In this document: piece by piece, positions 1 through 40,806 of the stretch
Layout of the letters: each line of letters begins with the position of its first letter
Numbering within the stretch: position 1 is the stretch's first letter
From: Bacteroidaceae bacterium
GTDB taxonomy: Bacteria; Bacteroidota; Bacteroidia; Bacteroidales; Bacteroidaceae
DNA: 40,806 bases
Assembly (NCBI GenBank): GCA_902362375.1
Contig: CABIVS010000019.1
Location: forward strand, 1 to 40,806
Direction of reading: 5' to 3'
Notes under the pieces: model-generated
What the model saw: only the letters and a program-made list of their open reading frames with translations
Told to the model about the DNA's origin: nothing
Databases searched by the model: none
Position numbers and translations under genes: made by a program

Positions 1-498
1 TTTTACCAAGTTCTGGTAGGACTAGTCAACACCTTGACCACCGTTCTGGCTCTTGTCATCATTGATAAGGTAGGCCGCAAGAAGCTGGTTTATTACGGAG
101 TTTCGGGAATGGTTGTTTCTCTGATTCTCATCGGCCTGTACTTCCTCTTCGGAGATTCCCTGGGAGTATCCAGCCTCTTCCTGCTTATTTTCTTCCTGTT
201 CTATGTATTCTGTTGTGCCGTGTCTATCTGCGCTGTGGTGTTCGTGCTCCTCTCGGAGATGTATCCCACCAAGGTTCGCGGACTGGCCATGTCGATAGCA
301 GGATTCGCTCTCTGGATCGGAACGTACCTGATCGGACAGTTGACCCCCTGGATGCTCCAGAACCTTACCCCCGCCGGAACATTCTTCCTGTTCGCCCTCA
401 TGTGCGTGCCGTATATGCTGATTGTCTGGAAACTCGTGCCGGAGACTACCGGGAAGTCACTGGAGGAGATTGAAAGATATTGGACCCGTTCGGAATAA
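1..498 (+). CDS. MFS sugar porter, C-terminal part (5' end outside window)
   Basis: Partial gene, open from the first base in frame 1 and ending at TAA 496-498. It encodes about the last 165 residues of a major facilitator transporter of the inner membrane, sugar porter family. Visible signatures are DKVGRKKL, matching the conserved D-x-GRR/K loop motif, several hydrophobic membrane segments, and the C-terminal PETTGKSLEEIERYW, matching the family's PETKG-x-LEEIE tail. It probably imports a mono- or disaccharide released by the downstream enzymes; the sugar cannot be read from this fragment. The next gene starts 44 bp later on the same strand, so they are probably co-transcribed. The DNA is visibly richer in GC than the PUL genes after it. 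The last 164 bp are almost identical to the inverted copy at 40643-40806 (four differences seen). Confidence 0.9.
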   Translation, partial: FYQVLVGLVNTLTTVLALVIIDKVGRKKLVYYGVSGMVVSLILIGLYFLFGDSLGVSSLFLLIFFLFYVFCCAVSICAVVFVLLSEMYPTKVRGLAMSIAGFALWIGTYLIGQLTPWMLQNLTPAGTFFLFALMCVPYMLIVWKLVPETTGKSLEEIERYWTRSE

Positions 499-1795
499 AT
501 ATAAAACAGACCTTAATAACAATAAACTAACATCTTATAAATATGGATAGTAAGAACAACATTGGTCATTCAGCGGACATTTCTTTCACTGCTGAATTGC
601 CCATACCAATCTATAATGGAAATAATAGTATGGATTTCGAGAAACTGGCAAGTCTGTACAAGAATGAACTTCTGGACAGTGTCCTCCCTTTCTGGCTTGA
701 ACACTCCCAAGATCACGAGTATGGTGGTTACTTCACCTGTCTGGACCGTGAAGGAAAAGTGTTCGATACGGATAAGTTCATCTGGCTGCAATGTCGTGAA
801 GTGTGGATGTTCTCCATGCTTTACAATAAAGTGGAAAAACGCAAGGAATGGCTGGATTGTGCCGTTCAAGGTGGTGAATTTCTAAAAAAATACGGACATG
901 ATGGTAACTATAACTGGTATTTTTCCCTTGATCGTTCGGGTAGACCATTGGTAGAACCGTACAATATCTTTTCATATACATTCGCTGCCATGGCTTTCGG
1001 ACAGTTAAGCCTTGCAACCGGTAATCAGGAATATGCTGACATTGCCAAGAAAACTTTCGACATTATCCTTTCCAAAGTAGATAATCCGAAAGGGAAATGG
1101 AATAAGCTTCATCCGGGTACCCGTAATCTGAAGAACTTTGCCTTGCCAATGATCCTCTGTAACCTGGCACTGGAGATAGAGCATTTATTGGATGAAACGT
1201 ATCTGCGGGAAACAATGGATACTTGTATCCATGAAGTGATGGAAGTTTTCTATCGTCCCGAACTCGGAGGTATCATTGTTGAAAACGTGGACATAGACGG
1301 TAATCTGGTCGATTGTTTTGAAGGCCGTCAGGTAACTCCGGGGCATGCCATTGAAGCTATGTGGTTTATTATGGATCTGGGCAAGCGTTTGAATCGTCCT
1401 GAATTGATAGAGAAAGCCAAAGAGACTACTCTCACGATGCTTAATTATGGCTGGGACAAGCAATATGGGGGTATCTACTATTTTATGGATCGTAACGGTT
1501 GTCCTCCCCAACAACTGGAATGGGATCAGAAGCTCTGGTGGGTGCATATCGAGACACTTATTTCTTTGCTGAAAGGCTATCAACTGACGGGAGATAAACG
1601 GTGTCTGGAATGGTTTGAAAAGGTACACGACTACACTTGGGAGCATTTCAAGGATAAAGAATATCCTGAATGGTATGGCTACTTGAACCGAAGAGGAGAA
1701 GTATTGCTACCACTCAAAGGTGGAAAATGGAAAGGATGCTTCCATGTACCAAGAGGACTGTATCAGTGCTGGAAAACATTAGAAGATTTGATGAA
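335..1795 (+). repeat. Left arm of large inverted repeat (MFS end + epimerase)
   Basis: This segment matches the reverse complement of 39439-40806 apart from about 87 extra bases near 543-629. Similarity is near-perfect in the MFS tail and lower in the epimerase, and fades after the epimerase stop. The right arm is cut by the window edge, so the repeat probably extends outward into the rest of the MFS gene. Confidence 0.88.
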
Positions 1796-1805
1796 TTATA
1801 AATAA
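543..1805 (+). CDS. N-acylglucosamine 2-epimerase family protein (left copy)
   Basis: Cytoplasmic (alpha/alpha)6-barrel enzyme of the AGE/RnBP family, which interconverts GlcNAc and ManNAc or epimerises related sugars at C2. Counting from the internal Met at 630, the family residues are GRQ-x-TPGHAIEAMW (His239, Glu242), WWVHIETL (His306) and the C-terminal GCFHVPRGLY (His372). The FHVPR form resembles renin-binding protein/GlcNAc epimerases more than cellobiose epimerases, which usually have HNPR. There is no signal peptide. Start choice is uncertain: ATG 543 gives 420 residues with a 29-residue N-terminal tail lacking in the right copy, while ATG 630 gives 391 residues and aligns with the right copy's start. 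It lies between the sugar porter and SusC, so its likely job is to convert the imported amino sugar. Exact substrate is inferred. Confidence 0.88.
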   Translation: MDSKNNIGHSADISFTAELPIPIYNGNNSMDFEKLASLYKNELLDSVLPFWLEHSQDHEYGGYFTCLDREGKVFDTDKFIWLQCREVWMFSMLYNKVEKRKEWLDCAVQGGEFLKKYGHDGNYNWYFSLDRSGRPLVEPYNIFSYTFAAMAFGQLSLATGNQEYADIAKKTFDIILSKVDNPKGKWNKLHPGTRNLKNFALPMILCNLALEIEHLLDETYLRETMDTCIHEVMEVFYRPELGGIIVENVDIDGNLVDCFEGRQVTPGHAIEAMWFIMDLGKRLNRPELIEKAKETTLTMLNYGWDKQYGGIYYFMDRNGCPPQQLEWDQKLWWVHIETLISLLKGYQLTGDKRCLEWFEKVHDYTWEHFKDKEYPEWYGYLNRRGEVLLPLKGGKWKGCFHVPRGLYQCWKTLEDLMNYK

Positions 1806-1836
1806 CTATCTTGTTTTATTAACATTAATATTTAAT

Positions 1837-4800
1837 ATGGAGAAACAAATCACATGGAGTATAAGGTTTATAGCCTTATTCATCTGTTCGCTTTCTTTCT
1901 TAAACGTTCATGCTCAAAAAAACACGAACGTGAAAGGGACAGTGTATGACTCAAACAATGAGCCGCTTGTCGGTGCTACTGTTAGTGTAAAAGGGAATTC
2001 GTCCAACGGTACTATTACCAATATTGACGGACAGTTTAGCCTAAATGTACTGGATTTAAAATCGACTTTAGTAGTTTCCTTTGTCGGGTACCAGACTCAA
2101 GAGGTTGCTTTACATGGTCGTTCAGAAATTACTATTAGACTTCAAGAAGATGCACAAGCATTGGATGAAGTTGTAGTGGTGGGGTATGGAACTCAAAAAA
2201 AGAAATTCTTAATAGGTTCCGTTTCTCAAGTAGGCTCTAAAGAGTTGATGATGGCTCCTCAAGCTAACCTTTCTAATATGATGACAGGCAAGTTACCGGG
2301 GGTAACGAGTGTTCAACGTTCCGGTCTTCCCGGAAACGACCAGACATCTATCAACATCCGTGGTTTAGGTACTTTTTTAGATTCTAGTCCTCTGATATTA
2401 GTGGATGGTGTTGAACGTATGTTGAATACTGTAAATCCTAATGATGTAGAAAACATATCTATTTTGAAAGATGCAGCTACAGCATCCGTTTATGGTTTGG
2501 CAGCGGCAAATGGAGTAATCCTGGTAACAACCAAGAAAGGTACTGAAGGTAAAGTAACTCTTTCGTATGACGGTTCTGTTACTTTCCAGAAAAATACAGC
2601 TATGCCTGAAATGCTAAATGGTCCTGACTATATTTATTGGTATAATAAGGCGAGTGAACTTGATGGCAACGGACCATATTATGGAGCTGATATTCAGACG
2701 AAAGTGGCTAATAACTATGATCCGGAAGGTAAATATGGAAATACAAACTGGACGAAAGAAGTTTTTAAGGATTATGGCTTCACACATCAACATAATATTT
2801 CTGCTTCCGGTGGTAACAAGAATATCCGTTTCTTCACCAGTATAGGTATGTTGGATCAATCCGGCATCATCGAAAATGTGAATTATGATCGTTACAATGT
2901 CCGTTCTAACGTAGAAGGTAATATTACCAAAGATTTAACGTTCGAACTTAATATTTCTGGCTTTTATGAAGAAAAGAACTGGCCCGGAATTAGTACAAGC
3001 GCACAAGCTGAACAAAACCCCATTCAGCAGGCTGTTTATTCAGCCCCTATTATTCCTATTTATTATCAAGGAGAATATACAGCTTGGATTGGTCCCGGTA
3101 GTTCCAACACACAGAGTCCACTCGCTACTTTAAGGAATAGCGGATTTCAGAAAAACCAAAGACATGAGTTTGATGGTACAATGAAAATCAGTTATGCCTT
3201 TCCTTGGATAAAAGGGTTGAAAGCTTCTCTAGGTTTAGTTTATGATACTAGTTATTCGGAAGATAACGGTTTCTTGGTAGGATACAATGTTAATGCTTAT
3301 AGTGCAGATTCTAAATCATATAATTTAATGCGTGCCTCTTCTACAAGCGAGAAAGGTAATTACACAAAATCCGCATCTTCTTTCAGAAGATTTATGGTCC
3401 GCCCAAGTGTGGAGTATGCTAATACCTTTGGCAAGCATGCAGTTTCAGCCCTTTTCTTATATGAACAGACGCAATTGAAAGGTTCTACAATGACAGGAAA
3501 GATGGGTGGTTATAATTTTAATGATCCGGTTGATCTTTCATTAGGTACTGAATTTATATCCAATCCTACAGGTAGTCACAGCGATAAAGCTACCATTGGT
3601 TATGTAGGACGTTTCAATTATATTTTCGATAAAAGATACCTTGCTGAATTTGCTTTCCGTGTAGATGGATCCTATAAATTCGCAAAAGATAGAAGATGGG
3701 GATTCTTCCCTTCTGTATCTTTGGGATGGGTAATCTCTGAAGAAAATTTCATAAAAAACAATTTTTCTTCTATCAACCTATTAAAACTGCGTGCTTCTGT
3801 CGGTGAATTAGGAAGTGATAATACAGATGCTTTTTTACATAGAAGTATTTTTAACGTAGAGAAGAATGCCTACATATTCGGAGGAGTTCCTTATGCAGGA
3901 TTAGGTGCATCCAACTCTATTACTTCCAGCTTAACCTGGTCTACTACCCGCAGTTACAATATTGGTGCTGACCTGACAATGTGGAATGGATTATTGGGAG
4001 TAGAATTCGATTTATTTTATAAGCTGACAAAAGATATACAAGAAAGCCGGAGTGGTGGTTTCCCTCCTTCATTAGGTGGAAATTATGCTCAAAAAGGAAA
4101 TACGGGTAAGATCGACAATCGCGGTTTTGAATTGGTATTGAAGCACCAAAACCACGTTAATGATTTTTACTATAGTATAACCGGTAGTGTAGCGTGGGCT
4201 AGAAATAAAGTTCTGTCGCGGATTGAAAGTGAAAGTACTCCTTGGTACCGGACAAACATAGGTGAACCTTTAGGACAAATTTATGGCTATAAAGCTATAG
4301 GCTTATATCAAACACAAGAGCAATTGGATAACCGTCCTTTTGTTGGTAATGGAGTTCAACGTTTAGGTGATATCATGTATGAGGATATCAATGGAGATGG
4401 TAAAATTACGCAGGATGGGGATAAAGTTAAAATCGGTCACAGCACTTTGCCAGAGTTAAACTACTCTCTGTCTATGGACTTCAACTGGAAAGGGTTCAAT
4501 TTGAGTGCATTATGGCAAGGAGCTGCTATTGTTAGTTATACGTTGAATGGTACTTATAATCATGGTTCAATGGACAATACGGTCTATACACGACCATTCT
4601 ACTCGGGAGGAAATGCTCCTTATTATCTGGTAGAAGATTCATGGACACCGGAAAATACTAGCGCCCGTTATCCCAGATTAAGTGCCATTCATAACGGAAA
4701 TAATGCATATACCTCTTCCTGGTGGTTAGTAAATGGTAATTTCCTGCGTTTGAAGAATTTACAGTTTGGTTACACAATTCCTAAAAAAATACTTGCGAAA

Positions 4801-4959
4801 GCCAATATTGGACTATCTAACGTTCGTGTATATGTAGCAGGCACCAATCTGTTTACTTTCACAGAATTTAAATATTGCGACCCTGAAATGGCTATTATAA
4901 ATAATGGTTATTATCCCCAACAAAAGAATTATAGTGTTGGATTAAATATCACATTCTAA
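1837..4959 (+). CDS. SusC/RagA-family TonB-linked outer membrane transporter
   Basis: Outer membrane TonB-dependent oligosaccharide transporter of 1040 residues, normal for SusC. A signal peptide (about residues 1-26, ending in VHAQ) is followed by a carboxypeptidase-D-like Ig domain (about 30-110, KGTVYDSNNEPLVGATV), the DEVVVVGYGTQKKK segment that leads into the plug, a plug domain to about residue 230, and a 22-strand barrel. The DINGDGKITQDGD loop and the C-terminal aromatic end (GLNITF) are typical. It starts 31 bp after the epimerase and is followed 14 bp later by its SusD partner. Its substrate is presumably the oligosaccharide processed by the operon's enzymes. It is clearly divergent from the SusC at 36162-39386, so the two probably import different glycans. 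Confidence 0.96.
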   Translation: MEKQITWSIRFIALFICSLSFLNVHAQKNTNVKGTVYDSNNEPLVGATVSVKGNSSNGTITNIDGQFSLNVLDLKSTLVVSFVGYQTQEVALHGRSEITIRLQEDAQALDEVVVVGYGTQKKKFLIGSVSQVGSKELMMAPQANLSNMMTGKLPGVTSVQRSGLPGNDQTSINIRGLGTFLDSSPLILVDGVERMLNTVNPNDVENISILKDAATASVYGLAAANGVILVTTKKGTEGKVTLSYDGSVTFQKNTAMPEMLNGPDYIYWYNKASELDGNGPYYGADIQTKVANNYDPEGKYGNTNWTKEVFKDYGFTHQHNISASGGNKNIRFFTSIGMLDQSGIIENVNYDRYNVRSNVEGNITKDLTFELNISGFYEEKNWPGISTSAQAEQNPIQQAVYSAPIIPIYYQGEYTAWIGPGSSNTQSPLATLRNSGFQKNQRHEFDGTMKISYAFPWIKGLKASLGLVYDTSYSEDNGFLVGYNVNAYSADSKSYNLMRASSTSEKGNYTKSASSFRRFMVRPSVEYANTFGKHAVSALFLYEQTQLKGSTMTGKMGGYNFNDPVDLSLGTEFISNPTGSHSDKATIGYVGRFNYIFDKRYLAEFAFRVDGSYKFAKDRRWGFFPSVSLGWVISEENFIKNNFSSINLLKLRASVGELGSDNTDAFLHRSIFNVEKNAYIFGGVPYAGLGASNSITSSLTWSTTRSYNIGADLTMWNGLLGVEFDLFYKLTKDIQESRSGGFPPSLGGNYAQKGNTGKIDNRGFELVLKHQNHVNDFYYSITGSVAWARNKVLSRIESESTPWYRTNIGEPLGQIYGYKAIGLYQTQEQLDNRPFVGNGVQRLGDIMYEDINGDGKITQDGDKVKIGHSTLPELNYSLSMDFNWKGFNLSALWQGAAIVSYTLNGTYNHGSMDNTVYTRPFYSGGNAPYYLVEDSWTPENTSARYPRLSAIHNGNNAYTSSWWLVNGNFLRLKNLQFGYTIPKKILAKANIGLSNVRVYVAGTNLFTFTEFKYCDPEMAIINNGYYPQQKNYSVGLNITF

Positions 4960-4973
4960 TTAAATCAATAATT

Positions 4974-6614
4974 ATGAAAATAAAAAGATTATATCTATTA
5001 GGGATAGGGCTGATGTTTACGTCACAGTTTCTAACCTCGTGCCATGATTTGTTGGAGAAAGATCCTACAGACTCATATTCAGAAACAGTAGCCTGGAGCT
5101 CGGAATCTTCTTTAGATATGTATGTGACTTACTTATATAAGCCTCTCAATGGCTTATCCAACTTTTCTTCTTTATCCTTAACCGATGGATATACAGATTT
5201 AGTTAAGTATGGAAATGGAGTTCCACAAACATGGAGTGCTCATAACAAGATTCTATTGCAGCAAAACACAATAACATCAGATAATAATCCGATGTCATCG
5301 TGGGGACTTTATACCGACATATTTAGAGAAAATGTATTTCTGCGTGATGCTGGCATCTATGGAAGTAAGTTTAGTGAAGATTTTCTCAATACTCGTATTG
5401 CTGAAATTCGTTTTATTCGCGCTGTGAATTATGCACGTATGATAAGAATTTTCGGAGGAGTTATTCTTCGTGACGAAACAAATGGAGTTGATTCAGAAGG
5501 GGAAAAAGCAAAAGCAAGAGCAACTGAAGCCGAATCATGGGATTTTGTTCTGAAGGATTTGGAATTCGCAGCCAAACACCTTCCGGAAGAATGGGACAGC
5601 AAATGGGATGGGCGTTTGACTAAAGGAGCAGCGTATGCCTATATGTGTCGTACAGCACTCTTTGCAAAACGTTGGGATATTGCTATTACCGCTGCTGATG
5701 AGATTAAAAAGCTCAATAAGTATGATTTAATGGATGAATATAAAGATGTATTTAAAGTGGCAGGTAATAAAGAAATTATTTTCTCCATAGCATACAAAAT
5801 TCCGGATATGCCCCATTATTTCGATCGCTATTTTGCTCCTGACGGTAAACAAGGGATAAGAAGAGCTGTCCCGACAAGTGAGCTGGCTGATTCTTATGAT
5901 ATGGCTGACGGAACTCCTTTCTCGTGGAGCGGCTCCATGGCCAAAGATCCTTATGTAGGTCGTGAACCTCGTTTCTATGCATCCATTATATATAATGGGG
6001 CTACTTGGAAAGAAAAGACTATTTATACCTATGTAGACGCAGAAAACGGTTTTGCAGCTTACAGAGATAACATGAATCCGGGAGAAAAACAAACTGTTAC
6101 CGGATATTTCATCAGAAAATATCTACAAGAAAACAATACCGAATTTGATGATAAGGGAAGCGATCAGTTTTGGATTGAAATGCGTTATGCGGAGGTTTTG
6201 TTAAATCTGGCTGAAGCTCTGGCAGAACAGGATTATGCTAAAAATCAGGATGATGCCCTGGAAGCTCTCAATGAAGTAAGAAGACGTGTTGACCTACCGG
6301 AACGTACAACACAAGAAGCACCGGATAAAGACTCATTTATGAAACTATTACGTAAGGAACGTATTTGTGAATTGGCCTTTGAAGGATTCCGTTATTGGGA
6401 TTTACGCAGATGGCGTTTGGCTGGCGAAGTTATTGATGGAAAACAGGCACATGGAACAAAAATAACCAAAAAAGATGATAATTCTTATACTTATGAACAA
6501 GTGTCATGTGACGACAATATAAACCGCTTCTTTCCAGAACGCTATTACTTGCTACCTATTCCTGTAGATGAATTACAGAATAATCCGTTATGTGAGAATA
6601 ATGCTCCTTGGTAA
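4974..6614 (+). CDS. SusD/RagB-family starch-binding-like lipoprotein
   Basis: Surface lipoprotein of 546 residues, the expected SusD length, with a lipobox ending at Cys23 (FLTSC). Family features include the N-terminal DLLEKDPTD segment, TPR-like helices in the first half, the EIRFIRAVNYARMIRIFGGVIL stretch, the MRYAEVLLNLAEALAE helix near residue 405, and the RRRVDLPER and ELAFEGFRYWDLRRWR blocks of the C-terminal RagB/SusD domain. SusD proteins cap the SusC barrel and deliver bound glycan. It follows SusC by 14 bp. The glycan specificity cannot be read from sequence. Confidence 0.96.
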   Translation: MKIKRLYLLGIGLMFTSQFLTSCHDLLEKDPTDSYSETVAWSSESSLDMYVTYLYKPLNGLSNFSSLSLTDGYTDLVKYGNGVPQTWSAHNKILLQQNTITSDNNPMSSWGLYTDIFRENVFLRDAGIYGSKFSEDFLNTRIAEIRFIRAVNYARMIRIFGGVILRDETNGVDSEGEKAKARATEAESWDFVLKDLEFAAKHLPEEWDSKWDGRLTKGAAYAYMCRTALFAKRWDIAITAADEIKKLNKYDLMDEYKDVFKVAGNKEIIFSIAYKIPDMPHYFDRYFAPDGKQGIRRAVPTSELADSYDMADGTPFSWSGSMAKDPYVGREPRFYASIIYNGATWKEKTIYTYVDAENGFAAYRDNMNPGEKQTVTGYFIRKYLQENNTEFDDKGSDQFWIEMRYAEVLLNLAEALAEQDYAKNQDDALEALNEVRRRVDLPERTTQEAPDKDSFMKLLRKERICELAFEGFRYWDLRRWRLAGEVIDGKQAHGTKITKKDDNSYTYEQVSCDDNINRFFPERYYLLPIPVDELQNNPLCENNAPW

Positions 6615-6635
6615 TATTAAAAGATTATTATAGTT

Positions 6636-7013
6636 ATGAAAAATTTCAAAGTAATTACATACATCATATTAATGATAGCATTTAGCTTTTCCTTTTCTTC
6701 TTGTGAAAAGCATGATGATATCCATTATCATTTTGATTGTGATATCATATCCATTATGGTTCGTGCTAATTCTCCGGAAGATGGTACTACTTATGATGGG
6801 CTCATATCAGAGAATGGAAATATAACTTTCGAACTTCCGGCAAAAGTGAAATTGAGCGAATTATATGTAACAGCCAATTTGCCTGTAGCAGCATTTGCTT
6901 ATCCTTCATTGACTGGTGCTAAAGATTTATCTACTCCATTTAAACTAACTATTGTAGCAGGTGATGGAACGCAAAAGGAGTATACTTTGATTGCTAAACA
7001 CCCAAATAACTAA
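6636..7013 (+). CDS. Small surface lipoprotein with one Ig-like (DUF5018-like) domain
   Basis: A 125-residue lipoprotein with Cys23 at the lipobox (SFSSC). The mature part is a single predicted all-beta domain with the pattern ISENGNITFELPAKVKLSELYVTANLP and ending in LTIVAGDGTQKEYTLIA. This resembles the Ig-like repeats (DUF5018 type) found at the N terminus of Bacteroides surface glycan-binding proteins. It lies 21 bp after susD and 13 bp before the next lipoprotein start. The position and fold suggest a glycan-binding accessory or a spacer domain. In the right locus a comparable Ig-like unit is part of the larger single protein at 32766-34463. The function is inferred and the family name is tentative. 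Confidence 0.75.
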   Translation: MKNFKVITYIILMIAFSFSFSSCEKHDDIHYHFDCDIISIMVRANSPEDGTTYDGLISENGNITFELPAKVKLSELYVTANLPVAAFAYPSLTGAKDLSTPFKLTIVAGDGTQKEYTLIAKHPNN

Positions 7014-7026
7014 AAAAGTAGATGTT

Positions 7027-8325
7027 ATGAAAATAAAATATCATAATTGGCTTCAAGTTGCTGTCATGGCAACAATGGTTGTATTTTCCGCATGCTCGGA
7101 TGATCCAACATTATACTCTGACACTGATATAACCGGATTCAAAGTTAGATTGGGCGAGGGTAATTATAAACAGGGTACCGTTAAGGATGGTAACATTATT
7201 GAATTTAAGATCACTCCGGACTTAGATTTGAGCAAACTCAATGGAGTTACTTGTTCTTTCTTTATCTCTCCATATGCAACAGTTACACCTACCCCCGATG
7301 TACCTCAAGATTTTTCAAAAGATGTACATTACACAGTGAAGGCGCAAGATGGCACAACCACTGACTGGACCGTAAAATGGACTTATGGCGGAAAAGTAAA
7401 TGATGGAGAAGGTTTTGAATATTTTTTCAAAAAATGGGAAATTAGTGTACCCACTCCATCTAATAAAGACAAAGATGGTTTCGGTGCAGTGTTTGGTAAT
7501 TATATAATAGATACCCAATTTAATTTCTATGATAAATATACAGGGCAGAAAGTAGATAAGACTTTGAATGTGACAGGAATAGACGCTTCTTTGTGCCAGT
7601 TAGTCAATGATGACGCCGGTAATTTGATCGGTGTAGTAAAAAATGTAGGGTTATACAGATGGACTACTGTTGAGGGAGCTCCACAAAAGGTTGCTAATGT
7701 AACTCCCGGAGCAAATAAAGTTTCTGCAATCGGTGATATTGACAAAGTGGGATATGTTTATGATTCTAAACCTGATGGTGTAGGTACACATGCAGTTTAC
7801 AAATTTGAGAATGGTACATATACAGGCACTTCAACCTTGGTTACCGGTCGTCCCAGTAATGATAGTAACTGGCGACAGATTGTGGCTGTACTCGGCGTGT
7901 CGGATAACCCACCATTTTACGTAATAGACGCAGTGAATGCCGGAGGTGTAATGGGACCGGAAATCGGTTATAAAGCAAATACGGCAGGGGCATTTAGCAG
8001 CATCACAGGTCCATATATAGACATGTGGAATAAGAAAGGATACGCTGGCTGGGGAAATCATGTACTTATTTCCGGTAGAGGTATTCCATTCAATGGCAGA
8101 TGGTACGGAGCAACCATAACTTGTGGTTGGGGCTGGGTTGGACTGCATCTGCTAGACCCGTCTAGTAATCATTCATTACCTATCACAGAAACAATTGAGC
8201 CATGGACTACCAACTCTTGTATCTGGACTACTTGTTCACCAAGTGATGACGGAGAATCATTATATCTCTATTACGGTTATGGTGTAGGTATTCGTTGTTA
8301 TGAACTTACAAAATACGAGAAATAG
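7027..8325 (+). CDS. Putative surface glycan-binding lipoprotein (Ig-like plus propeller-like domain)
   Basis: The start is taken at ATG 7027 because it gives a clean lipoprotein signal (MKIKYHNWLQ...FSAC, Cys23). An upstream in-frame ATG at 6991 overlaps the previous gene and hides the signal. The product is 432 residues: an Ig-like domain at about 32-125 (ITGFKVRLGEGNYKQGTV...HYTVKAQDGTTTDWTVKW) and a C-terminal region with repeated beta-rich units (GNYIIDTQF, GNLIGVVKN, GYVYDSKPDG) that looks propeller-like and resembles the right-locus protein at 32766. Its place directly after SusCD is where Bacteroides loci encode surface glycan-binding proteins. There are no catalytic motifs I recognise. 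Binding function is inferred from position and architecture. Confidence 0.78.
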   Translation: MKIKYHNWLQVAVMATMVVFSACSDDPTLYSDTDITGFKVRLGEGNYKQGTVKDGNIIEFKITPDLDLSKLNGVTCSFFISPYATVTPTPDVPQDFSKDVHYTVKAQDGTTTDWTVKWTYGGKVNDGEGFEYFFKKWEISVPTPSNKDKDGFGAVFGNYIIDTQFNFYDKYTGQKVDKTLNVTGIDASLCQLVNDDAGNLIGVVKNVGLYRWTTVEGAPQKVANVTPGANKVSAIGDIDKVGYVYDSKPDGVGTHAVYKFENGTYTGTSTLVTGRPSNDSNWRQIVAVLGVSDNPPFYVIDAVNAGGVMGPEIGYKANTAGAFSSITGPYIDMWNKKGYAGWGNHVLISGRGIPFNGRWYGATITCGWGWVGLHLLDPSSNHSLPITETIEPWTTNSCIWTTCSPSDDGESLYLYYGYGVGIRCYELTKYEK

Positions 8326-8354
8326 GCATACTCCTAATTATATAGAATTGAAAT

Positions 8355-9599
8355 ATGTTGAATAAAAGCATTATATCGTTTTTTCTATTGTTATTTGCTA
8401 CCTGTTCCTTTGCCGGGAACAGGGGCAAAGAACAACCTAAATACCTTTGGTTTGATGCAGAAGCTAATTTTGAACGCTTTGCCTCTAAAGATTCTATTTC
8501 TTACTATTTGGAAAAAGCCAAATCAGTAGGATTCAACCAAGTAGTAGTAGACGTCAAACCTATATACGGGGAAGTACTGTATAAAAGTAAAATTCTACCT
8601 CCACTTACAACAGTGAATGGTAAAGTAATTCATCGTGACTGGGATTACCTGCAGTATTTTATCAATGAAGCTCGTCGGTTAGGATTAAAAGTCACTGTTT
8701 CCACTGCAATGTTTCCGTCCGGACATCCCGCTACCCGCGAAGGTCTGGTCTATGATGAGTCACGTTGGGATGGGAAAACATGCTTGGAATATACACCTGA
8801 CGGAAAGATGCTTGACATCAGAGAGGATAAGAAAAAAGTAGGAGCTTTTTTAAATCCGGTTCGTAAAGATGTCCGCAAATTTGCTTTAAGTATTGTTCGT
8901 GAAATAGTGAAAAACTATGATGTTGATGCTTATGCATTAGATTATTGTCGATATCCAGGAGATGATAGTGACTTCTCTGCTGACAGTCGTAAAGCTTTTG
9001 AACATTACTTAGGAAAAAAAGTCCGGAACTTTCCAGACGATATTTTCACTTGGAATGCCGATGGAACGAAAAATCCTGGTATTTATTATAAAGAATGGTG
9101 GGCATTCCGGGCTAATGTTATCACTAGTTTTGTGAAAGAGGTACGTAAAGAAATTCATTCTATCAATAATAAAGTAGAACTAGAGTATTGGGCCGCTTCC
9201 TGGATTCATGGTATTTATGGACAAGGGCAGAATTGGGCCAGTCCAAAATCTGATTTCTCATTAAATTATCCGTGGGGATCGGAAGCCTACAATGAATCAG
9301 GATTTGCACCTTATCTGGATACCTTCTTATGTGGAACGTATTTAGAGCGTATCTACGGCATGGATGATCCGGAATCTATAGAGTATGGTATTGCCCGTGC
9401 ACAGAGATTGGTTGGTAATGATTGCAAAGTATTCGGAACGATATATGCTTTAAATCATAAAACCAATATAGCCGATGCAGTAAGCCTTTGTCTTGAGAAA
9501 TCGGAAGGATTGATGATATTCGACATAGTACAGGTTATTGAAATGAATCTGTGGGATGATATCCAAAAAGGTATAGAACGTGCGGAAGCACAGAGATAA
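8355..9599 (+). CDS. GHL10-type (DUF187) glycoside hydrolase-like protein, copy 1
   Basis: Secreted TIM-barrel protein of 414 residues related to the GHL10 family (family 10 glycosyl hydrolase-like, PF02638). Signature stretches are the N-terminal WFDAEANFERF, FNQVVVDVKPIYGEVLY (about 60-76) and VDAYALDYCRYPGDDSDFS (about 190-208), where Asp196 lies at a strand end typical of a catalytic acid, and ELEYWAASW (Glu277). The signal peptide may end at SFA-GN; a cysteine at 17 has a poor lipobox, so lipidation is unclear. A characterised relative, E. coli DigH (YddW), cleaves peptide-free peptidoglycan glycan strands, but this branch may act on another amino-sugar polymer. It is closely similar to 10738-12036, from which it is separated only by the NAGPA gene. 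Confidence 0.85.
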   Translation: MLNKSIISFFLLLFATCSFAGNRGKEQPKYLWFDAEANFERFASKDSISYYLEKAKSVGFNQVVVDVKPIYGEVLYKSKILPPLTTVNGKVIHRDWDYLQYFINEARRLGLKVTVSTAMFPSGHPATREGLVYDESRWDGKTCLEYTPDGKMLDIREDKKKVGAFLNPVRKDVRKFALSIVREIVKNYDVDAYALDYCRYPGDDSDFSADSRKAFEHYLGKKVRNFPDDIFTWNADGTKNPGIYYKEWWAFRANVITSFVKEVRKEIHSINNKVELEYWAASWIHGIYGQGQNWASPKSDFSLNYPWGSEAYNESGFAPYLDTFLCGTYLERIYGMDDPESIEYGIARAQRLVGNDCKVFGTIYALNHKTNIADAVSLCLEKSEGLMIFDIVQVIEMNLWDDIQKGIERAEAQR

Positions 9600-9629
9600 C
9601 TAAAAATAAATATTTACGATTAAATCGAT

Positions 9630-10619
9630 ATGATAATGAAAAATATATCAAAATATTGGCTTCTTTTCATGATTGCCGCCATGTCTGCGACAAGTTGTTC
9701 AGATGATGATAATGAAAAGGTGGTAATGCCGGATCCTGATCCGACAACATTAGGTTGGGTTAAACAGACAACAGAGTTTGGCACATTACCTGAATACATA
9801 AGTGTATACAAATCTCCGTCAGAGCTGGAAGGCATGAAAGCCATAGCTTTTATTGCTGTTGCGGATATGTCAAAAGCAAATTTTGCAACTATCGGAGACC
9901 AGATATATTCTAAGACTCCCAATCAAATCTGGCAAGCAGAACAACAAAAATATCCGATAATTATGAATGGTGGATATTTTGTAATGGGAGCCGGTAAGTC
10001 TGTCAGTCTGCTATGCCGTGGAGGAGAGGTCTTAGCTGTGAACTCGCAGGAGGAAATACGTTCTCAAAAGAGTTATTATCCTACACGAGGTATCTTTCAG
10101 CTGTCAAAGAATGGCTATTTCTCCACAGATTGGGCTTATACAACAACTGATGGTGTGACATATACCTATGAACAACCTTCTCCCAATAAGTCCGGTTATG
10201 AGCCTCAACCTGCACCTTCGGCTTATTTTCCGACGAGAGGCGTGAAATTAAATGCAGAAACGGCGATTGGAGGTGGACCGATCCTGTTGAAAGACGGAAG
10301 TGTGAGAAATACTTTTATTGAAGAACTTTTTGATGAAGAAAGTGGAGTTGCTCCCGAAAGTTATCATCCAAGAACCGCTATCGGAGTAACAGCCAATAAT
10401 AAGGTGATATTTTTTGTTTGTGAAGGCCGCAGTGTAACGGAAGGTGTAAAAGGTATGAATATGGCTATGATGGCTAATGTCCTGAAGAGCTTAGGTTGTG
10501 TAGATGCTATGAATCTTGATGGTGGTGGTTCAACTTGTATGTTGGTCAACGGTCAACCGGTGATAAAGCCAAGTGCTGGTGCCCAACGTGCTATAACTAC
10601 GGCAGTAGCTTTAAAATAA
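9630..10619 (+). CDS. Phosphodiester glycosidase (NAGPA/DUF2233) lipoprotein
   Basis: Homologue of the DUF2233 domain of human NAGPA, the enzyme that removes GlcNAc from GlcNAc-alpha-1-phosphodiesters to uncover mannose 6-phosphate. Conserved blocks are present: MNGGYF (about residue 110), IGGGP (211-215), HPRTAIG (244-250) and MNLDGGGST (292-300), counted from the second Met at 9636. That Met gives a standard lipoprotein signal with Cys21 (SATSC); ATG 9630 adds only two residues. Length (327-329) fits a single catalytic domain. It sits between two GHL10 genes and upstream of GH89, in line with alpha-GlcNAc phosphodiester chemistry on the cell surface or in the periplasm. The structurally characterised bacterial relative I recall is BACOVA_00430 of B. 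ovatus. The natural substrate is not known from sequence. Confidence 0.9.
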   Translation: MIMKNISKYWLLFMIAAMSATSCSDDDNEKVVMPDPDPTTLGWVKQTTEFGTLPEYISVYKSPSELEGMKAIAFIAVADMSKANFATIGDQIYSKTPNQIWQAEQQKYPIIMNGGYFVMGAGKSVSLLCRGGEVLAVNSQEEIRSQKSYYPTRGIFQLSKNGYFSTDWAYTTTDGVTYTYEQPSPNKSGYEPQPAPSAYFPTRGVKLNAETAIGGGPILLKDGSVRNTFIEELFDEESGVAPESYHPRTAIGVTANNKVIFFVCEGRSVTEGVKGMNMAMMANVLKSLGCVDAMNLDGGGSTCMLVNGQPVIKPSAGAQRAITTAVALK

Positions 10620-10671
10620 CGGTCGAAAGATCTTTAGGATAACAAGTTTATTTTATTTAGCTTTCTTATTA

Positions 10672-10721
10672 TTCTCGATTTCAGGCTGTATTTTTTCTAA
10701 ATACTAGCTTGAAGTCGAGAA
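10672..10721 (+). promoter_or_regulatory. Long RNA hairpin in the gap before GHL10 copy 2
   Basis: In the 118-bp gap between the NAGPA gene and the next GHL10, bases 10672-10687 pair with 10706-10721 over 16 positions (14 Watson-Crick, 2 G-U). The stem continues with 10688-10693 against 10699-10704, leaving one bulged T and a five-base loop. No T-run follows it, so it does not look like a simple terminator. It ends 16 bp before the ATG at 10738, so it could stabilise or attenuate the mRNA or mask initiation. The role is inferred; the pairing is seen directly. Confidence 0.6.
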
Positions 10722-10737
10722 ATAAAAACAATAAAGT

Positions 10738-12036
10738 ATGAAATACATTCCAAGCATTTTATTCTTCTTTTTTCTTCTATCACTTAGTAGTTGTTCTACA
10801 AAGACTGTAGAATCAGAGCTTCCCGAGCCAAATCCTCCCACTCCTGTCATTCCGGAAGAACCAACTCCTGAAAAAGAAAAAATGCTCTGGTTTGATGCAG
10901 AAGCAAATTTTGAACGTTTCTCCCCAAAAGAGAATATCACATATTATCTTGATCTCGCCAGATCAACAGGTTTTAATAAAATTGTAGTCGATGTGCGTCC
11001 TGTACAAGGCGATGCCCTGTTTAAAAGTTCCTATTTAACCCCATTGACCGATCTTGCCGATACACATATCGAAAGAGATTGGGATTATCTTCAATTTTTT
11101 ATTGATGAGGCTCATAAACGTGAACTTAAAGTTACGGTCTCTGCTACTATATTTACGGCAGGCCTACCTTCTTCTAAAAATGGTATGGCGTACCGTGATG
11201 ATACATGGGATGGAAAAACTTGTTTGGAATATACCAAAGATCAGGGTTTGATAGATATTAAGGACGATAAAACAAAAGTCTCCGCCTTTTTAAACCCAGT
11301 TTTACCGGAAGTACAAGACTTTTGTCTGAATTTTATAAAAGAGTTAGTTACAAATTACAATTTTGATGGTTTTGCCTTAGACTATTGCCGTTATCCGGGA
11401 GATGAAAGTGATTTTTCGGAGGCAACAAAAACGGCTTTCGAACAATACATCGGAAAGCAATTAGATCGGTTCCCGGATGATATTTTCATTTGGAATACAG
11501 ATGGCACTAAACGGACAGGGACTTATTACAAGAAATGGTGGGAGTTCCGCTCTATGGTCATACGTAATTTTGTAGAACGGGTGCGCACAGAAATTAAAAA
11601 CATTAAACCGGATATTCAATTAGAATATTGGGCTGCCTCATGGATTCATGCTATTTATGGGCAAGGACAAAATTGGGCATCCACCGAATACGATTTTTCC
11701 AAAGAATACAGTTGGGCTTCACCTGAATATAAAAATACAGGTTTTGCCGGATTGTTAGACACCTTTCTATGTGGAACTTATTTAACCAAAATATTTGGAT
11801 TGAACGATCCCGAATCCATAGAATATGGTATAGCGCGTGCACAACGCATTGTTCATGGAGCATGTAAAGTCTATGGCACTTTGTATGCTTTAAATCATAA
11901 GGACAATATAGCAGATGCTGTTTATGTCTGTCTTTCCCAATCCGAAGGATTAATGGTGTTTGACATTGTGCAAGTAATAGAATTCAATCAGTGGGCAGCC
12001 ATTAAGGAAGGAATTCAACGAGCAGAGAGTCTTTAA
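10738..12036 (+). CDS. GHL10-type (DUF187) glycoside hydrolase-like lipoprotein, copy 2
   Basis: A 432-residue paralogue of 8355-9599, with the same core (MLWFDAEANFERF, FNKIVVDVRPVQGDALF, FDGFALDYCRYPGDESDFS, LEYWAASWIHAIYGQGQNW). It is a lipoprotein (Cys19 in LSSCS) followed by a proline- and glutamate-rich linker (about residues 25-48) that would hold the barrel away from the membrane, a difference from copy 1. This suggests a surface or outer-membrane location. The two copies flank the phosphodiester glycosidase, consistent with a local duplication and division of labour. The family is known for glycosidic cleavage of amino-sugar polymers (DigH); the substrate here is unknown. A strong hairpin lies directly upstream, so its expression may be tuned separately. 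Confidence 0.86.
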   Translation: MKYIPSILFFFFLLSLSSCSTKTVESELPEPNPPTPVIPEEPTPEKEKMLWFDAEANFERFSPKENITYYLDLARSTGFNKIVVDVRPVQGDALFKSSYLTPLTDLADTHIERDWDYLQFFIDEAHKRELKVTVSATIFTAGLPSSKNGMAYRDDTWDGKTCLEYTKDQGLIDIKDDKTKVSAFLNPVLPEVQDFCLNFIKELVTNYNFDGFALDYCRYPGDESDFSEATKTAFEQYIGKQLDRFPDDIFIWNTDGTKRTGTYYKKWWEFRSMVIRNFVERVRTEIKNIKPDIQLEYWAASWIHAIYGQGQNWASTEYDFSKEYSWASPEYKNTGFAGLLDTFLCGTYLTKIFGLNDPESIEYGIARAQRIVHGACKVYGTLYALNHKDNIADAVYVCLSQSEGLMVFDIVQVIEFNQWAAIKEGIQRAESL

Positions 12037-12069
12037 ATAGCGAATATTCAATAAAATATAATATATAAA

Positions 12070-14043
12070 ATGAAACGAGTACTTATATTATTACACATTA
12101 TTTTATGCACATGCATAGTAATTCAAGCCAAAAACTACACTGTAAGTTCACCGGATGGAAAAATCAAGGTGACGGTAACAGCCGGAAAACTATTAAGTTG
12201 GAGTATTGATTACAATGGTGAACGTATACTAAATCCCAGTCTGATGCAGATGGATATTGAAGGGCAGACTGAACAACCGGGAGTAAATCCGAAAGTAATA
12301 AAAGCTAAAACACTCAAAGTAAATTCGGAGCAAACAGCTGTCATTCCACTTAAACAAAGAATTATCAAAGATCAATATAACCAGTTAACTCTGACTTGTA
12401 AAGGTAACTACGCAATAGTCTTCAGAGTATATAACAATGGAGCCGCTTATCGTTTTGAGACTTCATTAAAGCAACCTAAAGTTATTATTAATACTGAAAC
12501 CATCGAACAGAACTGGACTGAAGGGTGTAAGCTATATTGGCCAAGAGAAAAGAATCAAGAATATCTCACACACTGCGAAGCCATTTTTGATGAATTAAAC
12601 ATCTCCTCGCTCACTAAGGATATGAAAGGCTATCTACCCATTTATCTCTCTACCCCTAAAGGAACGAAAGTTGTTATTATGGAATCCGATCTTTTCGATT
12701 ATCCCAATCTATTTTTGACAGGTGATCGTAATAACACGCTGTCCGGTGAATTTCCTCCTGTAGTTTTAAAAAGTGCCTTAAAGGAAGGTGCCGACCGTGA
12801 CGAAGTATTATTGGAGAAAGCCTCTTACATTGCTGAAACTGAAGGAACAAGAACTTTCCCTTGGCGTGTGTTAATGATTAACGAAGACGACAAAGCGGTA
12901 ATTGAAAATAACTTAGTGTATCAATTAGCCTCTCCATCTGTTACTCAAGACACAGACTGGATAAAACCCGGAAAGATTTCTTGGGATTGGTGGAGTACAC
13001 TGAACGTATACGGGGTAGATTTTAAGGCAGGTGTGAATACTGATACCTATAAATATTTCATTGATTTCGCTTCAAAATACGGAATTGAATATATTTTATT
13101 AGATGAAGGATGGTCAGCCGGAACCTGGAATATTAAGGAGCCAATACCCGGATTGGATATACCGGAACTGGTACGATATGGAAAGGAAAGAAATGTTGGT
13201 CTTGTATTATGGACCTTATGGAACCCACTTGATAAAGAATTGGACGAAATTCTGGATGTTTATGAAAAATGGGGAATCAAAGGTATAAAAGTAGATTTTA
13301 TGCAACGTTCGGATCAATATATGGTTAATTTCTACGAACGGGTAGGAAAAGCCGCAATGGACCGTAAATTACTCGTTGATTTCCATGGATCTTTCAAACC
13401 TTCCGGTTTGCAGAAGAAATATCCCAATGTGATGACTTTTGAAGGTGTACTGGGATTAGAGCACGATAAGGATTCAAGAGATATTAATCCGGTACATGAC
13501 TTGATTCTTCCATTTACAAGAATGGTAGCCGGTCCGATGGATTATACTCCCGGTGCAGTAAACAATGCAACAGCAGAAGACTTTTACATCAATTTCGTAC
13601 ATCCGATCAGTTTAGGTACACGCGCCCATCAGGCAGCTTTATATGTAGTGTATGAAAGCCCGTTACAAATGTTAGCAGATTCTCCCTCAAATTATTATAA
13701 AGCTCCAGAATTTGCCTCTTTTATCTCCCGTATACCTACCATTTGGGAAGATACTAAAGCTATAACAGCTAAAATCGGAGAACAATTAGTTATTGCCCGC
13801 AAGAATGGTAAGAATTGGTATTTGGCAGGTTTAACAGACTGGAATGCCCGTAACATTGAAGTGAAACTGGATTTTCTTGAAGCATCCAAATATAAAATGG
13901 AAATTTTCAAAGACGGTGTGAATGCAGATGTTTACGCCTCGGATTTTAAAACAGAAGAGGTAATGGTTTCAAAAGATGAACTAATTAACATCATCATGGC
14001 TAAAGGTGGCGGTTGGGCAGCAATTCTTACTCCGGTTGAATAA
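12070..14043 (+). CDS. GH97 glycoside hydrolase, retaining (alpha-galactosidase-like) type
   Basis: Secreted (signal peptide to about residue 20, VIQA-K) 657-residue GH97 enzyme: an N-terminal beta-sandwich (about 22-290), a central TIM barrel (about 300-560) and a C-terminal beta domain. The catalytic pattern matches the retaining branch typified by BtGal97A: GIKVDFM carries Asp409 as probable nucleophile and GLEHDKD carries Glu464 as probable acid/base. Their spacing of 55 equals that of Asp415/Glu470 in BtGal97A. It lacks the HHET and NHEP glutamates of the inverting SusB branch. The expected reaction is release of an alpha-linked hexose, probably alpha-galactose, from a chain end. It starts 33 bp after GHL10 copy 2 and ends 12 bp before the SGNH gene. 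Substrate assignment is by motif only. Confidence 0.92.
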   Translation: MKRVLILLHIILCTCIVIQAKNYTVSSPDGKIKVTVTAGKLLSWSIDYNGERILNPSLMQMDIEGQTEQPGVNPKVIKAKTLKVNSEQTAVIPLKQRIIKDQYNQLTLTCKGNYAIVFRVYNNGAAYRFETSLKQPKVIINTETIEQNWTEGCKLYWPREKNQEYLTHCEAIFDELNISSLTKDMKGYLPIYLSTPKGTKVVIMESDLFDYPNLFLTGDRNNTLSGEFPPVVLKSALKEGADRDEVLLEKASYIAETEGTRTFPWRVLMINEDDKAVIENNLVYQLASPSVTQDTDWIKPGKISWDWWSTLNVYGVDFKAGVNTDTYKYFIDFASKYGIEYILLDEGWSAGTWNIKEPIPGLDIPELVRYGKERNVGLVLWTLWNPLDKELDEILDVYEKWGIKGIKVDFMQRSDQYMVNFYERVGKAAMDRKLLVDFHGSFKPSGLQKKYPNVMTFEGVLGLEHDKDSRDINPVHDLILPFTRMVAGPMDYTPGAVNNATAEDFYINFVHPISLGTRAHQAALYVVYESPLQMLADSPSNYYKAPEFASFISRIPTIWEDTKAITAKIGEQLVIARKNGKNWYLAGLTDWNARNIEVKLDFLEASKYKMEIFKDGVNADVYASDFKTEEVMVSKDELINIIMAKGGGWAAILTPVE

Positions 14044-14055
14044 AAAGGTTTAGTA

Positions 14056-15444
14056 ATGAAGAAAATACTATTTATATTATATACCTGTTGCATTTTATCG
14101 TTTCCTGTACGTGCGCAGCAAATTCCGTCATTTAAAGCAAATGACAGAATTGTTTTTCTTGGAAATAGTATAACGGAAGGAGGGCATTATCATTCTTATA
14201 TATGGCTGTATTACATGACGCACTTCCCCAATTTACCTCTTCGTATGTATAATGGAGGAATCGGTGGTGATTGTGTGAGCCACATGGTTTATCGTTTCGA
14301 TTCAGATATTAAAATCAAAAAGCCGACCTATCTGATCTGTTCTTTCGGGATGAATGATTCCGGATTCGACGGATATAATAAGCCCGGATATGATAAGTAT
14401 GCGAATCAGCAGGTAGAGTATGCTCACACAGAGTTTGAAAAACTGCAACGGCAGATTCTTGCTGACAAAAAAATAAAAAGCGTAGTACTTCTAGGCTCTC
14501 CTCCCTATGATGAGAATGTGAAATTGAAAGGAGTAGAAGCTCTACACGGAAAGAATGAGACGATCAAACGAATTATTGAAATGCAGGCAGAAGTTGCCCA
14601 AAAGAGAGGATGGGGATTTGTCAATTTCAATACTGTGATGTGCGGGTTGAATAAGCAGATTCAGCTATCTGATTCTACAGCTACTTTCTGTGGCGGTGAC
14701 CGGATTCATCCTGATAAAGACGGTCATATGGTAATGGCGTACTTATTCCTGAAAGCACAGGGACTTGCAGGACAGGAAATCGCCTCTTTCCAAATCAATG
14801 CCACTAACAGGAAAGCAATGGAAGAGCGAAATTGCCGAATATCTCATATAAAGAATGAGAATGACACAATATCTTTCAGATATTTATCCCGTTCATTGCC
14901 TTTCCCTATCGACACGATTCCTCGCTGGGGAACGAAAGGTACAGCCCGAGATGCTATCAGACAAATTCCCTTTATGCAGGAAATGAACCAGGAAATAATG
15001 AAAGTAACTGATTTGCATGGCATTTTCCGGGTAACTATTGATGGAATAGAAATTGGCTGTTGGAGTGGCGACGAATTGAGTAAAGGAGTTAATCTGGCAG
15101 AAATAACATGTACACCCCAATACCAACAGAGTCTGTCTATCATGCATCTGAATGAAGAAAGGTGTGCTATAGAAAAACGTTTACGTCAATATATGGCTAT
15201 GCAGTATGTCTTTTTTAAGCATAGAGGATTACTTTTTGCAGATAATAAAGCCGCTCTTGATGTTGCCAAAGCGGAACGGGAAAGTCATTACCTGGTGAAG
15301 TATTTATATACCAATTATACTCAAGCCATGTTTCCACAGATACGTGAAGCCTGGCAGGCTGAAATAGACCAGTTGATAACTCAAATATATAAAATAAACA
15401 AGCCTCTTACGCGTTTGATTAAAATAGAAAGGATTAAAGAATGA
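14056..15444 (+). CDS. Secreted SGNH/GDSL hydrolase (esterase)
   Basis: A 462-residue exported protein (signal peptide ending near PVRAQ). SGNH blocks are visible: FLGNSITEGG with Ser38, NGGIGGD (about 66-72), FGMND (97-101) and GGDRIHPD with the Asp215-x-x-His218 dyad. The catalytic domain covers about residues 25-245; the C-terminal half is mostly helical and unassigned. Such enzymes remove O-acyl groups (often acetyl) from carbohydrates, which would open the glycan to the neighbouring glycosidases. It overlaps the next gene by four bases (ATGA), indicating coupled translation with the phosphoesterase. The acyl group removed is unknown. Confidence 0.85.
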   Translation: MKKILFILYTCCILSFPVRAQQIPSFKANDRIVFLGNSITEGGHYHSYIWLYYMTHFPNLPLRMYNGGIGGDCVSHMVYRFDSDIKIKKPTYLICSFGMNDSGFDGYNKPGYDKYANQQVEYAHTEFEKLQRQILADKKIKSVVLLGSPPYDENVKLKGVEALHGKNETIKRIIEMQAEVAQKRGWGFVNFNTVMCGLNKQIQLSDSTATFCGGDRIHPDKDGHMVMAYLFLKAQGLAGQEIASFQINATNRKAMEERNCRISHIKNENDTISFRYLSRSLPFPIDTIPRWGTKGTARDAIRQIPFMQEMNQEIMKVTDLHGIFRVTIDGIEIGCWSGDELSKGVNLAEITCTPQYQQSLSIMHLNEERCAIEKRLRQYMAMQYVFFKHRGLLFADNKAALDVAKAERESHYLVKYLYTNYTQAMFPQIREAWQAEIDQLITQIYKINKPLTRLIKIERIKE

Positions 15445-16913
15445 AATTAAGACTATTATTACTTTTATGCCTGTTCCAATGGAGTTTTTCCTGTTTTAGT
15501 GTACAGGCTGAAACTACTCCCGTAGTCTATTACGGGAAAGTACTGTCCGGAGGTAAGGGAGTTGCTAACGTACCTGTGACAGATGGTACGCAGATTGTCC
15601 TTACAGATAATAAAGGACGATACTCCATGACAAGTACCTCTGATGCAGAATACATCTATATTACCCTTCCTGATGGTTATGACGTTCCGATGAAAGGTAA
15701 AGTCCCTGTATTCTTTCAAAAAGTACCTGCTCAACCTTCAAAGAAAGTACATTTTGATTTTGAGTTGACACAATCATCTACGAATAACCAAAAGCATGTT
15801 TTGGTTGTATGGGCTGACCCACAAGTGTATTTTGACGAAGAAATGCCACAAGTACGGGAGGCCTCAAAAGATGTGAAAGAGCTGTTGGCAACTAGCTATC
15901 AGGGAATCCCTGCGTATGGAATAGTGTGTGGAGATATTATTGGTGACATCAATAAAAAGCCCAGCTATTTTGCGCCCATGATAGATGCAATAGCCGAAAC
16001 GGAAATTCCCTTTTTCTATGTAATTGGAAATCATGACTTAGATTTAAATGTACGTTCCAATGAACATGCACGTACTACTTATAAATCTTATTATGGTCCC
16101 ACTTACTATTCATTCAATAGAGGAAATGTGCATTATGTTGTTCTCGATGATATTTTCTTTATTGCAAAAAGCTATTTGTATGTTGGTTATCTTACCGAAC
16201 AACAACTCCAGTGGTTAGAACAGGATTTGAAACAAGTTACTCCGGGATCCACAGTAGTAGTTGCTACACATATCCCTACCTATTCAAGAGAAGCACGCCG
16301 AAAGGAATGGGGAAAGGAGTCTACTATGAAAGTAATGAATAACCGCTCTCATTTGTATGAGTTGCTAAAACCTTACAATGCTCATATCATGTCAGGACAT
16401 GAACACTATAATGAAAATTATGTGTTGGCAGACAATCTTTACGAACACGTGCACGCCCCCTTGTCAACATTGTTTTGGCAAGCTCCCTGGGCTTGTGATG
16501 GAACTCCGGGCGGATATGCCGTCTACGAGTTTGACGGAGGTAAAGTTAACTGGTATTACAAATGTGTAGGAAAAGATAAGGACTATCAATTTGAACTTTA
16601 TCCGGTAGGTGCCAGTCGAAATAAAAAGGAAGCAGTGGTGGCAAATGTCTGGAATTACGACCCAACCTGGAAAGTGAAATGGTATGAAAACGGTATTGAC
16701 AGAGGAGAAATGACTCGTTTTTCCGGATACGACCCTGCTATTTATGAATACTGTGATAAAAACAGTTCTACATTTAAGCATAAGTATTTGGGAGCAGACA
16801 TTACTGAACACTTATTTTATGCGGTTCCTGAAATGAAGGATTCCGAAATACGTGTAGAAGTTACAGATCATTGCGGTAATGTATATACCCGTAAAATGCA
16901 GCAACCTAAATAA
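15441..16913 (+). CDS. Calcineurin-like phosphoesterase with N- and C-terminal beta domains, copy 1
   Basis: Exported 490-residue metallophosphoesterase (signal to about residue 23, VQA-E). A small N-terminal beta domain (about 27-110, MetallophosN-like) precedes the catalytic domain with WADPQ (Asp126, Gln128), CGDIIGD (Asp165), GNHD (196-199), ATHIP (His277) and GHEH (319-322). A C-terminal beta domain (about 340-490, MetallophosC-like) follows. The first metal motif is D-x-Q rather than the usual D-x-H. The family hydrolyses phosphomonoesters or diesters with a two-metal centre. Its place among glycosidases implies a phosphorylated glycan substrate. It overlaps the SGNH gene by four bases. 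The substrate is not known. Confidence 0.88.
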   Translation: MKLRLLLLLCLFQWSFSCFSVQAETTPVVYYGKVLSGGKGVANVPVTDGTQIVLTDNKGRYSMTSTSDAEYIYITLPDGYDVPMKGKVPVFFQKVPAQPSKKVHFDFELTQSSTNNQKHVLVVWADPQVYFDEEMPQVREASKDVKELLATSYQGIPAYGIVCGDIIGDINKKPSYFAPMIDAIAETEIPFFYVIGNHDLDLNVRSNEHARTTYKSYYGPTYYSFNRGNVHYVVLDDIFFIAKSYLYVGYLTEQQLQWLEQDLKQVTPGSTVVVATHIPTYSREARRKEWGKESTMKVMNNRSHLYELLKPYNAHIMSGHEHYNENYVLADNLYEHVHAPLSTLFWQAPWACDGTPGGYAVYEFDGGKVNWYYKCVGKDKDYQFELYPVGASRNKKEAVVANVWNYDPTWKVKWYENGIDRGEMTRFSGYDPAIYEYCDKNSSTFKHKYLGADITEHLFYAVPEMKDSEIRVEVTDHCGNVYTRKMQQPK

Positions 16914-16938
16914 GCAAAAACATAAAAAAGGAAAGAAA

Positions 16939-18942
16939 ATGAATCGACTAACTGCATTAAGAAAAGTGTTTTATATTGTGGGAATCACCAGCTTCCTTTC
17001 AGCTTGTAACCAAACTGATAATCTGGTACTAAAGTCCCCGGATGGTAAGATACAACTAACAGTCACAGAGAATGATAATACAATATCATACGCAGTAAAT
17101 AAAGAGAATGAAACCATGATACTCCCTTCTAAATTAGGGTTTATCCTGGAACATGGAGATAGCTTAAACCATTTTGTAATTAAAGGCACCGAACGTTCCT
17201 CCTTGGACGAAACTTGGGAACAACCTTGGGGAGAGAGCCGATATGTACGTAACCACTATAATGAATTGAAAGTACTACTTCAAGAGGTAGCAGGAAAACG
17301 TAAACTTAATGTAATATTCCGTCTCTTTAATGATGGTATCGGATATCGTTATGAGTTTCCGCAACAGGAATCCATGGATTCATTAGTTATTATGAGCGAA
17401 GCAACAGAGTTTAAAATGCCGCGTATACATAAAGCTTGGTGGATTCCCGCATCCGATCCATATTATGAATGTATAGCAACATTCTCTTCCATAAATGAAC
17501 TGGATACTGTACGCACTCCTCTAACAATGGAAACTGCAGAAGGAAAGTATCTTGCCATTCACGAAGCTAACCTGACAGATTATCCCAAAATGAATCTGAC
17601 AGTCAAGGATTCTGCCACACTCTGCGCTTCATTAGTTCCTTGGTCTAATGGGGTTGCAGCATACATCAAAGCTCCATTTGTTACCCCTTGGAGAACAGTT
17701 GTTATTGGTGATAAACCGGGTGATCTGGTTACATCTTATTTGATGTTGAATCTCAACGAACCCTCCAAAATCAAAAATACTTCCTGGATAAAGCCAGGGA
17801 AATACATCGGTATATGGTGGGAAATGCATTTGGGTAAAGGAACATGGTATTATGGTCCCAAACACAGTGCTACCACTGCTAATACAAAGAAATATATAGA
17901 CTTTGCATCGGAAAATGGTATCTCCGGTGTGTTAGTAGAAGGATGGAATGTCGGCTGGGAAGGAAACTGGATGAAACACGGGGATTCTTTAGACTTCACC
18001 AAACCTTATCCGGATTTTGATATTAAGGCAATCACTGATTATGCCCGTGAGAAAGGCGTAGAATTGATTGGACATCATGAAACAGCAGCTGCTACCCGCA
18101 ACTACGAGAACCAATTGGACAAAGCCTTCGCTTTCTATCAACAATATGGAGTGCATGTCGTGAAAACCGGATATGTGAATCGCCTAATGGATTTTAAAGA
18201 AGCTCACGACGGTCAGTATGGTGTACGTCACTATCGGAAAGTGATAGAAACTGCTGCCAAATATCAAATAGCTATTGACAACCACGAGCCTGTTATGCCT
18301 ACCGGTATTGAGCGCACATGGCCTAATCTTATGACCCAGGAAGGCGTGCGCGGGCAGGAACACAATGCATGGTCTCCCGATGGAGGAAATCCGCCGGAAC
18401 ATACAACTGTTATTCCTTTTACCAGAGGATTAGCCGGCCCCATGGACCTCACATTCGGAACTTTCAACTTTACTAACGAAGCATATCCGGGGACTCGTGT
18501 CAATACTACACTTTGCAAGCAATTAGCGCTATTTGTCGTGATCTACAGCCCCTTACAAATGGCCTCGGATTTACCAGAAAACTATAAAGGCATCAAAGCG
18601 TTCGATTTCATTAAAGATGTACCTACCGACTGGGATAAAACTTATGTGATAGATGCCCAAATTGGTGATTATTCCGTGTTTGCGCGGAAAGACCGTAACA
18701 CCAGCGATTGGTATGTAGGCTGCATCACAGACGAAAATGCAAGAGAGCTAGATGTTCCTTTGAGCTTTTTGGATGCGGACTCAAAGTATACTGCTCAAAT
18801 ATATGCTGACGGTGACGATGCGGAATGGAAAACGAATCCGACTTCTTTCAAGTATGAAGAGAAAATAGTAACAGCTTCTGACACGCTTCATGTCAAACTG
18901 GCAACAAGCGGTGGATGTGCTATTCGTTTTATCAAACAGTAA
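16939..18942 (+). CDS. GH97 glycoside hydrolase, inverting (SusB-like alpha-glucosidase) type
   Basis: ATG 16939 is preferred over the upstream 16879: it has a purine-rich AAGGAAAG just ahead and gives a lipoprotein signal with Cys23 (FLSAC). The product has 667 residues with the GH97 architecture of beta-sandwich, TIM barrel and C-terminal beta domain. The catalytic glutamates fit the inverting branch: HHET (Glu381), DNHEP (Glu450) and GVRGQE (Glu474). The spacings of 69 and 24 equal those of SusB Glu439, Glu508 and Glu532. The retaining nucleophile position reads VKTGYV, with no Asp. Expected reaction: release of alpha-linked glucose with inversion. It is mechanistically distinct from the other GH97 in the operon. 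It lies one base before the GH89 start. Confidence 0.93.
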   Translation: MNRLTALRKVFYIVGITSFLSACNQTDNLVLKSPDGKIQLTVTENDNTISYAVNKENETMILPSKLGFILEHGDSLNHFVIKGTERSSLDETWEQPWGESRYVRNHYNELKVLLQEVAGKRKLNVIFRLFNDGIGYRYEFPQQESMDSLVIMSEATEFKMPRIHKAWWIPASDPYYECIATFSSINELDTVRTPLTMETAEGKYLAIHEANLTDYPKMNLTVKDSATLCASLVPWSNGVAAYIKAPFVTPWRTVVIGDKPGDLVTSYLMLNLNEPSKIKNTSWIKPGKYIGIWWEMHLGKGTWYYGPKHSATTANTKKYIDFASENGISGVLVEGWNVGWEGNWMKHGDSLDFTKPYPDFDIKAITDYAREKGVELIGHHETAAATRNYENQLDKAFAFYQQYGVHVVKTGYVNRLMDFKEAHDGQYGVRHYRKVIETAAKYQIAIDNHEPVMPTGIERTWPNLMTQEGVRGQEHNAWSPDGGNPPEHTTVIPFTRGLAGPMDLTFGTFNFTNEAYPGTRVNTTLCKQLALFVVIYSPLQMASDLPENYKGIKAFDFIKDVPTDWDKTYVIDAQIGDYSVFARKDRNTSDWYVGCITDENARELDVPLSFLDADSKYTAQIYADGDDAEWKTNPTSFKYEEKIVTASDTLHVKLATSGGCAIRFIKQ

Positions 18943-18943
18943 T

Positions 18944-21133
18944 ATGATTATGAAGAAAATACTAAGTATACTCCTTTTTCTAGTTGTTGTCTGCCAAATA
19001 CATGCGGAAGATGCTCATATCACTACCATGCATAAAATGACACAACGGTTGTTTCCTCAACAGGCTTCATCTTTTGATTTCCGTCTGTTGAATAATACTT
19101 CAGCAGACACTTTTACCATCAAAAGTGAAGGGAATAAAATTATTATTTCCGGAAATAACGCTAACTCTATGGCAGTAGGTTTGAATCATTATTTGAAAAA
19201 CTACTGTCTGACCACTATTTCATGGTATAAGGATGATCCGATAGAATTACCTAAAACTCTCCCTTCCATATCAACAGAAGTCACTATTAAGGCAAATGTC
19301 CCGACCCGTTTCTTTCTAAACTATTGTACGTTCGGGTATTCAATGACTTGGTGGAAATGGAGTGATTGGGAACATTTTATCGACTGGATGGCTTTAAATG
19401 GAATCAATATGCCTCTTGCTATTACCGGTCAGGAAGCTATCTGGTATAAAGTCTGGAGTAAACTGGGATTGACAGATGAAGAAATACGGGGATACTTTAC
19501 AGGTCCTGCACATCTTCCATGGCATCGAATGTGTAACTTGGATGGCTGGCAAAGTCCTTTACCTAAAGAGTGGTTGTCAAGTCAGGCAGCGTTGCAGGAA
19601 CAGATTGTTGCCCGTGAACGTGAATTTAATATGCGACCTGTATTGCCGGCTTTTGCCGGGCATGTACCGGCAGCATTGAAACGGGTTTATCCCAATATAA
19701 AAACAACCAGAGTAAGCGAATGGGGAGGTTTTGCCGATCAATATCGTTGTACTTTCCTGAATCCCATGGATTCTTTGTATGCGATCATACAAAAAGAATA
19801 TCTTACCGAACAGACTCGTTTATATGGTACAAACCATATCTATGGCATCGATCCGTTCAATGAAATAGATCCTCCTTCATGGGATGCCGATTCTTTGGGA
19901 ATGATGGCTAAGCATATCTATGAATCTGTAGCTGCTGTAGATCCTGAAGCGGTATGGTTGCAGATGACATGGCTGTTTTATGCTGACATCAAGCATTGGA
20001 CCACTCCACGTATCAAATCCTATCTTCGTTCTGTGCCTCAAGACAGGTTGATTCTATTAGACTATTTCTGTGAATATACAGAAATCTGGAAACAGACAGA
20101 CAGTTATTTCGGTCAACCTTATCTTTGGTGTTATCTGGGTAATTTTGGTGGCAATTCCTTTCTGTCAGGTCCGGTAAATTTGGTGAGCGAACGATTGGCA
20201 GATGCTTTAAAGAATGGCGGCAGTAATCTTAAAGGAGTAGGTTCCACTCTCGAAGGCATAGACCTGAATCAGTTTATGTATGAATTTGTTCTTGACAAAG
20301 CATGGAATGGAGGTCAGACAGATAAAGAATGGTTCTTTAAACTGGCAGACAGACGAATTGGCAAGATATCTCCTGAAGCGAGAAAAGCATGGGAAATACT
20401 AGCAAATAAAGTGTACGTCCAACCAGCACAAGTGGGACAAGGCACACTCACCAATGCGCGCCCCTGTTTGAAAGGAAATGGACATTGGACTACCAAACCA
20501 ACGATTGAATATCAACCAAAAGATTTAGTTGAAGCATGGAGATTGCTATTATCTGTAAAAGACTGTCAACGGGATAGTTATGAGTTTGATCTGGTCAATA
20601 TTGGACGACAAGTTTTAGGGAATTATTTTAATGTAGTCCGTGATGAGTTCACCCTTGCATATGAAGCGGGAGATATACCGATGATGAAAAACCGGGGGAA
20701 TAAGATGAGAGAGATTCTTGCTGACCTTGATAAACTCGTTAGCTGTCATCCAACTTTCTCACTGCATAAATGGATCACTGATGCTCGTGATATGGGACAT
20801 GATACCGCTTCTAAAAACTATTATGAAATGAATGCCCGTTCTCTGATTACCATTTGGGGAGATAGCTATCACCTGACCGACTATGCTAATCGATCATGGG
20901 CAGGTCTAACCAATCAATATTATTCTGTTCGGTGGGATCGTTTTATAAATAAAGTAATCGAGGCTGCTGAAAAGAAGAAGAATTTTGATGAAGAAGAATT
21001 CTTTAATCAATCACGGATTTATGAAAACGAATGGGTAAATCCTAGTAACAGAATCAGCTACAACGAAGGCGGTGACGGAATAAAACTAGCCCGCCAAATC
21101 TATAAAAAATACGCAAAAGAAATCATTCGATAA
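18944..21133 (+). CDS. GH89 alpha-N-acetylglucosaminidase (NAGLU family)
   Basis: The start is at ATG 18944 or, more compactly, ATG 18950 (727 residues), right after the GH97 stop; both give the same signal peptide (ILSILLFLVVVCQIHA). The N-terminal NAGLU domain (about 25-110) is followed by the TIM barrel and the helical C-terminal domain. Counted from 18950, DPFNEIDPP contains Glu305 and GSTLEGID contains Glu435. Their spacing of 130 equals that of Glu316/Glu446 in human NAGLU, so both catalytic carboxylates are present. Other hallmarks: TFGYSMTWWKWSDWEHFIDWMALNG and LPAFAGHVPAAL. The enzyme removes terminal alpha-linked GlcNAc with retention. Its location is probably periplasmic. Together with NAGPA and the DUF5009 acyltransferase it points to an alpha-GlcN(Ac)-containing substrate. 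Confidence 0.95.
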   Translation: MIMKKILSILLFLVVVCQIHAEDAHITTMHKMTQRLFPQQASSFDFRLLNNTSADTFTIKSEGNKIIISGNNANSMAVGLNHYLKNYCLTTISWYKDDPIELPKTLPSISTEVTIKANVPTRFFLNYCTFGYSMTWWKWSDWEHFIDWMALNGINMPLAITGQEAIWYKVWSKLGLTDEEIRGYFTGPAHLPWHRMCNLDGWQSPLPKEWLSSQAALQEQIVAREREFNMRPVLPAFAGHVPAALKRVYPNIKTTRVSEWGGFADQYRCTFLNPMDSLYAIIQKEYLTEQTRLYGTNHIYGIDPFNEIDPPSWDADSLGMMAKHIYESVAAVDPEAVWLQMTWLFYADIKHWTTPRIKSYLRSVPQDRLILLDYFCEYTEIWKQTDSYFGQPYLWCYLGNFGGNSFLSGPVNLVSERLADALKNGGSNLKGVGSTLEGIDLNQFMYEFVLDKAWNGGQTDKEWFFKLADRRIGKISPEARKAWEILANKVYVQPAQVGQGTLTNARPCLKGNGHWTTKPTIEYQPKDLVEAWRLLLSVKDCQRDSYEFDLVNIGRQVLGNYFNVVRDEFTLAYEAGDIPMMKNRGNKMREILADLDKLVSCHPTFSLHKWITDARDMGHDTASKNYYEMNARSLITIWGDSYHLTDYANRSWAGLTNQYYSVRWDRFINKVIEAAEKKKNFDEEEFFNQSRIYENEWVNPSNRISYNEGGDGIKLARQIYKKYAKEIIR

Positions 21134-21154
21134 AATTATAAAGTATACCTCAAT

Positions 21155-22606
21155 ATGAGAACGAATAAACTACACTTGTTTTTATTTCTTTTAATGTGTT
21201 TCTGCCTGAACCTTTCAGTTCAGGCGGAAGCCTCTATCAACATTATCAAAGGTAAAGTCACCTGCGAAGGTAAAGGAATGGGGGGAGTAATGGTTACCGA
21301 CGGCCATATATGTGTGCAGACCGACGCTTCAGGGAAATATAGTATCCCCACTTTGGGAGACAGTCGTTTTGTATATATTTGTACTCCTTCAGGCTATCTG
21401 ACAGACCGGAAAGGAACTATCCCTTCTTTCTATCTACCTATTGATTATTCTAAAAAGCAAAACTATAATTTTAATCTGAAGAAGAATCCCAAAGATGATG
21501 TTTCCCATGTTTTTGTAGCTCAATCTGATATACAGGTTACTTCCAGAGACGAACTGGCTATTTATCAACATGTAGTCGACGATTGCAAACAACTTCTCTC
21601 TTCTTATGCAACAACAGAAGTTTTTGGAATTGATTGTGGAGACATTGTAGGCGATCATCAAGAATTATATCCCGATTATTTGAAAAGAGCCGATCAACTG
21701 GATATACCTATCTATCGTGTAGTTGGCAATCATGATATGAATTATGACGGTCGCACGCATGAAACTTCCTACAAGACTTTTGAAGATACTTTTGGTCCTT
21801 CTTACTATTCTTTTAATAAGGGAAATGCCCATTATATTGTAGTAGACAATAATTTCTTTATCGGACGTGATTATTTCTATATGGGTTATCTGGATGAGAA
21901 AACATTTGCATGGCTTGATAAGGATTTATCATACGTACCGAAAGGGGCACTCGTATTCTTCATTATGCATATCCCTTCCCGCCAAACAGAAAAACAAGAA
22001 GCTTTTTTGTATAACTATGATATGATTGGTAATCAGATGGTCAACGCAGGTGCACTGCATCAGATGTTGAAACCCTACAAAGCACATCTTATCACAGGAC
22101 ATACTCATTACAATCTTAATGTCGTATTCGATGAGAATCTGATGGAACATAATACGGCTGCAGTTTGTGGTACGTGGTGGAAAGCGGATATTTGTCTGGA
22201 TGGTACTCCACGTGGTTATGGCGTATATGAAGTAAATGATAACGATGTAAAATGGTATTACAAAAGTTCCGGATATCCCAAAGAACATCAATTTCGTTCT
22301 TATCCTGTAGGAGCTTCTAAGGAACATCCGTCAGATATTATTGCTAATGTATGGAACTGGGATAAACTGTGGAAAGTGGAATGGCTGGAAGACGGTCAGT
22401 TGATGGGAAACATGACACGATATACTGGTTTAGATCCATACGCATCAGTAGTATGTTCGGACCGGGAAAAGATGGTATATACATGGATTACCCCAAGACC
22501 TACCCAACATATGTTTCGGGCAACTCCTAAAAATAAAGATGCTCATATAACGGTTAAAGTAACCGACCGTTTTGGCAAAGAATATATTCAAACAATCAAT
22601 CCATAG
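21155..22606 (+). CDS. Calcineurin-like phosphoesterase with N- and C-terminal beta domains, copy 2
   Basis: Exported 483-residue paralogue of 15441-16913 (signal ending VQA-E). The N-terminal beta domain covers about 28-110. Catalytic motifs are QSDIQ (Asp125, Gln127), CGDIVGD (Asp163), GNHD (191-194), MHIPS (His272) and GHTH (315-318), followed by a C-terminal beta domain to the end. Again D-x-Q replaces D-x-H. It is much closer to the right-locus copy at 29871-31304 (shared ASINIIKGKVTC-like start, DCGDIVGD, THYNLNV, HNTAAVCGTWWKADI) than to copy 1, so this lineage is the one common to both loci. It starts 22 bp after GH89 and ends four bases before the acyltransferase gene. Confidence 0.88.
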   Translation: MRTNKLHLFLFLLMCFCLNLSVQAEASINIIKGKVTCEGKGMGGVMVTDGHICVQTDASGKYSIPTLGDSRFVYICTPSGYLTDRKGTIPSFYLPIDYSKKQNYNFNLKKNPKDDVSHVFVAQSDIQVTSRDELAIYQHVVDDCKQLLSSYATTEVFGIDCGDIVGDHQELYPDYLKRADQLDIPIYRVVGNHDMNYDGRTHETSYKTFEDTFGPSYYSFNKGNAHYIVVDNNFFIGRDYFYMGYLDEKTFAWLDKDLSYVPKGALVFFIMHIPSRQTEKQEAFLYNYDMIGNQMVNAGALHQMLKPYKAHLITGHTHYNLNVVFDENLMEHNTAAVCGTWWKADICLDGTPRGYGVYEVNDNDVKWYYKSSGYPKEHQFRSYPVGASKEHPSDIIANVWNWDKLWKVEWLEDGQLMGNMTRYTGLDPYASVVCSDREKMVYTWITPRPTQHMFRATPKNKDAHITVKVTDRFGKEYIQTINP

Positions 22607-22610
22607 ATAT

Positions 22611-24011
22611 ATGAATAAACGTGCTTATGCTTTAGATGCCCTACGAGGTTATGCCATCATCACGATGGTGCTTTCGGCAACTGTTGCATGGAATTCTCTA
22701 CCCGGATGGATGTATCACGCACAAACTCCTCCTCCGGACAGAGCTTTCGATGCCAGTTTATCGGGAATCACCTGGGTGGATCTTGTTTTTCCATTCTTCC
22801 TGTTTGCAATGGGTGCTGCTTTCCCTTTCTCGATCAAAAAAAGATTTGAGAAAGGGGATACTAAGTTACGATTAGTATATGAAGCTATCAAGCGAGGTGT
22901 GCAATTGACTTTCTTTGCTATTTTTATTCAACATTTTTATCCGTATGTTTTAAGTAATCCACAAGACGTGCGTGCCTGGTTATTATCCATTCTTTGTTTT
23001 ATTATACTATTTCCTATGTTCATTCGCATCCCTCTGAAAATGCCAGATTGGATGCGTACAGTTATCAAGGTAACGGCCTATGTAATAGCCATTGTCTTGT
23101 TACTGACAACTCAATATGCAAATGAAAGAACTTTTGATGTATCATTCAACAACATAATCATATTACTGCTGGCAAATATGGCTGTTTTTGGTTCGGTCAT
23201 ATATATTTTCACAATGCAAAATCTCCGGGCACGAATAGGTGTATTACTAATATTGATGGCTTTGTTATTAAGTGGACAGGTTGACAATTCCTGGACACAA
23301 GCTATATACACCTACACACCTCTACCTTGGGCTTTTCATTTTGAGTATTTACAATATCTCCTTATCGTGATTCCGGGAAGCATCGCCGGAGAGTATTTGA
23401 TGGGGTGGCTGAAGCAGCACAATGATTCGTCTGTTGAATCTACAAATAAATGGAAAGCTATCGTAATGATTCTTTTGACATTAGCTATAATTATTGTAAA
23501 TTTGGCAGGACTTTATACACATTGTACAGTCTTGAACCTGATAATAAATATTCCGTTGCTGATAAGTGGAGTCTTTTTATTGAGAAAGGGCACAGGATTT
23601 ATAAAGCTTTGGAGAGAACTTTTTACAGCCGGAGCTTTCTTAGTTGTTTTGGGATTATGCTTTGAACCTTTTCAGGGAGGTATAAAAAAAGATCCCGCCA
23701 CTTTGAGTTATTTATTTCTCACTTCAGGTCTGGCATTTATGGCTTTATTGCTTTTAAATGTGATATGTGATTATTTTCGTTGTGTAAAGAGTACCCGTTT
23801 TCTTGTAATGCCCGGACAAAATCCCATGATGGCCTATGTAGTAGGAGATCTGTTGATTATGCCCGTAATCAATTTATTAGGAATTGCATCATTGCTTGTT
23901 TATTTCAATGAGAATGCATGGATGGGATTTTTACGAGGGGTAGTATTAACGGCATTATCAGTATTGGTAACTATGTTCTTTACCCGAATAAAATGCTTTT
24001 GGAGAACTTAA
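22611..24011 (+). CDS. DUF5009 membrane acyltransferase (HGSNAT-like), left copy
   Basis: Start chosen at ATG 22611 because the product (466 residues, MNKRAYALDALRGYA) then aligns with the right copy; an upstream in-frame ATG at 22572 lies inside the previous gene. It is an inner membrane protein with roughly ten or more hydrophobic segments. LDALRGYAIITMV and ITWVDLVFPFFLFAMG closely resemble the D-x-x-RG and LTVADLVFPWFVFIMG segments of human heparan-alpha-glucosaminide N-acetyltransferase. His36 (MYHAQTPPP) falls where HGSNAT has its active-site histidine. HGSNAT carries acetyl groups from cytosolic acetyl-CoA across the membrane to terminal alpha-glucosamine, which NAGLU then removes. GH89 lies two genes upstream. 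Inference: it re-acetylates glucosamine ends, or acetylates another sugar, in the periplasm. Confidence 0.86.
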   Translation: MNKRAYALDALRGYAIITMVLSATVAWNSLPGWMYHAQTPPPDRAFDASLSGITWVDLVFPFFLFAMGAAFPFSIKKRFEKGDTKLRLVYEAIKRGVQLTFFAIFIQHFYPYVLSNPQDVRAWLLSILCFIILFPMFIRIPLKMPDWMRTVIKVTAYVIAIVLLLTTQYANERTFDVSFNNIIILLLANMAVFGSVIYIFTMQNLRARIGVLLILMALLLSGQVDNSWTQAIYTYTPLPWAFHFEYLQYLLIVIPGSIAGEYLMGWLKQHNDSSVESTNKWKAIVMILLTLAIIIVNLAGLYTHCTVLNLIINIPLLISGVFLLRKGTGFIKLWRELFTAGAFLVVLGLCFEPFQGGIKKDPATLSYLFLTSGLAFMALLLLNVICDYFRCVKSTRFLVMPGQNPMMAYVVGDLLIMPVINLLGIASLLVYFNENAWMGFLRGVVLTALSVLVTMFFTRIKCFWRT

Positions 24012-24029
24012 AACAATAATATTCAAAAT

Positions 24030-25100
24030 ATGAAAAGAAGAATTTGTGTTTTTATAATGCTTTTTTTGATGTGTCATATATATGCCCAACTAGTATATCA
24101 TGATGCATCAAAGTTCCCTCTATTAGGAAAAGCCACCGAAGCCACCGGAGCACGATATGAAAGACTTCCGGATTCATTGAAGAATATCTCCCGTGCTCCG
24201 TTATGGAATTTAAGTCGTAATTCTGCCGGAATGGCGATACGTTTTCGCAGTAATTCTACCACGATAGCTGCAAAATGGGAAGCTCTTATCAATTTTCATA
24301 TGAATCACATGACTGACACAGGTGCAAAAGGCTTAGACCTTTATTGTCTTCAGAAGAATGGGGAGTGGCGTTTTGTAAACAGTGGTCGTCCAAATGGAAA
24401 AACAAATCAAGCAACAATCATTGCTAACATGCAACCGGAAGAGAGAGAATATATGCTTTATCTTCCTCTCTATGACGGTTTGGTTTCCCTATCTATAGGG
24501 ATTGATTCGTTAGCTACTATCGATCAGCCTTTAATTGATTATCCAATTCGCCAGAAGCCGGTTGTATTTTATGGAACCAGTATTCTTCAAGGAGGTTGTG
24601 CTTCACGTCCCGGAATGGCACATACAAACATTATATCAAGAAGATTAAATCGTGAATGTATCAATCTGGGATTCAGTGGAAATGCATTGCTAGATTTAGA
24701 AGTTGCCAAAGTAATAGCCGAGGTAGATGCCAGTGTTTTTGTTTTGGACTTTGTGCCTAATGCTTCTGTAGAACAGATGAAAGAACGTATGGAGACATTC
24801 TATCACATCATTCGTAGTAAGCATCCGGATACGCCTATTATTTTCATAGAAGATCCTATATTCACCCATACATTTTATGATGAAAGAATTGCTAAGGAGG
24901 TACAAAGAAAGAATGATACGCTAAAGGAGATATTCAACCGACTAAAAAAGAAAAATGAGAAAAATATCATTTTAATCTCTTCAAAGAATATGCTGGGAGA
25001 AGATGGAGAAGCCACAATTGATGGTATTCATTTCACTGATTTAGGCATGATGAGATATGCTGATCTTGTCTGTCCAATCATAAAAAAAGCAATCAAATAA
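24030..25100 (+). CDS. SGNH hydrolase with N-terminal GxDLY-type beta domain
   Basis: Exported 356-residue esterase (signal ending HIYAQ). The N-terminal beta domain (about 22-165) contains GAKGLDLY, the hallmark of the GxDLY domain that precedes SGNH_hydro_3 enzymes. The C-terminal catalytic domain has FYGTSILQGG (Ser184), LGFSGNA (about 213-219), DFVPNAS (Asn244) and DGIHFTDLG with the Asp331-x-x-His334 dyad. It probably removes acyl groups from a carbohydrate. It is the last gene of the left operon, 18 bp after the acyltransferase, and its stop codon touches the palindrome array at 25099. It shares little with the other SGNH enzyme at 14056. Substrate unknown. Confidence 0.87.
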   Translation: MKRRICVFIMLFLMCHIYAQLVYHDASKFPLLGKATEATGARYERLPDSLKNISRAPLWNLSRNSAGMAIRFRSNSTTIAAKWEALINFHMNHMTDTGAKGLDLYCLQKNGEWRFVNSGRPNGKTNQATIIANMQPEEREYMLYLPLYDGLVSLSIGIDSLATIDQPLIDYPIRQKPVVFYGTSILQGGCASRPGMAHTNIISRRLNRECINLGFSGNALLDLEVAKVIAEVDASVFVLDFVPNASVEQMKERMETFYHIIRSKHPDTPIIFIEDPIFTHTFYDERIAKEVQRKNDTLKEIFNRLKKKNEKNIILISSKNMLGEDGEATIDGIHFTDLGMMRYADLVCPIIKKAIK

Positions 25101-25183
25101 AATAGTGTCGCTATCGGCTTGGTATAGCGTCGCTATATGAAGCTTATAGCAACGCTATCCTGTTGACATAGCGTCACTATTTT
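25099..25183. repeat. Ladder of four 13-bp palindromes with exact 22-bp period
   Basis: Four copies of an imperfect palindrome (consensus ATAGYGWCRCTAT) start at 25102, 25124, 25146 and 25168, exactly 22 bp apart. They are separated by 9-bp spacers that differ from one another. The outermost copies with their flanks (25099-25114 and 25168-25183) are also complementary to each other at 15 of 16 positions, and copies 2 and 3 are complementary at 12 of 13, so one long hairpin could replace four small ones. The array begins at the stop codon of the last left-operon gene. It could be a 3'-end structure (terminator or mRNA stabiliser) or a protein-binding array with two helical turns between sites. 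Confidence 0.75.
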
Positions 25184-25234
25184 AATAATCTTAATAGGTG
25201 GCTTTTTCGTACGCTATATCAATAGAAACAAATC

Positions 25235-25275
25235 TTCAAATATCAAAATGATAAAATGTCATTTTGATATTTGAA
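25235..25275. terminator. Perfect 17-bp hairpin between the convergent operons
   Basis: Bases 25235-25251 are perfectly complementary to 25259-25275 with a 7-base loop. The stem is AT-rich. It is symmetrical, lies 135 bp after the left operon and in the path of read-through from the right operon, and could act as a bidirectional terminator. There is no clean T-run on either side, so the terminator role is inferred while the inverted repeat is certain. Confidence 0.55.
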
Positions 25276-25539
25276 TTGCACTATAATCGAATTTATTCAG
25301 TCTCAATGCCAGGAGTGGAAAAGAATCGTACGGATTAGTGATCTGCATAATTCAGGAATCAAAGAAATCCTTTTATTATAGAGCATAATCATTATTATTG
25401 AATATTATGCGCTGCATAATGAATGCATTTATCAATCCATACATGCTTTTTGTTTGATTAAACAGAGCCCTAAAAACACTTCTAATAAATCACGAAATCC
25501 TATTTTTACGAGTAGAATATGCTTCCTTTTAAATGTACG
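25276..25539. other. Gene-free spacer with small inverted repeats
   Basis: No convincing coding sequence on either strand. It contains a short perfect inverted repeat, 25404-25410 against 25414-25420 (ATTATGC with loop GCT), and further GCATAAT copies near 25354 and 25383. I recognise no RNA gene or promoter. Confidence 0.5.
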
Positions 25540-25605
25540 TGGCGTTTCTTATAAACCAACCTTGTGTTTCTTTAAAACCAACCGTACGTTTCATTAGAAT
25601 CAACC
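25540..25605. repeat. Tandem 22-bp repeat, three units plus a decayed fourth
   Basis: Three head-to-tail 22-bp units (25540-25561, 25562-25583, 25584-25605) share a GTTTC core at unit positions 5-9 and end in CCAACC or TCAACC. A fourth, decayed unit begins at 25606 (GTATGTTTTT). The unit length equals the period of the palindrome ladder at 25099-25183, though the sequence differs. The units do not keep a reading frame, so this is noncoding. Function unknown; it may be a regulatory or slipped-strand repeat. Confidence 0.72.
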
Positions 25606-25622
25606 GTATGTTTTTCGCAAAT

Positions 25623-25687
25623 AATACGGTAATTTATATGCAAATGACCGTTCTTTTATTCGTAATTATGCATATAAATACCGTATT
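25623..25687 (-). terminator. Inverted repeat downstream of the right operon
   Basis: Bases 25623-25642 are complementary to 25669-25687 with one bulged base, separated by 26 bases. The repeat lies 113 bp beyond the stop codon of the right-operon acyltransferase and is AT-rich. A role as the right operon's 3'-end hairpin is inferred from position; the large loop makes it weaker than the 25235 hairpin. Confidence 0.45.
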
Positions 25688-25799
25688 TTATTTGTTTATT
25701 TCTCTACTTCTTTTCATTTACAAAGGATAGGAAATAGTAGAATCTATAAAAAAGCGACAGAAAGCAAATCTTTTTAGTATAAAATAATCACATTGATAT

Positions 25800-27212
25800 T
25801 TACGTTCTCCAAAACCATTTGATTTTTGTGAAGAACATAGTCACTAAAACTGCCAAAGAAGTAAGAATTACTCCTTGGAGAAAACCTAACCAAGCACTTT
25901 GTTGAAAATAAGATAACAATGAAGCAACTCCTAATATGTTAGCTAATGGCATAATCAATAAATCGCCGACCACATAAGCTATCATTGGATTCTGACCGGA
26001 CATGACTAAAAAACGAGTACTTTTGACACACCGGAAATAGTCACAAATAATACTTAGGAATATAAGAGCCAGGAAAGCCAGCCCGGAAGTAACAAAGAAA
26101 TAACTAAAAGTTGTCGGATCTTTTTTAATGCCATCCTGAAAAGGTTCAAAACACAAACCCAAAAGAAGTAAGTATGCGCCTGCATTAAACAACTTTTTCC
26201 ATAATAGGGCTATTCCATCCACCCTGTGTGGAAATATACATTTGCCTGCTAGTAGCAATAAAACTGTAACCACCAGATTAATAACCAAATTACGAGTGTA
26301 GAGACCGTAAAGATTACTAATGATAAGAACGACGGATAATATCATCAACATGATACTCATTTTACGATAAGGAGATGTAGCATAATCATCCGTCTCTTTT
26401 TGATATGTTTTCATCCACTCCGCTAAATATTCGCCAGCTATACTGCCGGGAATAACGATAAATAAGTATTTCAAGTAATCAAACCGATACATCCATGGCA
26501 GAGGAGTATAATTAAATACACTCTGTGTCCACGAACCATCCACTGTACTCCCTAATATCATTGTCAGTAGCAATATCAGAATTCCTAAACGTATCCAACG
26601 ATTATGCATTGTGAAAATGTAAAGAATAGAGCCGAAAATAGCCATATTAGCCAACAACAAAATGATGATATTACTGGAGAATAGGCTGAATGTCTTACCA
26701 TCTGCATAAGAGGTGGTTGCTAACATGATGGCAGCAATAATGTAAGCTCCAACTTTTATTGAAGTATGTGCCCAATCCGGCATCTTCAAAGGAATACGCA
26801 TAAACATGGGAAATAGAACAATAAAACAGAGTATAGCCAGCAACCATGCCCTCATATCTTGTGGAGAGCTTAACATGTACGGATAAAAGTGCTGGATAAA
26901 AATAGCAAAGAAAGTCAACTGAATCCCCCGTTTGACAGCTTCATAAACAAGCTTCAATTTTGAATCACCTTTTTCAGCACGTTTCCTTATGGAAAAAGGA
27001 AACGCGGCTCCCATAGCGAACAAGAAAAAAGGAAACACAAGATCTACCCAAGTAATGCCGGGTAACAACGGATTAAACACATGATCTGGCGGAGGCGTTT
27101 GCGCATGACTCATCCAACCGGGAAGAACATGCGTTACGATGGTAGCCGAAAGTACCATCGTAATAATTGCATATCCTCTTAAAGCATCTAAAGCTAAAGC
27201 TCTGTTGTTCAT
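25800..27212 (-). CDS. DUF5009 membrane acyltransferase (HGSNAT-like), right copy
   Basis: A 470-residue inner membrane protein, clearly paralogous to 22611-24011 over its whole length. It shares LDALRGYAIITMVLSAT at the N terminus, His36 (MSHAQTPPP), ITWVDLVFPFFLFAMGAAFPFSIRKR, SGQNPMIAYVVGDLLIMP and the C-terminal KWFWRT. About ten or more membrane segments are visible. By analogy with HGSNAT it would pass acetyl groups from cytosolic acetyl-CoA to a sugar outside the membrane. Here there is no GH89 in the same operon, so the acceptor may differ or the product may be handled by the left locus. Its ATG overlaps the stop of the upstream fusion gene by four bases (ATGA), indicating translational coupling. 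It is the last gene of the right operon. Confidence 0.86.
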   Translation of the reverse strand: MNNRALALDALRGYAIITMVLSATIVTHVLPGWMSHAQTPPPDHVFNPLLPGITWVDLVFPFFLFAMGAAFPFSIRKRAEKGDSKLKLVYEAVKRGIQLTFFAIFIQHFYPYMLSSPQDMRAWLLAILCFIVLFPMFMRIPLKMPDWAHTSIKVGAYIIAAIMLATTSYADGKTFSLFSSNIIILLLANMAIFGSILYIFTMHNRWIRLGILILLLTMILGSTVDGSWTQSVFNYTPLPWMYRFDYLKYLFIVIPGSIAGEYLAEWMKTYQKETDDYATSPYRKMSIMLMILSVVLIISNLYGLYTRNLVINLVVTVLLLLAGKCIFPHRVDGIALLWKKLFNAGAYLLLLGLCFEPFQDGIKKDPTTFSYFFVTSGLAFLALIFLSIICDYFRCVKSTRFLVMSGQNPMIAYVVGDLLIMPLANILGVASLLSYFQQSAWLGFLQGVILTSLAVLVTMFFTKIKWFWRT

Positions 27213-29863
27213 AAAGCTCCCCCTTCACGCATTCCTTTTTCTACTTCCTTCCAAAGATTCTTTTGGATGATGTGTACAATATCAAATACCATGAGCCCAT
27301 CCGATCGACGGAGGTTCATTTCTATTGTTTCAGATAATTTTCCCGGGTTATCGTAGAATTGATCTACCAGGATACCACCCATAAACTTGTTATCTTTCAG
27401 AATTTGACGTAAGTGTTGACAAGAACCTTCCACACAGTACCATGTACCGGCTTGAGCTTGTGAGTCTGTTTCGTTCCAGATACTGCGGTTCGTTTTCTTA
27501 TACTCTTCTATTGTTATGTCTGTATAGTAATTTCCAGTTGCATACAAATCAATCAGCTCTGCATATCCATAATTTTTATATTCGGGAGTAGCCCAGCTGA
27601 AATCTTGAGACGGATCATACTTTTTACTGGCGAAATTAACTCCTACTTCGTAGTAAGACGGATACCAAGCTCCAGTATATGTGCCAAAGGAAACTTTTGG
27701 ATTGGTAGCTTTAACTTCTTTACGTGCCAATGCCATAAAATCAGTAATGTTTTTCGTCCTCCATTCAATCCATTTCTGGAAAAACTTTCCCGGTTGCATG
27801 ATATACTTCCCACCAGCATTCTTCTTCCAAACAAAAATATCTTCGGGGAACTTGGTCACTTTCTTATCTATATATTCTTCAAATTTCTCACGCGAAAGTG
27901 ATGAAAAGTCGGCTGTTATACCATCATAACGTACGCGATCGAGCATCAGTCCATCCAAATCAGGATAATTGGTCACCACTTCTTTCAGTACATTCAGAAT
28001 ATGCGTCCGATATTCCTCATTCAAGGGGTTAATCATAGCACCGTATTTCTGTTTTTCTTCCGTGATTGGAATAATGCCTTTCTCGGGAGTATACACCATT
28101 GATGCCCAGTCCGGATGTCCACTATATACCATTCCGCGATCGAAATAATTGTGTCCGGCGCAGAACACATTTAGGGAAGCATGAATCTCAAGTCCCAATT
28201 CATGCCCTTTTTTAATGAAATGTTGCAAGTAATCAAAATTCCCAGCTTTTGCACCTTTCCATTCTTTCATCTGTGGGGCAAACTGGCTTTGATAAAGCAC
28301 TTCTCCGGTAATGGGGCGGATGTCCACTATTGCGTGGGTAAAACCTAATGATTTGATTTTCTCCAGATAGTAGTCTATCGAGTCTTTATGACTGAAACGT
28401 TCGAAATTAGCTTCGGCATCAAACCACATTAAAGCGGGTTTCTTCTTGATTACAATCCGAAAAGGAGAAGCAGGAATTTCCGCATTGTTACATAGTTCTC
28501 CCAACATATAATTCCGGAAACAATAGCGCACCTCTACCGGATCATTTACAGAATCATTCCATACTTTTACAGTGGATGAGCCATTGATAATTTCTGCTTT
28601 AGCCGATCGTAATATACCATCTGTCCCGACTATTTCAAATCCTTTTATATTTTGATTTTCAGGAGTCAATCCATCTTCACCATGTTCAAAATCTATCTCT
28701 ACTATGTTCTCTTTTATCCGGTGGGATTTATATATAGGACCGGAATATTGAATACCTTTACGATGATAGGTCTTTGCCAATGCCCAATAAGCCAATCGCT
28801 CACCGATCTTTATTTTATAAGGTGAATGAATAAAGTTTTCACTTCCGGCATCTCCTGTTGTCACCATCCCGACATTAGGAACTTCTGACATCAATTCCAA
28901 CTGACATTGACGGAACCAAGCCCAATCCTGTTTATCATTGCCTTCCGATTTCCACGGCGCAATCTGTACGTAATAAAATGGCATTTGGGGATTATTGAAG
29001 AATGTTCTCCATTGAGAAACCATCGCAGGAAATAATCTTTTATATAATCCAGGATCGGGTGTGTTTGCTTCGCCTTGATACCAGATAACTCCTTTAACAG
29101 GAAATCCTTTCCATGGATTTACCATTGCATTCCATAATAATGTGGGAGTCCCTGCCGTCCATTCAAACTCTTTCTGTTCCACGCAGGGTAATGCTATTTC
29201 CGGGAAGTCCGACAAAGTCTCTTTATCCATCCAGGCCTCTATTTTTGACATACTCCAGGAACAATGTATCAGTCCGACGGGAATATCCAGAGATTGTTGT
29301 AGCTGATTACCAAAGAAATAAGCTGTCGCACTGAAATTAGCAACTTCTTCCGGAGAGGCTTCTTCCCATTCTCCTTCCACCCCAGTTTCCTGTGGAGTGG
29401 TACTCCAGGCATTTTTTACTGTATAGAGGCGCAATGGACGTTGAGGATTGGCAGATACAATGTACGGCTGGGAGCCAAACACTGGCTGTCCACGGAATCC
29501 TTTTACAGGCATCTCCATATTCGACTGTCCGGAACAGAACCAAACTTCTCCTATTAAAATATTTTGTAACTTGAGTTCCTCTCCGTCCGAAAACGTTATA
29601 CTGTATGGCCCTCCGGCTCTCGGTGTTTGAAGCGTAAGTTTCCATTCACCTTTTGTATCAACATTCGTTTGGACTTTTTTATTATCCCATGAAGCGATAG
29701 CTTGCACGCGTTTTCCCGAAGTTGCCGTTCCGGAGAAAGTAACCTCTGATTGTTGCTGCAACACCATATTACTCCCCCAAATGGAAGTTAGGGTTACTTT
29801 AGCTTCTGCCTTCAAAAGAAACGACAAACATATCAATAATATAAAATATCTGGTTCTCAACAT
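27209..29863 (-). CDS. Fusion: sialate O-acetylesterase (SASA-type) + GHL10 glycosidase-like domain
   Basis: An 884-residue exported protein (signal to about residue 21, KAEA-K) with two catalytic modules. The N-terminal half (about 25-470) is a sialate-O-acetylesterase-type SGNH enzyme: EVWFCSGQSNMEMPV with Ser114, VKGVIWYQGEAN (about 256-267) and GDAGSENFIHSPYK with His346. The C-terminal half (about 475-884) is GHL10-like: ALMWFDAEANFERF, FTHAIVDIRPITGEVLY and DLDGLMLDRVRYDG. A single chain would deacylate and then cleave one substrate. In the left locus esterases and GHL10 proteins are separate. It starts 7 bp after the phosphoesterase. The esterase family is named for sialic acid, but many relatives deacetylate other sugars, and no sialidase is present here. 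Confidence 0.9.
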   Translation of the reverse strand: MLRTRYFILLICLSFLLKAEAKVTLTSIWGSNMVLQQQSEVTFSGTATSGKRVQAIASWDNKKVQTNVDTKGEWKLTLQTPRAGGPYSITFSDGEELKLQNILIGEVWFCSGQSNMEMPVKGFRGQPVFGSQPYIVSANPQRPLRLYTVKNAWSTTPQETGVEGEWEEASPEEVANFSATAYFFGNQLQQSLDIPVGLIHCSWSMSKIEAWMDKETLSDFPEIALPCVEQKEFEWTAGTPTLLWNAMVNPWKGFPVKGVIWYQGEANTPDPGLYKRLFPAMVSQWRTFFNNPQMPFYYVQIAPWKSEGNDKQDWAWFRQCQLELMSEVPNVGMVTTGDAGSENFIHSPYKIKIGERLAYWALAKTYHRKGIQYSGPIYKSHRIKENIVEIDFEHGEDGLTPENQNIKGFEIVGTDGILRSAKAEIINGSSTVKVWNDSVNDPVEVRYCFRNYMLGELCNNAEIPASPFRIVIKKKPALMWFDAEANFERFSHKDSIDYYLEKIKSLGFTHAIVDIRPITGEVLYQSQFAPQMKEWKGAKAGNFDYLQHFIKKGHELGLEIHASLNVFCAGHNYFDRGMVYSGHPDWASMVYTPEKGIIPITEEKQKYGAMINPLNEEYRTHILNVLKEVVTNYPDLDGLMLDRVRYDGITADFSSLSREKFEEYIDKKVTKFPEDIFVWKKNAGGKYIMQPGKFFQKWIEWRTKNITDFMALARKEVKATNPKVSFGTYTGAWYPSYYEVGVNFASKKYDPSQDFSWATPEYKNYGYAELIDLYATGNYYTDITIEEYKKTNRSIWNETDSQAQAGTWYCVEGSCQHLRQILKDNKFMGGILVDQFYDNPGKLSETIEMNLRRSDGLMVFDIVHIIQKNLWKEVEKGMREGGAL

Positions 29864-29870
29864 ATTATCT

Positions 29871-31304
29871 TTATTTATTTTCTATAGCTTTAGTGTATAC
29901 ATTACCGAAGCGGTCTGTTACTTTCACTTCCATTTTAGCATTCTTATTGTGGGGAGTAGCATGAAAAAGATGTTCGGTAAGAACAGGGGAAATCCATTCA
30001 TACTTCACCTTTTCTTTGTCAGAACAGATTGCTTTGGCTGTAGGATCGTACCCTTTATAACGTTGCATTTCTCCCATTCGCTTTCCGTTTTCATACCATT
30101 CCACTTTCCATCGTTCATCCCAGTTCCATACATTAGCAATGATATCAGAAGGATGCTCGTCGGATGATCCGACAGGATATACATGTAGCTGATGTTCTGC
30201 CGGATAGCTTGCGCTTTTATATATCCATTTCACTTGATTCCCATCTACTTCATATACCCCGTATCCCCTCGGAGTGCCGTCCACATTAATATCTGCACGC
30301 CACCAAGTACCGCATACGGCAGCTGTGTTATGTTCCATTAATGAATCATTAAAGCATACGTTCAAATTGAAATGTGTATGTCCGGAAATGATATGGGCAT
30401 TATAACCTTCCAATAGTTTGTACAGTGCAGCTGTATTTACAGTTTCATCCTGATCTAGGGTATTATATCTTAACTTCTTCTGAAGACTGGAAGGAATATG
30501 CATTACCACAAAGACAAGTTTGTCTTTAGGCACGTATGAGAGGTCTTGCTCCAGCCATTGGAAAGTACGTTCATCAATGTAACCTATATATTGATAATCA
30601 CGGTTGACATAAAAGCAATTATCGAGTACGATGTAATGTGCATTTCCTTTATTAAACGAATAATAGATGGGACCGAAATAACTTTCGAAAGTACGATAGG
30701 AGTATTCAAAAGTACGTCCTCCATACGTCATGTCATGATTACCGATTGCCCGATAAATGGGAAAATTTAATGATGATACCGTGTTTATATATGAAGGATA
30801 TAAAGAGGGTGTATCTCCTACAATATCCCCACAATCTATACCGAATACCTCTTTTTTACCTATATAAGGACGAATATATTCTTTCATATCCTGCAAATAT
30901 TTTGCATAGGCTTTTACATCATCCTCGGAAGTCACTTGGGCATCTGCCTGCACCAAAAAAAGATGATTCATTTCATTTTGCGGATTTCTTATCAATTCGA
31001 AATCGTAAACACCTTGTTTGGCCGGATTCAGCTTTTGATAGAATAAAGGTATTGTTTGTTCTGCTTTCGGCAAATATCCAGAAGGAGTGGATAAATAAAT
31101 AAAACGAACATCTCTATTGGGGAGGAGAGTATATTGGCCTTGTTGGTCAGTAAGCGTACAGTCTATTCCGTCGGTAACTACTATTCCTGGAATTCCTATT
31201 CCATCGCAAGTCACTTTCCCGCGAATATGATTAGAAGGAATCTGGGCTTGTAAATTCAAGCCCAGACCTACTAATAAAAAAAATTGTAATAAATATATTT
31301 TCAT
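29871..31304 (-). CDS. Calcineurin-like phosphoesterase with N- and C-terminal beta domains, copy 3
   Basis: Exported 477-residue protein (signal ending LNLQAQ). The N-terminal beta domain spans about 26-106. The catalytic domain contains QADAQ (Asp121, Gln123), CGDIVGD (Asp160), GNHD (188-191), MHIPS and SGHTH, and a C-terminal beta domain follows. As in the two left copies the first motif is D-x-Q. It is the counterpart of 21155-22606, sharing long stretches such as YYSFNKGNAHYIV, HNTAAVCGTWW and DGTPRGYGVYEV. It lies 22 bp after the GHL10 gene and 7 bp before the fusion gene. Expected to hydrolyse a phosphate ester of the imported or surface glycan; substrate unknown. Confidence 0.88.
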   Translation of the reverse strand: MKIYLLQFFLLVGLGLNLQAQIPSNHIRGKVTCDGIGIPGIVVTDGIDCTLTDQQGQYTLLPNRDVRFIYLSTPSGYLPKAEQTIPLFYQKLNPAKQGVYDFELIRNPQNEMNHLFLVQADAQVTSEDDVKAYAKYLQDMKEYIRPYIGKKEVFGIDCGDIVGDTPSLYPSYINTVSSLNFPIYRAIGNHDMTYGGRTFEYSYRTFESYFGPIYYSFNKGNAHYIVLDNCFYVNRDYQYIGYIDERTFQWLEQDLSYVPKDKLVFVVMHIPSSLQKKLRYNTLDQDETVNTAALYKLLEGYNAHIISGHTHFNLNVCFNDSLMEHNTAAVCGTWWRADINVDGTPRGYGVYEVDGNQVKWIYKSASYPAEHQLHVYPVGSSDEHPSDIIANVWNWDERWKVEWYENGKRMGEMQRYKGYDPTAKAICSDKEKVKYEWISPVLTEHLFHATPHNKNAKMEVKVTDRFGNVYTKAIENK

Positions 31305-31326
31305 AATTAGTTGGTTAGTTCAAACT

Positions 31327-32730
31327 TTATTCTTCGATAGATTCCAGATATTTATCAAAGCCCGTTTTAAAAGCATTCCAATAGTCATACATCTTAATGT
31401 GGCAAAGGTCGAAGGCAAAGAAACCGTCGCTATTATTGATACAAGCATCAATGGCATCCGGAATTTTGGCAGATTGTCCTCCGTCGGTCCATCCGGTACT
31501 GTTACCTATATCCGGTCCACCGGCAAAAGGTACATCACCTTGTAGCAATTCGCGTCCATTCTTGCAAAAGCCTTCCATGGTCCATTCCCCGCTTCCATAT
31601 ATATTGTTCACGGAAGCATAGGCACCCAAGAAGATATAGTCTAAATGATCTGCATATCCATAATTTTTATAATCGGCAGTAGCCCATTTCGGATAGTAAG
31701 TAGAGGTGTTGTATTTAGGGCTGGCCCAGTTTACACCTGACGTATAGTATGTAGAATACCAAGCACCGACATAAACTCCAAATTTGATATTGTTATTGAC
31801 AGATTTAACCTTGTCGCGCGCCTTTACAACGAAATCATGAATAACTTTCACTCTGAATTCCAGCCACTTCTTAAAATAGGCAGGCTGTTCCGAAGGAAGT
31901 TCATCCGTACCGGGTGCCATAATATCTGCCGGGAAGTTTGCTACAGTTTCACCGATGTATTCTTCGAACTTCTGTTTGGAAATGTCTGAAAAATCACTTT
32001 CTAAACCATAGTCATCATAACGACAACGGTCTAGTATAATGCCATCCAGATCATATTTAGCCAAGTCGGCCAATAATTGTAAAACGAAGTTTTGTACATC
32101 ATCATTAGCCGGGTTGAAGAATTTTGTCCCATAATCAGTCTCATCGTCCAACAAATCCATTGTATTGGTTAGCCCATCAGCCAAATTAGCTACACTAGCC
32201 CATCCTTTTTTAGAATCATCACGGAATAATACTCCATCATGCCCCAGATTATACGGACATAAATAACCGCCTACAAATGTATTGATGGATGCATTCACTT
32301 TTAATTCCTGTTTACGAGCCTCATCAATAAATGCTTGTAAGTAATCCCAAGTTTCCGTCCTTTCATAATAACTATATCCGGAATTACCCCATACATCCAT
32401 ACGTTTCACCTGATCTACAACATTTGTATTGAATAATACATCTCCTGTAGTGGGACGTACATCGACAATAATATCAGTGAATCCTGCCGCTTTTATCTTT
32501 TCCATATCTTTGGCTATGTTTTCCTTACTATTGGCATAGTCAGGAAAATTAGCAGCCGCATCAATCCAAATATATCGTGGCTTAGCTTCTGTAACCTCCG
32601 GCTCGTCCGGCTTTTCTGTCGAATTATCGTTCCACGGCCATCCGGGAATTCCATCAGAATTATCACTACAGGAGGTTATTGTAACTGCTCCCAAGAAAGT
32701 CAGTATTAGTATTTCTAGAAATTTTCTCAT
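31327..32730 (-). CDS. GHL10-type (DUF187) glycoside hydrolase-like lipoprotein, right locus
   Basis: A 467-residue lipoprotein (Cys21 in TITSC) with a short acidic, proline-containing linker before the barrel. The core shows PRYIWIDAAANFPDY, FTDIIVDVRPTTGDVLF and YDLDGIILDRCRYDDYGLESDFS, followed by FGVYVGAWYSTYYTSGVNWASPKY. It is more distant from the two left copies than they are from each other, and closer to the GHL10 half of the fusion at 27209 (both have GVNFAS/GVNWAS and a YKNYGYA block). It starts 35 bp after the surface lipoprotein gene. A glycosidase acting on the surface or in the periplasm is expected; the substrate is unknown. Confidence 0.85.
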   Translation of the reverse strand: MRKFLEILILTFLGAVTITSCSDNSDGIPGWPWNDNSTEKPDEPEVTEAKPRYIWIDAAANFPDYANSKENIAKDMEKIKAAGFTDIIVDVRPTTGDVLFNTNVVDQVKRMDVWGNSGYSYYERTETWDYLQAFIDEARKQELKVNASINTFVGGYLCPYNLGHDGVLFRDDSKKGWASVANLADGLTNTMDLLDDETDYGTKFFNPANDDVQNFVLQLLADLAKYDLDGIILDRCRYDDYGLESDFSDISKQKFEEYIGETVANFPADIMAPGTDELPSEQPAYFKKWLEFRVKVIHDFVVKARDKVKSVNNNIKFGVYVGAWYSTYYTSGVNWASPKYNTSTYYPKWATADYKNYGYADHLDYIFLGAYASVNNIYGSGEWTMEGFCKNGRELLQGDVPFAGGPDIGNSTGWTDGGQSAKIPDAIDACINNSDGFFAFDLCHIKMYDYWNAFKTGFDKYLESIEE

Positions 32731-32765
32731 ATCATATTTGTTTTATTAAGTAGATACTACTTTAA

Positions 32766-34463
32766 TTATTTGTCGATACAATCAAATTCATATCCTCCGA
32801 TAACCTTACAGTTGTTATCCACGTAGTAAACACGGAGTTTATATCCATCTGTTGTTGGGGCAAGCAATACATCGCCTGTTGCAGCTACACCATCAGCAGA
32901 GTTGAACGAAGAAAGTGTCGGATTGAATGACAAAGCATCCGAAGTAGATACTGTACCGGTGAATGATCCGTCTGATGTTACATCATACATATATAGGTAT
33001 GGAGTTCCACCCCATTGTGGGAAATGAGCTGTACATACCAATACAAGATATTGTGCATTATTAAAGCTTCTTGCATCCAGACAGTTGTTATTCATTGCCC
33101 AAGAATTACCATTGTCGGAATCTGCCAAAGATTTGGCTGCATTGTTACTTGCTCCATTCACCCAATAAAGTATGTTAGCGTCATAATATGACAAGAAATA
33201 ATCACTTTGAGCGGTAGTTCCCTTAGTCACAACTTTAGTGTTTGATACAGGTGCTCCCCAACTATCTACACCGTTTACTGAAACAACTTGAGGACTTCCC
33301 AGTACGCCATCTGTTATAATCCAACGGACAAACTTGTTGGAACCAGAGCCCGATGCTCCGTCGCAAGTGGCAATAATAGAGGCATTAGTATTGATATCTC
33401 CTTGAACAGACACTTTCGTACCCATATCCAGACCTGTACTATTGGTATAAGTTGTCAATAAAGTCGGAGCTGTTGTCACAGACGAAGTTTTATAGATAGA
33501 GAAGGATTTACCGTTAGTAGCCTTGGTAGCTAATAATATATTTCCCTTACTATCACTCGTCATACATCCCAAAGAAGCAACACTCACACTTCCCAAAGTT
33601 ACATTACCAATCTTATTTCCGGTAGATGCATTGTAATATGTAGGAGTGGTGGCACCATCTCCTAGGCAAACTACCAAATTATTTCCGCTAACGGCCAAAG
33701 AGGGTGAATTAGCATCGGTCCAAGGTAATCCGATAACTCCCATATCCAATTTGAATAATTCTGTTTCACTACCTTTTCTGTATCCGTAAGGGATCTTATC
33801 CGGTACTGCTTTTTGAATGGTATACGTTTGTTTTGTCACTCCATCGTGAGCTATCACCGTAAGTTCCACAGGCGAGTTAAAATTAAGCGGCTCCGTTTTA
33901 GGATCCGGTGACATGGTTGCATGGGCTGACAATGAATAATCTGCCAAGCAAGAAGATAAGTCTTCTGCAGAGATTAAAGATACAGTTTTATGGTCTTCAT
34001 CGATAATACCGGTAATATCCTCTGATGGTATTGAGAAACTTAGTAACTGACATTTAGTAGACTTAACTCTTTCACCTGTGATACAGATTTGTTTCTTATA
34101 TCCTTGAGCGTCTGTGTAAGTGAAATAGTTTTCTTTAGTCAAGTCCAGAATTGAAAGAACCGGCTCAATGGTACAGTTGGGCGCCAACTTTGCCTGAACC
34201 CTCATCGTCTTCATATATTCTGAAGTTTCATTATCGCTATTTTCAGGATAATACCATGGCATAGGGATTACATACTTATCTACAGAAGCATCTGCAATGG
34301 TATACACTACTGCTTCTTTATCTACGTATGGTCCAGAAGTAAAGAGCGCAGTCAAGCTCGTGATTCCCTGCCTGTCCGCAGTAGGAAGCACATATTCCGG
34401 ATCTTGGCAAGAACTCGTGAGAGCCAAAACCCCTAATAATAGATATAGTATATTCTTTTTCAT
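32766..34463 (-). CDS. Putative surface glycan-binding lipoprotein, two Ig-like domains plus propeller-like domain
   Basis: A 565-residue lipoprotein (Cys19 in LTSSC) directly after susD, the usual place of a surface glycan-binding protein. The N-terminal part holds two Ig-like units, about 25-130 and 135-225, the second ending in ELTVIAHDGVTKQTYTIQKA, a DUF5018-like pattern. The remainder (about 235-565) is built of repeated beta units such as NNLVVCLGDG, GNILLATKA and TGDVLLAPTTDGYKLRVYYVD, suggesting a beta-propeller. The left locus has the same ingredients spread over two genes (6636-7013 and 7027-8325). No catalytic residues are apparent. Function is inferred from position and architecture. 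Confidence 0.8.
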   Translation of the reverse strand: MKKNILYLLLGVLALTSSCQDPEYVLPTADRQGITSLTALFTSGPYVDKEAVVYTIADASVDKYVIPMPWYYPENSDNETSEYMKTMRVQAKLAPNCTIEPVLSILDLTKENYFTYTDAQGYKKQICITGERVKSTKCQLLSFSIPSEDITGIIDEDHKTVSLISAEDLSSCLADYSLSAHATMSPDPKTEPLNFNSPVELTVIAHDGVTKQTYTIQKAVPDKIPYGYRKGSETELFKLDMGVIGLPWTDANSPSLAVSGNNLVVCLGDGATTPTYYNASTGNKIGNVTLGSVSVASLGCMTSDSKGNILLATKATNGKSFSIYKTSSVTTAPTLLTTYTNSTGLDMGTKVSVQGDINTNASIIATCDGASGSGSNKFVRWIITDGVLGSPQVVSVNGVDSWGAPVSNTKVVTKGTTAQSDYFLSYYDANILYWVNGASNNAAKSLADSDNGNSWAMNNNCLDARSFNNAQYLVLVCTAHFPQWGGTPYLYMYDVTSDGSFTGTVSTSDALSFNPTLSSFNSADGVAATGDVLLAPTTDGYKLRVYYVDNNCKVIGGYEFDCIDK

Positions 34464-34481
34464 AATGTTTTCATTTTAGAT

Positions 34482-36143
34482 TTATTGCCATTCTGCATAT
34501 TGAGTTACTGCACCGTTATTATCCAACTCTGCCTGTGGCATTGGGAAACGATACATCTTAGTCGGGAAATTACGATCTTTATCGTCACATTGTGTATAAA
34601 TGTAAGTGAAAGATCCATTTGCATTTTGCTCTATTTTCATTCCATGAAGACGAATACCGGTAAATGCTGTTGCAGATAATTTCCAACGCCGCATATCCCA
34701 ATAGTAATGTCCTTCGTATGCAAGTTCCACTTTACGTTCCTGACGGATGGCTTTTATTAAATCATTACCGCTTTTGTCTGTGTAAGATAAGCCTACTCTG
34801 TTACGAATATCTTTAATATCTTTATTTGCCTTATCCGTATAGCCATTCAAATGATAGCAGGCTTCTGCATGATTCAATAAGACTTCTGCATAACGAATTT
34901 CCGTCCATGGCTGCGTACTGGCTTGTATGGAAGTAAAGTTGTGATCCTCGTCTACCAGTTTGCGCAAATAGTATCCGGTGGTAGAACGCCCTTCCGGCTT
35001 CGCATCCGTTTTCCATGCAGCCCAACCATCAGTACCGTTTACGAAAGATTCTATAGTTCTACCTTTCCATGTTGCTCCATTATAAAGAATGGTAGCTTTA
35101 AAGCGCGGTTCCAGCTTATCGTAAGGAGGAGTAGCTGTAGTACCTTCAGCAGTATGCCATGCACTCCAATCAGGGAAACCACTGCCATCTGCATATTCAT
35201 ACGATTCAACCATTTCTTGTGTTGGGGTACCAAATCCTCCAGTCATGGAGTTACCATCCAATACTTTATCACCTCCAGGAGTCATATATCCATCAAAGTC
35301 ATGAGTCACAGTAGAACTTTTATCATAACAATATTGTAAAATGGCTTCTTTGCTTCCCGCTTTAAAGGCATTTGAATAGTCTTCTTTTGCTTCCAGTTCA
35401 TAGCCCATTGCCATCACCTTTTCAGCTGCGATGCGAGCATCATCCCATCTTTCAGCATACAACATAGCTCTTGACAACATTGCATAAGCAGCTCCGCTGG
35501 TTAGACGTCCGTTAGGAGTTTTATCGACAGGCAAATGTTCGCCAGCATACTTCAAATCATTATATACAAAGTTCCATCCATCGGCTTCCGAACTAACCGG
35601 CATATCCTTTTGGATATTATCCAAGTTCTCATCGTATATGATAACTTCTTTATAACGTTTTAATAAATCTGTATAGAGATATCCTCTGAAAAAACGCATT
35701 TCAGCTTCCAGGCGTTCTTCATCAGTCTGATTGAACGAAGCATACTTCTTTAATTTGTTGATACCTTCATTGACGCGGCGCACGTACTCGTACATAGTAC
35801 CCCAGTTACCTAAATAAGTACTAACATAGTTCACCGTAAGGACAGAACCTCCATAAGCAATTTCACTGGGTATTTGACATTTGGCCATATAGTTGTAAGA
35901 ACCATATTTAAGCTGATCCGTCAAAGCTTCTGTCATTCCTGCCAAACATTGTCCGTCCCGATAGACTCCTAAATAATCTATATAGCGATAGAAATCGTTG
36001 ACTGCTTGCTCTGCATAGTCAAGTTTACTCCATACAAGTTTATCTGATGCTCTGTCTGTTGGAGTCATGTCCAGATAATCGCTACATGAGCCAAGCCCTA
36101 AAGAGGCTCCCAACAATATGATACTTAATACTTTTGTTTTCAT
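34482..36143 (-). CDS. SusD/RagB-family lipoprotein, right locus
   Basis: A 553-residue surface lipoprotein with Cys20 (LGLGSC) and the SusD N-terminal motif DYLDMTPTD. Helical repeats include EAEMRFFRGYLYTDLLKRYKEV and RLTSGAAYAMLSRAMLYAERW. The C-terminal SusD domain shows IRYAEVLLNHAEACYHLNGY, IRNRVGL and KVELAYEGHYYWDMRRWK. It partners the SusC encoded 18 bp upstream. It is recognisably related to the left SusD (shared ILYNGATWK and YYWDMRRW/YWDLRRW blocks) but strongly diverged, in keeping with a different ligand. Confidence 0.96.
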   Translation of the reverse strand: MKTKVLSIILLGASLGLGSCSDYLDMTPTDRASDKLVWSKLDYAEQAVNDFYRYIDYLGVYRDGQCLAGMTEALTDQLKYGSYNYMAKCQIPSEIAYGGSVLTVNYVSTYLGNWGTMYEYVRRVNEGINKLKKYASFNQTDEERLEAEMRFFRGYLYTDLLKRYKEVIIYDENLDNIQKDMPVSSEADGWNFVYNDLKYAGEHLPVDKTPNGRLTSGAAYAMLSRAMLYAERWDDARIAAEKVMAMGYELEAKEDYSNAFKAGSKEAILQYCYDKSSTVTHDFDGYMTPGGDKVLDGNSMTGGFGTPTQEMVESYEYADGSGFPDWSAWHTAEGTTATPPYDKLEPRFKATILYNGATWKGRTIESFVNGTDGWAAWKTDAKPEGRSTTGYYLRKLVDEDHNFTSIQASTQPWTEIRYAEVLLNHAEACYHLNGYTDKANKDIKDIRNRVGLSYTDKSGNDLIKAIRQERKVELAYEGHYYWDMRRWKLSATAFTGIRLHGMKIEQNANGSFTYIYTQCDDKDRNFPTKMYRFPMPQAELDNNGAVTQYAEWQ

Positions 36144-36161
36144 AATAGAACTTTTAAAGGT

Positions 36162-39100
36162 TTAGAAAGTCAAAGTTATACCGCCCATAATGGTGCGTTG
36201 TTGAGGATAGTATCCGTTATTTACTCCCGGAGATTCAGGATCGATTCCATCAGGAAGACCGCAAATCGTGAATAAATTGGAACCTTCTACATAAATTCTT
36301 AGATTCTGAATACCTACGGGGCTCATCCATTTCTTGGGGAATGTATAACCTAATTGTGCAGATTTGAGACGAAGGTATCTACCATTACGCAGCCAGAAAG
36401 TGGAAGCTAGTCCATTATCTCCTCCATGCCCCTGATTGCCCAGCGTAAGTCGGGGGAATGTTCCATTCGGGTTTTCTACTGTATATGCATTCTGAACCAA
36501 GTATAATGGTGAGTTGGCACCTTCTTTAAATGCTTGTGTCCAAACAGTGTTGTCGTCATAGCCATTATAATAAGTACCTGTCAATGATACGTCGAACAAT
36601 GCACCTCCGGTAAATTGTGCACTTAAATCGAATCCATTCCAGGCACAATTTAAGTTCAAACCATAAGTTAGTTCCGGACGATTACCACGTCCAACACGTG
36701 TTCTATCATCTTCGTCTATTTTACCATCACCATTCAAATCTTTATACTTGATATCACCTACATTAGGACGGGTGCCATACCAGGCTGAATTGTCTATTTC
36801 TTCTTCCGAACGGAATAGACCATCTGCAATCCACACAACAGAGGCATCTACACTACGTCCTGTACGTTTTCTCCATTCTACTGTATTAGGACTATCCGGA
36901 TAGCGGAGGTAGCGGTTTCTTGCAAATGTCAGATTGAAGCTCGCACCATAGGAGAATGGCTTACCTGCTAAATTTAATTTATTACGATGACTCACCGTTA
37001 CTTCAACTCCTTTGCTATCTACCTTATTGTAATTGGCATAGGTATAATAATATCCTCCCATGGATGGTGGATAATCACCTCCCATTGCTGTCAGGATATC
37101 GTAGGTGTAATTATAAAATGCATCGAATTCTACACCTAACAGACCATTCCACATGGTAAAATCAAAACCCGCATTGTAGGTTAAAGTGTTCTCCCAAGTC
37201 AGAGTAGGATTGGCTATAACAGAAGCACGTAATGCTTGCATTACTTTTCCATTCAAAATTGTCTGGTATGCATTTTTGTTGCTATCCATCAAATCATAAG
37301 TACTAAGGAATGCGTATGGGCTCACTGCATCGTTTCCTAACAAACCAATGGATGCGCGAATCTTCATGTCATCCAAGAATGTCAAATCAGACATAAAATT
37401 TTCTTTGGATATTCTCCATGCTACAGATGCTGATGGAAAGAACGCCCAACGTTTTCCACTGACGTTACCCGCGAATTTATAAGAGCCGTCATATCGACCT
37501 GTAAATTCTGCCAGATACTTATTGTCATAGTCATATTTCAGACGGAAAACATAACCTATGCTACGATTTGCATCACTGTAGCCCGAGATTGGGGAGTCAG
37601 CCGGCTGGCCAAAACTTAATTCAGGAAGTTCGGAGAAACTCATATTCTTATTATATCCGGAGAAGCTATTTTCTTTATAGTCCCGGATTTCCGCTAATAC
37701 CATTGCTTCCACATTATGCTTTCCGAAGGAGTTTGCATAGTTTATACTCCCTTGACCTACCATTTGATGAGAGCTGTATTGTCCTTCACCTAAATTTATT
37801 CCATTGGCTGTGCCACGGGGATCATCAGCTTTAGACCAAGTCCAATCTGTTGTTGAAGTCGGCATTCTATGTATATATGTAGAATAAGGCGTATTCAGAT
37901 TCTTATTATGAGAAGTTGTATAGTCATAGGCTCCGGTTACTTTCACACTCAAGCCTTTAACCCAAGGTATATTATATTGTAAGGAGATGTTGGTCTGTAA
38001 ATCAAAGCTATTAGTATGCTTATAGCCGGATTCATAAATAGCAGCCAACGGACTGTTGGGCAGACTTGTGTTATTCTGTGTAGTAGCACTATAAAGCCCG
38101 TCGTATGTTTCCGGCAAATATGGGTGCATCATTATAGTCTGATGAGCTACTGACAACCAGCCTTGTTCACCTAATTCGGAATTAGAATCCGTACCACCCG
38201 AAGCATATCCCGGAGTCTCACGCTTGCCAACATTTCCTGCAATACCTAAACTTAACTGGAAGTTCTTAGCTAATTGAGTCTCAAGATTAGTTCTCAAATT
38301 ATATCTCTTGTAAGAGAAATTATCAATGTTACCTTTTTGACCTAAATAACCCACAGAAGCAAAGTAACGCATCTTATCACTACCTCCTTGTACTGTTACA
38401 TTGTGTTTCTGGTTGATACCGGTTCCGAATACTTTATCAATATAGTTAACATTATCCCATCCGTCAGTAGGATCACCATTCAACATCGCTTCTACATTTG
38501 CCTTTGTAAAAACAGGAGTATATTGACTAATCTCCGAAATACTTCCATTTGCCATTTTATCCATCATGTCAGCCATGTTATAATAATAAGCAAATTGAGG
38601 TCCATTCATAAACTGTGGGAAGTTTGCATTCATAGATGCTCCTATTGAACCGTTATAAGTGATTCTGGATTTTCCTTCCTGACCTTTTTTAGTAGTTATA
38701 ATAATAACACCACCCGCTCCTTTTAATCCATAAACTGCTGCAGAAGCTCCATCTTTTAAGACAGATACGCTTTCAATGTCATTAGGATCAATATCATTAA
38801 TAGAACGAGGCATTCCGTCCACTATATAGGTAACATTATAAATAGAGCCACGAACCCGTAATGTAGCCTGGTCATCTCCCGGTTCACCGGATACTTGGAC
38901 GGATGAAATACCCGGCAAGCGTCCACCTAAAAGACTCGATACATTGGTTGCCGGTGCTTTCAACAGTTCATCACCTTTTACCGCAGATACGGCTCCGGTC
39001 AAAGATTGTTTTTTGGCAGTACCATATCCGACAACAATAACTTCATCCAAAGCCGCCACATCATCTTTCAGAACCACATTAATGGTATTCTGACCTGCTA

Positions 39101-39386
39101 CTTTTATTTCCTGATCTGCCATTCCAACATAAGAGAATGATAAGATGTCTTTTGCTGTGGCCTGAATGCTGTATTTTCCATTTACATCTGTAATTGTGCC
39201 ATTAGTAGTTCCTTTTACAACAACACTTACTCCTGGTAGAGGTTCCCCTATACCATCAGTAACAGTTCCTTTCACAAAACTCTGTGCATGACTACTGATA
39301 GCACATGCAAATAGTGCGCATAATGAAAACATAAATATTTTCAATATACGAGAGTTTTTTTTGATTTTTGAGTTAAACTCTGTCAT
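36162..39386 (-). CDS. SusC/RagA-family TonB-linked outer membrane transporter, right locus
   Basis: A 1074-residue TonB-dependent transporter. A somewhat long signal region (about 1-35, ending SSHAQ) suggests the true start could be an internal Met. A carboxypeptidase-D-like domain follows (about 37-110, KGTVTDGIGEPLPGVSVVVKG), then DEVIVVGYGTAKKQSLTGAV, the plug (about 120-235) and the beta-barrel, with DLNGDGKIDEDD and the terminal aromatic strand (MGGITLTF). It starts 52 bp after the epimerase gene. It imports the oligosaccharide bound by the adjacent SusD; the substrate is unknown. Confidence 0.96.
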   Translation of the reverse strand: MTEFNSKIKKNSRILKIFMFSLCALFACAISSHAQSFVKGTVTDGIGEPLPGVSVVVKGTTNGTITDVNGKYSIQATAKDILSFSYVGMADQEIKVAGQNTINVVLKDDVAALDEVIVVGYGTAKKQSLTGAVSAVKGDELLKAPATNVSSLLGGRLPGISSVQVSGEPGDDQATLRVRGSIYNVTYIVDGMPRSINDIDPNDIESVSVLKDGASAAVYGLKGAGGVIIITTKKGQEGKSRITYNGSIGASMNANFPQFMNGPQFAYYYNMADMMDKMANGSISEISQYTPVFTKANVEAMLNGDPTDGWDNVNYIDKVFGTGINQKHNVTVQGGSDKMRYFASVGYLGQKGNIDNFSYKRYNLRTNLETQLAKNFQLSLGIAGNVGKRETPGYASGGTDSNSELGEQGWLSVAHQTIMMHPYLPETYDGLYSATTQNNTSLPNSPLAAIYESGYKHTNSFDLQTNISLQYNIPWVKGLSVKVTGAYDYTTSHNKNLNTPYSTYIHRMPTSTTDWTWSKADDPRGTANGINLGEGQYSSHQMVGQGSINYANSFGKHNVEAMVLAEIRDYKENSFSGYNKNMSFSELPELSFGQPADSPISGYSDANRSIGYVFRLKYDYDNKYLAEFTGRYDGSYKFAGNVSGKRWAFFPSASVAWRISKENFMSDLTFLDDMKIRASIGLLGNDAVSPYAFLSTYDLMDSNKNAYQTILNGKVMQALRASVIANPTLTWENTLTYNAGFDFTMWNGLLGVEFDAFYNYTYDILTAMGGDYPPSMGGYYYTYANYNKVDSKGVEVTVSHRNKLNLAGKPFSYGASFNLTFARNRYLRYPDSPNTVEWRKRTGRSVDASVVWIADGLFRSEEEIDNSAWYGTRPNVGDIKYKDLNGDGKIDEDDRTRVGRGNRPELTYGLNLNCAWNGFDLSAQFTGGALFDVSLTGTYYNGYDDNTVWTQAFKEGANSPLYLVQNAYTVENPNGTFPRLTLGNQGHGGDNGLASTFWLRNGRYLRLKSAQLGYTFPKKWMSPVGIQNLRIYVEGSNLFTICGLPDGIDPESPGVNNGYYPQQRTIMGGITLTF

Positions 39387-39438
39387 AGAATTAATTTTTA
39401 GATTATTAATATAGATTGGTTAACATATCCGTTATTGT

Positions 39439-40602
39439 TTATAGCTGTTCCAATACTTTCCAGCATTGGTATAACCCTCTTGGTACATGGAAACATCCTT
39501 TCCATTTTCCTCCTTTCAATGGTAGTAGTACTTCACCTCTCCGGTTTAAGTAGCCATACCATTCGGGATATTCTTTATCTTTAAAATGACTCCATGTATA
39601 ATCGTGCACTTTTTCAAACCATTCCAGACATTGGTTATCTCCAGTCAATTGATAACTCTTCAGAAGAGAGATGAGTGTTTCAATATGCACCCACCATAGT
39701 TTCTGGTCCCATTCCAGTTGTTGGGGAGGACAACCGTTACGATCCATAAAATAATAGATACCTCCATATTCTTTATCCCAACCATATTCAAGCATTGTAA
39801 GAGTGATGTTCTTAGCCTTTTCGATTAATTCCGGACGGTTTAGGCATTTCCCTAAATCCATTATAAACCACATGGCTTCAATCGCATGGCCAGGGGTAAT
39901 CTGCCGTCCTTCAAAGCAATCTATCAGATTACCATTCACATCTACATTCTCAACAATGATTCCGCCAAGTTCAGGACGATAGAAGACAGACATAACTTCA
40001 TGAATACAAGTATCCATCGCTTGTTCCAAATAGTCCTTGCCTAAAATATGCTCAATTTCCATAGCAAGATTGCATAGTATCATCGGCAGGGCAAAATTTT
40101 TTAGATTACGAGTGCCCGGATGAAGTTTATTCCATTTACCTTTCGGATTATCTACTTTGGAAAGGATAATATCGAAGGTTTTCTTAGCAATGTCAGCATA
40201 TTCCTGATTATCGGTTGCAAGGCTTAATTGCCCGAAAGCCATGGCAGCGAATGTATATGAAAAGATATTGTATGGTTCTACCAATGGTCTACCCAAACGG
40301 TCAAGGGAAAAATACCAGTTATAGTCTCCATCATGTCCATATTTTTTCAAAAACTCACCACCTTGAACGGCACAATCCAGCCATTCCTTACGTTTTTCCA
40401 CTTTATTGTAAAGCATAGAGAACATCCACACTTCGCGGCCTTGCAGCCAGATAAACTTATCTGTATCGAAAACTCTTCCTTCACGATCCAAACAGGTGAA
40501 GTAGCCTCCATATTCATGATCTTGTGAGTTTTCAAGCCAGAAAGGAAGAACATTATTCAAGAGTTCATCCTTGTATTGATTTGCCAATTTCTTAAAATCC
40601 AT
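39439..40602 (-). CDS. N-acylglucosamine 2-epimerase family protein (right copy)
   Basis: A 387-residue cytoplasmic AGE/RnBP-family enzyme, about 90% identical by eye to the left copy over its length. The catalytic pattern is the same: PGHAIEAMW (His239, Glu242), WWVHIETL (His306) and GCFHVPRGLY (His372). It starts at ATG 40602, 40 bp after the MFS stop. It lacks the 29-residue N-terminal tail possible in the left copy and ends a few residues earlier (VLEQL). Likely role: C2 epimerisation of the imported N-acyl amino sugar. It forms part of the inverted repeat at the window ends. Confidence 0.9.
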   Translation of the reverse strand: MDFKKLANQYKDELLNNVLPFWLENSQDHEYGGYFTCLDREGRVFDTDKFIWLQGREVWMFSMLYNKVEKRKEWLDCAVQGGEFLKKYGHDGDYNWYFSLDRLGRPLVEPYNIFSYTFAAMAFGQLSLATDNQEYADIAKKTFDIILSKVDNPKGKWNKLHPGTRNLKNFALPMILCNLAMEIEHILGKDYLEQAMDTCIHEVMSVFYRPELGGIIVENVDVNGNLIDCFEGRQITPGHAIEAMWFIMDLGKCLNRPELIEKAKNITLTMLEYGWDKEYGGIYYFMDRNGCPPQQLEWDQKLWWVHIETLISLLKSYQLTGDNQCLEWFEKVHDYTWSHFKDKEYPEWYGYLNRRGEVLLPLKGGKWKGCFHVPRGLYQCWKVLEQL

Positions 40603-40642
40603 ACATCTTTTATTATTAAGTTATTAAGGTCTTTTTGTTTTA

Positions 40643-40806
40643 CTATTCCGAACGGTTCCAATATCTTTCAATCTCCTCCAGTGACTTCCCGGTAGTCTCC
40701 GGCACGAGTTTCCAGACAATTAGCATATATGGCACGCACATGAGGGCGAACAGGAAGAATGTTCCGGCGGGGGTAAGGTTCTGGAGCATCCAGGGGGTCA
40801 ACTGTC
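40643..40806 (-). CDS. MFS sugar porter, C-terminal end (5' end outside window), right copy
   Basis: Partial gene running off the right edge. It encodes the last 54 residues of the same transporter as at 1-498, ending PETTGKSLEEIERYWNRSE at a TAG stop (40643-40645). Against the left copy only four base differences are seen in 164 bp, giving one amino acid change (Thr to Asn near the end). The base composition is GC-richer than the adjoining PUL genes. As on the left, it precedes the epimerase and probably supplies the imported sugar. Confidence 0.88.
   Translation of the reverse strand, partial: QLTPWMLQNLTPAGTFFLFALMCVPYMLIVWKLVPETTGKSLEEIERYWNRSE

Follow-up and report, generated by a model that had tools for sequence, protein, structure and literature searches.

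A putative HGSNAT-like acyltransferase of the DUF5009 family in a recurrent polysaccharide utilization locus of Bacteroidaceae, with GH89 as a probable optional partner

The window, a stretch of 40,806 nucleotides from a member of the Bacteroidaceae (contig CABIVS010000019.1), carries two convergent SusC/SusD loci, as found by a Pfam profile scan of 25 of its 36 open reading frames (ORFs) of at least 100 aa, and both are examples of one recurrent kind of Bacteroides-type polysaccharide utilization locus (PUL), composed of SusC/SusD, DUF5018, GHL10-DUF4985, a calcineurin-like phosphoesterase and DUF5009. The DUF5009 membrane protein looks like a real HGSNAT-like member of the TmAT superfamily, with an acyltransferase role predicted from its residues and modelled fold, whereas the NAGLU-like GH89 enzyme is best read as an optional partner carried as a GH97-GH89 cassette. 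GH89 pairs more visibly with HGSNAT_cat (PF07786), the sister family of DUF5009, than with DUF5009 itself.

The left operon, on the forward strand, includes the interval 9630-24011 that was originally predicted, but the presence of two convergent SusC/SusD loci gives it a wider extent, from about 543 to 25100. It begins with an N-acyl-D-glucosamine 2-epimerase (AGE, 543-1805; PF07221, and 739.9 bits for the NCBIfam equivalog NF052547, cut-off 600), a SusC-like TonB-dependent transporter (1837-4959; PF13715, PF07715) and a SusD-like lipoprotein (4974-6614; PF07980, PF14322), followed by a small lipoprotein with weak similarity to DUF5018 (6636-7013; 36 bits against the DUF5018 model) and a DUF5018-type lipoprotein that is probably a surface glycan-binding protein (6991-8325; PF16410, 60.5 bits). 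Since a separate signal peptide and a separate stop are present in each of these last two, they are read as two genes, and a single broken DUF5018 gene was rejected; signal peptides and surface-export motifs are by-eye calls. Downstream lie a GHL10-DUF4985 glycoside hydrolase-like protein (8355-9599; PF02638, PF16373), a NAGPA-domain lipoprotein (9630-10619), a GHL10-DUF4985 lipoprotein (10738-12036; Pfam match), a GH97 enzyme near a retaining alpha-galactosidase model (12070-14043; PF10566, and 705.5 bits for NF053844, below its cut-off of 800), a GDSL/SGNH esterase-like protein (14056-15444; PF13472) and a calcineurin-like phosphoesterase with MetallophosN/C domains (MetP, 15441-16913; PF16370, PF16371, PF00149). 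The cassette comes next, with a second GH97 (GH97b, a lipoprotein identified by Pfam, 16939-18942) and GH89 (18944-21133), and the operon closes with another MetP (21155-22606; Pfam match), the DUF5009 protein (22611-24011) and an SGNH hydrolase with a GxDLY domain (24030-25100; PF14606, PF14607).

The convergent locus, on the reverse strand and likewise identified by Pfam matches, runs from an N-acyl-D-glucosamine 2-epimerase (39439-40602; NF052547, 728.2 bits, cut-off 600) through SusC-like (36162-39386), SusD-like (34482-36143), DUF5018 (32766-34463; PF16410, 543.8 bits) and GHL10-DUF4985 (31327-32730) proteins, a calcineurin-like phosphoesterase (29871-31304) and a SASA esterase-GHL10-DUF4985 fusion (27209-29863) to a second DUF5009 protein (25800-27212), which is 66% identical to the first and was absent from the original prediction.

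The DUF5009 assignment at 22611-24011 and its homology to HGSNAT are borne out far beyond chance (PF16401, 252.8 bits), and a search of solved structures gave three human HGSNAT sequences as its matches at E < 0.001. The predicted structure has the HGSNAT-type ten-helix fold, in a model of middling quality (pLDDT 74.4, and less than 50 across the His loop, residues 25-56). His36, whose alignment to HGSNAT had been proposed as a check, matches the HGSNAT-type His in 11 of 11 HGSNAT_cat relatives and is placed in the first extracytosolic loop in 82 of 82 DUF5009 proteins by sequence alignment, the structure model being poor at that loop; compared with the HGSNAT_cat relatives, DUF5009 has an 11-residue insert directly after His-Ala. 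D9, R12, F63, G68, R95, G260 and Y409 are also kept in all 82 aligned proteins (the set excludes three ORFs labelled DUF5009 with at most 430 aa), and the same acyl-CoA-site positions are kept in 16 of 16 GH89-tandem and 5 of 5 distant tandem HGSNAT_cat proteins. At the site in the first helix (TMH1), Asn occurs in none of the 82 DUF5009 proteins (A in 35, G in 38, S in 8, D in 1) and in all 16 GH89-tandem HGSNAT_cat proteins; four of the five more distant tandem proteins have Glu and one has Asn, thus Asn is not essential to the HGSNAT_cat family. The aligned column is presumably the Asn of human HGSNAT. In the literature, this Asn is described as important in HGSNAT, and the TmAT/HGSNAT-like residue set is given as DxxR (TMH1), FxxxxG (TMH2), Arg (TMH3), Gly (TMH6) and Tyr (TMH9); in our own reading of the alignment, G260 would correspond to the published TMH6 Gly.

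Human HGSNAT (PF07786) has 663 aa, compared with 466 aa in the window protein, which also differs by the insert after the catalytic His, the missing Asn and a setting with no lysosome. NagX (NF046061), a proposed periplasmic glucosamine N-acetyltransferase according to PMC9007349, shares with DUF5009 the superfamily and the putative logic of cytosolic acetyl-CoA acetylating a periplasmic amino sugar. However, an identity with NagX was rejected, since the equivalog cut-off is 480 bits and the two window DUF5009 proteins reach 36.6 and 40.9; they also differ from NagX by their location in SusC/SusD-GHL10 loci.

For GH89, both the NAGLU homology and the spacing of 130 residues between the catalytic Glu pair hold as predicted: the NAGLU barrel scores 465 bits and, with the N and C domains, exceeds the Pfam cut-off far beyond chance, and Glu 307 and Glu 437, numbered from ATG 18944, are Glu in every aligned GH89. 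The start is ATG 18944 or 18950, within an ORF open from 18890, the N-terminus resembles a plain signal peptide by eye, and the best solved relative is human NAGLU 4xwh (E 1.1e-144, ORF residues 66-742). It is 53% identical to a protein that starts with the published Bt0438 primer, and alpha-N-acetylglucosaminidase activity has been demonstrated for Bt0438; judged from its sequence, the window GH89 is a complete, Bt0438-related enzyme with the activity predicted. The NAGPA homologue is equally far beyond chance (PF09992, 113 bits, E 2.3e-32, cut-off 25), contains NGGYF and DGGGS motifs and has distant solved relatives that include NAGPA 6pki. Its lipid Cys is followed by SDDDNE (N-terminus by eye), which we take to be a surface export signal. 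Human NAGPA is a Golgi enzyme, and the label "lysosome-type" formerly applied to the operon is loose in its case. That it may act as a partner on phosphodiester-linked GlcN is conjecture; PF09992 leaves the substrate unfixed.

The neighbourhood of DUF5009 was surveyed in the best 80 of 575 matches, with flanks of up to 10 kb, many of which end at contig ends, and this sample leans towards the window because the best matches were taken; two pairs of loci, L003 with L035 and L029 with L055, each come from a single assembly. GHL10 occurs in 64 of the 80 loci, a calcineurin-like phosphoesterase in 36 and NAGPA in 21; esterases of the SGNH, SASA and CE2-like kinds are often found nearby, and amino-sugar genes recur, with NagB, AGE and GH20 each in a minority of the loci. 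The BT0438-BT0454 region of B. thetaiotaomicron has the same gene set as the window, with GH89, SusC/D, the DUF5009 protein BT0446, a "family 10 glycosylhydrolase", a calcineurin-like protein and SusC/D named in PMC10434189. There, and likewise in L099, GH89 belongs to the convergent operon opposite that of DUF5009, whereas the window and B. ihuae (L001) have it within the DUF5009 operon.

Among 99 genomes of one genus, at least 36 of 103 GH89 genes (a split gene in G045, listed as two rows, being counted once) lie within 5 kb of HGSNAT_cat, counted over the best 150 HGSNAT_cat matches. The GH97 control gives 0 of 150 among the GH97 matches listed, which are the best-scoring ones, and its true value is above zero because GH97 genes outside those matches adjoin HGSNAT_cat in L083 and L087. 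In 16 Bacteroides tandem loci (L081-L096), picked for having a near pair, GH89 adjoins a transmembrane HGSNAT-type protein, similar to the window; however, that protein is a PF07786 member of about 360-380 aa with the HGSNAT-like H-[AS]-x-W-[ND]-G motif and the Asn site, unlike the window DUF5009, and its neighbours are GH92/GH28 or glycerate kinase instead of GHL10. One tandem type, seen in L082, L088, L089 and L090, has two GH89, a glycerate kinase, a permease and a phosphodiesterase, a gene set that fits the lipoteichoic acid repeat published for C. difficile, which is un-acetylated in part. Bt3590 was rejected as a tandem GH89, as the primer published for its start corresponds to a different GH89 of G048, outside the tandem. 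The bacterial HGSNAT-NAGLU tandem that had been predicted is real for the sister family; in the literature searched, mostly from outside subscription journals, no bacterial HGSNAT-NAGLU link was found beyond the NagX paper.

From the domains, the fold, the conserved residues and the neighbourhoods, we infer a donor, an acceptor, an order of steps and a substrate for DUF5009, with a slightly better than even chance that it is an HGSNAT-like TmAT acyltransferase serving a GHL10-type amino-sugar PUL, whose re-acetylated sugar is then cleaved, imported and epimerised. The DxxR site would admit acyl-CoA, probably acetyl-CoA, from the cytosolic side, and on the periplasmic side His36 would be the point at which an amino sugar freed by the locus receives the acyl group. 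The re-acetylated sugar would be removed by N-acetyl-specific exo-enzymes, GH89 among them here and maybe GH20 or none in other loci, and, once imported, would pass to the N-acylglucosamine 2-epimerase.

A stricter, rather unlikely form of this pathway would have DUF5009 acetylate the terminal alpha-GlcN of imported oligosaccharides for removal by GH89, as lysosomal HGSNAT and NAGLU do. GH89 and DUF5009 share an operon with a single MetP gene between them, the plain signal peptide of the former (by eye) and the membrane-embedded nature of the latter could let both face the periplasm, and the window GH89 is the tree sister of GH89s from one HGSNAT_cat tandem type. Moreover, a DUF5009 gene is found no more than 25 kb from 8 of 51 GH89 genes, where random, even placement over the genome, which disregards the clustering of PUL genes, would give 0.75, and an independent near pair, 2.9 kb apart, is found in Marinilabiliaceae JC017 (L034). 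Nevertheless, five of these eight pairs sit 13-16 kb apart, GH89 is in the flanks of only 3 of the 80 DUF5009 loci, and a GH89 match is absent from 25 of 49 DUF5009 genomes, incomplete assemblies included. In L007 and L018, two close relatives of the operon, MetP-MetP-DUF5009 is retained and the GH97b-GH89 cassette between the MetP genes is absent, with only 31-32% paralogue matches for GH97b and no GH89 genome-wide. The association with GH89 that was to be surveyed against chance is above random within 25 kb but missing from those 25 genomes. The predicted acetylate-then-cleave pathway is partly supported, by the HGSNAT fold and residues, a complete GH89 and above-random proximity, while the low count in the flanks, those 25 genomes and the two close relatives speak against a dedicated GH89 pairing.

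DUF5009 could also O-acylate or use a non-glucosamine acceptor, such as a cell-surface glycan or a lipid-linked sugar, its PUL location reflecting co-regulation. The TmAT superfamily consists mostly of O-acyltransferases with varied acyl donors according to PMC12423673, DUF5009 and HGSNAT_cat are set apart by the Asn site in the first helix and by the post-His insert, and the esterases mentioned above are common neighbours; however, DUF5009 is intermixed with HGSNAT in the tree of that same paper and amino-sugar genes recur around it, and we regard this option as unlikely. A role in MurNAc or GlcN transport, which has been claimed for a distant relative, TfMurT of Tannerella, appears very unlikely. 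The GapMind authors saw a distant NagX-TfMurT similarity and weighed transport, and Cwp19 GHL10 is a peptidoglycan lytic transglycosylase according to PMC6016235; but they found transport inconsistent with their own fitness data, TfMurT figures as a sodium-symporter or MFS protein in PMC5790795, and the predicted fold and residues of DUF5009 are acyltransferase-like.

Regarding the substrate of the PUL, heparan sulfate was rejected, as the Pfam scan of 25 of the 36 window ORFs of at least 100 aa showed no sulfatase, heparinase lyase or unsaturated uronidase. Peptidoglycan is possible, by analogy with Cwp19 (GHL10), and sialoglycans are possible for some loci only; SASA domains occur in some loci and a BNR sialidase in L036. 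Gram-positive anionic wall polymers as the target of the DUF5009 branch would fit NAGPA, the phosphoesterases, GH97, GH89, the esterases and the ManNAc/GlcNAc epimerase.

A broader proposal, which we advance tentatively and with some doubt, is that Bacteroidota possess a true counterpart of HGSNAT-NAGLU, in which periplasmic alpha-GlcN would be re-acetylated for GH89. The PF07786-GH89 tandems would be its dedicated form, directed to C. difficile-like lipoteichoic acid where glycerate kinase, permease and phosphodiesterase are present and to other alpha-GlcN glycans where GH92/GH28 are, and the window DUF5009 branch would be directed to phosphodiester-bearing amino-sugar polymers, such as those anionic wall polymers. 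If true, gut Bacteroidota would pay for the digestion of un-acetylated glycans with cytosolic acetyl-CoA used across the membrane, and de-N-acetylation would be a removable obstacle rather than a protection.

The window holds two convergent SusC/SusD loci. The left locus, on the + strand, encodes AGE, SusC, SusD, a small lipoprotein, DUF5018, GHL10, NAGPA, GHL10, GH97, GDSL, MetP (a calcineurin-like phosphoesterase), GH97, GH89, MetP, DUF5009 and SGNH proteins, and the right locus, on the − strand, encodes, from its 5' end, AGE, SusC, SusD, DUF5018, GHL10, MetP, SASA-GHL10 and DUF5009. The NAGPA-, GH89- (18944..21133) and HGSNAT-like (DUF5009, 22611..24011) proteins were all confirmed with strong scores, as was the spacing of 130 residues between the catalytic Glu pair of GH89, both of which are kept in every aligned GH89. 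From its first GH97 onwards, the left locus shows 77–90% protein identity to its nearest relative, the B. ihuae locus L001, and the right locus (25800–40602) 93–96% to the B. xylanisolvens locus L002 (five proteins compared); therefore, the two halves may have different histories. From these identities, the host is probably a Bacteroides or closely akin to one. At 27209–29863, a SASA esterase is fused to GHL10-DUF4985, and in another DUF5009 locus (L008) a separate SASA gene adjoins GHL10. Moreover, the two GH97 proteins (12070–14043 and 16939–18942) differ at the retaining-nucleophile site (KVDFM vs. KTGYV), which, as we presume from the motifs, suggests that one is alpha-galactosidase-like and the other alpha-glucosidase-like.

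Across species genomes, DUF5009 is mainly a GHL10-locus protein and GH89 is its occasional companion. Within flanks of up to 10 kb, the best 80 of 575 DUF5009 loci contained GHL10 (64), SusD (47), SusC (45), DUF5018 (44), MetP (36), NAGPA (21), GDSL3 (18), GH20 (18), FAD oxidoreductase (16), AGE (16), ROK (14), NagB (6) and GH97 (6), and GH89 in three (L001, L034, L041). A NagB-type glucosamine-6-phosphate deaminase gene lies directly 3' of DUF5009 in L009, L019, L048 and L051. In 49 whole genomes, covering 50 of these 80 loci (L032 left out), GH89 was present in 24 and absent from 25. Some linkage exists, mostly at 13–16 kb: 2 of 51 GH89 matches lay within 5 kb of DUF5009, 3 within 10 kb and 8 within 25 kb, against random expectations of 0.15, 0.30 and 0.75, respectively, with no further ones between 25 and 50 kb. 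In the cases inspected, the 13–16 kb spacings correspond to neighbouring convergent operons (e.g., L099), and among 99 genomes from the genus to which B. ihuae belongs, GH89 lay within 25 kb of 3 of 20 true DUF5009. At 16939–21133 of the window, as in B. ihuae L001, GH97b-GH89 lie between two phosphoesterase genes. Since the closest relatives, L007 and L018 (DUF5009 79% and 78% identical to that of the window), keep MetP-MetP-DUF5009 without these intervening genes, in genomes with no GH89 match anywhere, GH97b-GH89 is an optional, removable cassette.

The association is different in the sister family HGSNAT_cat (PF07786), matched in 93 of the same 99 genomes. Measured against the 150 HGSNAT_cat matches listed, at least 36 of 103 GH89 genes, in at least 31 of 64 GH89-bearing genomes, lay within 5 kb, at least 29 of these 36 within 2.5 kb, and no additional ones between 5 and 25 kb, with about 0.4 expected by chance within 5 kb. 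For GH97, another PUL enzyme taken as control, none of the 150 GH97 matches listed lay near HGSNAT_cat, although outside these L083 and L087 do pair the two. In a phylum-wide sample of 198 genomes, 13 carried GH89, with an HGSNAT-type neighbour at 6 of 16 GH89 loci. One of these six belongs to B. ihuae, a species in which GH89 is paired with DUF5009 at one site and with HGSNAT_cat at another. Both genes are directly adjacent in 14 of 16 fetched regions, with one intervening gene in L094 and L095. The tandem HGSNAT_cat proteins carry an H-[AS]-x-W-[ND]-G motif, and the three scored reached 139–158 bits against the NagX model (cut-off 480).

Such tandems (L081–L096, L118–L122) are spread over the Bacteroidota and frequently accompanied by GH92 and GH28. 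They lie in operons of the types HTCS-GH89-HGSNAT-GH92-GH28 (L084, L085, L091–L093), GH92-GH89-HGSNAT-SusC-SusD-GH28 (L081, L086, L096), GH92-GH97-HGSNAT-GH89 (L083, L087), SusC-SusD-HGSNAT-808 aa-GH89 (L094, L095) and phosphodiesterase-GH89-glycerate kinase-permease-HGSNAT-GH89 (L082, L088, L089, L090); GH92 and GH28 recur in L119–L121, and GH28 in L122. Candidate substrates would be alpha-GlcN-containing headgroups of plant inositolphosphoceramide or of GPI. The glycerate-type operons contain two GH89, a glycerate kinase, a GntP-type permease, an Exo_endo_phos protein and HGSNAT_cat, with SusC/SusD labelled in three of the four. The lipoteichoic acid of C. difficile is reported to have the repeat -6)GlcNAc-alpha(1-3)[P6]GlcNAc-alpha(1-2)-glyceric acid, bridged by phosphodiesters (PMC6972965), and about 15% of one residue is described as un-acetylated GlcN (PMC10642750). 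Because the two GH89, phosphodiesterase-type protein, glycerate kinase, permease and HGSNAT each match a feature of this polymer, a lipoteichoic acid of this type could be the substrate of these operons.

As regards the substrate of the window, a bacterial polymer with phosphodiesters would be in keeping with the presence of NAGPA, phosphoesterases, GH97, GH89, esterases and N-acylglucosamine 2-epimerase, and the GHL10 of Cwp19 is reported to be a peptidoglycan lytic transglycosylase (PMC6016235). N-glycans are a possible alternative, in view of the PUL BT0451-BT0461 (PMC7531118) adjacent to the corresponding region of B. thetaiotaomicron, and sialoglycans another, in line with the SASA domain and a sialidase in the DUF5009 locus L036. 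The GH89 of the window shares 53% identity with that of L099, which begins with the published Bt0438 primer sequence; Bt0438 is reported to hydrolyse GlcNAc-alpha-MU, but a heparosan disaccharide was a poor substrate for it (12.2% cleaved at 0.036 mM; PMC8225759).

With domains, fold, conserved residues and neighbourhoods established, the proteins may be proposed to act together as follows. The glycan would be bound and nicked at the surface by SusCD, DUF5018 and the NAGPA lipoprotein, and trimmed in the periplasm by GH97, phosphoesterases and esterases. DUF5009 would then transfer acetyl groups from cytosolic acetyl-CoA across the membrane to free amino sugars at His36, and the acetylated product would pass to GH89 where present, or else to other N-acetyl-specific enzymes, and finally to the epimerase and GlcNAc catabolism. 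The acetylate-then-cleave pathway for alpha-GlcN proposed in the original prediction is half supported: the tie of DUF5009 to GH89 is weakened, DUF5009 belonging mainly to GHL10 loci, but its role as an acyltransferase is credible, and genomic evidence from the sister family HGSNAT_cat backs the coupled HGSNAT-GH89 logic.
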